Below are positions 1 through 64,000 of a stretch of 64,000 bases of DNA, one piece after another. A program made the position numbers and the translations under genes. Within the stretch, counting starts at the first letter, position 1; every line of letters begins with the position of its first letter. The notes below the pieces were generated by a model, which saw only the letters and a program-made list of their open reading frames with translations, made no database searches and was not told where the DNA came from. Source of the stretch: Loxodes magnus (Eukaryota; Ciliophora; Karyorelictea; Loxodida; Loxodidae); NCBI GenBank assembly GCA_946699065.1, contig CAMPDV010000225.1:404522-468521 (forward strand), in the 5' to 3' direction.

Positions 1-2427
1 AATATAAGTGTTCTCTAGAAAGTGAGTAAGCACTTCTATAACTTCAAATATTACTTTGATTAATTAAAGATAAAGAAATACAAACTTACGAATTCCCAAA
101 TATTGAATAAAATGAAATGAACTTTCAGGTAAATTTCTATCTGTGAAATGCGAAAAATCATTATTGATTGTGAAAACTTTTCCTAACTATTTATTGACTA
201 AATTCATGATGCTGCTTATTAGAGCTTTATATGTAGATAACTTCAAAGCAATAGTAAAAATGAAACTTTACAAGAACTTGAGATTTATTGCTGATAAAAA
301 AATTTCAATCCTTTTGCGTTTTTACCAAAAAGTCTTAAGAAGATAATTTTTTCAGGGAAGCTAAAGGATTTCAGTTTTAACTTCCTATAAAATTTAGAGA
401 ATCTGGAGAGTCTTTAAGTTATAGATCAAAATTAAGGATAGGGAATCACAGGCAATTTTTTGCTATAATTTTGTTAGAACACACAACTAAAAAATTTGAA
501 AATCGAAGGAAATAGTCTAAGCAACTACTTTATAAGATAATTTTTAAAGTCGAAAGGAGCTTAAATTTAAGAACTAGACTTGAAAATAAGTTCGCAAATA
601 CAGGATTTTTTTGTATTATGCTCAAACTTAAAATGCTTGAACTCTCAAATCCATATATCAGCTAATTAAATATTGAGTTAAGCATAAAATTAGAATATCG
701 AGCAACTAAATCTTGTAGGTGATTTTACAAATGAAGCATTTAAAGCATTTTTTTCTAAATAAAAATACACAAATCTAAGATAAATAAGCATAGCTAATTG
801 TACAAGTTTTAAAGGAGAAAACTTAGTAGTTTTATTATAGCAAGCTCCCTTTTTATTAGAAATCAAATTAGAAAATCTTTAGACATTATAAGATTCGGAT
901 ATTAAGTGTATAGCAAGCTATGGTGAGAAATATGAATCAATAAATTTTACAAAAATGAAGTAAATTACTGAATAAACTTTGATATGTATTTTCGAAAAAT
1001 GCTTGAGACTTAAGTAGATCGAGCTAAATAATATTAGTAATATTAGTAGTTAAGCTTTGATTACTATGAATTAAAGCTGCTTATCTTTAGAGGTCCTATA
1101 TCTAAGTGATTTCTAGATTCAAGGAATATAGTGAATAAATTAAGTCGTTTTGTTGAAAAAATTGAAAAGTATACAGTTAAAAAATTTAAATTTGACATTT
1201 TAGGATATTGAGTTAATTTTGAATTCATGTCTGAATTTGGAAAATCTAGATTTAAGTGGATTTAATATTAAGTAATAATTTCCTATATATAATTAAAAAA
1301 AAATACCATATCCTTTATTTAAAAATTAAGGAATTTTAAAAATTGATTATAGTTCATGATAGTTATCAAATCAGGATAATGAATTTTTAAGTTTAAAAAA
1401 AAAGTTTAGGAAACTGAAGATATATAATAAAGGAATAGAAATTGGAAAAAATCAAGAAATTTTCGACGAGCAGTTAGGAACTATAAATCTAAACAATAAA
1501 CTATAAAATTAAAAATTTTAATTAGGACTAAGTATCATTAAATTTAACCTTGTTTTAGAGATTAAAATAATGTAGCTTACGATTAAAAAAGTAAAAAGAT
1601 TTGCCTCTTTTAATCATATTATATATCTAATAACTTAGGAGCGATCTATATTATTAATTGAAAATTAAGAGTTGATAATATAAAGATAATAGCTATTTAG
1701 TCATTTTCTTTTAAAATAATAAATCTTTTTATGAGATTTAGCTTTATAACCTTTGCAAATTCTTAAGAATTTTCTTTCAAAAAATTATAATTAAAATGTT
1801 TATAAAATGTTGAGAGATAAATTCAAGCCCCTTGGAAATTATCTCGCAATTTTTGGTTTTTTAATTAATTTTTATATATTCAGTCTTAGTTTCAATCTCA
1901 ACTCTAAAAAATATTGTTATCAATTTAAATAATTAGTTTGCATAAAACAGGTGAAAAATAGTTTAGATGAATCTAGATTATTACCATTTGGTGAATTATT
2001 GTGATTCTAAAATTTCACATTTAAAACTAATTTTTTTTTCTCAATTTGCAAACTTTTTTACAAGCTCCCAATAAATAAACTTATTAGATTACTAAAAGAT
2101 TTTCAAATGTTATTATCACCGTTAAAAAGATATCATTTTGTATAAATTTTAAAATTTCTATCTAAATTAAGTTAATTAAAATTAAAAAACACTTAAGATC
2201 CATATTCAGGTTTTTTTGAATAAGGATTAAATTAAAAAAGTTTAAGAAAATTAGAAATATTTGGTGCTTTAATTAAAAGAGATTTGGTAGTTTTATAGTT
2301 ATTAAAAATAAAAATTTAGGAATTTTAGGATTTATATTACAGTTTGAAATAAAATCATTGCTAGCAAATTAAAAATAGAAAAATCAAAAGATAAAATTAA
2401 GCATTGCTTTCTAATTTAAAAATGTGA
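1..2427 (+). CDS. Leucine-rich-repeat protein, 5' end outside window
   Basis: Frame 1 reads from the window edge as a leucine-rich protein, about 808 codons visible. The repeats have 25-26 residue spacing, as in LKQIELNN, then LEVLYLSD, then LKSIQLKN, then LENLDLSG, typical of ciliate LRR proteins that act as protein-binding scaffolds. TGA codons at 118, 292, 1132 and 1354 lie inside the frame. Repeat spacing is kept across the one at 1132, so they are read as Trp, not stops. The proposed end is a cluster in which four of five consecutive codons are TGA (2425-2439), which looks like a terminator with backups. From about 1360 to 2400 the LRR pattern is weaker but still visible (LRKLEIFG, LSQLKLKN). 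The start is not in the window. The next gene lies on the opposite strand, convergent, about 200 bp away. LRR family is fairly sure; exact limits are not. Confidence 0.55.
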
Positions 2428-2623
2428 CTTTGATGATGAAAAGAAAAATTAAAAAACATTTATTTTAAAGGTTTTTTATAAAGTTTAAGGCAACAAAAAA
2501 AAGGAAATTTAAATATTAGTTAATTAATTATAATTCATTTCAGATCGTAGACTGTAATAAATTATAAAAAAGGATTTAAGAAAAAACTTAAGAAAATATT
2601 TATAAAAAGATTAAATAGTAATC

Positions 2624-3970
2624 TCAAAGTATGCGCTTTCCATTCTACCAAGCCTGCTCTTCTCTAATTCCATTTTTATAAATATAGGCACCTGGTCCTG
2701 AAAATTAACCTTATAATCATTACCCTTCATATTTATCTCCGTTCTTATAATTAAAAACTCCGTATCCTTCCATTTTATCTTATAATCACTCTCCTTCATA
2801 AAAATCTCCATTAACAGAATAATAATTTCCTTTTCCTTATTTTAATCCGTTTACACTAAGGCCTTCATATCTGTCTCCATTCTTATATATATTAATTCCA
2901 AATCCATTCGGTTTATCTTTAAAAAAATTCCCTTCATATATATCTCCGTTATTGTAATAAAAAACTCCTTTTCCTTACTTTATTCCCTCTACAAATTATC
3001 CTACATATTTATTTCCATTTTTATATAAACTTGTCCCATTTCCAAATATTTTACCTTTTAATCACTCTCCTTCATAAATATTTCCATCTATTCAATAAAA
3101 AGTTCCTTTTCCTTATTTAAATCCTTCTACGTATTAACCTTCATATCTATTTCCATTTTTATATTTATAAATTCCATATCCATGCATTTCTCCATTTTTC
3201 AATTCTCCCTCATAAGAATTTCCATTTTCAAATTTTAATATTTCTTTCTTCTAAATTTATTATGTTTAATCTTACTAATCTTCAATTTTAATTTCTTTCT
3301 AAGATTCAACATCGTTTATTTCCGTTTATGCTTCAGCATCTTTTTTTTCATGATATTAAATTTTATATTTTTCAAATGCTTCCTAAAATTTGGCATATTA
3401 ATCTTTCATATTCTTTATCTCTCATTCTCTTTTTTTTGTATGCTCTTCTAAATCCTGCAGATTCATCGTTTTTTATTCCTCTGTTACGATTTAAATCTTT
3501 TCTTTTAAAATTTTTTTCTAATTTTAATACTATTATATTCTTTCTCTTATTTCCTTTAATTTATTTTTAGTTTCTTTTTAAAACTGATTGCTACTACTTA
3601 AGATAGTTTGGCTAATAAACAAAATTATCTGATTTTTTATTTTGCTTTACTTCTTTGATATTTTTTAGAAGCTTTGCTTTAGTTCGTTTTCTTATTTGGT
3701 TAGAATATCTAACGTTTCTTCTGCTTTTACAATCATACTTTCTCTTAGTTGAACTATATTCAAAATAGAATCAGTTACAGGTAAGTTTCTAGGATTAATT
3801 GTAGAATTTAAGTTGCATAGAGGACATTAATAGGAAGTATATTTTGAAAATTAATCGAAAATGCAAATCGTACAAACTGAATGTTACTCATTACAAGGAA
3901 GAGTAAGTGGAAGTCTTTATTAAGTGTCAAAGAGAGTTTAACACAAGGCACATTTAAAATTTTCAGCCAT
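2624..3970 (-). CDS. RING finger / MORN-repeat protein, copy 1
   Basis: An intact 448-residue frame of exactly 449 codons from ATG (3970) to a TGA at 2624-2626. Residues 7-52 form a C3HC4 RING finger with ligands C7, C10, C26, H30, C33, C36, C49 and C52, suggesting ubiquitin-ligase activity. Next comes a charged, Gln/Lys-rich, probably coiled-coil stretch. The C-terminal half is about nine MORN repeats of 23 residues (YKNGDKYEGQW type), which in other proteins bind membranes or the cytoskeleton. The Trp of YEGEW and YEGQW is TGA (2786-2788 and 2717-2719). The last Trp, nine codons before the stop, is TGG. Gln is written TAA/TAG throughout. It is a paralogue of the gene at 49772-51553. RING plus MORN on one chain is uncommon. 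The start is chosen because the RING begins seven residues later. Substrate and location are unknown. Confidence 0.9.
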
Positions 3971-6571
3971 TAACTTTTAAAAATAAACTAATTAAAAAGC
4001 CCATAAATAATATCCAAAACTATAAAAAATACTCATACTTGGGGAAATTAAAATAACCATAATAAAGCTTTTTTTATTCTACTGAAATTAATTTTAATAT
4101 CTTTTTTCATTCAAAAAGATATAAAAAAATTATTTGAAAGTTTATAAAATTAGATTTAAAATCCTTTTTTTAAAGAATATAAAGATTATTAATTATGAAA
4201 CTTTCTTTTTACATGTCTCAGTTTATTATACATTTTAGATTAAAAATTATTTTTTATTTAAATAGAAAAAAATGAATTTAGATACTAATTTTCTGAAGTA
4301 AATTCGAGAAATTTATCTCTAATTTAAATTTTTTTTATTATAAACAAAATAATAATTATGTTTTTCGAAATTTTAGTACTGTATTTTCTTCAATTTTAAT
4401 AATATTAATATTTTTTATATTTATCTATGAATTCATATAGTATTTTAAATATTTAGAGATATAACATTAAAAAAAAAAATTTAATTCCTATCACAGCAAA
4501 ATTTTATTTTGGCTTAATAAATAAATATCAAATATAATAAAATATAAATGGAAAAAAAATCTAAAATATTGAAAATTTTATTTTTATGCAAAAGAAATTT
4601 TTACAAGATTTATATAAATTATTTACTTAAAAACTTAATTCAAAGATTTTTAAATAAAATTAGATTATTATTTTGTAAAAATATCTTATTGCTAAAATTA
4701 AAATAATTTATAAAAATAAAAATTTAATTTTTAGTAAAATTTTAAAATAATTTCAAAAATTAAAAAACTTGGTGGATATTTCATCATTGAAAAATATTTG
4801 CTTTTTATGTAAATTTTACTATAAGGTATAATTTAATAAATTAATTAATTTAGATCAATTCAAAATAATTAAATCGCTTTTTAAAACTTTTATAAATTTT
4901 TTATCTTACTACTTAAGAAAGATCAAATAAAAATATCTTGGATTTTAAAACTTTTTTAATTTCAAATATTCAAAATTCAATAAAATTAAAAAAATAAATT
5001 TAAATTATTTTTTATTATATTAAAAAAGATAATAAAGTATATATCTTTTTTATTTACATATAATTATTAAACAAAAATAAAAAATAGTCCAAAATAAACT
5101 TAAATATTGAGTTTCTTATTTAGATTTTAGTTAAATTGATAAAAATTGAAAGTAACAATTTTGTGATAAATTTTTATTTTAAAATAGTTAAAAATAAGCA
5201 CTCAACCACTTTTTATTATAATGAATTAAAAAACAGTTTGAATAAATTCAAAAAAATTTTCCTCAGTATATCTAGAAATTTTATTTTAATTCCTGAAAAT
5301 TAGAAGTTTAAAATTTGAAAAATAAAGGAAATTTTAAAGTAATCTTATAAAAAATAAGCTTGATTTTACTTTTCTATTTTTAATCTAAAATTAAAATTAT
5401 ATTAAAACTAGTTGACAAAAAATAATTATTTTATTTAATTCAACAGATCAAAATGATATGCTGAATAAAAATATATAACAAAATTGAAAAAAAAAATTTT
5501 AACACTATTTATTTTAAAAAAAAAATAGGTAGTGAAATTGGTAAACTAAGAATATAAAATAAAACTAAAAAAGATTATTATGGTATTTTAATAATTTAAC
5601 AAATAATAATAAATATAAGTAGGTAAAAATTATGCTAATAAAAAAATTAAAAATTTAAGAAAAATAAAAAATAATTAAAAATTTAAGATGAAAAACGATA
5701 TGAATTTGATTTTTTTAATACAATTAAAGTTATTTAAATAAAAAGGAGATAAGTTTAGAGAAGTTTTTTTTTTAAATGATAAATAAAATAAATAACTAAA
5801 CTTATTTAAATCGAATATTCAGAAAGTTGATGAAAAAATATAAAAGTTTGCAAATGTGTGCCTTTGAAAAAAAAACATAAACAAATTCCTAACCGAGCAT
5901 TTTTTTAATTTTTATTTATATTATATTTTTCCATTTAATAAAAAAATTAATTTTTCAAAAATTTTGAAAATAATTATTTTAATTTCTTTGTTAAATAAAT
6001 CAATATTTTAAATACAATTTCCCTCTGGGTATGGAATTAAAATTAAAGTTTTATTAAATTCTATTTTCTCAATTTTTTAAATAAAGATTCATTAAATTTA
6101 AAAATTTAAAGAAATAAAAAAGTTTAAAAATACTTAAAAAATTTTAAATATCAAAAATAAAAATGCCTTTAATTAAATCTTTTAGTTATTTAAATTATTT
6201 ATTAGTATATAAATTAAAAAATTTTAGTTCGATTTAGTCTTAATTATTTTTTTTATTTTTCATTTAAATTTATTTATTTAGAAATTTTTTAATTGCAATT
6301 TTTAATATTGTTTAAAATATAAATTTTTTATATAAATTTGTATTAAAATTTTTTCTTCTTTATGTAATTTTTGTCTTTTTTTTGTTTTTATAATTTTTTC
6401 GAGTTTATTTTCATTAATCCTAAAAACATTTTTTATCTTTATACTTCTTTTAGATTAAATTATGAGCTTTTATAGTTTTTTGTTTTAAGCAATTATATCT
6501 TTTATAACTTTAAATTATTTTATTATTTAAAAAAATTTAAAATTTAAAAACATTTTTTGTTACAATGTCTT
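3971..6571. other. AT-rich intergenic region
   Basis: About 2.6 kb at roughly 85% A+T between two minus-strand genes. With TAA, TAG and TGA all sense-like, every frame is open and none stands out in composition. Nothing here resembles a known family, RNA or repeat. About 5900-6570 is T-rich and may hold the 3' end and trailer of the next gene. Confidence 0.5.
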
Positions 6572-7567
6572 TCAAGATTTTTTCTTAAGATTAATTTTTT
6601 TTAATTTTCTAAATTTTTTTAATTTTATAAGACTTTATTTTTTGATATCTTTTTGACGCTTTTTTTTACATTTTAAAATTAGATATAATTATAATTATAT
6701 TTTTCTCATTTTTTAATTTGATTTATGTAAATAAATTATTTTATTTCTTCTACTGACTTCTATTTTTCAAATGTTCTTCCTTTTATTTATGTTTAGTTTT
6801 TTTACGATGCCTAAATTTTTCTTCTCTAAAATAATGGCTACTTTAAAGTTTTAATCATTTAAATTTATTTTGGACTTTATGAAAAAATTTAGAAATTAGA
6901 TTCTTTCAGATTAATATTCTAATAGATTTAAAATTATCCATTAATCAACCTCAGGCTCATTCAATTTTTTCACCGCAGATTTTCATTTACCTTTAATTTA
7001 AAAAGAATCTATTCTTTGAGTCAGTTTGAAAATTTCTTTGTAAAATTTTTAAGCTTATAACTGAAACGTAATCAAGCTTAGCCTTTTTTTAGTTTTTCCA
7101 CAATTTTAGATTCTTTGTCTTGTTGAAATTATTTGATTTCTTTGTTTCATACTAATTCTATTTGTTAAATATTTGCGATATTAGTCTATGTCTTCCTTTT
7201 ATATATTCTTTTTATGCATTGATTTCTTTAAAATTAATCTAATTTTTTAATTCTTGATTGCTTGTTTTTTTTTATTATCCTCACATTTAGTATATTTTGT
7301 TTTATAGTAAAAATTGTTGCTTTTTTTGGGATTATCTAAATTAAATTTTAAGAATAAACTTTTTTAGAGCCAAAATTTTATGTTATACTTCATTTCACTC
7401 AAATAGCTCGAATTTTTATTAACACTTTTAAATTGTTTCAATTAATCTGACTTTAAATACCTCTTTTCTACCTGATGTCAAATATTTTCTTATTAAAAAT
7501 TATGATTATGCCTTAGCATTTATTTTAAAAGATCTATTAGGCAATCCTCTCTTATTTCTCCAATCAT
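6572..7567 (-). CDS. Hypothetical basic protein
   Basis: Family not recognised. One of the three minus-strand frames clearly stands out in charged residues from ATG 7567, which opens MIGEIREDCLIDLL, to TGA 6572-6574: 332 codons, 331 residues. It is rich in Lys, Arg, Asn and Gln with a few Trp (both TGG and TGA), as in KGKWKSAVKKLNEPEVDQW near residue 220, and has no membrane segment. The T-rich plus strand supports coding on the minus strand. It lies just outside the left edge of the large direct duplication and is divergent from the helix-turn-helix gene at 8002, so the two may share the 430-bp gap as a promoter region. The other two frames read as low-complexity sequence. The end is uncertain because TGA can also be sense. 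Confidence 0.45.
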
Positions 7568-8001
7568 TTCTTAAAAAACTTTATTTTTCTTTATTTTTCA
7601 TTATTTCTACTTTTTTTTTTAAGAATTATTTATCTTATCATATATATCATTTAGATATATTTTAGTTAATGAATTTATGATATATAATGAAAAAAAATTA
7701 CGCTATAAGTTTCATAAAAATGATGACTTCTGATATTTTAAAATGTATTGTCGCACATTTATATTTATAATTATATTTACTTATTTACATAACTGTATAT
7801 TTCTAATAAAATGCTTTTTTGACTTATAAGATATTTATGAATCTCTTTAATTAGAAATGGATTATTTAACAGTATGCTTCATATTTTAACTAATAGGCTA
7901 AGAGAGAAATACTTTCATGTTAATTAGATTTAATTATCCTTGCATTCCATTTTTTATTTAATAAACTTATTATTTAAGCAATAAATCTCTTCTCTAGTAT
8001 A

Positions 8002-8808
8002 ATGAAAAAGATAAATGTTTCTTATCTCATTTTAGATAACTAATAAAATCAAGTAGCTAGAGGACAAGGAGAAACGTTCTTGTCAGTTTATGATTTTAAC
8101 CAATTTGACTTTGCAGAATTAATAGAAAAAATTATAAGTAATCTAGAAAGAAAATTTACTAAGTAAGAGATATAAAATTTACTAGTTCCTTCAAGAATCT
8201 ATTTCAATAAGCAAGGAATATAAACTTATATTCTCACTTATAGAGGAACTGAAATAAAGCGATCATAACAATCTTTGATTGATTATATTCCATTTAATAA
8301 TCATATTGAAGTAACAATAGCTTTAATTAAATCTTTTAATCCAAATGAAAGCAAAAAGTCAACAACTAGAGCAAAAGAAAGACAATTAAAGGAGGTGGTC
8401 GAACTTGTATTATAATGGAGAAAATAATATAGTGGACTAAAAGATGTAGAAGGAAAATTGAAGCAAGTTAGTTTAGAAAAAGCAGCAAAAAATTTAGGAG
8501 TAGTAAGAAAAACGTTAGATGATTGGCTAAGTCAATTAAAATTAGGAATTTAAAATGGATTTAATTTTGAGAAGAACAAGAATAAATATATTACAGTGTT
8601 AAGAAGATTTAACAGAAATTATAAAGAGTCCATTTAGAATGCAAATGAAGAAGATCAAGAAGAACATTAGAAGAAAGATTATGATATGGAGAATTATATT
8701 TATAAATAAATACGACAATTTAGTTTTATTGCTATAGTTATATTAAAAACGACTAATCAAAGGGATTTAATATTCCAATCAAAAGAGCATTCTAAGCCTT
8801 TGTTTTAA
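8002..8808 (+). CDS. Helix-turn-helix-like protein, copy A
   Basis: From ATG 8002 (MKKINVSYLILDNQQNQVAR) an open frame runs for about 268 codons. Residues about 140-210 contain a helix-turn-helix-like motif: a sequence like VSLEKAAKNLGVVRKTLDDW, then an LKLGIQNGFNF segment and VLRRFNRNY. Similar 'KKSLDDY...QLRLG...FDF' domains recur in ciliate proteins (from memory of the family; function unknown), and DNA binding is inferred only from the motif. The N-terminal part has no recognised domain. The two Trp codons here are TGG (8416, 8524); both are TGA in copy B. The end is uncertain: no TGA closes the frame before 9100, and a small gene on the other strand starts its 3' end at 8816, so the in-frame TAA at 8806-8808 is used as a working end. 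This frame is intact; copy B is frameshifted. Confidence 0.72.
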
Positions 8809-8815
8809 AATTTCC

Positions 8816-9055
8816 TCAATTTTTTTTATTTATTATATTAAAGCTTTTAAAATTTTAATTTTTTTCCACTTTCTAGCTTTCTCCAACTGAATAATCTCCT
8901 ACTGAATTATCTTGGTAGTATACAAAGAGTATCTATAGAGTAAATATTAAATCTTCTTTTACTAAGTTAATGCTTTTTAAATTATTTAAATTTGGACCTT
9001 TTAAATCTTACCGTAAAGTGTTTAAAACCTCAATTTCTTTGTTCTTGTGCTTCAT
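8816..9055 (-). CDS. Small hypothetical protein, copy A
   Basis: ATG 9055 to TGA 8816-8818 gives 80 codons, 79 residues, starting MKHKNKEIEVLNTLRQDLKG and containing the phrase QDNSVGDYSVGES near residue 55. It is acidic to neutral, with no membrane segment or known domain. It is convergent with the helix-turn-helix gene, whose 3' end it nearly touches. The same sequence is present in the second duplication copy (32023-32261) but one A is missing from a run there, breaking the frame. Conservation between copies and a length in whole codons support it. It could instead be an antisense reading of the neighbour's 3' UTR. Confidence 0.45.
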
Positions 9056-11339
9056 ATTTTCTTAAGAAATAAGAAAGTTAAATAAAAAATAAAGTATATT
9101 GAAAAATATAATAAAAAAAAAAACATCTCAAATAGATTATTATAAATGCATCCATATATTTTAGTTAATTAAAAAGCTATAATAATTATTTAAATTTAAG
9201 TATAAATAGATTAAGTTTATAAGCTTTTAGTTTAATACTTTATTATAAAGATATCTCTAAAATAATATTCTAAGCTCATTATATTCTTAGGTAAAATTTA
9301 AATGTTTATTTTATATTTCATGTATAATCATTTGAAATTATATGAGAAGGTAATATTCATCTAAGCAATAAAAAATTAGTTTTGCTCCTTTGTTAGAAAT
9401 AAAAAAATATAATCTTAATTTTAACCTTTTCTTAGTAATTTTAATGATTTTTATTTAAAATTCTTTTATATCCTTTAGTTATTTTTATATTTTCATGGTG
9501 CTAAATTTAAATTTTAATATCATATCTGAAAAAAGGATAAGCTAATATATTTGAAATAAGAGAAACTAATATTAGTTAGTTAATTATTGATGATAGATTA
9601 TTTGATTTTGAAAGTTAAAATTAAAATTAATAATATAAGGATATAAAGAATAGTTAGATTTATATTTCATTATAACTTTAACTATTTTACTAAAATGATA
9701 AGTTATAATTATGAAAATAGGCTTCTCTATAATTTTTTATATTAAACATCCTTTTTACTAAATAATTATTCTCATTAGTTATTTCTGTTTATGCCTCTTT
9801 TTATTATTTTATTTTAAATAAATATCAAATTTAATATTAGCTAAAATAAAAGAAGCCTACTTTTAAATTTAAATAGATTGAAAATCAAAAAGTTTAATGC
9901 TAGATAAGAATAAATTTAGAAGAAATCTCATAAAATTTAGTTTAGATTAATTTTATTTTTAATGATAATTGAAATTAAGAATTTTTAATTATTTTTAGTA
10001 GTTAAAACTAAATAAGAGTATAGAAGCTTTTATAATATATGAACTTTTAGATTTAAATTATATAAAAGTCAAACAACTTTAGTGTAATAGAGAAAGAACA
10101 CTTTTGTTTAAAATAAGCAAATATAATTAAATTACAACATTCACAGCTAACATGATTTTAAGATGCTTTGATATTATACTCTAGGTTTTCTAGTATGTTT
10201 ACTTTTTCGTAACCAGCAATCATGTTTGGTAAATCTCTAAATTATAATTATTTAAGTGTTGCTAAATTATTATTAATTAGATATGATTAAAAGAATTACT
10301 TATCAATCAATTTTTATTAATAGATAAAGAACTTATTTGCTATTAATAGAACTATATCTTTAATTTTATGATAAAGTTATCTGATTTAAATAAGCACCTC
10401 ACTGTTTATTATTTCTTATTCACTTAAAGATATTTTCTTGCTTTATTTCCTAATTTAGCTACACTTAAAATTATTAAATTTAGAAGTTTGCATTGGCTCA
10501 ATGTGGTTATATCAATCTATTTAATAAAGTATCATGCATTACTTATAAAAAAAAATTTAAATTTTGAAAATTTACTCAAGAGTCCTTAAGTTGATTGTTA
10601 CTCTAAAAATAGTTTAAATTTATTACAAATAAAAGTTTAAGATTTTATCTCTAAAGCTTTGGAAAGAATGGATTATATTATTATAAAGAAACTTATTTAT
10701 CAAGTAAAGTCAATTCATTTTCAAGTCATTTATTCTGGATTGCTACCTAAAATTTACCTTTGATACCTAACAAATAATTTCATTTATTTAAATTTTTAAT
10801 GCTGTATTAGTTTAAGGAGCTATTAATACAATTCATTTAATAACTGTAGCTTGAAAGAATTAAGAAAGAAATAGATAAATCCAAGTAGCAAGATTTAACT
10901 ACTTCATGCAACTATTTTAATAAGATTTTTAAATATTTTACTTTATAACTAAAGACCTAGAGTTTAAGTTCAATCTTATACAGTTGAAAGGATATTAAAC
11001 TAGAAGAATAGATAGAAATAATCAATAATAAAGGATATAATAGACTTAATTCTTTTAAAATGGTGCTTCCTAATATTAAAAACAAATATCTTATCTAATT
11101 TAAATACTAAATCTAAATTATATTTGCAAATCCTTAAAGCTCTAGTAATAAAAGGAATAATTAGCTCCTTTTATTTATGATGCTTTTAGAATTTAAATAA
11201 AAGACTTTTAAGATTTTTGTATTTTTCCTCTAACTATTATCAAGCATAAAAATACCTAAAATAATTGTAATTAAAATAATAATTTTAAATAAATAATCAC
11301 GCAAAGATTAACTATCTCATTTTTTTCTTAGCAATCTAT
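9056..11339 (+). other. AT-rich region with a possible degenerate reading frame
   Basis: No recognised gene. Reading from ATG 9146 (MHPYILVNQKAI) the plus strand gives one continuous frame of Ile/Leu/Phe-rich sequence down to the coiled-coil region. The second copy (from 32352) shares the start and several patches, such as one near 10985 with a Trp codon (TGA here, TGG at 35431) followed by IKLE.QIEIINNK. However, small indels between the copies change the frame repeatedly, and in AT-rich DNA without stop codons any frame looks open. It may be a decayed gene or conserved non-coding DNA. Confidence 0.3.
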
Positions 11340-12004
11340 CTTTAAGAGCTTGTAAAATTAGTTGATCAAAATCATAATTTAGAGAAACGGATTCAGATAT
11401 TGGTGCAAAAATAAAACTAATTGCTTAAATGCAAAAATCAGAAAGAATATAATTATTTTAGGATAAAGAAAGAAACTTCAAAAAGTAAATACTAAAATGA
11501 GAATAGAATAAAATGAAAAAGAGTTTAAATAATTTTAAGTTGCTAAAAAATAGATTACTTGTCTTAAGTTTATAAAGCGTTGATTTCAAAATCTTAAGAA
11601 TAAAAGATACTTAAAAGAATAGATAAAAGCTAGTAAATGAAGATTTAATCTTGCAAGAAATAGAAAATTATATAAAGTAAAACTGAAAATAACTCAAAAT
11701 GAAAAAGATAGAAAAATTTAGAGTATGAAAAGAACTATCAAATACTTTTTTAGCATGGAAAATGAATTTATAAAGAATAAAATAAAAGGAGAGATTATTT
11801 CTAATTATTAAAAGTAGGATAATAAGAAAACATATAATTCTGAGGGTTACTTTGTTTATAGAATTGTTTTGCCAAGAGTTGAGTGAGAAAGAAGAAAGCT
11901 ACTAATAGTTTGCAACTAAAAAATTCGGAATAAAATCTAATTATTTCAAAATGATTTATCTATTAATTATTAAATCCTTCATTTGTATTTATTATAATAT
12001 ATAA
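11340..12004 (+). pseudogene. Coiled-coil protein remnant, copy A
   Basis: A purine-rich stretch that encodes patches of Lys/Glu/Gln-rich coiled coil in more than one frame. ELVKLVDQNHNLEK (about 11350), QKSERIQLFQDKER with ILKWEQN (about 11430-11510) and SMENEFIKNKIK (about 11755) match counterparts in copy B (35606-36318). The frame changes between patches, so this copy appears to have several indels. TGA is the Trp codon of ILKWEQN and of the later VEWER motif in both copies. It converges on the cysteine-rich gene, whose stop is at 12038. The 3' limit is approximate. A spliced gene is possible but I see no convincing GT-AG intron. Confidence 0.38.
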
Positions 12005-12037
12005 TTGAAAGAAAAGTAAATTAATAATTTTCTAGCC

Positions 12038-15000
12038 TCAACTTTCTTTTTGCTAAGTTTCTTTAATCATATTTTATAAATCAGCTTTATAACTTCTCTC
12101 TTCTATTTCATAATGAACTAAATCCTAAGACAAATCTTCAGCCTGCACATGAATATTTACCTTTAATAAAGAATTATCTTAATTCCTCGAATTTTCATTT
12201 ATTTCTTTTTCATTTAACTATCTTGAAGATGTCATCATCAAAATATCAAATCTTTCCTAAGTTTGGTCATTAGTAACATTTTTAAAATCTTAGGAAGAGC
12301 TTTAATTTTATCCTTCGTATTACCTCGTACTAACTTATTTCTTTTATTCTTAATCCTCTGTTTGTTACAGTTACTGTTACTCTTTTTTCTATTTTCTCTT
12401 TTCTCTTATATCTTAAATTATTTCTTTTATCGTCACTATAAAGCAAATCAATATACCTATGAAAGTAATTGCACTAGTAGTAATTATTAATCCACACCCT
12501 GCTTAAAAAGTCTAATTAGAATTAATGTTTTCTAACTCCCTACTATTCTCATTTTATCCTATAGCATAGAAATAGAAATTAAAAGAATATAGAATTGAAA
12601 GTCAAAATTCTTAAAATATATGGACATAGTTAAGTAATTTTGATTTGAAGGGCTTGCATTTAAGAATGTAAACTAGCTAAGATAAACTAGTAGCCAGACA
12701 CAGAATTATCTAAGCTAAAGGGTAGCCTATCAACCCAATTAAAATAACTGATAGTAATATTCTTCTTATGAGAAAAATAGGGTAAAAGATTAAAGCTTTC
12801 CTTTCTAGTTTAAGTTCGTCGAATATAGGAAAGAATTTAGTAATATGTTGATCTATTATTTATTTTTAATCTTGATCATCTGGAGTTATTTTATTCTTTA
12901 TTTGGAAATATTTCTTAACTATTAAGAAAGATAAAACTATTCCAGTTAATTATAGAACCTAAAATAAATAACTTACTAGAATTAATACTGCAGTAAGAGT
13001 ATTTACGGAGTAGAATGCATTTTAGAAGTTTGGATTGGAAATTTGAAGCATTGCTGAAAGTCCTATTTTTAAGTAAAAGAGGAAGTTTAGAGTAATTAAG
13101 AGTCTATAATGGAAGTACTTTAATCTTACTCTATTTAGGACTTAAAAGGAAGTTAGCTTTGAAAGTAAGTTTATAAAAGCATCAGCAAACAAAACTGAAA
13201 TGATAAATATGTTATAAACAAGAGCATTAGAGGAATAAACGTAACTTTCATAACCCAAAACTCTTAGATTATAATTATTGATTTGCTGTTCTCCTGGATT
13301 GCTAATGATTTTTTATTATAGTCGATGAATGAAATTTTAGTTCTGCTCATAATAATAGGCTAGCAAAATATCTGGTTTTTCTACTTAAATATAAGCACTA
13401 GAGAAAAATAGCTCCGTTGCAATCATAAGAGTAAATCAGTTTGAAATTGAATTTTCTTGAGGTAAAAACAAAATTAGTGATGTAGCGGTAGTAACTCCAG
13501 TAAGAATAGTTGCCCTTTCGATTTGCTAGAGTTGATGAATAGTTTATTTTACATTTTCTGATAATTCAAAGGTATTTAAGTCTATATCATCAGATTCATC
13601 ATTTTTCTCATTTTCTTCCTCTTAGTTTGTTTCATTTTATTAGCTTGAGTTGTTTTAAGTTCCACTAAGATTATATGCACATAAATTACTTTCATTAAGC
13701 ATATATTGATCTATACAATTGTAACATATTGTTCCGTTTTCTGAGCATTCATTACAATTTTTGTCTATTTTTGAGCATGAAATACATTCTTAGTTCTTTG
13801 GAAAGAATCCTATTTCACATTCTAAGCACTACTTAATACTTTAATCACATTTGCTACAATTTTCAATCTCTTTACCACAAGACTCACATATCTTGTCTTA
13901 ATTGTAATCTTATTCAGTTTCATCACATTTTTCTTTGCATGTATTCTAAGAAAGCTTTGTTTTACACAGTAAACATTTAGTCTAATTTTAACATAATATA
14001 CAGTCTTTATGAATAGCATCACATGAAGAACAAGAATTTTGACTTGGAGTTTGATTAGCGAAACATTAATCACAAATAAGTTTTCTATTTTCTTCATGAC
14101 ATTTCTCACAATTTCCTATTATATAACTACAAGCTTAGCAAATATTATCTCCATCCATATCTTATTCATTATTAGGACATGAATAAACACATTTATCCTA
14201 GGATATTTTATAGTTGCAAGGTTAGCAAACATTTTAAGAATCGGAAAAATAACCTTTTAAACAACTATCTAAGCACTAATTGCCTTATAGTTTTTTAGGG
14301 TATAAACAACTAGAACAAAATTATCCATCTTAAGAACATTCACCACAAAATTCTATACTTAGAGAACATTTATCGCATTTTTTATCTTAGTTTACTCAAT
14401 AGCCTTTATCACATAAATTACAAATAGTTCCTAGCTAATCACATTAAATACAATTAGAAATTGATTATCTACAAGGCTGGCATATTCCATCTTTGTCTAA
14501 ATCTTACTCAGTTTCAGGGCATTGAATGTAACATTGTTTATCAATTTAACTTAATTTATAGGAATTTAAACAAGAAAGACACTGAGAAGAATCACAATCT
14601 TAGCAATTTTGAGTAAAATCTGAGCAAGGTAAACACTAATCTTGTTAGTTACTCAAGTAAAACCCTTTCGTACATAAAGTACAATATAATCCATCTTCTG
14701 TACAATATTAACAATTTTAAATTTTAGCATTACAACTTTCACATATTCTATCATTATTAAAGTCTTGCTCTGTTATAGGACATTTACTTAAGCATTAGTT
14801 GGAAGATAACTTTTATGGATAAGAACATTCTTAACAAATATTTTTATCTAAGCAACTTATACATAAAGGATCAATAATTGAGCATGAGGAACATTAAAAG
14901 TTGAAATCTATATAGAAGCCTTGTGGACATTTAGTACATTAAAGAATATTTTCTTAGCATTCTATACAATTTGAAATTTCTTAACTACAGTAGTTACATA

Positions 15001-16456
15001 TTCTATCAGAATTTATATCTTATTCAGTTTTTGGGCAATTTAATGAGCATTTATTTAATTTTTACTCTAGCTTGTAAGGCAAACTACACTCGTTGCAAAA
15101 ACTTCCTTCGTTTGAACATGCTTTACAATTTGAAGCTTAGCATGCGTAGCATTTTAAGTCGATTCCTATATAAAAACCATCAGCGCACTTTGTACATTTT
15201 AAACCATCTTAAGTACATTCTATGCAATTTAAGATAGCTAAATTGCAAGGCTCACATATTTTATCTATATTTAGATCTTAATGAGTTGGAGGACAAGAAT
15301 CTTAGCATAAGTTAAAATAAAGAAACTTTGTAGAACACTAAGTACAAGTAGCTTCATTTTAGCATGATTAGCAATCTTACATAACATTGCAAGGTAAACA
15401 AATTCCTCCTTGCAAATATTATCCACTACTACATTAAGAGCAAATAGTTCCGGCATTATTACATTTTAAGCAATTAGGTAATACTTCATTACAAAGTTTA
15501 CATTTATAATTATTATATTTATCTTATTATGTATTAGGGCAACTATCTTAGCAAGTTCCGTCTAAATTTAAATATTTAGTTGTTTAACATAAAGTACAAA
15601 TAGAAGTACTAGAACAAGTTTAGCAAAAAGGTATATAATTATTGCATAATTCACATTAAAAAGGGTTAGTTGTAATAGAAGTAAATCCTTGATTACATTG
15701 GCAAGTTTTAGATTAGTCGATATGTTAATTAGATCTACAAGTTAAACAATTTGTATCTAAGTATCCGTTACAAGTAAGACATCTATCATTACAAGGTTAG
15801 CATGGATTTACGAGTTGACTATCACAATAACCTATACAACTGAGAATACACGGACTTTGTAAAGAAAGATCTACGAATTCGTTTTGAGTAAATCATTTAT
15901 TGTCAGTTCAAAATCTTACATCTTACATATAACCGAAATAATAGTAACCAGATGAAGATCCTAAAATTATTTAGGCATACTAGGCAAAGAAAATATATCC
16001 TCCGTCATCAAAAGTTTAAGAATCGCAAAAATGATCATTTGGTGAATACATCCCTTTAGCATAACATCAATTAAAATGAGACTAATTCAGCTAAATCAAG
16101 AAAAAAATCCAAGAACTATCAATTATAAAACTCGAATTCTTTGCAACTTCGGGTTAAATTCCATAAATATAAGTAGTTTAAGAACTCAAGACAGAAAGAT
16201 AGCAAAATGAAACAAACTAAGTACCTTCTACGATTAAAAAAATTGGCTAAATGTTTTCAGATAAGGGTTGTTGTTTGAATCATCCAGTAGCAGCTCACGA
16301 AGTTTGAGAATTTGTGGAAGGATCATAGTTAAAATTATCAAATGTCGTTATATAAGAAAAAATATTTGAAAGTTAGATTGGATTTTCTTGACTTATGATT
16401 TGTAAAGTTTAAGAAAAAGTTTGGTGAATAACAATTACAAGTAGAAAGAAATACAT
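12038..16456 (-). CDS. Cysteine-rich multi-pass surface protein, copy 1
   Basis: ATG 16456 to TGA 12038-12040 is exactly 1473 codons (1472 residues), intronless. Order: hydrophobic signal peptide beginning MYFFL; a laminin-G/ConA-like domain to about residue 195 containing GYM.DVRFW; about 700 residues of CxxC-type repeats (furin/growth-factor-receptor-like, e.g. CKLCNEVLPNCLKC); an acidic linker; then six or more membrane spans (e.g. YPIFLIRRILLSVILIGLIG) and a Gln/Glu-rich cytoplasmic tail of about 150 residues. The family is common in ciliates as receptor-like or surface-antigen-like proteins; ligand and role are unknown. TGA is Trp at VRFW (15908-15910) and several membrane sites, but is absent from the last 170 or so codons. 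It is nearly identical to the 5' part of the gene at 24338 and homologous along its whole length to that at 36348. Confidence 0.93.
13785..16456 (-). repeat. Left arm of 2.7-kb inverted repeat
   Basis: The 5' part of cysteine-rich gene 1 matches, in reverse orientation, 24338-27018. Similarity starts at the ATG in both genes (the 5' flanks differ) and stops abruptly just after the shared phrase ccaaagaactaagaatgtat. The arms are separated by about 7.9 kb. Some blocks of nearly 190 bp appear identical. Confidence 0.75.
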
Positions 16457-18427
16457 TTTTTTTAAAGCAATTAATTAACTATAAACCTTTTAAATTTATT
16501 TTAATAAAAATTTAAATGGAAAGATAATTCATTAAACAGTGATATACTTATAAAGATTTGAAATAAAAAGACTAAATCCTTCAGATTCAAAAATATTAAG
16601 CTTCGAAATTAATGCAATAAATATTGTAGCTGGTAATCATTTTCATTATTTTATATTATTCTTTTAAAATTCAAACGATATCTATAAGAAAAATAAATTA
16701 GACTAAAGAATCGAAGAGATTGTCGGTATAGTTAAAGTTGTTTTCTTTAAAAATAAGCATCTTTATTTTATTTCATAAGCATTTAATAGATAAATAAAAA
16801 ATGTTTCAGAAAGGTTATTTAAAATTATTATTGAGATAGGCAAATCTTAGATTTAATTATATCCTTCATTTAGCTTAAATCATAATTATCACTTTATTTC
16901 TCCCTTTTATATAAGTTAGTATAAGTTTTTCGATATTTTAAATTATATCAATAATAAATTTTATTTTTAAGTCATTATTTTCGAGGAAATTTTCAGATAT
17001 CCCCTAAAAAATTCAACTTTTTTATTTTTAAAATACATTATGGCAAAAAACTCTAAGCAAAATTTCTAAGGTTTAAGAAATACTTTCAACTTAATTTAAT
17101 TTTAATTTTAAACCAAGGGATAAAAATAGAAATGCTTATATAATTTTTAAATTACATTTCTAAACATTAAATTAAGTGATTTTTATAAGTGTTATCTTAA
17201 TTTTTTTAATTTCAATATCTCATTTTAATATATTAGGATTAAAGTTTAAATCTAATTTTTTAGTTTGATTTAAAACTTTATAGATAATGATATAAGTTCT
17301 ATTATCGAAAATTTCTATCTATTTGTCTGCTTTGATTACAAAGCATTTCTCAAAAAATTTAAAACTTATTTGTCTTATTTTTATAATCTATGAAGATGGT
17401 ATTTTTTAATTAATAGTAGCCCTTTTTAATTACTTCTTGATTAAGATAAATGCTTAAACTTTCTAAATTAATTATAGTTATTAATGTAACTATTTATTGG
17501 TTAAGCTTTTTAAAAATTTAAAAAAAGGTATTTAGTAAAGAAAATTCAGCAGCAAACAATAGAAAAAAGATAAAGACAAAATTAATTTAAAATTCTTCGA
17601 CATCAATTTTTTTAATTTATGTTGATTACTTACTTCAAATAAAAATTCGAACGAATATAAAATCATGAATATCATGTTCAGATATAAAATTTTAAATATT
17701 AAAATATTTTATTAATTTATTATTTTAATTTCTATAAAGAGACTAAGCATTACTATTTTAAATTTTGAGTAAAGGCTAAAAAAATAATTGCTATAACTAA
17801 AACCAAATAGATTTTATATTTTATCTAATAGTTGTAATGAGTCACAAATAAATTTATACAATCTTTATAAATTATTATTATTTCTAAATTTTAGAAAACT
17901 AACAAAACTCTATAAAACAATTAATTGTACTTTATTAACTTTTTTATTATTAAAAGCAAACTTTTTATTAATTATCTAGCTTATTCCAATCTTAAGCTTA
18001 ATTGTTTTTTTATTTATGATACATTGCCACATCAATTTTGTTTCCAAGATTTATTAATTATAAATAAAAAAAATTTTAATCTCATGAAAATGAAACTAAA
18101 AAAGGTTCTTTTACCCTAGATAAATAAACTTTGAAAAAATAATTTTTATAAAGAATTCTAAAAGAATTTAGCTGATGCTTTCAATCTTCTATAACTAAAG
18201 AAATTTACAAGAAAATATTTGTTATAATATAATAATTAGTATCAATAAAATAAATAGGATTATTTTACATCTTTAATATACTTCAAACTAATTTAATTTA
18301 AAGATAATTTACAATTATTTGTTTATATATATTTTAATTTAAAAAGCTATTAGAAAAATATAATAATTTTAATATAATAATTTAGTTAATTAATACTATT
18401 TAATTTAAAATTATATCTACTTAATAC

Positions 18428-18453
18428 TATTTAAATGCATATGCATTTAAATA
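18428..18453. repeat. 26-bp perfect palindrome
   Basis: Two 13-base arms meet at 18440/18441 (left arm TATTTAAATGCAT), with no spacer. In DNA this AT-rich, short palindromes are common, but the GCATATGC core is not simple A/T sequence. No function is claimed. Confidence 0.6.
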
Positions 18454-18469
18454 TTTAAAAAATGCTTAA

Positions 18470-19640
18470 CAGTTTAAATGTCTCATTAATTATTCATATT
18501 AAATAATATTTAAATCTTTATGTACATATAACAATCAGAAGAAATAAGAAAAATTATAATGAAACAATATTTTAAATTTAAATATTAAATAAATATAGTT
18601 GCATATTAAAATATAAATATATTTTTTAATTAAATATAATTAATATAGTTATGTAGTTAATGGTTCTAATATTGCTTATAAAATAAATTTTTTAGCCTTA
18701 TTAAAATAAATAAATCTTAGTAGTAAAGACAAGTTAAAATAGTAAATATAGGATTTAAAAATTATAAAATAAATAAAGAAAATATAGAATAATAAAAAAT
18801 AAAAATATTATTTATATTTATATTTTTAATTATAATTTAGCGAAGATAAACTTAGATTCAAGTTTAAAAAGATAATAAATAAAATTAAAAATTTTAGTTA
18901 TTAAAATAGATTAATAATATTTTTAATATTTATATAATTTTACTTAATTTATCTTTCTAAAATTTTAAAATAAGTTGCATATTTTAAATTTTAATTGTGA
19001 AAGTCATAAGAATCTGTGTATAATAATTTTGTTACTTAATGCTAGGCAATTAAAAATGATAGGATTGAAAAATGAATTTAGCTATAATATATTTGAAAGA
19101 TTTGAAATAGGTTAAAAGTTTTGAATATCTTATTAACTATTCATATAAAAAATATACAAAGCTTGGATATTCGTGTATATAGCAAATAAATTGAAAAGAG
19201 AAAGAATTATGAAATAATAAATATAAATATTGATATTTGATAAAGAGAGTTACAAACTAAAAAATAGATACATTTATTAAATTGAAAAGATATATAATAT
19301 TTATATATGATTAAGGATTATACATTGCTTATAGATTAAATTTTATAAGATTTTGGTAAGTAAAAAGTTTTAAAGAAAAGGTATTAAAGTTGAATTAATT
19401 GTTCTTAAATGAAATAAAAAAGAAAGAAGATTATAAAAGTAAAAAATGAGTTATAAGAGATAAGTTGAGATATAAGAAATAATAGGATAAAATTGAAGAT
19501 TGATAATATCTAAATGATAGTAATAACTTTTAGATAGGAATATCTTTGTATTACTTAATTTAAAATATATTTAAGTTTTAAAGCACAAACAAAAATATTT
19601 AATAAAACTTATGAAATATTATATTATAGTTTAAAAAGAT
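18470..19640. repeat. Two degenerate copies of a ~650-bp AT-rich repeat
   Basis: The phrase tctcattaattattcatat (18481) recurs in altered form near 19118 and again near 44197. A second phrase, attgcttata followed by taaatttt, occurs near 18672 and 19325. Spacing of about 640-650 bp in both cases suggests a tandem duplication that has diverged. The copy near 44.2 kb may come from the larger direct duplication. Judged by eye only. Confidence 0.35.
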
Positions 19641-21515
19641 ATTTGATTATTAATTAATTAATATTATAATTTTAATCTTTTTACAATATAAATCTACTTA
19701 CTTTTAATTTAATATATTTATATTTTTCAAATTATAGATTTTTAGAATTAAATTCTGAATACATAATAAAAAAGTTAATAAGTAAATAATATCATACAAG
19801 TTATTTAAATTTATTCTTAGAGAATATATTTTAATAGCCAATAAAGGCTTTTCATAATACTATAATAAAATGCTAACAAAAGAATAAAAAGAATGTTTAC
19901 GAAGAAAAATGATAATTTCAATTATTTTAAATGACAGTATCTAATTAAAAAATTGTAAAATAAATAATATATTTAAATTCCAAGCTTAAAAATAGTTTAA
20001 TTTAATAATAAATAAATTTAATTTACTCATATATAAAGGTTTTATATAGCAAGTTTATTAAAATAAAATTAGTTTTAATTTAAATAAGGTTAGTATATTT
20101 ATTATATAATGATTTTAATAGGATTATATATATTTTCTTCTTTATATTATTTTCTTAGAAATGTTAATTTTATAAACTTAATTATTAAGTATTTAGTCTT
20201 TAAAAGAAAAGATTTTGGAAACATCTTGCTACAATTAGAAATATTGATTAAAGTTTATTTTAATATTATTCTAAGTTTTTATTTAGAATAATCAGAAAAT
20301 TATTATATCTAAATTGAATAAAGGTTGATGAAATTTTAGGTGAATTAAATATTAGTATTATTTATTTAATAATCTTAATTTTTAATTTAAATAATTTAAT
20401 TTAGTTTCTTATTTAAAGCTATTTATTTATAATAATTTAGAACCAATTCAATTATTTTATCCAATATTTTTTCATTTACGCATTTTAAAGAATGTACTTC
20501 ACTAAAAAATTTAAATTAGGATAGCTTAATTCTAGAGTTTCATGTAACCTTTTATAACCATTTTGTTTATTAACTTTATTAAATATCGGAAAATATAACC
20601 AATTATAAAATGAAATATAAATTTAAATATAAATAACTAAATTTGCAAAAAAGAAAGTTTTATTTATTTCCTTAAGACTTATAAAGATATAAATACATAC
20701 CGACACTTTTAGTTTAAATTAAGAAGTTATTTTAAAACAAATTTTGAAAATAAGCTAAAATTAAATGATATAATAGAAACTAAATATTTTCAATTATAAA
20801 AAATTGAGAAAGTTATATTGATAAAGTGGATATATTTATTAAAGGTTTATGAAATAAGGGTTTAAATGAATATTATTAAAAAGTAATAATCTTTCTAAAA
20901 TAGGAAAATTTATAATGGATAGATTAATTATTTTTAGATTTTTAAGAATGGGTTTTTAATTATTTAGTCTCATATTAAAAGAAAATAATATGAAAGTTAA
21001 AAATTTTAATTAATAGTAAATCATTAATTAAATAATAAATAAAATAGAAAGTTAAATAGCTTTACAATTAGAATCTTATAACTAAAAAATTTTATTTTTA
21101 TACACAATCATGGGAAATTACCAAACTCTTTTCTAATTAAGTAATTCAAGTTTCATAGTTGGAGATATTAAGAATTACAAAGTCAGTTTAAATATATTCT
21201 TAAATTAAAAGAGAGCAAAATAAATTAAATTTATTCATATTTTAGAAAAATACAAGATACTCAACTATTACCTATAAAACAGGTTTAAAAATATATTAAT
21301 TCTTAGATTATTTAGAAATTCCTTAAAAATATTTTTAGATCAGTTTATAAAGAAAATTTCAAATCTATAACGAAATTAGTTTATATCTATGAAAATATTT
21401 ATAAGCAATAATAGCCTTTTTATTAGGCTTTTTTTAATTCCAATTATGATTTATTATTAATCAAGTGTGGCAAACTCACAATGTTTTAATTTTTTTAGCT
21501 ATCTACTTTAATATT

Positions 21516-22262
21516 ATGTCTCTCAAGAATCTTAATTATGATAAAATTGAATACTTTCTTAAGAAACTAAAAATTCCAAACATTTATTATTAAAATAATT
21601 TCGTTAACTAATAAACAAAGTTCTTAGAAAAGAAGAAATTACTTAAATTTAGATACTTCGAAAAGAGTAATTTATTAGGTATTAATTTTTATTTTACAAA
21701 GAGTAAAACTTATACCAAACAAAATAGATATTGACGAAATAAAAATTATGACATAGATAAAAAAGAGATAAACTTATAGTGAAATATGCTTAGCAATGCT
21801 GAGATATCAATGTTACAACTAATTATTAAAATTAAATTAAATAAAAATTTCTTTTTTGCTCAGCTTCTATAAAAAAATTGAAATAGCAAAGACCTTAGAC
21901 TTGTATCGTTTGTTCTTAGTTAAATTTAAAAAATTCAAAATAATTTAGATGTAAACTCTAATTTTAATAGTTGTAGTCTAAAGTTAAGTTTATTAAAAAA
22001 AGATTTAGTCCAAAAAAGCAAATGATTAAGCATAAGAATTTATCTTACATTTTAATGTAAGCATATCCAAATTGCTTTATAATAATTAAACTTTACTAAC
22101 ATTTATTTAACACAATTATAAATTTATCGTATCCAAAAGAAAAATTACTAAATTTTAAAATAATTATAAATAAACAAAGGCTTCTAAATTGATTTTTTGG
22201 ATTGAAAATAAGTTTATAGTTTCTTAGTTGCTCCCTATTTTCACTGTTTTAATATTTTATGA
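21516..22262 (+). CDS. Hypothetical protein, possibly LRR-like
   Basis: ATG 21516 (MSLKNLNYDKIEYFLKKLK) to TGA 22260-22262 is 249 codons. This frame is richer in charged residues than the other two and has LRR-like phrasing (LRLVSFVLSQIQKIQ, CSLKLSLLKKDL), but no firm domain. Internal TGA codons read as Trp (NRYWRNK, LQWNML). Past 22262 the coding-like signal moves to another phase up to 22968 (e.g. FSELQGIIVVIEQNNRF), which is also the phase of the zinc-knuckle gene. The true gene may therefore be longer and frameshifted or spliced. Family not recognised with confidence. Confidence 0.38.
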
Positions 22263-22968
22263 ACTTTAATAAAGTATTATAATAAAGAATTTTAGTTATA
22301 ATTTACTTAAAAGTTTTATATCTATCTTATGTGATTTATGTATTTATTTTCGTTAAATTCTAACTTAGAGTATATATTTTTAAGTAGAGCTATATAAGCC
22401 ATCAATATGAAAAATTGAGTATAACAAATATTTTTAACTTATTCATTTTAAATAATCTAAAGACTTCTCAGAACTTTAAGGTATCATAGTTGTAATAGAG
22501 TAAAACAATAGATTTATTAATTTTCTAGATATTTATAATTAAGCAAATTTAGTTTATATCCTGTCTTTAATGTTTTATAGCTGCATTTAATGAGATAAAC
22601 TATTTTGATTATTTTTTTGATTATTATATACAACAAAATGCACTAAGATTTAAAAAAATGTAGTCAAACAAATTTCTGAAAAAGAAGCATAAACTAAGCA
22701 AAACTTAAGATTTAATAACTAAGATTTAAATTAATAAATCCTTCTGTTAGAGTTAATAAGCACAAATTATTTTATCCAAAAGAAATAAGTACTAAAAATG
22801 AAATTTTCTTATTAGCAACTCTTAAGATTTGGAGTTCTGTATTAAAGGAGATTTTAAAGAGTATCTCTATTCTTACATAAAGAATTTTGGATTTATACTA
22901 ATTTTATCTTTGCTAAGCATATCTATAAAGAATTTATTTTAAAGAATATTTTTTTGGAAAGAAAAAAG

Positions 22969-23775
22969 ATGGAGCAGAACATTAGACTAAATAAAAATCA
23001 AATAAGAAATGCTCGGGAAAAGGCTGCTTAAGTACTTCGATAAAAAGAAAAACAATAAGAAGAATCAAGTTTCGACTCATAAGGTAAAATAATGATCGGA
23101 ACTTTGCAAGCTGAAGAATTTAAATCAGATATTTCGGAGGAACTACGACAAAAGATCGAACAAATGTAAAAAATTATATCCCGATACGAAGAAAAAATAT
23201 ATAATTAAGACTTATTAATACGGGAACTTACAACAAACATTGACGTGCAAAATAATGAAATGGAAATCCTTAAGAATCAGCTAATAGAAAACAAGGTAAT
23301 AACGGAAGAACAACTTTGAATGTAATCGCAATAAAAATCTTAACGTACATCAAAGATGGAAATTGAAAAAACTTTCACTCCATTATAAAGTGTTTAAGAA
23401 CAGAAAGAAATTAGATATGATAATAACTTAATTAAAAGACTAGAAAATATTGAAAATAAGCTATTTAAAAAACATATTAGTCAAAAGAAGATTAAAAAAT
23501 AATGTTGATATTGCCAATCCAATTACCACTTATTAAGAAGATGTTGAGAATGAAAGAAATTAAATGAAAAGGTATAATAAAGAACATGAAGAGCATTGAA
23601 TTTTCTATGAATAACTCCAACAGGAATATACAAATAAAAATTGTCTATGCGCTCTTTTGAAAGCAATCAGTGGTAACCATCCACATAAAAAAAATGGTCG
23701 CGGTATCCATCCGAGTCAAAAAAATGGAAGCAGGAACTGGTTGAAAGTCCAGAATATGCCAAAACATTTTTTTAA
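22969..23775 (+). CDS. Zinc-knuckle (Gag-like) protein
   Basis: From ATG 22969 the frame is intact for about 268 codons. The first 170 residues are charged and coiled-coil-like (NAREKAAQVLRQKEKQQEES and onward). Around residue 180 is a CCHC zinc knuckle, CWYCQSNYHLLRRC, with the exact C-x2-C-x4-H-x4-C spacing of Gag nucleocapsid and LINE ORF1 proteins. The tail has a repeated WxRYPSESKKW-like motif. Trp is both TGG and TGA; TGA supplies the W inside the knuckle. By family knowledge it is probably the nucleic-acid-binding protein of a retroelement or a domesticated relative. No reverse transcriptase follows. The 3' end is uncertain (in-frame TAA 23773-23775 used), and the frame may extend upstream. 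It lies alone between the inverted cysteine-rich genes. Confidence 0.68.
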
Positions 23776-24337
23776 CATTTAGTTTACTATTATTATTATT
23801 AATCATATTTTTTTGTGAAGAATGTTTCTTTTTGTAGAAATATCATTGTGATTTTAAAAATTTGGAAGGAAAAATTTTGCTTGAATCTTTATTAACTAGC
23901 TATTAATTTATCTGGTATTTTTCTATAGAAAAAATAAAGAAACTTTTAAAAAGTTTACTTAAATTTTATGGCTATAAAAACCATATAAATCAGTAACTTT
24001 TTTCACTTTTAGGTTTGTATTTTAAGCTAAATTTTATAAAGTTCCATCTATAGACTTATCAATCTTTTATTTATTAAGATAAATTGCATCTTATTTTAGT
24101 TAAAATTTCAGTAGAAATTCTCTTTAATTTTAAATTTAGCCAAAAAATTATTAAGTCAAGTAAGAAAAGAGAATTTAAAACTTTTAATATTTGCAGAACA
24201 AATTTATAATTAAAGGAAAAAATAAATTTATTCTTTGATAAAGAGAAAAATATAAAAATTAATTTTTATTTGACATTTTTATTATTTTCCGTTAAAAACT
24301 TATTTAGATTTAAATAATGATTTCGTAAACTCATAAA
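23776..24337. other. AT-rich leader of cysteine-rich gene 2
   Basis: About 560 bp with no gene recognised. It does not resemble the 5' flank of cysteine-rich gene 1 or 3, so the promoter of copy 2 differs from theirs. Confidence 0.45.
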
Positions 24338-27018
24338 ATGTATTTCTTTCTACTTGCAATTGTTATTCACCAAACTTTTTCTTAAACTTTACAAATCATA
24401 AGTCAAGAAAATCCAATCTAGCTTTCAAATATTTTGTCTTATTCAACAACATTTTATGATTTTAACTATGATCCTTCCACAAGTTCTTAAACTTCGTGAG
24501 CTGCTACTGGATGATTCAAACAACAACCCTTATCTGAAAATATTTAACCAATTTTTCTAATAATATAAGATTCTTAGTTTGTTTCATTTTGCTATAGTTC
24601 TGTCTTGAGTTCTTAAACTACTTATATTTATGGAATTTAACCCGAAGTTGCAAAGAGTTCGAACTTTATAATTGATAGTTCTTGGATTTTTTTCTTGATT
24701 TAGCAAAATCAATCTCATTTTAATTGATGTTATGCTAAAGGGATGTACTCACCAAATGATCATTTTTGCGATTCTTAAACTTTTGATGACGGAGGATATA
24801 TTTTCTTTGCCTAGAATGCCTAAATAGATTTAGGATCTTCATAAGGTTACTTTTATTTCGGTTATATGTAAGATGTAAGATTTTGAACTGACAATAAATG
24901 ATTTACTGAAATTGAATTTGTAGATCTTTCTTTACAAAGTCCATGTATTCTCAATTGTATAGGTTATTGCGATAGTCAACTCGTAAATCCATGCTAACCT
25001 TGTAATGATAGATGTCTTACTTGTAACGGATACTTAGATACAAATTGTTTAACTTGTAGACTTAATTAATATATCGACTAATCTAAAACTTGCCAATGTA
25101 ATCAAGGATTTACTTCTATTACAACTAACCCTTTTTAATGTGAATGATGCAATAATTATATGCCTTTTTGCTAAACTTGTTCTAGTATTTCTTTTTGTAC
25201 TTCATGTCAATTACCTAAATATTTAAATTTAGATGGAAATTGTTAAGATAATTGCCCTAATACATAATAAGATAAAGATAATAATTATAAATGTAAACTT
25301 TGTAATGAAGTATTACCTAATTGCTTAAAATGTAACCTTGCCGGAACTATTTGCTCTTAATGTAGTAGTGGATAATATTTGCAAGGAGGAATTTGTTTAC
25401 CTTGCAATGTTATGTAAGATTGCTAATCATGCTAAAATGAAGCTACTTGTACTTAGTGTTCTACAAAGTTTCTTTATTTTAACTTATGCTAAGATTCTTG
25501 TCCTCCAACTCATTAAGATCTAAATATAGATAAAATATGTGAGCCTTGCAATTTAGCTATCTTAAATTGCATAGAATGTACTTAAGATGGTTTAAAATGT
25601 ACAAAGTGCGCTGATGGTTTTTATATAGGAATCGACTTTAAATGCTACACATGCTAAGTTTCAAATTGTAAAACATGTTCAAATGAAGGAAGCTTTTGCA
25701 ACGAGTGTGGTGCACCTTACAAACTAGAAAAAGCAATAAATAAATGCTCATTAAACTGTTCAAAAACTGAATAAGATATAAATTCTGATAGAATATGTAA
25801 CTACTGTAGTTAAGAAATTTCAAATTGTATAGAATGCTAAGAAAATATTCTTTAATGTACTAAATGTCTACAAGGATATTATGTAGATTTCAACTTTTAA
25901 TGTTCCTCTTGTTAGACTATTAATTCCTTTTGTATAAGTTGCTTAGATAAAAATATTTGTTAAGAATGTTCTTATCCATAAAAATTATCTTCCAACTAAT
26001 GCTTAAGTAAATGTCCTATAACAGAGCAAGACTTTAATAATGATAGAATATGTGAAAGTTGTAATGCTAAAATTTAAAATTGTTAATAATGTACAGAAGA
26101 TGGATTATATTGTACTTTATGTACGAAAGGGTTTTACTTGAGTAACTAACAAGATTAGTGTTTACCTTGCTCAGATTTTACTCAAAATTGCTAAGATTGT
26201 GATTCTTCTCAGTGTCTTTCGTGCCTAAATTCCTATAAATTAAGTTAAATAGATAAGCAATGCTACGTTCAATGCCCTGAAACTGAGTAAGATTACGATA
26301 ACGATGGAATATGCCAACCTTGCAGATAATCAATTTCTAATTGTATTTAATGTGATTAGCTAGGAACTATTTGTAATTTATGTGATAAAAGTTTTTGAGT
26401 AAATTAAGATAAAAAATGTGATAAATGTTCTCTAAGTATAGAGTTTTGCGGTGAATGTTCTTAAGATGGATAATTTTGTTCTAGTTGCTTATACCCTAAA
26501 AAACTATAAGGTAATTAGTGCTTAGATAGTTGTTTAAAAGGTTATTCTTCCGATTCTTAAAATGTTTGCTAACCTTGCAACTATAAAATATCCTAGGATA
26601 AATGTGTAGATTCATGCCCTAATAATGAATAAGATATGGATGGAGATAATATTTGCCAAGCCTGTAGTTTTATAATAGGAAATTGTGAGAAATGTCATGA
26701 AGAAAATAGAAAACTTATTTGTGATTAATGTTTCGCTAATAAAACTCCAAGTCAAAATTCTTGTTCTTCATGCGATGCTATTCATAAAGATTGTATCTTA
26801 TGTTAAAATTAGACATAATGTCTGCTGTGTAAAACAAAGCTTTCTTAGAATACATGCAAAGAAAAATGTGATGAGACTGAATAAGATTACAACTAAGACA
26901 AGGTATGTGAATCTTGTAGTAAAGAGATTGAAAATTGTAGCAAATGTGATTAAAGTATTAAGTAGTGCTTAGAATGTGAAATAGGATTCTTTCCAAAGAA
27001 CTAAGAATGTATTCCATG
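24338..27018 (+). repeat. Right arm of 2.7-kb inverted repeat
   Basis: Mirror of 13785-16456: the shared portion of cysteine-rich genes 1 and 2, beginning at the start codon and ending inside the CxxC region. In some stretches (e.g. about 26395-26460) this arm is closer to copy 3, which suggests gene conversion among the three genes. Confidence 0.75.
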
Positions 27019-29026
27019 TTCTCAGAATCATGTTGATTGTATTAAATGTTCCAATAAAGATATTTGCTTAGCTTGTTCAAATAGCAAATAAATATTTAAT
27101 AATAGTTGTATAGAAATTTGCTCTACAACTGAGCATTTCAACGAAATAATAGGAATTTGCTCTCCTTGCTAACTGGTAATAAATAATTGTTAAGAATGCT
27201 CAGAAGATGCAACTAAATGCCTAGTCTGTCAAAATGGATTCAACTTAACTTAAAATTTTACTTGTGAACAGTACAAAAATTAAACTAATGAAGAGGAACA
27301 GGAAATAAGTTAAGAGCTTTCTGAAAGTGAGAAAAAATACATTAAACAGACATAATATGCAAATAAAATGTTTTCAAATGCTATAATTGCTTCATCAATC
27401 GTAATAGCTCTATTTCAATAAGGAAGTACAGCAGGTTTTACTATTTTCTGAATAATAGTTTTTCTCGATGAGTTATTATGTTTAAATGGGTTGCTTAACC
27501 TGAAATTTCCAAGTAACTTAGCTTATTTCTATTAATTAAAATAAGTAGGAATTCTTAGTTTCAATTTTGGAATACAAAATTAATTTCTAACAAATAGCAA
27601 ACAAAATGAAATAGCCAACGAAAATTTAAACATTTATAATTATAAGGAAGATATTCTACTTTCTAATATTTATAGAGCTTCGTTTGAACTATTTATTTAG
27701 GTTTTAATATTTTTAGCCTGCTTCATTATTTCTTGAGTTTGAACTGCTAATAAATACTTTAAGAATGTAGTTTCTCATTTTAAATATTGTTCATTTATAA
27801 GGTTTTGCCTAGTTAATACTATTTAACTATGAATAGCTATTCTACTTCAGATGTAGAATTTACAATGAAATGATTGATATGCTTGCTTTAACTCTATTTT
27901 AGCTTTTGGCCTACTGGTAAGTATTTTTATTTAGATTGTATAGATTCTATTTTTAGCTTTTACAATCTACTAGATTTATTAAATGAATAGAGTAAGAATA
28001 AATAGAAATTAAGAAAGTGAAAGCTAACTAATGGTAAAATATGGAAGTTTATTTGAAGAGTTTAGAAATGAAGCAAATTTACCAGTTTCTAGTTTTTATG
28101 CTTTATTTATATTACGAAGATTTATAATAAGCTTAGTCATAGTATTTGCTTAGTAGCAGCAAGAACTTTAAATAGTTACTATGATAGTTTTAAGTATAGG
28201 CTAAATATCTTATTTAGTTTATTTCAATCCTTACAAATCTAAGATTGGCTTGATGTTAAATGTTTTTAACGAACTAACTTTCTCTGTGATTTACCTTTTG
28301 AATTTTTGTTTCGTAGCCTTCGACGAAAAGCATAGAATACTACTAACCTAAGATATGTTTAATGATACAGGTAAGTGCATTATATTCCTATCAAGTTTCT
28401 TATCTTTTTTAAATATTTCAGTTTGCTTTATAATGCTTCTTGGTTTATTATATCTAAAATACAAAGATCATAGAAATAAAAACTAGTAGTAGTAAAGAAT
28501 TTCTCCTTTAAATGAGAAAGATTTAGAATAAAATAATGATTAAGCTAAAATAAGAGAAACTAATTTATAAATGAACAACCAAACATTTTTATCTGAAAGA
28601 TAGGAAAATAATTTATAGCTTTACTTATCCAACTATTATAAAGAGCAACCTGAATAAAGTTAAAACTAAATAGAACTAATCAATAAGAAAGGGTTTTCAC
28701 TTAAATAAAATAGTCCTCAACTCCTATAGAAAATAGATTAAAGAGTACCTTAACATAAGAACTATTCGGAGTTTAAAAAAAATATAGTGGAGCATCTATT
28801 AAAAGAAGCAGAAAAGTTAAAAGTAGATATATCAAGTCTAGATAAGGATTTTAATAATTTAGAAATTTTTGATTATGAAAAAGACTAAATCGTATCTATT
28901 GAAAAAAGGTTTAAAGAAAAAGTTCTAGAATCTCTACAAAAAATTGGCAGTAAACAAGAGAATGAAAATAAAATAAAATAGTTGATGATCTGCTTTGATG
29001 ATATATGTTTAAAGGAGGGAATCTGA
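24338..29026 (+). CDS. Cysteine-rich multi-pass surface protein, copy 2
   Basis: ATG 24338 to TGA 29024-29026 is exactly 1563 codons (1562 residues), no intron. Signal peptide MYFFLLAIVIHQTFS; laminin-G/ConA-like domain to about residue 190, containing GYMQDVRFW with W as TGA (24884-24886); CxxC repeats to about residue 975 (e.g. CNDRCLTCNGYLDTNCLTC); membrane spans from about 1010 to 1375 (e.g. SFELFIQVLIFLACFIISW); then a 185-residue Gln/Lys-rich cytoplasmic tail. Many Trp codons in the membrane region are TGA, including two in SWVWTANK. Up to about 27018 the gene is almost the same as copy 1; beyond that the repeats and membrane half differ, so it is a mosaic. Convergent with the gene ending at 29091. 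Probably a surface receptor or antigen; ligand unknown. Confidence 0.93.
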
Positions 29027-29090
29027 TATCAAAGACATAAACTTATCTTAAATAATTGATATAAAATTATTTTTATTTAGCAAAGCAAAT

Positions 29091-30260
29091 TCATTTAATT
29101 CTTTAAATATAGATTCCATGCTTTAGATTTATATAGGTCATGGATTATTAGGGATAAGCTATGTAATTTATATTAGAATGTTTATTTTAAAATAATTAAA
29201 AATGATTAAACATAGTTATTTACCTTTAAGCATAAATAATTGAATATTTTAGTTAAGTCTTAAAAATAAAAGGATTTATCTTTATATTTTGATTATTATT
29301 AAAAGATACTAAATACTTAGAAATATTAAGGAGTCTTTTACAGCTATATCAATTTTAAATTAATTGATTAAGTTAAACAGTTTCCTTCGCAAATTTTTTT
29401 AAAGGAAAAATTTAACTTGGATTGTTCTCTTTATATAGCATTAAAAAATTTTGACTAAAAAGGACAACTCAATGACTAATCTAAAAGAAATAGAGTAGTT
29501 ATATCATTATTATCTTATAAATTTATTTATTCATTTACTCTTGCAATTTTGCTGTAGTCATGCTTTTCTTAATAAACATCCTTCTTTTGAGCAAAAATTA
29601 TTAAATTATTTAATTAGTTTTAGCTTTTGGCTTTTACCAGGAGAATTATGATGTTCTGTAATTTTATTTAAGTAGCCAATTTATTTTTATTATCTAGTTT
29701 TTTTATTTTTAGTCTTTCGTAATTCTTTTGCTTGATATTGATTTGATAACTTTTATTAATTTCTTCTATCGGATCCAGCTTACTTAAAGTTCGTTCTTAA
29801 ATTTTTCATTAATCTGCTTTTTATTCGAAAACAAAAGTTTTCTTCTTCCAAGTTATATCCTTTCAAATGCTTAAATTCTTTGATTCTTATTTAGATTTTA
29901 TTATTTTAATGAAAATAGATGCAGACTCAAGATTAAAATTCTATCAGCATTAAATTTAATAAATTATGTACAAACAAGTATCAATTAATCAGATTTAGAT
30001 CTGTCTACAATTTTGTGGTCAATTTTTAATTGGAATTTGCTCTTCCAATCTTATAAATTTTTACTTCCTTTGAGAAATTTGAAAGAGTTTATGTCTTATT
30101 TTTAGGAAGACCATTTCTACATTATCACTAAATTTAACCTTATTTTTATCTGCAGTTTTCATTTCGCTATTTTGTTGAAATAATTTGAATTATTTGTTCC
30201 AATTAATTAAATTTCTTAGTTACTACAGCACTAATAAATATCTTCCTTCTATTAATTCAT
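29091..30260 (-). CDS. Hypothetical protein
   Basis: ATG 30260 (MNQQKEDIYQCCSNQEIQLI) to TGA 29091-29093 is 390 codons. This frame is clearly richer in charged residues and Trp than the other two, for example INEKFKNELQVSWIRQKKL and QKWSSQKQDINSFKFLKG. It is basic, with no membrane span and no family I recognise. Trp uses TGG and TGA. It converges on cysteine-rich gene 2 with 64 bp between the two stops. It lies just upstream of, and divergent from, the second helix-turn-helix copy, the same relative place as the gene at 6572-7567, but the two proteins do not look alike. A competing frame on the same strand (30162-29029) was weighed and is poorer. Confidence 0.48.
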
Positions 30261-31208
30261 TTTTATGATTCTTTTACTTTAAAATTAAATTTTAATGTAT
30301 TATTTAATTATTTTTTCTCTCATTTACTAACAATTTTTATAGAAATAAAAATTGTTTTTCTTTAGGATTTTCTACATTAAGTAATAAGAGTAAAATCATT
30401 TTAGATTTTAAATAGATATTAAATTTATTTTTTTCATAAGTATCTTGAATTTTTTCTTCACATTTTTAAATTATTTTTACGTAATTTGATTTAAACTATT
30501 TTCTATTTTTATTAATTCCCTTAAGTTTCTTATTTTAAATTATGATTTTATTTATTGTGCTTTATGATTTATCTTATGTATACAAGTTTCAAATGAAATT
30601 AATTTTCTTTTATTACTTAAACCTTAAAAAACTATTTTTTTCTACCTTTACTAAAATTGTTTTGCTATTAAAACTTTAACTAAATAAATTTCTTTAAAAA
30701 TATTAGCTTAGTAATAGCATAATTTTCAAATATAGATTATCATTTAAAGCTATTTTAGAGGTATTCCTTAAAAATAATAATATTAGTAAAAAGATTTAGA
30801 AAATACTAATAAGGATATTATATAATAATAATCCTATTGCATTGCTTATAAAATTCATCTATCTTTGACATTTTAGGTATTTCTTATTTATGAAGAAATG
30901 CAATTACACTCTAAGCTTCATAAGAATGAAGATTTCTGATATTTTAAAATGCATCACCATACATTTATAATTATAATTATATTTACTTATTTACCTAACT
31001 GTATATTTCTAATAAAATGCTTTTTTGACTTATAAGATATTTATGAATCTCTTTAATTAGAAATTGATTATTTAACAGTATGCTTAATATTTTTAACTAA
31101 TAGGCTAAGAGAGAAATACTTTCATGCTAATTAGATTTAATTATCCTTGCATTCCATTTTTTATTTAATAAACTTATTATTTAAGCAATAAATCTCTTCT
31201 CTAGTATA
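30261..31208. other. Intergenic region with left edge of duplication copy B
   Basis: AT-rich. From about 30895 onward it matches 7690-8001 closely; before that it does not. No gene recognised. Confidence 0.5.
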
Positions 31209-31963
31209 ATGAAAAAGATAAATGTTTCTTATCTCATTTTAGATAACTAATAAAATCAAGTAGCTAGAGGACAAGGAGAAACGTTCTTGTCAATTTATGA
31301 GTTTAACCAATTTGACTTTGCAGAATTAATAGAAAAAATTATAAGTAATCTAGAAAGAAAATTTACTAAGTAAGAGATATAAAATTTACTAGTTCCTTCA
31401 AGAATCTATTTCAAAAAGCAAGGAATATAAACTTATATTCTCACTTATAGAGGAACTGAAATAAAGCGATCATAATAATCTTTGATTATATTCCATTTAA
31501 TAATAATATTGAAGTAACAATAGCTTTAATTAAATCTTTTAATCCAAATGAAAGCAAAAAGTCAACAACTAGAGCAAGAGAAAGACAAATAAAGGAGGTG
31601 ATCGAACTAGTATTATAATGAAGAAAATAATATAGTGGACTAAAAGATGTAGAAGGAAAATTGAAGCAAGTTAGTTTAGAAAAAGCAGCAAAAAATTTAG
31701 GAGTAGTAAGAAAAACATTAGATGATTGATAGAGCTAATTAAAGATAGGAATTTAAAATGGATTTAATTTTGAGAAGAACAAGAATAATTATATAACAGT
31801 GTTAAGAAAATTTAACAGAAATTATAAAGAAATTATGTAGAATACAAATGAAGAAAATCAAGAAGAAGAATATCAGAAGAAAGATTATGATATGGAGAAA
31901 TATATTTATAAATAAATACGACAATTTAATTTTATTGTTATAGTTATATTAAAAAAAGACTGA
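31209..31963 (+). pseudogene. Helix-turn-helix-like protein, copy B (frameshifted)
   Basis: Starts like copy A (ATG 31209, MKKINVSYLILDNQQ). A 4-base deletion of one gatt unit near 31484 (aatctttgattatattcc, where copy A has ttgattgattatattcc) breaks the frame after about 92 codons. The downstream sequence stays coding-like in the shifted phase, with the full helix-turn-helix motif, down to TGA 31961-31963. Both Trp codons that are TGG in copy A are TGA here (31619-31621, 31727-31729), and a CAA is TAA. The otherwise conservative changes suggest recent loss, or an assembly error at the gatt repeat. Confidence 0.68.
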
Positions 31964-32022
31964 TTATAGCTATTAAATAATTCAATAAAAAGAACATTCT
32001 AAGCCTTTGTTTTAAAATTTCC

Positions 32023-32261
32023 TCAATTTTTTTTATTTATTATATTAAAGCTTTTAAAATTTTAATTTTTTTCCACTTTCTAACTATCTCCAACTGAATA
32101 ATCTCCTACTGAATTATCTTAGTAGTATACAAAGAGTATCTATAGAGTAAATATTAAATCTTCTTTTTCTAAGCTAATGCTTTTAAATTATTTAAATTTT
32201 AACCTTTTAAATCTTACTATAAAGTGGTTAAAACCTCAATTTCTTTGTTCTTGTGCTTCAT
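32023..32261 (-). pseudogene. Small hypothetical protein, copy B (frameshifted)
   Basis: Same start (MKHKNKEIEVL) and same terminal TGA (32023-32025) as 8816-9055, but 239 bp instead of 240. One A is missing from a short run about 75 bp into the gene. After the gap the DNSVGDYSVGD phrase is intact in the shifted phase. A sequencing error in the run cannot be excluded. Confidence 0.42.
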
Positions 32262-35200
32262 ATTTTCTTAGTAAGTTAGAGAGTAAATAAAAGAATAAAG
32301 TAAATTGTAAAGAATGATTAGAAATAAAATATCTTATATAGATTATTATAAATGCATCCATATATTTTAGTTAATTAAAAAGCTATAATAACTATTTAAA
32401 TTTAAGTATAAATAGCTATAAGTTTATTAGCTTTTAGATTAATGTTTATTATACATATATCTCTAAAGAAATAATATTTAGATTCATACTATGTAATTTA
32501 AAGGTTAACTTAATATTTTAAATTTAATGCTTAATAGTTAATAAGTAGGTTATATTCATCTAAATTATTCTTACAAATTAGATAGCTTTTATTACATCTT
32601 CTTATATATCTTTTAGTTATTTCTATATTAATGCTAAGTTTTATCATTACAATTATATCTGAAAATAGATAAATCATACATTTAAGCAAGAGAAATTAAT
32701 ATTAGTTAGTTAATTATTGATGATAGATTATTTGATTTATAAAGGTTGAAATTAAAATTAATAATCTAAAGATATAAAGAATAGTTAGATTTATATTTTA
32801 TTACATCTTAAACTATTAAAAAAATCTTTAATCTTAATTATTAAAATAGAACTTGCTTAAATATTTTCTATCAAGTATCTCCTCTAACTAAAATAAGTAC
32901 TTTCATTAATTATTTCTATCTATATGTTTTTAATTTATTTTCTTTTAAATAAATATTAGATTTGTATATTTTGCTAAAATAAAAGAAACCTATTTTTAGA
33001 TTTAATTATGATTATAATATTTTTTATTAAATATTTCTAATGTTTTATTTATTTTTCATAACTAATTTGTCCTAATTTCTTTAAAAATTTAATTATGACT
33101 TAATAAAGTAAAATGCTATGATAATTAAGGAATTTGATTTGTAGATTAACTTCTATTTTTCTAGTTCAATTTTCTTTTGAAGATATTTACAGTTTATACT
33201 TCTTAGATATTTTATCTACCTTTAGCCAGATTTTATTTTTTTAAGTTGTTGGTAATTAAATAAAATAGACCTGACTTATTAATTTTTTGCTTAGCTTAAT
33301 GATAATAAAAGTTAATTATAATTTTGTTTAGATACTGTTAAATTGTTTATAAATGGTTACTAGTGTGTTTAAGACTTAAATAATGTTTTCTAGTGATGGT
33401 AGTTAGTGAAGTATTGTAATAATAGTTGAATAATATAATTATCTTTAAATAGATTTAATAATTTAGTGGAAACCATAAGGTATTGATTCTTGTTAGTTTG
33501 AATTAAATGTTGAAATGTTAATAATGATGTATTTGAAAAAGAGATATTAAAGCATTTTATTATCTTAATATTTATTTTCTTAATAAAAAGTATGATATAC
33601 TTTTATAGGAATCTTTTATAATGTTGATAATAAAGCTTAAGTAAATAGCTAGAGCTTTATAATAAATACCATCATTTATTTTAATACTCCTTATAAATAT
33701 ATTTGCTATATTTAGCTAAAAATTAAATCTAACTTATTATATATCTCTTAACTAAAAAAGGAAAACATACAACCTAGAAAATCCTTATAATAGACAAATA
33801 AATACTTCTAATACCTTTATTAATATATTAGCTCCTATTATTCAATTATCATTCTATCACTTTAAATCATTATTTCTTTGCTTATCTTATTTTATATTAC
33901 ATTTACCTAATCTTATTTTGTTTCCTTTTGTTATACTGTTCCTGTGCTTTCTTTTATTTTTGATTATTTTGGTCTCTCAATTTATTAAATTTTTAATTTA
34001 AAAATCACTTATAGTATTATATGTGTATCAGTTACTCTAATTTGAGTGTCTCGTTTACTTAGTGTAAGTTTACTAAATCTTAAATTACTAGATACAGAAT
34101 TTATGTTGATAATTTAATTTTTATATTTCTATAGTTAATATCTCTTATTAGCTCATTTATTTAAATTTTGTTCTTCACTAATTTTCGTATTTTATATCTA
34201 AAACTTCTAATTTTCTCTATTTATCAAACTTAATATACAGCTATCTTATTATGTCTCCTCATTATTTTTAGACATAGTAGCACATAAATATTTAGATTTA
34301 ATGTCTTAGATTTCTTTCTTAATCTCCTATTGATTTACATTATTTAAAGGAAATAATATTTAGAAATAAGAAAGTTTAATGCTAGATAAGAATAAATTTA
34401 GAGAAAAGCTAATAAATCATTAAGTTAGATTAATTTATTCTAAATGATATCTCAAATTAAGTATTTTTTATTAAGTAGTTTAAGCTTATTAAGTGTATAA
34501 ATCTTTTATAATAAAAGTACTTATAGATTTAAATACTAATTTACTTATTTATCAACTAGAAAAATGATTATACTTATATATAACAATAACTAGTAGAATT
34601 ACATTCATCAATTTATCAGCTATTATATTTTAAGCTATTATTCTAGACTCTCTTATCTTTTACTAGTCATTGTTAGTAAATATCTTAAATTATACTTATT
34701 TAAGTTTTAATTAATACTAGCTTAAATATAATTAATAGGATTACTTATATATCTAATTTATAAATAGGCTAATATTTTAATACCTATCAAATAAAACTTA
34801 TCTTTAGCTTAAATTATAGAAGTATCTGATTTAGATAATCAACTATTCACTGTTAAGTATTTTCTAATTAGATTTCTATACTTAAATACAGTTAAAATTA
34901 TTAGATTTAGAGATCTAAATTTACCCTATTTATTTTATAGAATCTATTTAATAAAGCAATCATGCATTACTAATAAGATTATTATTTAAATTTTTAAAAT
35001 TTAGCAAGAGTATGATAGTTGCTCTAGTAAAACTAAACTTTGTTTATTATAAGATTAAAGTAGGCAAATATATATAAAGTTAAGGATTTATATACCAATA
35101 TTTTGAAGAATGTATTATATAAATATAAAAGCTACTAATTTATAAAACTAAGTCTATTTATTTTCAAGTCATATATTTTAGATTGCTACCTAAAATAACC

Positions 35201-35605
35201 TTTTAATACTTAACAAATAAATACCTTTATTTAATAATTTTAACATCGATATTAGATTTTAGGAGCTATTAAGGCAATTAAAATAAATAGCTTTATCTTC
35301 AAAAGCTTTAGGAAGGAGTAAAATAGTAAAGTACGATAATTTGATTACTTCATTAACTAATTTCATAATATATTTAAGTATTTTGCTTTATGACTAAGAA
35401 ATTAAAGCTTTAAATTAAATTTTATACATTTGGTAGAGTATCAAGCTAGAAGGATAGATAGAAATAATCAATAATAAAGAATATAAATAGATTCCCTCTT
35501 TTATAATGTACTTCATACAATTAAAAACAATTATCTGATCTTTTTAATTCTAAGCAATTATTTTTAAAAAAATTGAAAAATGATGATAAATATAATAATT
35601 TTAAC
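32262..35605 (+). other. AT-rich region homologous to 9056-11339, with an insertion
   Basis: Shares ATG 32352 (MHPYILVNQKAI) and many patches with copy A but with frame-changing indels. Between about 33010 and 34345 lies sequence that copy A lacks. No gene can be supported. Confidence 0.35.
33010..34345. other. 1.3-kb insertion relative to duplication copy A
   Basis: Copy A passes directly from aaataaaagaagcctac (9845) to aagtttaatgctagataag (9890). In copy B the same two anchors (32981 and 34370) are about 1.3 kb further apart. The insert is AT-rich, T-rich towards its right end, and has no recognisable ORF, inverted termini or target duplication by eye. It could be a germline-type eliminated sequence, a decayed transposon, or DNA deleted from copy A. 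Confidence 0.6.
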
Positions 35606-36318
35606 ATGCCAATAATAAATATCTCGCTTTCTTCTATCAATATAGCTAATGAGCTTGCAAAATTAGTTGATTAAAATTATTTTCTAGAAAAATAAAATAA
35701 TAATCTAGTGCAAAATTAAGTAAAATAGTCAAATTGGCAAAAATCAGAAAGGATATAATTATTTTAGGATAAAGAAAAAAGTTTTAAAGAGTAAATACTA
35801 AAATGAGAATAGAATTAGCTGAAAAAGTTTAAATAATTTAAGCTCTAAAAAAATAGATTGCTTGCCTAAAGTTTATAAATCTTTGATTCTAAAATCTTTA
35901 AAAAAATAAGGGATTCTTTAAAAAAATGAATTGTAGGCTGGTAAGTGAAGATTTAATCTTGCGAAAATAGAAAATTATGCAAAGTAAAACTGAAAATATC
36001 TCAAAATGAAAAAGATAGAAAAATTTGGAGTAAGAAAAGAACTATCAAATAATTTTCAGCACAGAAAACGAATTTCTAAAGAATAAAATAAAAGAGAGGC
36101 TATTTCTAATTTATTGAAAATTAGAAAAGAAGAAAGCGTCAAATATTTTGGGATTTTTGGCTTATAGAATAATTAAATCAAAAACTGAGTGAGAAAGTAT
36201 TAGAAAGTTAATAATAGCTTTTAGCTAAAAAATTCCAAACAAACTCTATTTATTTCAAAATGGTTTACCTATTAATTATTAAATCATTAATTTAGTAGTT
36301 ATTAAAATATATAATTGA
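35606..36318 (+). pseudogene. Coiled-coil protein remnant, copy B (one apparent frameshift)
   Basis: ATG 35606 (MPIINISLSSINIANELAKL) opens a coiled-coil frame: QKSERIQLFQDKEKSFKEQ, then ILKWEQN with TGA as Trp. Near 35930, after a run of A, the coding-like phase shifts by one and continues as LVSEDLIL, STENEFLKNKIKER and YRIIKSKTEWESIRK to TGA 36316-36318. It aligns with the copy A remnant at 11340-12004. About 230 residues if the shift is an error. Family unknown. It ends 29 bp from the convergent cysteine-rich gene 3. Confidence 0.45.
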
Positions 36319-36347
36319 AAGAAAAGTAAATTAAAAATTTTCTAGCC

Positions 36348-39300
36348 TCAACTTTCCTTTGATTTATTTTTTTTATTCATATTTTATAAATCAGCTTTAT
36401 AACTTTTCTCTTCTATTTCGTAATGTTCTGAACCTTAAGATAGATCTTCAATCTGTATTTTAATATTAACCTTTAATAAAGAATTATCTTAATGCTTTTG
36501 TATTTCATTTATTTCTTTTTGATTTAACTATCTTGAAGTAGTCATCATCAAATTATCAGGATTTTCCTGCGTTTGGTCATTAGTAACATTTTTAAAATCC
36601 TAAAATGAACTTAAATTTTATCCTTCGTATTACTTCGTAATAACTTATTTGTTTTAGTCTTAATCCTCTGCTTATTGCTGTTACTGTTTTTTCTATTTTC
36701 TCTTTTCCTTTATCTCTTAAATTATTTCTTTTATCAATGCTATAAAGCAAAGTAATATACCTATTAATGTAATAACACTGGAAGTTATAATTAATCCACA
36801 TCCTAGTTTATAAGTCTAATTAGAATTAATGCTTTCTAACTCTCTACTATTCTCATTTTATCCTATAGCATAGAAATATAAATTCAAAGAATATATAATT
36901 GAAAGTCAAATCTCTTAGAATATATGGACACAGTTAAGTAATTTTGATTTGAAGGGTTTGCATTTAAGAATGTAAACTAGCTAAGATAAACTAGTAGCCA
37001 GACATAGAATTATCTAAACTAAAGGGTAGCCTATCAACCCAATTAAAATAACTGATAGTAATATTCTTCTTATGAGAAAAATAGGGTAAAAGATTAAAGC
37101 TTTCTTTTCTAGTTTAAGTTCGTCGAATATAGGAAAGAATTTAGTAATATGTTGATCTATTATTTATTTTTAATCTTGATCATCTGGAGTTATTTTATTC
37201 TTTATTTGGAAATATTTCTTAACTATTAAGAAAGACAAAACTATTCCAATTAGTTACATAATCTAAAATAAATAACTTACTAGAATTAATACTGCAGTAA
37301 GCGTATTTATGGAGTAGAGTGCATTTTAGAAGTTTGGATTGGAAAGTTGAAGAATTACAGAAAGTCCTATTTTTAAGTTAAAGAGGAAGTATAGAGTAAT
37401 TAAGAGTCTAAAATGGAAGTACTTTAATCTTATTCTATTTAGAGCTTAAAAGGAAGTTAGCTTTGAAAGTAAGTTTATAAAGGCATCAGCAAACAAAACT
37501 GAAATGATAAATATGTTATAAACAAGAGCATTTGAGGAATAAGTGTAACTTTCATAACCCAAAACTCTTAAATTATAATTGCTAATCTGTTGTTCTCCTT
37601 AATTGCAAATAATTTTTTATTTTAATTAATGAATGAAATTTTAGTTCTGCTCATAATAATAGGCTAGCAAAATATCTGGTTTTTCTACTTAAATATAAGC
37701 ACTAGAGAAAAATAACTCCGTTGCAATCATAAGAGTAAATCAGTTTGAAATTGAACCTCCTTGAGGTAAAAATAAAATTAGTGATGTAGCGGTAGTAACT
37801 CCAGTAAGAGTAGTTGTGCTTTCAATAAATTAAAAATAATGAATCATATCTTTTACATTTTCTGATATTTCAAAGGTATCTGAGCTAATATCATCAGATC
37901 CATATTTTTTCTTATTTTCTTCTTCTTAGTTTGTTTCATTTTATTAGCTTGAGTTGTTTTAAGTTCCACTAAGATTATATGCACATAAATTACTTTCATT
38001 AAGCATATATTGATCTATACAATTGTAACATATTGTTCCGTTTTCTGAGCATTCATTACAATTGTTGTCTATTTTTGAACATGAAATACATTCTTAGTTC
38101 TATGGAAAGAATCCTATTTAACATTCTAAGCACTACTTAATACTTTAATCACATTTGCTACAATTTTCAATCTCTTTACTACAAGATTCACATACCATGT
38201 CTTAATTGTAATCTTATTCAGTTTCATCACATTTTTCTTTGCATGTATTCTAAGAAAGCTTTGTTTTACACAGCAGACATTATGTCTAATTTTAACATGA
38301 TATACAGTCTTTATGAATAGCATCACATGAAAAGCAAACATTTTGGCTTAGAGTTTTATTAGCGAAACATTAATCACAAATAAGTTTTCTATTTTCTTCA
38401 TGACATTTCTCACAATTTTCTATTATAAAACTACAGGCTTGGCAAATATTATCTCCATCCATATCTTATTCATTATTAGGACATGAATCAACACATTCAT
38501 TTTAGGATATTTTATAGTTGCAAGGTTAGCAAACATTTTAAGAATCGGAAGAATAACTTTTTAAGCAACTATCTAAGCACTAATTGCCTTATAGTTTTTT
38601 AGAGTATAAGCAACTAGAACAAAATTATCCATCTTAAGAACATTCACCGCAAAACTCAATACTTAGAGAATATTTATCACATTTTTTATCTTAATTTACT
38701 CAAAAACCTTTATCACATAAATTACAAATAGTTCCTAGTTAATCACATTAAATACAATTAGAAATTGATTATCTACAAGGCTGGCATATTCCATCTTTAT
38801 CTAAATCTTACTCAGTTTCAGGGCATTGAACGTAGCATTGCTTATCTATTTAACTTAATTTATAGGAATTTAGGCACGAAAGACACTGAGAAGAATCACA
38901 ATCTTAGCAATTTTGAGTAAAATCTGAGCAAGGTAAACACTAATCTTGCTAGTTACTCAAATAAAACTCTTTCGTACATAAAGTACAATATAATCCATCT
39001 TCTGTACATTATTAACAATTTTAAATTTTAGCATTACAACTTTCACATATTCTATCATTATTAAAGTCTTGCTCTGTTATAGGACATTTATTTAAGCATT
39101 AGTTGGAAGATAATTTATATGGATAAGAACATTCTTGGCAGGTATTTTTATCTAAGCAACTTATACAAAAAGGATCAATAAATTAGCATGAGGAACATTA
39201 AAAGTTTAAATCTACATAGAAGCCTTGTAGACATTTAGTACATTAAAGAATATTTTCTTAGCATTCTAAACAATTGGAAATTTCTTAACTACAGTAGTTA

Positions 39301-40757
39301 CATACTCCATCAGAATTTATATCTTATTCAGTTTTTGAACAGTTTAATGAGCATTAATTTATTACCTTTTCTAGCTTGTAAGGGAAATTACACTCGCTGC
39401 AAAAGTTTCCTTCGTTTGAACATGTTTTACAATTTGAAACTTAGCATGCGTAGCATTTAAAGTCGATTCCTATATAAAAACCATCAGTGCACTTTGGACA
39501 TTTTAGACCATCTTAAGAACATTCAATACAATTTTAGATAGCTACATTACAAGGCTCACATATTTTATCTCCATTTAGATCTTAATGAGTTGGAGGACAA
39601 GAATCTTAGCATAAGTTAGAATAAAGAAACTTATTAGAACACTAAGTACAAGTAGCTCCATCTTAGCATGCTTAGCAATCTTACATAATATTGCAAGGTA
39701 AACAAACTCCTTCTTACAAATAATATCCACCACTACATTTAGTGCAAATAGTTCCAGTTAGATTACATTCCAAGCAATTAGGTAATACTTCATTACAAAG
39801 TTTACATTTATAATTATTATATTTATCTTATTATGTATTAGGGCAATTATCTTAACAAGTTCCATCTAAATTTAAATATTTAGTTGTTTAACATGAAGTA
39901 CAAATAGAAGTACTAGAACAAGTTTAGCAAAAAGGTATATAATTATTACATAATTCGCATTAAAAAGGGTTAGTTGTAATAGAAGTAAATCCTTGATTAC
40001 ATTAGCAAGTTTTAGATTAGTCGATATATTAATTAGATCTACATGTTAAACAATTTGTGTCTAAGTATCCGTTACAAGTAAGACATCTATCATTACAAGA
40101 TTAACATATACTCTCAAGCTAAATATCACAATAACCTATACAATTGAGAATGCATGGACTTAATTGAGAAAGATCTACGAATTCATTTTCAGTAAATCAT
40201 TTATTATCAGTCCAAAATCTTACGTCTTACATATAGCCTAAAAAAATTTGACCAAATGAAGTTCCTAAAATTATTTCAGTATCTTGTATAAAGAGAGTAT
40301 AATTTGAATCAAAAGTTTAAGAATCGCAAAAATGATTATTTGGTGAATACATCCCTTTAGCATAACATCAATTAAAATGAGATTGATTTTGCTAAATCAA
40401 AAAAAAAATTCAAGTACTATCAATTATAAAGTTCGAACTCTTTGCAACTTCGGGTTAAATTCCATAAATATAAGTAGTTTAAGAACTCAAGACAGAACTA
40501 TAGCAAAATTAAACATAATTAGGACTTTCAAAAATTAAAACAATTGGTTAAAAGTTTGCTGTTAAAGATTATTGTTTGAATCATCCAGTAACAACCCACG
40601 ATGTATTTGAACTTGAGGAAGGATCATAATTAAGATTTCCAAATGTCGTTGTATAAGACTAATTATTTGAAAGATAGATTGGAATTTCTTGGTTTATGAT
40701 TTGTAAAGTTTAAGAAAAAGTTTGCTGAAAAAGGATTGCAATTAAAAAGGAATACAT
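36348..40757 (-). CDS. Cysteine-rich multi-pass surface protein, copy 3
   Basis: ATG 40757 to TGA 36348-36350 is exactly 1470 codons (1469 residues), intronless. Same plan as copy 1: hydrophobic leader, laminin-G-like domain with VRFW, long CxxC repeat block, acidic linker, several membrane spans and a Gln-rich tail. It is homologous to copy 1 along its whole length, including the membrane half, and more divergent from copies 1 and 2 in the laminin-G-like domain. Its VRFW Trp is TGG (40212-40214) where copies 1 and 2 have TGA. One repeat cysteine seen in the others (DKC) is tyrosine here. The stop context (GAAAGT then TGA) is the same as in copy 1. Role as for copy 1. Confidence 0.93.
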
Positions 40758-41857
40758 TTATTTTTTAATTCAGTTAAATAACTATAAAATTTTATTTTTA
40801 TTAATTAATAAATGTAAAAATAATTCTTTTAGCAATACTTTATTTATGAAGATCCAAATTAAAAGAATAAATTCTTCTATCTTATCTACTTTATGCTTTG
40901 AAGACACTGCTATAATTATTAAATTAATAATCTATTTTTGTATTTTAAACTATTTCTTAAAATTTAAAACTAATATAAGAAAATTAAAATAAATAATCAA
41001 AGTGTTTATCAGTTCTGCTAAAGCTATTTTCATTAAAAATAAATCATATCGTAAGATCTTATAATAGATTTGTAGTTACTTTATTTAAAACAATCTTTAT
41101 CTATTTAAATATAAGATTAATAACCCTTTATTTAATTTCATAAGTATTAAATAGATAAATGAAAAATGATTTACAAATTTGCTTTAAATTTATTGTTGAA
41201 GTAAGCTTATTTTATAAATATGTATATCCCTCATTAAGATTTAAGCCACAATAATCACTTTACTCTCACTTTGTATAAAAATTTAGTAGAATGGCTTCTT
41301 TATTTCAAAATATATCAATAATTAAATTTTTTTAAACTTAATTTTGTGAAATTTTTAAACTATCTTCTGATAAAATTCCAACTATTTAATTATAAAATAC
41401 ATCATTATAAAATAAATTTAAGCAATATTTATAAGATTTAAGAGATAAAACTTGCAACTTAATTTCAAAGACAATTTGAAGCAAAGGAATAAGAAATACT
41501 TACACAATTTTTAATTTAATTCCTAAAATTTAAATTACATGACTTTTTAAAATGCAATATGAATATTTTTATGTTTACATATCTCATTTTATAGTCAGAA
41601 CTAAAGTTTAACTTTAAACTTTTAGTCCTAATAATTTATGGATAATTATATTATTACATTATCGAGTTTTTTATTTTTTGTATGTATATTTTAGTTTTTA
41701 TACCAAAACCTTTTTCAAAAAATTTTAACTTATTTGTCTTATTTTATATTTAGATTTTTTTAATTTATAGTAGTTTGTTTTAATTCACTCTATTAAGATA
41801 AATATTTAAACTTTTTAGGTTATCTAACTAAAAAATTCTTAAAAGCACTTAGATTAT

Positions 41858-42165
41858 AAAGTGCATAATACTTCACTGGCATGTAGCTCTTTAAAAAAAT
41901 TTTAAAGTCTCAATTATTCTTCAAATGTCTCCCATGTGCTAATATTCTCTCAAATTACCAAATCTTATGAAGGGGTGTAATTATAATGCTTCCCTAGAGA
42001 TATTAGAGTCTGATCAACTTTCAACATATTGCTACATGATCCTTTTTCTTGAGTCCCTTCTTAGTTACTACCAAGATTCTTTAGCTGTTCTTCACACCGC
42101 AAGATATTTCCTGTTACAAAAGTTCTTGTCAATTTCAGTATGAAGGTTACTCTCCCTATTTAAAT
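41858..42165 (-). mobile_element. 5'-truncated non-LTR-like element, fragment d
   Basis: About 310 bp absent from the corresponding part of duplication copy A. On the minus strand it reads as protein (NRKYLAVWRTAKESWQQLRR, later HMGDIWRIIETLKFF) and ends in a degenerate copy of the shared terminal hairpin (41858-41889). The protein resembles the fragment at 54325-54612 (KYL, ESWQ, IMW/IW motifs), so both may be the C-terminus of one ORF2. Reverse-transcriptase core motifs are not present. Confidence 0.5.
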
Positions 42166-42429
42166 TATATTTTATAAAAATTATTAAAAAATAAATAAAT
42201 GCATTTTAGCAGGAATTACTAGAAAAAAGATTAATAAAATTCACTAGCATTGATTATTAAATTATGTCGAATGATTTATTTATAAAATTTTTGGGGAAAT
42301 CAAAAAAGTATTAATATCATTCTCGATCATCAAACTCCAAACGATTAAACTTTTTTAAAAATTAATTAATTAATTTTCATTTCTATAAAGAGGCTAAGCT
42401 AGCTTATATTTTAAATTAAAAAAAAAATT

Positions 42430-43240
42430 TCAAGATTTAAATAAGAATTTTTCTCTACTCCAAGAAAACAGAAGATAACAACATCCTAGAGAAACTAAGA
42501 CCAGGAAAAGGACTCTAAAATTCACCAACCAAATTAAGAGTCTCATTTCTAAAGCGAAGACTAGGAAAAAATATTTTGCACTCGGAAGACTCGAATTTAA
42601 ATACATATAGTAAATAAACTATGATTAGTTTATAAAGTAGAGCTAAGCCTTCAATAATAGGTAAAAAGGCTGAAGAAAGAAAATAAAAGCCTGATGAAAA
42701 AATTTGAATTAGAATCAAGACACATTACCTAAGAAAGAGACCTTAATGACTTATGAAATATTTCACAAGACCAGAACAACCAATTATGGAATTTGTAATA
42801 GAAAAAGAAAGAGCTGGGCAATAGAATAGAAAAAATAGAAGAAAATCAATAAAAATTGCAACTTTAAATAGAATTAAAAGAATAAGGGAATGATCTAATG
42901 ATAACTGAAGGAGAAAAAACTCAAGTTTAAAATCTGAACGAAAAAAGACTATTAATATAACTCTCATACGCATCTATGGAAAAGATGCTAGAAATTATAC
43001 AACTTTAATAAGAGTGCTGAAACTACTAGAAGAAGTTGAAAAAAAGAAGAGAAAAAAATAACTACTACTAAAAAGAGAAAGAGAAAAATTATATTGCAAA
43101 ATTTGGAAAAATATAGAAAAAAAATGATATCAAGCATTATCTAGGCGAAAGAATATCTCAAGGACCATTTGCATAGCAAGGAAAAGAGTTTTAAACTTTC
43201 AAACTTTTACATTTAGTCTCTCTAGCAATTTATAGACTGG
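42430..43240 (+). pseudogene. Decayed Gag-like coiled-coil ORF
   Basis: Within a 1.2-kb segment absent from copy A. It encodes patches of coiled coil, best at about 42770-43030 (NNQLWNLQQKKKELGNRIEK, then QQECWNYQKKLKK), with other phases used before and after. Further on, LYCKIWKNIEKKW might be the remains of a zinc knuckle, but the ligands are not all there. Probably an element ORF1 remnant; orientation is opposite to the hairpin at 43528. Confidence 0.38.
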
Positions 43241-43489
43241 CATGAAAAAAGTTTAAATGCCTTCAAGAACTTCATACATTAAATTTTTTCTTGTCTTGTC
43301 TAAAATATTTAAAATAGATGCTCAATAATATAATTGTAATTATTATAATTCAATCAAAATTATTTTTATCTTTATCTAAAAGCTTATGATATTCAGAAAA
43401 ACTTTGAACGATTTTACAAATATTATTAATTTTTTCATTATTAAAACTAGCTAATCTTCATAATGCAATTTATTATTTTGATTAACTGT

Positions 43490-43660
43490 CATTAAATAAA
43501 ATAAATAAATAAATAAAAATGACTATGGAGCGCGTAGCACCTCATTGGTGTGCAGCTCTTTCAATATCAATATTTAGTATTAAGAAAAATATTCTCAAGT
43601 TTCTTGTTAAAATTCTAGAAGTCCAATAAATCATGTCAGCTTCTCCAAATGGGGAATCTT
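43490..43660 (-). mobile_element. 3' end of non-LTR-like element, fragment c
   Basis: A hairpin-forming block (43528-43558) lies next to a run of (AAAT/AATA) repeats at 43497-43520. On the minus strand the order is short body, hairpin, then (TTTA)n tail, the arrangement of stringent LINE 3' ends. The body is about 100 bp, so it is strongly 5'-truncated. Confidence 0.5.
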
Positions 43661-43850
43661 CTTATTATTAATAGAATTTTAATTAAATATCTAGCTTATT
43701 TCAATCACTAATTCAATTGTTTTTATTTAATGCCTCATTTCTCATCATTCTTAATTTCCAGATTTATTACTTTTACAATAAAAGTTTATTTGTCTTATGA
43801 AAAGAAATTAAAAAAAATGTTAAAGGAAAATTTTATAAAAACTTTTAGAA

Positions 43851-44760
43851 TAGTTATATTTATAATTTAATAACATACATTCAATCTTTTTAAGCTAGGA
43901 AAAATTTAAAGAAAATATATTTTTAATAAATAATAATTTAGCTAGCCAAAGCAGTAATAATTAAATAAATATGCAGAATTTTTTAAATTTATATTATAAT
44001 TTAAAACATATATAGTTATAAGATCAATTAAATACCTTTAAACTTATATCAAAAAGGTAAAAAGAATAATTTAATTTATTTATATATAATAATTTTGCCA
44101 ATTAAAATAATAAAATTTTATAATTTATTTAAAGGAAAAAATAAATTTAGACGCATCCACATAACAAAAATTTTACTAGACTATATATTTTAGATATCTC
44201 ATTAATTACTCATATAAAGCAATTTTTATAATTTTTCTTATTTTTTTAATAAAAAATCAAAAATAAAGAGGAAATAGCATTATAAATTAGTAGTACTTTA
44301 TATTTTATAAAGATAATAGAATGTTTAAATTGTTAAGAAAATAAGAATTTTTATTAAATCAGTAAAAATAATTAATCTAAATATTTAATTTAGAATTCTG
44401 ATATTTCATAAAGTTTTGTTAAAAAATGTAATTGTGAATAATTTTTTTTATAAATCTAATTAGATGAACTTTAAAGTAAGTTTTTTTAATTTAATTCAAA
44501 GTATGTAAATTTTATATTCAAAATAAAATGTCAAATAAGAAAAAAAGAAAAAAAAAGAGATTTTAGTGTCTATATTTATAATTATCTTAATTTATTTAAT
44601 ATTTAATCTAAAATAAAAATAATATAAATTAATAAATTAATGTGACGCTACCTTTAATTTTTTGTCATAAGTTAAATTAAAAAATAACTTTAAGCTTATT
44701 TTTTCTATATCTTGTTTCTTGTATCGACCTTCAGATATCATATTTATCCAAATGGAAATT
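43851..44760. other. AT-rich intergenic region
   Basis: Very AT-rich, with a copy of the dispersed phrase near 44197 and faint similarity to 18.1-18.9 kb. No gene recognised. Confidence 0.4.
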
Positions 44761-44849
44761 CTTTTATATTATAAATAAATAAATAATAAATAAATTTGAT
44801 TATAGAGCGCGTAGCACCTCGTTGGTGCGCAGCTCTTAAAAAAAATGTT

Positions 44850-44990
44850 TCATACTGACAAGAATGTTTATTACTGATAAAATTATAAGATACTGGTAGA
44901 CCTTGTTCAATACTGGTATAATTATTCAGTACTGATAAAAATGTTCAATACTTATATAATTTTAGAATACTCGTAATCTTTAATACTTGC
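44850..44990. repeat. Short degenerate minisatellite
   Basis: Five or six irregular units of about 22-27 bp built on tactgataaaa / aatactggta, for example at 44853, 44873, 44891, 44914, 44933 and 44950. It lies inside element fragment b, directly beside the hairpin. Confidence 0.6.
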
Positions 44991-44992
44991 TG

Positions 44993-45252
44993 GAGGTCCA
45001 AGGACATGGCAGGATTGTGTCTCATTGCATCACCAAAGCAGAGGACGACATGTGTCAATTATAGGTACTTATTCCCCACCTCTGATAAAGTTCGCAATAT
45101 TATTTCTTTTTCGTTCCAGTATTAAAAATAAACGAAGCCAAGTCAAGCCAGTGTCAAAGGTCTAAGAATCTTATGTCTCGAGGCCAAGCCAAAGCAGAAG
45201 AAGACATAAAGTCGATTATGGGTACTTAACTTCCCCAACCTCTGATGAAGAT
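44993..45252. repeat. Two GC-richer tandem units, period ~163 bp
   Basis: Unit 1 (about 44994-45091) and unit 2 (about 45158-45250) share ggtc.aag, a ccaaagcagA block and ccc..acctctgat.aag. They are markedly less AT-rich than the surroundings. On the minus strand both can be read as MSSSAL-containing peptides, so a repeated protein segment is possible. Confidence 0.55.
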
Positions 45253-45723
45253 GACCTTGTTGTTCACCTTCGAACAACTATGGCGGTTTTAAAAATTTTA
45301 ATAAATAAATAATTTCTTTAATATTTATATATAATTTCATTTAATTTCTCATTCATTTGTTTTAAATAATTGACAATATAAATTTTATATTCAATTCTTA
45401 TTAAAATAAATGTTTAATTTAAGAATTTTTTCAGTTTTGCTTTTCTTCATATTTAATTAGATAAATATTATCAATCATTGAGAAATGTATTAATTTTTTA
45501 ATCGAAATAATTTCTTGAAAAATAATTATAAATAACTTTTTATAACTTTTTAAATATTTTTTTAATTTTGTAAAAATTTAATTTTTATACTTCATTTAAA
45601 AAAATATTTAAATTAATTAAACTAAAAAATATTTTAAATTTTATTTTTTATTTGTTGATAAACATTTATATAAACTATAATAAAAAATGAATTATTTTCA
45701 ATAAAATAATTTTCTTTAATTTC

Positions 45724-46593
45724 TCAAACACCTTTAAATGATTAAAAACTTTTTATTAGCAAAAAAATTTAAGTTTATAGTTCTTAGGGAGAGCTTTACA
45801 TATATCTTCCATTTTCGCCTGCTCTCTCCTAAACTAAAGGATGTTGTAGGATTTCACTAATCCGCCATCCTTGTCAACTTCCCGAAATCCAATTTTCCTT
45901 CAGATTCCTTCTCCCGTTATTATAGTCGTTAGTTTTTGAGTTGCAGAATTTCTTTCTGTAAATTTTATCCATTTCTTGTTGATCAAAAGCGAAATAGTTC
46001 TTCTAGGATTTTATTCTTATTAGTTCTTTCAATTTCTAGTTTCTTTCAGCAATTTCTCCAGCAGTGGTTCCTTTAACATATGTAGCACCGTATTTTTCTC
46101 CGATAGAATTTAATCTACTTTGTTTCTTATTATCAGAATTCCGATTCGATTTCCATTGGGGTACTTGGTTACTAATCAAATTATTTTTAGATTATTACTT
46201 GTTATTATTCTTATTTTTCTTAAAATTACTTTATTTGATATTCAAATTTAGAAAAATGAAATTGGAATATTTAGGGACTTCGTTCAATTATTTATCAATT
46301 TATTCCAATTTAATTACTATTTACGATTAGATTTTACTTAGAGATTCTTCTATAGAGGGGAATTATAGGTCTAATTATTCGATCAATTTTTCTAGCTTGT
46401 CTTCTAGTTTTTCTATCCTTTATCTTTGTAATTTTTATTTGAATTAGATATTTGATACTCTTTGCTGCACCGATTACATGTAAGCTTCCTTCGATTATAT
46501 TTCTTAGATTTATTGCGGCTCTTATTCAGTTAGGTTAGATGATTATTCTTGTTTTTTAAATGAGCCGAAAGAGGTCTATTTCTTAGATGCCAT
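45724..46593 (-). CDS. Coiled-coil protein, possible element ORF1
   Basis: ATG 46593 (MASKKQTSFGSFKKQEQSS) to TGA 45724-45726 is 290 codons, no frameshift. Residues 45-105 are strongly coiled-coil (RIEKLEDKLEKLIEQLDLQ). The C-terminal half has GATYVKGTTAGEIAERNQKL and a Trp-rich patch, ENWISGSWQGWRISE, where one W is TGA and two are TGG. No zinc knuckle and no catalytic motif. Composition is less AT-rich than the flanks. It lies on the same strand as, and 430 bp upstream of, element fragment b, and is bracketed by element 3' ends, so it is probably a mobile-element structural protein. A host coiled-coil protein is the alternative. Confidence 0.6.
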
Positions 46594-47690
46594 TTTTCAA
46601 TATATAATAATTAAAAAATTAAGAAGAGAAAAAATTCTTTATTTTAAATTATTTAAATGTACAGAAATTAAAAAATAAGAAAATTCTTCAAACTTTAGTT
46701 ATGTTTTATGCAAATAAGAATTTTTTCTCTTGATAAAAAATTTATCATTATATTAAAATATTTAATTGATTATTTGCATGCAAAATAATAATTAATTTTA
46801 AAATATTTTTCAATAAGATATTAAAATATATAAACTCTTTTACTAAATAATCATAAACTTAAAAAATTTAACTACTATAAGTTTTTAAATTTATTTTTGC
46901 GAATCTATTTCAGTATTAAAATTCTTGAGATAGATAAAGTTAATTTATCAAACTCTCAATTTTTAGTTATCTATCCTTTTTATTATTTTAATTCTATGTC
47001 TAAAAATTATATTTTTTAAGATTTAAATTTTTGATAATTATTAATAAATCTTCACAGTATTTTTAAAAATAGTTTAAAATTTACAATTTATTTTAATAAA
47101 ATTATCATATAAGAATAAATTACTTAATGCTGCTAGCTTATAATATAACCAGTCATTTATTGAAAAAATTTTAATTTATTTATTCTGATTTTCACAAATT
47201 ATAAGCAATACTCATAAATATAATTTAAGCAAATTAAAAAAAATATGGCAACATCTATCTATTTTCTTTATTTAGTCAAAGTAAATTATATGTGAAATGT
47301 AAATAGTATATTTAAAACATTTAATCTTTGGAGGTTCTCTTAAATACTAAAATTTGTCTGGTATTTTAGATTAAAAGTTTTTCTATTTTCATAAGGAAAA
47401 AAATTTTAGATAAATGCAAACACAATAAATTTTTTTTTAATATGGTTTATTCTAAGATTTTATATTTTTAATGAATTTATTTAAAAGATTTAATTTGAAA
47501 AAGCAGATAAAAGTTCATTATTTATTTAATACTTAAAAATGAGAAAAATAGAAACAATTATGATATATTATTTTTTTAAGTGAGTTTAATTTTTTTTCAA
47601 ATAGTCATAGTAGATAAAATAATTAGTTTATAATAAAAGCTTTAAATTTATTTCTTAATTATTTATAAAGTTTCAGTAAAAAAAACTTGG
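46594..47690. other. AT-rich intergenic region
   Basis: About 1.1 kb with no distinguishing frame, repeat or RNA seen. Confidence 0.45.
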
Positions 47691-47860
47691 ATTATAGAGC
47701 GTGTAGTACCTCAATGGTGCGCAGCTATTTAATGTTAATTTGTCTCAAACTCTTACATCTCGATCTCTTCAATTATATCTTTTGGAATTAGGAACTCTTC
47801 TTCAAACTTGTCCAATTTTTCTTCTTCTATGTTGTTCTCTCATATTAAATATCATGTAAT
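47690..47860 (-). mobile_element. 3' end of non-LTR-like element, fragment a
   Basis: The shared hairpin (47697-47727, one arm changed to GTGTAGTACC) is preceded on the minus strand by about 110 bp that reads as an acidic C-terminus (KLDKFEEEFLIPKDIIEEIE). The tail beyond the hairpin is not a clean (TTTA)n. A strongly 5'-truncated copy. Confidence 0.45.
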
Positions 47861-49771
47861 AAAATTAAAATTCTTAATAAGATTGATAGATAGATAGTTA
47901 TTATTTTTTTGGCTAGATTTCTTAGATTTGATACATGTGCAGATTTTATATTTCCTAATTAATTTTTTCAAAGAGAAAAAAATAAATTTGTTTGGAATAT
48001 CCATAATTTATGCTAGCAGTCAGATATTCTATTTATTAACTAAGAAAAATTTTAATTCTTCATATTTTTTAAAATTGTATATTTCTCATGTAAAATTAAA
48101 ATAATAGCAAGTTTTAGAATTTATAAGACTTTCAAGTTATCTTCCTATAAAGAATGTAAAATTAGAATATTGAAATTTTTAACTTATTTTCTTTTTTTTT
48201 TTTATTTTTAAATATTATATCTAAATTTTGCTAAATAATTAAAATTATAAGAAAGAAGTAATTTAAAGATTTTAAACTTATTATTTTATTTTTATTATAT
48301 TTAAATTAAAAAAAATTTAAAGCTAAAGTTCTTTAGCATTATAATTTTTATAATTATATACAATTTAATTTTTATAATTATTTCATCAAATTTCATTAAT
48401 ATATTTAATACTTACTTTTATAATTTCAATTATATTTTTATAGATATATTTAATTTACTGTTTCTTTATTTTATAATATTTGAATCCTTTCTCTAAATGA
48501 ATAAACAATTTAATTAAAAAACTTCTTTAGTATTAATTATTATTTTTTAAATAGAATATCCAATTTTATATTTTATAAAAATTATTTATAAAATTCAAAC
48601 AATTTTTTGCATTTTTAAGTAAACAAACTTGGTCTCTTTATATATTAGAATATATTATTTTTTATTTAAAAAGGATTATGAATATATAGATAAAAAATTG
48701 AAATGCTTCTTTAAATTTTTTTAAATTTTACTAACTGAAATAAAATAGCAATAAAATTGAATTAAAATATTTTAGAAGCTTAAAGTTATAAATTCTCTAT
48801 TATTTCTTTAATTTATATTTCCTGTAGTTTAATTATTAAAATTTACTTACACTTAGTAAGATTAATGAATAGTTTTTATACTATTTCTAATAATTTTAAT
48901 TTTGAATTCATCATTTCTCTTTATAAATTTTAACTTTTGTTATTAATTTGAAAAAAATCATTAAATTAATTATGAATAAAATTTTATATATATATCATTC
49001 CAAGACAAAAAGAATTTAGCTACATATTTACTTAATTATAAAATAAGAAAATACATCAATTAATCTTAGACATTAATTTTTTGATTTATTAGTTAAAAAT
49101 TATGTAAATATTTTTATATTTTAAAATATTAAAATTTTATTTAAAATTCATTATTTTGATAAAATTTAAATAGAATATTAAAAAAAATTGTCTTATAAAC
49201 TAAGGATAAATATGAGATATATTTATATGCAATTTTTTAATAATAGTTTTCCTTTAGTAATAAAAGAAAATATTAATTTAATTTTTTTATTAACCATAAA
49301 ATTTAGATTTAAACTAAATGCCTTAAATATATGTTTTAAATTTTGTGAAATAACCTTTTTTGTTTCCGAGTATTTATTTATCACTGTTAAAAATTGAATG
49401 AAAAAAATGACTTTTTTATTTAAAAAATTAAAAACTAAAAAAGTTTAATTTTAAAGGAAGAAAAATTTTATAATATTTAAAATTTATATTTGATAGATAA
49501 ATAATTTTATATTTATAAATAATTAAATAAAATTTGATTTTTTTAATTTATTTTAATTCTGTTATTAGAGCTTAATTTTTAAATAAATTTACAAATTCAT
49601 TTTAGTATTCAAATTTAAATACTCTTAAATATCTAATTAAAAATTTTTATTTTCATCAAATATTTTACTAAACATATTTATAATAATTTATATTTGCATT
49701 ATTGAAAATAATAAAGAAAAATTAATTAAACAGAAATTTAATGTTAAAATTAAGTTTGAATTTTTTTAAGT
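47861..49771. other. AT-rich intergenic region
   Basis: About 1.9 kb, among the most AT-rich parts of the window. No frame stands out and no repeat or RNA was seen. Confidence 0.45.
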
Positions 49772-51553
49772 TCAACTAATTCTATTTCCATTCTCCCAAT
49801 TCTATTCTTCTATTTTTCCATTTTAATACGTAAATGTACCTTTTCCTGATTTTTTGCCTTCTTCGTATCGTCCTTCGTATTTTTCTCCATTTTTAAACTT
49901 ATAAATTCCAAAACCATGTAGTTTATCTTTTAAAAACTGTCCTTCATATTAATTTCCGCAGGCTAAATAAAATATTCCTTTACCTTATTTTAATCCGTCT
50001 ACACTTTAACCTTCGTATTTATCTCCATTCTTATATTATCAAATACCATATCCATGCGGTTTATCTTTTAAATATTCTCCTTCGTAAATATCTCCATCTA
50101 TATAATAAAATTTTCCATTTCCTTGTTTGATTCCATCTATAAAATTACCTTCATATTTATTTCCACTCTTATATTTTTTTATTCCAAAACCATGAGGCTT
50201 ATCTTTTAGCCATTCACCTTCATATATTTCTCCATCTGTATAATAAAAAATTCCTTTTCCTTATTTTTATCCTTTCACATAACTTCCTTCATATTTTTAG
50301 CCATCTTCATAAATAAAAATTCCTTAGTCATGCATTTTATCTTTCTAAAATTCTCCTTCATATATATCTCCGTTTTAAAAATTTAATATTCCTTTTCCTT
50401 ATTTAAAACCTTTAGCAAAATTTCCTACGTATCTGTCTCCATTATTGAATTTATAAGTTCCATATCCATGCATTTTGTCTTTCTAAAATTCTCCTTCATA
50501 AATATCTCCACTTGCAAAATAAATGATTCCCTTACCTTGCTTTTACCCATCTATATATTATCCTTAATATCTAGTTCCATCTTTGCTTTTATAAATGCCA
50601 TTTCCATGCTTCTAATCGTTATTTCACTCTCCTTCATATACATTTCCATTAGTTTAATAATAAATACCTTTTCCTTATTTCAATCCATTTACAAAATTAC
50701 CTTCGTATTTATTCCCATTCTTATATTTATAAGTTCCATATCCATATGGGTTTCCATTTTTAGTTTATCCATTATATTTATCTCCATTTTATAATTTTAA
50801 AATTTCAATTTTTGTTTTTGAGTTATTTTCCTTTTTTTCCTCAAATGTAGAACATTATTTTATATTTTTAAATTCTTATATTTTTTCTTGCTCTTAAATT
50901 ATATAATTTTTCTATTTCTATTTCTATTTTTCTTACTCTTATTTTTTTTAGTTTACCAATTATTTTTTTACGATCAATCATTTTTCTTCTAGTTGTATAA
51001 TTTCATTTTCTTTTTATATTAATATAACTTCCATTTCTTGTTAATTATTATTCAATTCTTGTTCTTATAAAATATAGTTTCCACCTGATTACTCAAATTT
51101 CATCTTGACTAATATATTTTTGCTTAACTTTATTGTTTTTAGTTTTTTTAATAGCTCATTTAAGAAAAGATTACTATTTTTCAGGATATTTTGACTTATA
51201 AAAAGTGTAAAATCTTAATACAATTCATTTTATTTCTTTGCTATATCTTATACAACCTATTTTAGTATTATTTCTTACTATTTCAATTTTTCTATTATTT
51301 CGTTTATTCTTTTTATTTCGTTTTCATTTTGTTAGGATTTCTCTCCGGTAATATTACAAACTTAAAGATATTTAGGATTTACATTAAATTTTTGGTTGCA
51401 AAGAGTACATTAATAATAGTTAAACCTTTAAAATTGATCTGAAATGCAAACAGCACAAATAAAATGTGAATAGTAGCAAGGAAGTATGATTGGAATTCTT
51501 TAATTAGAATTAAAGGAATTCAAACATTAATTACACTTCTAAATATTATCCAT
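49772..51553 (-). CDS. RING finger / MORN-repeat protein, copy 2
   Basis: ATG 51553 (MDNIQKCNQC) to TGA 49772-49774 is exactly 594 codons (593 residues), no intron. RING ligands C7, C10, C26, H30, C33, C36, C49 and C52 have the same spacing as in copy 1. A coiled-coil section of about 180 residues follows, then about fourteen 23-residue MORN repeats (YKNG..YEG.. pattern). MORN Trp codons are a mix of TGA and TGG; the last, seven codons before the stop, is TGG. The final repeat ends EEQNWENGNRIS, close to the EEQAWQNGKRIL of copy 1. It has about five more MORN repeats than copy 1, probably by internal repeat expansion. Likely a ubiquitin ligase tethered by MORN repeats; the target is unknown. 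Confidence 0.9.
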
Positions 51554-53188
51554 TTATTATAAAACTGAGTAATTTAAGGAAAATAATAAAATATATAAAA
51601 TAAAAAAATAATTTTATACTTTCAAGCTCTTAATAAGATAGCTTTAATAATATTAAATTTAATAAATATAACATTTAATATTTAAATTGTCACAGAAAAA
51701 TTGAAATAGAATCTGATTTTTTCTAATTCAGAACTACGATTATTGATTTTTAAGAAGAATTTAAATTTTTTAGTTAGCTAAGTTAGCATAGAATAAATCT
51801 TTCTCTTAAAAAAAATTCAATTTTTTCTAATTAACAGTTATTATGAGGATATTTATGGATCTTGTAATTAAAAAAGATTTGATACTTTTTAAGGAATATT
51901 TAAATTTATATGAAAATTATTAAAATTTTTTATTCTATTTTTAACTATTCTTTTTTGTAAAATTTGTAAAAAGATCTTTAATTATTTTATTTTAAATATA
52001 GCATAGCACAAAATTAAATATTTTTATTTAAAATATTAAAAATTTTTTAATATTTTTAATTAATTTTTATTTCTCTAATTTGCCATGAAATTAATTTATA
52101 AGTAATCAAAAATTATTAACAGTATAAGCAAATATTTTAAATTATTTAAAATTTTAGTTATATATATTGTTTTTAATATTTTAAATTCTTTTATGGTTTT
52201 AATTATAAATTATTTTAGATCTTTTAAAATTAACAAATTAATATTTAATTCAAATATAAAAGAATGAACTAAACTATTTTTCACAAAGTCTATTTTCTTC
52301 AAAATGGATTCCAATTAACTATTTATAATTTTACTTGGTAATTCTTTATTTTAAGACGAAATTTTTTATAATAATTATTAAAAAAAGAGATATTTTAATA
52401 TCATTGTTTTCATTAAATTTATTAGAAATATTTTAAATCATTTATATTAATAGTAAAATTTTATAAAAATAAATGTTTTATTTAAAAATATCTTAATTTA
52501 ATAATTTAGTTTATTATTACATAAAATATATTAAAAATTAAAAGTTTCTCATTTAAGTTATAGTTAATAGATAAACTATTACGATAAAAATAAATAGCTT
52601 CTTCAAAATATATATATATTTTTATCTTTTATATATAATAACTATTTATTTTTAAATTTTTCGCCTAGATTAGTCAGTTATTATTTGATAGAAATCATCT
52701 TTTTTTCAACATTTTAATGATTGTAAAATCTTAATTTTTAAATTTTATTACCTTTATTTTATGAAGTTTTTACAATAAAATAATTAAAATTATAAAAGAT
52801 ATAAAAAGAGGAAATTTATCTATATTTTTATTAATTTTTCATGTAACTGTATTATATAGAAAAATATTATGATTTTAAATCTATTCATTTTATAAAAATA
52901 TATCTTAAATAAAATTTATTATATAATTTGTTTTTTTATAACTTTCAAAGTTTTAAATCCAATAGTATTTAAATTCCTTTAATAAAAATATTATAATATT
53001 TGTTTAATTTTTATGTAATGGAACGACAGATAAAATTTATTTTTATCTCTTTTTAAAATAGTTTGTCTTTATTTTTTATTTCTTAGATATTTAATTGATA
53101 TGTTATATTTCCCCTATTTTTTTACATTTAGTCTGTTTAAAAATAAATTAAATATAAGTTAAATATTTTCTATTTAATATAGTAAAAA
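51554..53188. other. AT-rich intergenic region
   Basis: About 1.6 kb upstream of RING-MORN copy 2 with no recognisable gene, repeat or RNA. Confidence 0.45.
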
Positions 53189-53989
53189 ATGGAAGGCTTA
53201 AAGAAAGGTTTCTACACCACCTCCAAGAAATAGGAGAGGAAACCAGAAACCGAAATAACCCAGATCCCTGCCAAGTAACAAGAATCTCATCTATCAGGAA
53301 CACAAACCAGGGAAGAGTACTAAAAGACTAGGAAAAGCAACGAAATTACCCCGGCATCTTAGGAGAAGTCGAGGAAACAACCTTAGTCTGCTCTACATTA
53401 GAGACATCGGAAGTCTATCCTTCCGGACAAATGAGTGTGGAGCAGCTTCTAAAGTAGTGCTAAGGCTCTAGCAAGAGATAAAAAAGCTTAAAAGGGAAAA
53501 TACGAAACTAATGGACCTGATTGAGCAACAGGATACAAGAGAGCTCCGAATGGCTAACTGGGAAAGGGAGCTCGACAACATCTGGAAACACCAAAAGGAA
53601 TAAATGAAACATATGAATGACTCAATAAAGACGATTTAAGAGCAGAACAAGAAAATAATCAAGAGCCAGAGCCAAGTGCAAGAAATTCCTAAGATAGAGA
53701 AAATGGACATTGAAGAAGAGCAAGTAATCAAAATGACAAGAGAGAAAAGAATTAAGAAGAAATGCTATTTCTGTGGTAGCTATAGACACATATATAAGAA
53801 ATGTAGGAAATTCCAGGAATACAAAAAGAGAATATTGGATAAGAGAAAAGAAAGAAAGAGAAACGCTCTATTGAAACGCAGAGGGGAATATATATAAAAA
53901 AAGATGGAATCAAAGAAGTGGTGAAAAAAGAATCTTAATAATACGGAAGAAGGGAAAACAAGAAATGTAAATAGGACCAAGGAAGAGAA
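53189..53989 (+). pseudogene. Zinc-knuckle (Gag-like) ORF with frameshifts
   Basis: A GC-richer island (about 40% G+C by eye) that starts s harply at ATG 53189 (MEGLKKGFYTTSKKQERKPE). The coding-like phase changes twice: phase 2 to about 53350, phase 1 (GILGEVEETTLVCS, GQMSVEQLLKQCQ) to about 53465, then phase 0 with coiled coil LQQEIKKLKRENTKLMDL and a CCHC knuckle CYFCGSYRHIYKKC near 53762-53803, followed by a very basic tail. The knuckle has C-x2-C-x4-H-x4-C spacing. Trp codons are TGG, unlike most neighbours, suggesting different origin or recent arrival. Probably a retroelement ORF1, decayed. A hairpin lies 43 bp downstream. Confidence 0.6.
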
Positions 53990-54031
53990 AACAAGACATA
54001 AATCAAGAAAACTTTTTACAGACTTATTTTA

Positions 54032-54056
54032 CGCGGCGGTAATGTAGACTGCTGCG
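54032..54056 (+). other. Strong hairpin, possible element 3' terminus
   Basis: CGCGGCGGT pairs with ACTGCTGCG across a 7-base loop (AATGTAG): nine pairs, two of them G-U. It is very GC-rich for this window and directly follows the Gag-like ORF. AT-rich sequence with taaat-type repeats begins just after it, as with the other element hairpins, although its sequence is different from theirs. Confidence 0.55.
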
Positions 54057-54324
54057 AAACATTTAAATCAAATAATAAATTAAATTTCTATTTATATGTA
54101 AAATAATAAATTTTAAATTCCATCTTTATATTTAGATAATCTATTAATCTTTTATTTTTAGTTATCAACTTAAAATTTAAAATTTATCTATATTTGTATC
54201 CAAATTTTAATACTTATGAAAAAATAGTGAGATAATTTTTTAACTATAACTTATCTTAAGTTTATTTATAACTTTTATTTAAATTTATCATTAATAAAGG
54301 AATCTTTATAATATAAGTTAAATA

Positions 54325-54612
54325 GAAGAGGGCAATCCTTCCAATGTGATTGATTTAAACTTCGGTACTAGAAGTATCTCGAGGGAAGAAATGAGCAAGA
54401 ATCTTGGTAAGAGCCAAGGTAGACAAGACTTAGGTATTAAATAGCTTTATGTTGAACGATATTAGATACTAAAATTTTCATGGCAGTACTCTGACTTTGG
54501 CCCTAAATAAGACAAGAATTTTTAAGGAATGAAATCCCCGGGCAAACTATAATGTGGAAAACTTTAATTGGAGAAATACGCGGTATTATGGTGCAACGAG
54601 CTCTATAATCTC
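54325..54612 (+). mobile_element. 5'-truncated non-LTR-like element, fragment e
   Basis: A plus-strand fragment that reads as LRYQKYLEGRNEQESWQEPR, later LWPQIRQEFLRNEIPGQTIM, with Trp as TGA and TGG. It ends in a diverged terminal hairpin (54571-54603) followed by the ctctataatc that also follows the hairpins of fragments a and b. It resembles fragment d in protein. No catalytic RT motif is included. Confidence 0.48.
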
Positions 54613-54622
54613 AGAATTTTTT

Positions 54623-55265
54623 TAATTAAAATGGAAAATTAAGGCGAAGCTACATTTCTTAGATTACCAAAATAAGGCTGAACAAAAACCTAAAACAAAT
54701 TTAACAGATTACATTTTGAGAACTAAAATGCATGATATTCATGAGGATAACAATTATAGATTAATATATGCATCGAAAAAATTGATTACTAAATTTTAGA
54801 AGTCTAAAGACGTTTTTATTAATATATATTAAACAATAATTCAAATTTCTGATAATAATCTATTATCAAATCGGACGGCAAAAATTAAATACAGTTAATT
54901 TTAAATGAAACACAAAAAGGAAGAAGATTGTGAAATTTTTTTTTAGAAAAATTATTTTTATTTTCTTTGATAATTTATCTGGTAATAAACTTATTTAAAA
55001 GTTGTATCGCTATATTTCTTTACTATTTATATTGATATGCCAAAAAAATTTATACATATCAATCTTCTAATTTTTCTATAACATAGAAGAAATTGTTGAG
55101 ATTAATCCTCGAGAGTTATAATCGTGACTCAAATGAATGCGGATAAGTAATTTAGAAAAAAAAGTCAAGCATATATGAAAAATTTAACTGAAGCAAGATT
55201 TAAGAGTAAACTATTTTCAATTTTAAATAAAAAAGATGCAAAATATATTTAATTATCAGTTTACT
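54623..55265 (+). pseudogene. Coding-like fragments next to the satellite
   Basis: Two stretches have protein-like composition: about 54635-54950 (AKLHFLDYQNKAEQKPKTNL, then TKMHDIHEDNNYRLIYASKK) and about 55122-55265 (MNADKQFRKKSQAYMKNLTE). A sequence bounded by gtaataaa and aacatag lies between them and could be an intron, but the phases are not clearly compatible. Family unknown. The satellite begins immediately after. Confidence 0.3.
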
Positions 55266-55269
55266 TATT

Positions 55270-58200
55270 TAAAAAAACATTGTTTTTGATATGTTTTGAA
55301 GTGAGAAATTAAAATTTTAATACCAGAGTGAGTTAACAATGTATGAAAAATAGTTGTGTAATTTTTAAAGTAAAAAAAAACATTGTTTTTGATATGTTTT
55401 GAAGTGAGAAATTAAAATTTTAATACCAGAGTGAGTTAACAATGTATGAAAAATAGTTGTGTAATTTTTAAAGTAAAAAAAAAACATTGTTTTTGATATG
55501 TTTTGAAGTGAGAAATTAAAATTTTAATACCAGAGTGAGTTAACAATGTATGAAAAATAGTTGTGTAATTTTTAAAGTAAAAAAAAACATTGTTTTTGAT
55601 ATGTTTTGAAGTGAGAAATTAAAATTTTAATACCAGAGTGAGTTAACAATGTATGAAAAATAGTTGTGTAATTTTTAAAGTAAAAAAAAACATTGTTTTT
55701 GATATGTTTTGAAGTGAGAAATTAAAATTTTAATATCAGAGTGAGTTAACAATGTATGAAAAATAGTTGTGTAATTTTTAAAGTAAAAAAAAACATTGTT
55801 TTTGATATGTTTTGAAGTGAGAAATTAAAATTTTAATACCAGAGTGAGTTAACAATGTATGAAAAATAGTTGTGTAATTTTTAAAGTAAAAAAAAACATT
55901 GTTTTTGATATGTTTTGAAGTGAGAAATTAAAATTTTAATACCAGAGTGAGTTAACAATGTATGAAAAATAGTTGTGTAATTTTTAAAGTAAAAAAAAAA
56001 CATTGTTTTTGATATGTTTTGAAGTGAGAAATTAAAATTTTAATACCAGAGTGAGTTAACAATGTATGAAAAATAGTTGTGTAATTTTTAAAGTAAAAAA
56101 AAACATTGTTTTTGATATGTTTTGAAGTGAGAAATTAAAATTTTAATACCAGAGTGAGTTAACAATGTATGAAAAATAGTTGTGTAATTTTTAAAGTAAA
56201 AAAAAACATTGTTTTTGATATGTTTTGAAGTGAGAAATTAAAATTTTAATACCAGAGTGAGTTAACAATGTATGAAAAATAGTTGTGTAATTTTTAAAGT
56301 AAAAAAAAACATTGTTTTTGATATGTTTTGAAGTGAGAAATTAAAATTTTAATATCAGAGTGAGTTAACAATGTATGAAAAATAGTTGTGTAATTTTTAA
56401 AGTAAAAAAAAACATTGTTTTTGATATGTTTTGAAGTGAGAAATTAAAATTTTAATACCAGAGTGAGTTAACAATGTATGAAAAATAGTTGTGTAATTTT
56501 TAAAGTAAAAAAAAACATTGTTTTTGATATGTTTTGAAGTGAGAAATTAAAATTTTAATACCAGAGTGAGTTAACAATGTATGAAAAATAGTTGTGTAAT
56601 TTTTAAAGTAAAAAAAAACATTGTTTTTGATATGTTTTGAAGTGAGAAATTAAAATTTTAATACCAGAGTGAGTTAACAATGTATGAAAAATAGTTGTGT
56701 AATTTTTAAAGTAAAAAAAAACATTGTTTTTGATATGTTTTGAAGTGAGAAATTAAAATTTTAATACCAGAGTGAGTTAACAATGTATGAAAAATAGTTG
56801 TGTAATTTTTAAAGTAAAAAAAAACATTGTTTTTGATATGTTTTGAAGTGAGAAATTAAAATTTTAATACCAGAGTGAGTTAACAATGTATGAAAAATAG
56901 TTGTGTAATTTTTAAAGTAAAAAAAAACATTGTTTTTGATATGTTTTGAAGTGAGAAATTAAAATTTTAATACCAGAGTGAGTTAACAATGTATGAAAAA
57001 TAGTTGTGTAATTTTTAAAGTAAAAAAAAACATTGTTTTTGATATGTTTTGAAGTGAGAAATTAAAATTTTAATACCAGAGTGAGTTAACAATGTATGAA
57101 AAATAGTTGTGTAATTTTTAAAGTAAAAAAAAACATTGTTTTTGATATGTTTTGAAGTGAGAAATTAAAATTTTAATACCAGAGTGAGTTAACAATGTAT
57201 GAAAAATAGTTGTGTAATTTTTAAAGTAAAAAAAAACATTGTTTTTGATATGTTTTGAAGTGAGAAATTAAAATTTTAATATCAGAGTGAGTTAACAATG
57301 TATGAAAAATAGTTGTGTAATTTTTAAAGTAAAAAAAAACATTGTTTTTGATATGTTTTGAAGTGAGAAATTAAAATTTTAATATCAGAGTGAGTTAACA
57401 ATGTATGAAAAATAGTTGTGTAATTTTTAAAGTAAAAAAAAACATTGTTTTTGATATGTTTTGAAGTGAGAAATTAAAATTTTAATACCAGAGTGAGTTA
57501 ACAATGTATGAAAAATAGTTGTGTAATTTTTAAAGTAAAAAAAAACATTGTTTTTGATATGTTTTGAAGTGAGAAATTAAAATTTTAATACCAGAGTGAG
57601 TTAACAATGTATGAAAAATAGTTGTGTAATTTTTAAAGTAAAAAAAAACATTGTTTTTGATATGTTTTGAAGTGAGAAATTAAAATTTTAATATCAGAGT
57701 GAGTTAACAATGTATGAAAAATAGTTGTGTAATTTTTAAAGTAAAAAAAAACATTGTTTTTGATATGTTTTGAAGTGAGAAATTAAAATTTTAATACCAG
57801 AGTGAGTTAACAATGTATGAAAAATAGTTGTGTAATTTTTAAAGTAAAAAAAAACATTGTTTTTGATATGTTTTGAAGTGAGAAATTAAAATTTTAATAC
57901 CAGAGTGAGTTAACAATGTATGAAAAATAGTTGTGTAATTTTTAAAGTAAAAAAAAACATTGTTTTTGATATGTTTTGAAGTGAGAAATTAAAATTTTAA
58001 TATCAGAGTGAGTTAACAATGTATGAAAAATAGTTGTGTAATTTTTAAAGTAAAAAAAAACATTGTTTTTGATATGTTTTGAAGTGAGAAATTAAAATTT
58101 TAATATCAGAGTGAGTTAACAATGTATGAAAAATAGTTGTGTAATTTTTAAAGTAAAAAAAAACATTGTTTTTGATATGTTTTGAAGTGAGAAATTAAAA

Positions 58201-61200
58201 TTTTAATACCAGAGTGAGTTAACAATGTATGAAAAATAGTTGTGTAATTTTTAAAGTAAAAAAAAACATTGTTTTTGATATGTTTTGAAGTGAGAAATTA
58301 AAATTTTAATACCAGAGTGAGTTAACAATGTATGAAAAATAGTTGTGTAATTTTTAAAGTAAAAAAAAACATTGTTTTTGATATGTTTTGAAGTGAGAAA
58401 TTAAAATTTTAATATCAGAGTGAGTTAACAATGTATGAAAAATAGTTGTGTAATTTTTAAAGTAAAAAAAAACATTGTTTTTGATATGTTTTGAAGTGAG
58501 AAATTAAAATTTTAATACCAGAGTGAGTTAACAATGTATGAAAAATAGTTGTGTAATTTTTAAAGTAAAAAAAAACATTGTTTTTGATATGTTTTGAAGT
58601 GAGAAATTAAAATTTTAATACCAGAGTGAGTTAACAATGTATGAAAAATAGTTGTGTAATTTTTAAAGTAAAAAAAAACATTGTTTTTGATATGTTTTGA
58701 AGTGAGAAATTAAAATTTTAATACCAGAGTGAGTTAACAATGTATGAAAAATAGTTGTGTAATTTTTAAAGTAAAAAAAAACATTGTTTTTGATATGTTT
58801 TGAAGTGAGAAATTAAAATTTTAATACCAGAGTGAGTTAACAATGTATGAAAAATAGTTGTGTAATTTTTAAAGTAAAAAAAAACATTGTTTTTGATATG
58901 TTTTGAAGTGAGAAATTAAAATTTTAATATCAGAGTGAGTTAACAATGTATGAAAAATAGTTGTGTAATTTTTAAAGTAAAAAAAAACATTGTTTTTGAT
59001 ATGTTTTGAAGTGAGAAATTAAAATTTTAATATCAGAGTGAGTTAACAATGTATGAAAAATAGTTGTGTAATTTTTAAAGTAAAAAAAAACATTGTTTTT
59101 GATATGTTTTGAAGTGAGAAATTAAAATTTTAATACCAGAGTGAGTTAACAATGTATGAAAAATAGTTGTGTAATTTTTAAAGTAAAAAAAAACATTGTT
59201 TTTGATATGTTTTGAAGTGAGAAATTAAAATTTTAATACCAGAGTGAGTTAACAATGTATGAAAAATAGTTGTGTAATTTTTAAAGTAAAAAAAAACATT
59301 GTTTTTGATATGTTTTGAAGTGAGAAATTAAAATTTTAATACCAGAGTGAGTTAACAATGTATGAAAAATAGTTGTGTAATTTTTAAAGTAAAAAAAAAC
59401 ATTGTTTTTGATATGTTTTGAAGTGAGAAATTAAAATTTTAATATCAGAGTGAGTTAACAATGTATGAAAAATAGTTGTGTAATTTTTAAAGTAAAAAAA
59501 AACATTGTTTTTGATATGTTTTGAAGTGAGAAATTAAAATTTTAATATCAGAGTGAGTTAACAATGTATGAAAAATAGTTGTGTAATTTTTAAAGTAAAA
59601 AAAAACATTGTTTTTGATATGTTTTGAAGTGAGAAATTAAAATTTTAATACCAGAGTGAGTTAACAATGTATGAAAAATAGTTGTGTAATTTTTAAAGTA
59701 AAAAAAAACATTGTTTTTGATATGTTTTGAAGTGAGAAATTAAAATTTTAATATCAGAGTGAGTTAACAATGTATGAAAAATAGTTGTGTAATTTTTAAA
59801 GTAAAAAAAAACATTGTTTTTGATATGTTTTGAAGTGAGAAATTAAAATTTTAATACCAGAGTGAGTTAACAATGTATGAAAAATAGTTGTGTAATTTTT
59901 AAAGTAAAAAAAAACATTGTTTTTGATATGTTTTGAAGTGAGAAATTAAAATTTTAATACCAGAGTGAGTTAACAATGTATGAAAAATAGTTGTGTAATT
60001 TTTAAAGTAAAAAAAAACATTGTTTTTGATATGTTTTGAAGTGAGAAATTAAAATTTTAATATCAGAGTGAGTTAACAATGTATGAAAAATAGTTGTGTA
60101 ATTTTTAAAGTAAAAAAAAACATTGTTTTTGATATGTTTTGAAGTGAGAAATTAAAATTTTAATATCAGAGTGAGTTAACAATGTATGAAAAATAGTTGT
60201 GTAATTTTTAAAGTAAAAAAAAACATTGTTTTTGATATGTTTTGAAGTGATGTTTTGAAGTGAGAAATTAAAATTTTAATACCAGAGTGAGTTAACAATG
60301 TATGAAAAATAGTTGTGTAATTTTTAAAGTAAAAAAAAACATTGTTTTTGATATGTTTTGAAGTGAGAAATTAAAATTTTAATATCAGAGTGAGTTAACA
60401 ATGTATGAAAAATAGTTGTGTAATTTTTAAAGTAAAAAAAAACATTGTTTTTGATATGTTTTGAAGTGAGAAATTAAAATTTTAATACCAGAGTGAGTTA
60501 ACAATGTATGAAAAATAGTTGTGTAATTTTTAAAGTAAAAAAAAACATTGTTTTTGATATGTTTTGAAGTGAGAAATTAAAATTTTAATACCAGAGTGAG
60601 TTAACAATGTATGAAAAATAGTTGTGTAATTTTTAAAGTAAAAAAAAAACATTGTTTTTGATATGTTTTGAAGTGAGAAATTAAAATTTTAATATCAGAG
60701 TGAGTTAACAATGTATGAAAAATAGTTGTGTAATTTTTAAAGTAAAAAAAAAACATTGTTTTTGATATGTTTTGAAGTGAGAAATTAAAATTTTAATACC
60801 AGAGTGAGTTAACAATGTATGAAAAATAGTTGTGTAATTTTTTAAAGTAAAAAAAAACATTGTTTTTGATATGTTTTGAAGTGAGAAATTAAAATTTTAA
60901 TACCAGAGTGAGTTAACAATGTATGAAAAATAGTTGTGTAATTTTTAAAGTAAAAAAAAACATTGTTTTTGATATGTTTTGAAGTGAGAAATTAAAATTT
61001 TAATACCAGAGTGAGTTAACAATGTATGAAAAATAGTTGTGTAATTTTTAAAGTAAAAAAAAACATTGTTTTTGATATGTTTTGAAGTGAGAAATTAAAA
61101 TTTTAATATCAGAGTGAGTTAACAATGTATGAAAAATAGTTGTGTAATTTTTAAAGTAAAAAAAAACATTGTTTTTGATATGTTTTGAAGTGAGAAATTA

Positions 61201-64000
61201 AAATTTTAATACCAGAGTGAGTTAACAATGTATGAAAAATAGTTGTGTAATTTTTAAAGTAAAAAAAAACCATTGTTTTTGATATGTTTTGAAGTGAGAA
61301 ATTAAAATTTTAATACCAGAGTGAGTTAACAATGTATGAAAAATAGTTGTGTAATTTTTTAAGTAAAAAAAAAAACATTGTTTTTGATATGTTTTGAAGT
61401 GAGAAATTAAAATTTTAATACCAGAGTGAGTTAACAATGTATGAAAAAATAGTTGTGTAATTTTTAAAGTAAAAAAAAAACATTGTTTTTGATATGTTTT
61501 GAAGTGAGAAATTAAAATTTTAATACCAGAGTGAGTTAACAATGTATGAAAATAGTTGTGTAATTTTTAAAGAAAAAAAAAACATTGTTTTTTGATATGT
61601 TTTGAAGGTGAGAAATTAAAATTTTAATACCAGAGTGAGTTAACAATGTATGAAAAATAGTTGTGTAATTTTTAAAGTAAAAAAAAACATTGTTTTTGAT
61701 ATGTTTTGAAGTGAGAAATTAAAATTTAATATCAGAGTGAGTTAACAATGTATGAAAAATAGTTGTGTAATTTTTAAAGTAAAAAAAAACATTGTTTTTG
61801 ATATGTTTTGAAGTGAGAAATTAAAATTTTAATACAGAGTGAGTTAACAATGTATGAAAAATAGTTGTGTAATTTTTAAAGTAAAAAAAAACATTGTTTT
61901 TGATATGTTTTGAAGTGAGAAATTAAAATTTTAATACCAGAGTGAGTTAACAATGTATGAAAAATAGTTGTGTAATTTTTAAAGTAAAAAAAAACATTGT
62001 TTTTGATATGTTTTGAAGTGAGAAATTAAAATTTTAATACCAGAGTGAGTTAACAATGTATGAAAAATAGTTGTGTAATTTTTAAAGTAAAAAAAAACAT
62101 TGTTTTTGATATGTTTTGAAGTGAGAAATAAAATTTTATATCAGAGTGAGTTAACAATGTATGAAAAATAGTTGTGTAATTTTTAAAGTAAAAAAAAACA
62201 TTGTTTTTGATATGTTTTGAAGTGAGAAATTAAAATTTAATACCAGAGTGAGTTAACAATGTATGAAAAATAGTTGTGTAATTTTTAAAGTAAAAAAAAA
62301 CATTGTTTTTGATATGTTTTGAAGTGAGAAATTAAAATTTTAATACCAGAGTGAGTTAACAATGTATGAAAAATAGTTGTGTAATTTTTAAAGTAAAAAA
62401 AAACATTGTTTTTGATATGTTTTGAAGTGAGAAATTAAAATTTTAATACCAGAGTGAGTTAACAATGTATGAAAAATAGTTGTGTAATTTTTAAAGTAAA
62501 AAAAACATTGTTTTTGATATGTTTTGAAGTGAGAAATTAAAATTTTAATATCAGAGTGAGTTAACAATGTATGAAAAATAGTTGTGTAATTTTTAAAGTA
62601 AAAAAAAAAACATTGTTTTTGATATGTTTGAAGTGAGAAATTAAAATTTTAATACCAGAGTGAGTTAACAATGTATGAAAAAATAGTTGTGTAATTTTTA
62701 AAGTAAAAAAAAACATTGTTTTTGATATGTTTTGAAGTGAGAAATTAAAATTTTAATACCAGAGTGAGTTAACAATGTATGAAAAATAGTTGTGTAATTT
62801 TTAAAGTAAAAAAAAACATTGTTTTTGATATGTTTTGAAGTGAGAAATTAAAATTTTAATACCAGAGTGAGTTAACAATGTATGAAAAATAGTTGTGTAA
62901 TTTTTAAAGTAAAAAAAAACATTGTTTTTGATATGTTTTGAAGTGAGAAATTAAATTTTAATACCAGAGTGAGTTAACAATGTATGAAAAATAGTTGTTG
63001 TAATTTTTAAAGTAAAAAAAAACATTGTTTTTGATATGTTTTGAAGTGAGAAATTAAAATTTTAATACCAGAGTGAGTTAACAATGTATGAAAAATAGTT
63101 GTGTAATTTTTAAAGTAAAAAAAAACATTGTTTTTGATATGTTTTGAAGTGAGAAATTAAAATTTTAATACAGAGTGAGTTAACAATGTATGAAAAATAG
63201 TTGTGTAATTTTTAAAGTAAAAAAAAACATTGTTTTTGATATGTTTTGAAGTGAGAAATTAAAATTTTAATATCAGAGTGAGTTAACAATGTATGAAAAA
63301 TAGTTGTGTAATTTTTAAAGTAAAAAAAAACATTGTTTTTGATATGTTTTGAAGTGAGAAATAAAATTTTAATACCAGAGTGAGTTAACAATGTATGAAA
63401 AATAGTTGTGTAATTTTTAAAGTAAAAAAAAACATTGTTTTTGATATGTTTTGAAGTGAGAAATTAAAATTTTAATATCAGAGTGAGTAACAATGTATGA
63501 AAAATAGTTGTGTAATTTTTAAAGTAAAAAAAAACATTGTTTTTGATATGTTTTGAAGTGAGAAATTAAAATTTTAATAATCAGAGTGAGTAACAAGGTA
63601 TGAAAAAAAATAGTTGTGTAATTTTTAAAGTAAAAAAAAACATTGTTTTTTTGATATGTTTTGAAGTGAGGAAATTAAATTTTAATATCCAGAGTGAGTT
63701 AAACAATGTTATGAAAAATAGTAGGTGTAATTTTAAAGTAAAAAAAAACATTGTTTATTGATATGTTTTGAAGTGAGAAATTAAAATTTTAATACCAGGT
63801 GATTTAACAATGACTGAAAAATAGTTGTAATTTTTAAAGTAAAAAAAAAAACATTGTTTTTTGATATGTTTTGAGTGAGAAATTAAAATTTTAATATCAG
63901 AGTGAGTTAGAATGTATGAAAAATATTGGTAATTTTTAAAGTAAAAAAAAACATTGTTTTGATATTTTTTGAAGTGAGAAATTAAAAGTTTAATATCAGA
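55270..64000. repeat. 103-bp satellite array, ~85 units, runs off window
   Basis: Head-to-tail units of 103 bp (a few 102-106) from 55270 to the window end. Each unit contains acattgtttttgatatg, gagaaattaaaattttaata, (c/t)cagagtgagttaacaatg, and a run of seven to ten A. The unit holds an inverted pair, ACATTGTT and AACAATGT, about 55 bp apart, and a 14-bp palindrome ATTAAAATTTTAAT. Units are near-identical up to about 60.2 kb; a 13-bp partial duplication occurs near 60250. Single-base indels rise after 60.6 kb and become frequent after 63.5 kb. As 103 is not a multiple of three, it does not encode a simple repeat protein. Confidence 0.97.

Follow-up and report, generated by a model that had tools for sequence, protein, structure and literature searches.

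The 64,000-nucleotide stretch of DNA that we analyzed (hereafter the window) belongs, with a probability of about 0.97, to the macronuclear genome of Loxodes magnus, a karyorelict ciliate, and is written in NCBI genetic code table 27, in which UAA and UAG encode glutamine and UGA encodes tryptophan within genes and stop at their ends. The code itself is already known and published for Loxodes, and we add no new code; what our analysis provides is a confirmation of a published ambiguous code from sequence alone, and codons with a double meaning, amino acid and stop, bear on the way in which genetic codes change. An earlier reading of the window (the original prediction) had taken all three stop codons to be sense codons, TAA and TAG for glutamine and TGA for tryptophan. 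All 11 codon positions that it cited are as it gave them, on the strand stated or implied, and the sense assignments are upheld within the window as well as in dynein and eRF1, which are unrelated genes from the genome at large. The prediction was incomplete in one respect, as TGA is also the stop codon of the two eRF1 copies and of five frames in the window, the latter with ends assigned by eye. It had further named as host either a ciliate of the karyorelict type, which fits, or an undescribed lineage, which is not needed.

The open frames of the window exceed what chance would give. The base counts give a G+C content of 21%, and there is not a single stop-free run of at least 200 codons when the ordinary stops are applied or when TAA and TAG are the only stops. 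With TGA as the sole stop, there are 134 such runs, a tally that takes in a tandem array at the right end as well as overlapping frames. Five frames of 448 to 1562 codons run open from ATG to TGA when TAA, TAG, and TGA are sense internally; together they hold 36 internal TGA and seven TGG codons, and each has TGA as its terminal codon, picked by eye. TGA makes up 0.65% of their codons (36/5544); in the two alternative frames its share is 0.88% and 3.88%. ARAGORN found no tRNA genes in the window, and no Rfam family reached its gathering score there. The tandem array has a 103-bp unit and occupies positions 55271-64000, which agrees with the published repeat-rich character of the Loxodes magnus assembly. 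The macronuclear (MAC) assembly is reported to be 706 Mbp long and rich in tandem repeats (PMC11441545), in agreement with the 705,730,643 bases, in 7,843 contigs, of the genome assembly that contains the window; the species assignment is based on this size and on the code.

Two of the five frames are a pair of paralogous RING-MORN genes, with two codons of particular interest in the first:
2624..3970, minus strand: RING-MORN gene 1; CDS 2627-3970, 448 aa; five sense TGA, one TGG, stop TGA at 2624-2626
2786..2788, minus strand: sense TGA of gene 1 at the MORN Trp position YEGE-W (TCA on the plus strand)
2717..2719, minus strand: sense TGA of gene 1 at the MORN Trp position YEGQ-W (TCA on the plus strand), 31 codons ahead of the stop
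49772..51553, minus strand: RING-MORN gene 2, paralogue; CDS 49775-51553, 593 aa; three sense TGA, two TGG, stop TGA at 49772-49774

The TGA ends of this pair are supported because DNA similarity between the genes stops beside them (at 2637 and 49785). With TGA translated as X, the MORN scores are 101.6 bits for gene 1 and 214.1 bits for gene 2. When we recomputed the Pfam MORN score of gene 1 with TGA as each of the 20 residues in turn, tryptophan gave the best score (131.9 bits), with phenylalanine close to it (128.1) and tyrosine lower (119.9), followed at a distance by cysteine (101.0) and, lowest of all, glycine (88.6), in line with the original prediction that the TGA codons at 2786-2788 and 2717-2719 fill conserved tryptophan positions. 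This bears on an alternative in which TGA is a sense codon for some other residue, or is translated as a read-through mixture. Cysteine in particular is a known meaning of TGA in Euplotes (PMC10553269). The scan leads us to reject cysteine or another meaning, and with it stand the lack of TGA/Cys exchanges among the cysteine-rich copies and the tryptophan columns of dynein, both described below; we consider such an alternative extremely improbable.

The remaining three frames are copies of a cysteine-rich gene, one of them inverted:
12038..16456, minus strand: copy 1; CDS 12041-16456, 1472 aa; eight sense TGA, one TGG, stop TGA (end by eye)
15908..15910, minus strand: sense TGA of copy 1 at VRF-W, column 183 (TCA on the plus strand)
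36348..40757, minus strand: copy 2; CDS 36351-40757, 1469 aa; seven sense TGA, two TGG, stop TGA (end by eye)
40212..40214, minus strand: TGG of copy 2 at VRF-W, column 183 (CCA on the plus strand)
24338..29026, plus strand: copy 3, inverted; CDS 24338-29023, 1562 aa; 13 in-frame TGA, one TGG, stop TGA (end by eye)
24884..24886, plus strand: sense TGA of copy 3 at VRF-W, column 183

Pfam gave no match for copies 1 and 3, and the "laminin-G" label of the VRF-W region is a putative one carried over from the original prediction. The C-terminal part of copy 3 has diverged from the other two, and we therefore ended the analysis of the three-copy alignment at column 1040, where this divergence begins; past it lie eight further TGA columns, each opposite a non-Trp codon (copy 3 versus the other two). 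Within columns 1-1040, TGA occurs in eight columns, of which four have TGA throughout, three show TGG/TGA exchanges, and the eighth has TGA in one copy and leucine (TTA) in the other two. A simple model of one-step mutation gives three tryptophan exchanges among four variable TGA columns a probability of 0.0003 to 0.0016. In the same columns, none of 376 cysteine codons is exchanged with TGA, even though TGT and TGC are one step away from it. The original prediction had proposed that paralogues exchange TGG and TGA at the same codon, and this holds in three columns of the cysteine-rich copies, VRF-W among them. It had also rested this proposal on a helix-turn-helix gene, where it does not hold up in the same way.

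That gene, with a further frame that carries a putative motif, is laid out as follows:
8002..8748, plus strand: helix-turn-helix-like frame, copy 1 (3' limit arbitrary); TGG at 8416 and 8524
31188..31960, plus strand: helix-turn-helix-like copy 2 (limits approximate); TGA at 31619 and 31727
22969..23775, plus strand: frame with a zinc-knuckle-like motif (putative; 3' limit arbitrary); six TGA, three TGG

Pfam found no match in the zinc-knuckle-like frame and a sub-threshold DUF1548 alone in the helix-turn-helix-like frame, so named in the original prediction. Against copy 1, copy 2 has a 4-base gap upstream of both of its TGAs, which breaks the frame, and it may be decaying; because of this disruption the pair is weak evidence for TGG/TGA exchange. 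Could the other genes be decaying as well? Under a Tetrahymena-type code (table 6, in which TGA has no sense meaning and is a stop alone), those genes of the window that contain internal TGA would be decaying pseudogenes in which a change from TGG to TGA was a common first mutation. Such a change is a single transition, the G+C content is low, and helix-turn-helix copy 2 combines a disrupted frame with two TGAs. The cysteine-rich copies argue otherwise, with overall pairwise dN/dS values of 0.38, 0.39, and 0.45 and with values of 0.36-0.49 after codon 687, which is TGA in all three; their first 53 codons are under weaker constraint (0.65 to 0.85). The five frames that stay open from ATG to terminal TGA and the untouched cysteine codons also speak against decay. 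Taken with the dynein results that follow, these dN/dS values lead us to reject pseudogenes as an exceedingly unlikely explanation, and we return to UGA as tryptophan inside genes.

To look beyond the window, we searched the genome for the motors of dynein heavy chains and obtained 33 matches, of which 15 carry TGA; 20 of the 33 (11 with TGA) were aligned with TGA as X. Fifteen of the 16 TGAs fall on three conserved tryptophan columns and one elsewhere, and the remaining cells of those columns hold 40 TGG and five Phe codons. The probability of such placement is about 1.5e-23, for columns chosen from the same alignment. The original prediction had named a random placement of TGA with respect to conserved tryptophan as counting against it, and the placement here is not random. 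As the set is enriched for TGA-bearing matches, it is uninformative on how frequently tryptophan is written as TGA.

The glutamine meaning of TAA and TAG is supported by the open frames of the window and by eRF1, where the catalytic glutamine of the GGQ motif is TAA in both genomic copies (L010 and L011). TAR codons of L010, when compared with the reference chain 4d5n, stand opposite glutamine in 8 of 18 cases and opposite serine, the next commonest residue, in 3 of 18; its CAR codons stand opposite glutamine in two of eight. The cysteine-rich copies are less clear on this point. The codon at 26657 is CAA and that at 14135 is TAA (TTA on the plus strand), as originally read, and the count of exchanges that the original prediction had suggested for the three genes comes out well for TGG/TGA (three of four variable columns, in columns 1-1040) but not for TAR, which pairs with CAR 23 times and with non-Gln codons 51 times. 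Among 97 TAR columns, CAR also occurs in 12 and non-Gln codons in 26, and this gene alone is therefore weaker evidence for TAR as glutamine.

Both eRF1 copies have 436 residues and are terminated by TGA, close to where the solved homologue has its C-terminus. UGA thus serves as a stop in the eRF1 copies and in the RING-MORN pair, and at the ends assigned by eye in the cysteine-rich copies; all seven gene ends inspected (two in eRF1 and five in the window, the latter by eye) are TGA. These ends bear on whether the genome might instead follow table 28, the Condylostoma code, where UAA and UAG serve as stops too. The sense meanings of the two tables are identical, and the gene ends inspected are few. 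Both eRF1 copies, however, end in TGA, the five window frames can do so, and the assembly agrees in size with that of Loxodes magnus, which has been reported to have UGA as its only stop (PMC11441545), so that we regard table 28 as very improbable, if slightly less so than the alternatives above, and retain table 27. The internal TGA closest to any frame end lies 31 codons upstream (in five window frames, which are few genes). In Loxodes magnus, coding UGA and UAA are reported to be depleted over a stretch of about 20 codons ahead of the stop (PMC11441545).

The original prediction had pointed to changes in eRF1 as something to look for, and they are present. Relative to the reference, we find five substitutions, Glu55 to Ala, Thr58 to Arg, Ser60 to Gln (written TAA), Ser70 to Ala, and Tyr125 to Phe, with Ser70 replaced by alanine in both copies. 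The features of eRF1 involved in stop recognition include GTS, Glu55, TASNIKS, Ser70, and YxCxxxF, and in Blastocrithidia a change of Ser70 to Gly is tied to read-through of UGA (PMC12153298). Another locus (L009) was the top match to eRF1_1. On reading by eye, we take it to be pelota/Dom34-like and have rejected it as eRF1.

The same prediction had suggested a tRNA-Trp(UCA) gene, which we did not find: one exact pattern gave eight matches compared with four in the reversed control, seven of them of similar tRNA-like sequence and one a simple repeat, and ARAGORN called no tRNA at the eight loci. A pattern for tRNA-Trp(CCA), on the other hand, gave 129 matches and none in the reversed control. 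Among those listed, all but three lie on two contigs, C67 and C148, and the lone matches on C12, C19, and C26 were not called as tRNAs by ARAGORN. At four loci of the C67 array, ARAGORN reports tRNA-Trp(CCA) in tandem; the unit recurs about every 187 bases on C67 and about every 241 bases on C148. Positions 27-43 are A-C in all 377 gene sightings on C67 (27 overlapping loci, with genes counted repeatedly) and U-C in all seven genes read on C148. With 27-43 unpaired, both forms therefore have an anticodon stem of 4 bp, compared with five stem pairs, by eye, in tRNA-Lys and tRNA-Ala.

It is tempting to suppose that Loxodes backs UGA as tryptophan by dosage together with tRNA shape, through two homogenized tRNA-Trp(CCA) arrays with different fixed 27-43 mismatches. 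If true, array dosage would link tRNA gene amplification with stop-codon capture. We nevertheless think this unlikely. tRNA-Lys is also strongly amplified (ARAGORN calls at 25 of the 25 loci run, several with an adjoining tRNA-Ala), and the tRNA-Trp arrays may therefore have arisen for reasons other than adaptation to UGA. A 4-bp-stem tRNA-Trp(CCA) has been found in Loxodes, according to a paper (PMC13092985) that cites Swart and others (eLife 2024). Within a limited paper collection, titles and the openings of abstracts made no mention of tRNA-Trp arrays in Loxodes, and the main text of PMC11441545 contains no word starting with tRNA.

One exact pattern was likewise used for each suppressor tRNA-Gln. 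For tRNA-Gln(UUA), there were ten matches compared with 11 in the reversed control, with no tRNA-Gln called by ARAGORN at the ten loci; for tRNA-Gln(CUA), there were four, and the two examined were a tRNA-Arg(TCT) and a locus without a tRNA call. As 63 of the 42,786 candidates of the tRNA family search were scored, with one exact pattern per anticodon, we read the missing suppressor tRNA-Gln as a limit of the search.

How, then, might one UGA be told from another? Published work suggests that a short-stem tRNA-Trp(CCA) would read UGA as a near-cognate codon, that an altered eRF1 would compete poorly at internal UGA, and that the last UGA would terminate through its nearness to the 3' end of the mRNA, a cue argued to distinguish stop from sense in Condylostoma and Parduczia (PMC4967479). 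UAA and UAG would be decoded by suppressor tRNA-Gln genes, which we assume to be present. The arrays of tRNA-Trp genes and the substitutions in eRF1 touch this known question, and the mechanism is in print in outline, since the eRF1 features of stop recognition (PMC12153298) and the 4-bp-stem tRNA-Trp of Loxodes (PMC13092985) have been published.

Among known systems, the closest is the karyorelict code reported for Loxodes magnus itself, table 27 with UGA as the sole stop and also tryptophan (PMC11441545). The window resembles it in UAA and UAG as glutamine, in UGA as both tryptophan and terminal stop, and, as far as five window frames can indicate, in having no sense UGA close to the stop, and we see no difference. 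Condylostoma magnum (table 28) is alike in that all three stop codons are sense, the tRNA-Trp(CCA) has a short stem, and tRNA-Trp(UCA) was not found (PMC4967479, PMC13092985), here with one exact pattern; it differs in that all three codons are also stops there, whereas TGA alone is seen at gene ends here. The original prediction had placed this combination of codon meanings in karyorelictids and Condylostoma, correctly, but it also occurs in Plagiopyla frontata (PMC10553269, PMC11687900), where UAA and UAG are glutamine and a rare UGA is tryptophan as well as stop; that species belongs to another ciliate lineage, counted as a separate origin of UGA as tryptophan (PMC10553269). Finally, Blastocrithidia is a system of a short-stem tRNA-Trp and an altered eRF1 to which Loxodes can be compared. 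There, however, UAR is glutamate, UAA is stop, and Ser70 of eRF1 is glycine, whereas in Loxodes this residue is alanine.

In the five reading frames of the window (two RING-MORN genes and three copies of the cysteine-rich gene, with TGA ends chosen by eye), TGA accounts for 36 of the 43 Trp codons, and each of the two eRF1 copies of the Loxodes magnus assembly uses it for none of its four. Perhaps conserved or highly expressed genes avoid TGA for Trp.

The tRNA-Trp(CCA) array loci of the assembly (L015-L041, L090 and L091) lie in two tandem arrays, on contigs C67 and C148, which differ in their mismatch at anticodon-stem position 27-43:

C67:482324 to at least 491173, tRNA-Trp(CCA) tandem array, unit of ~187 bp
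C148:155465 to at least 168668, tRNA-Trp(CCA) tandem array, unit of ~241 bp

A first look at the assembly yielded 42,786 tRNA candidates, 63 of which were scored. Genes for tRNA-Lys(UUU) are very numerous (e.g. L060-L088); some form regular tandem units, and several are adjoined by tRNA-Ala(UGC). Four loci matched by the tRNA-Trp(UCA) pattern (L044 and L047-L049) carry a dispersed tRNA-like sequence with an end resembling a T-loop, in which ARAGORN called no tRNA, and which is perhaps a tRNA-derived repeat.

Within the window, 7673-17465 and 30879-41817 form a segmental duplication of ~10 kb (71-88% identity in pieces), and the third cysteine-rich gene copy, at 24335-27021, is partial and inverted (92-95% identity). 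Two further frames possibly encode mobile-element proteins, their motifs being judged by eye and neither having a Pfam match:

22969-23775, reading frame with a CCHC zinc-knuckle-like motif
53550-53918, reading frame with a CCHC zinc-knuckle-like motif

From 55271 to the window end at 64000, a 103-bp unit is repeated in tandem in ~85 copies (97% match), with a strong GC skew of about +0.65.
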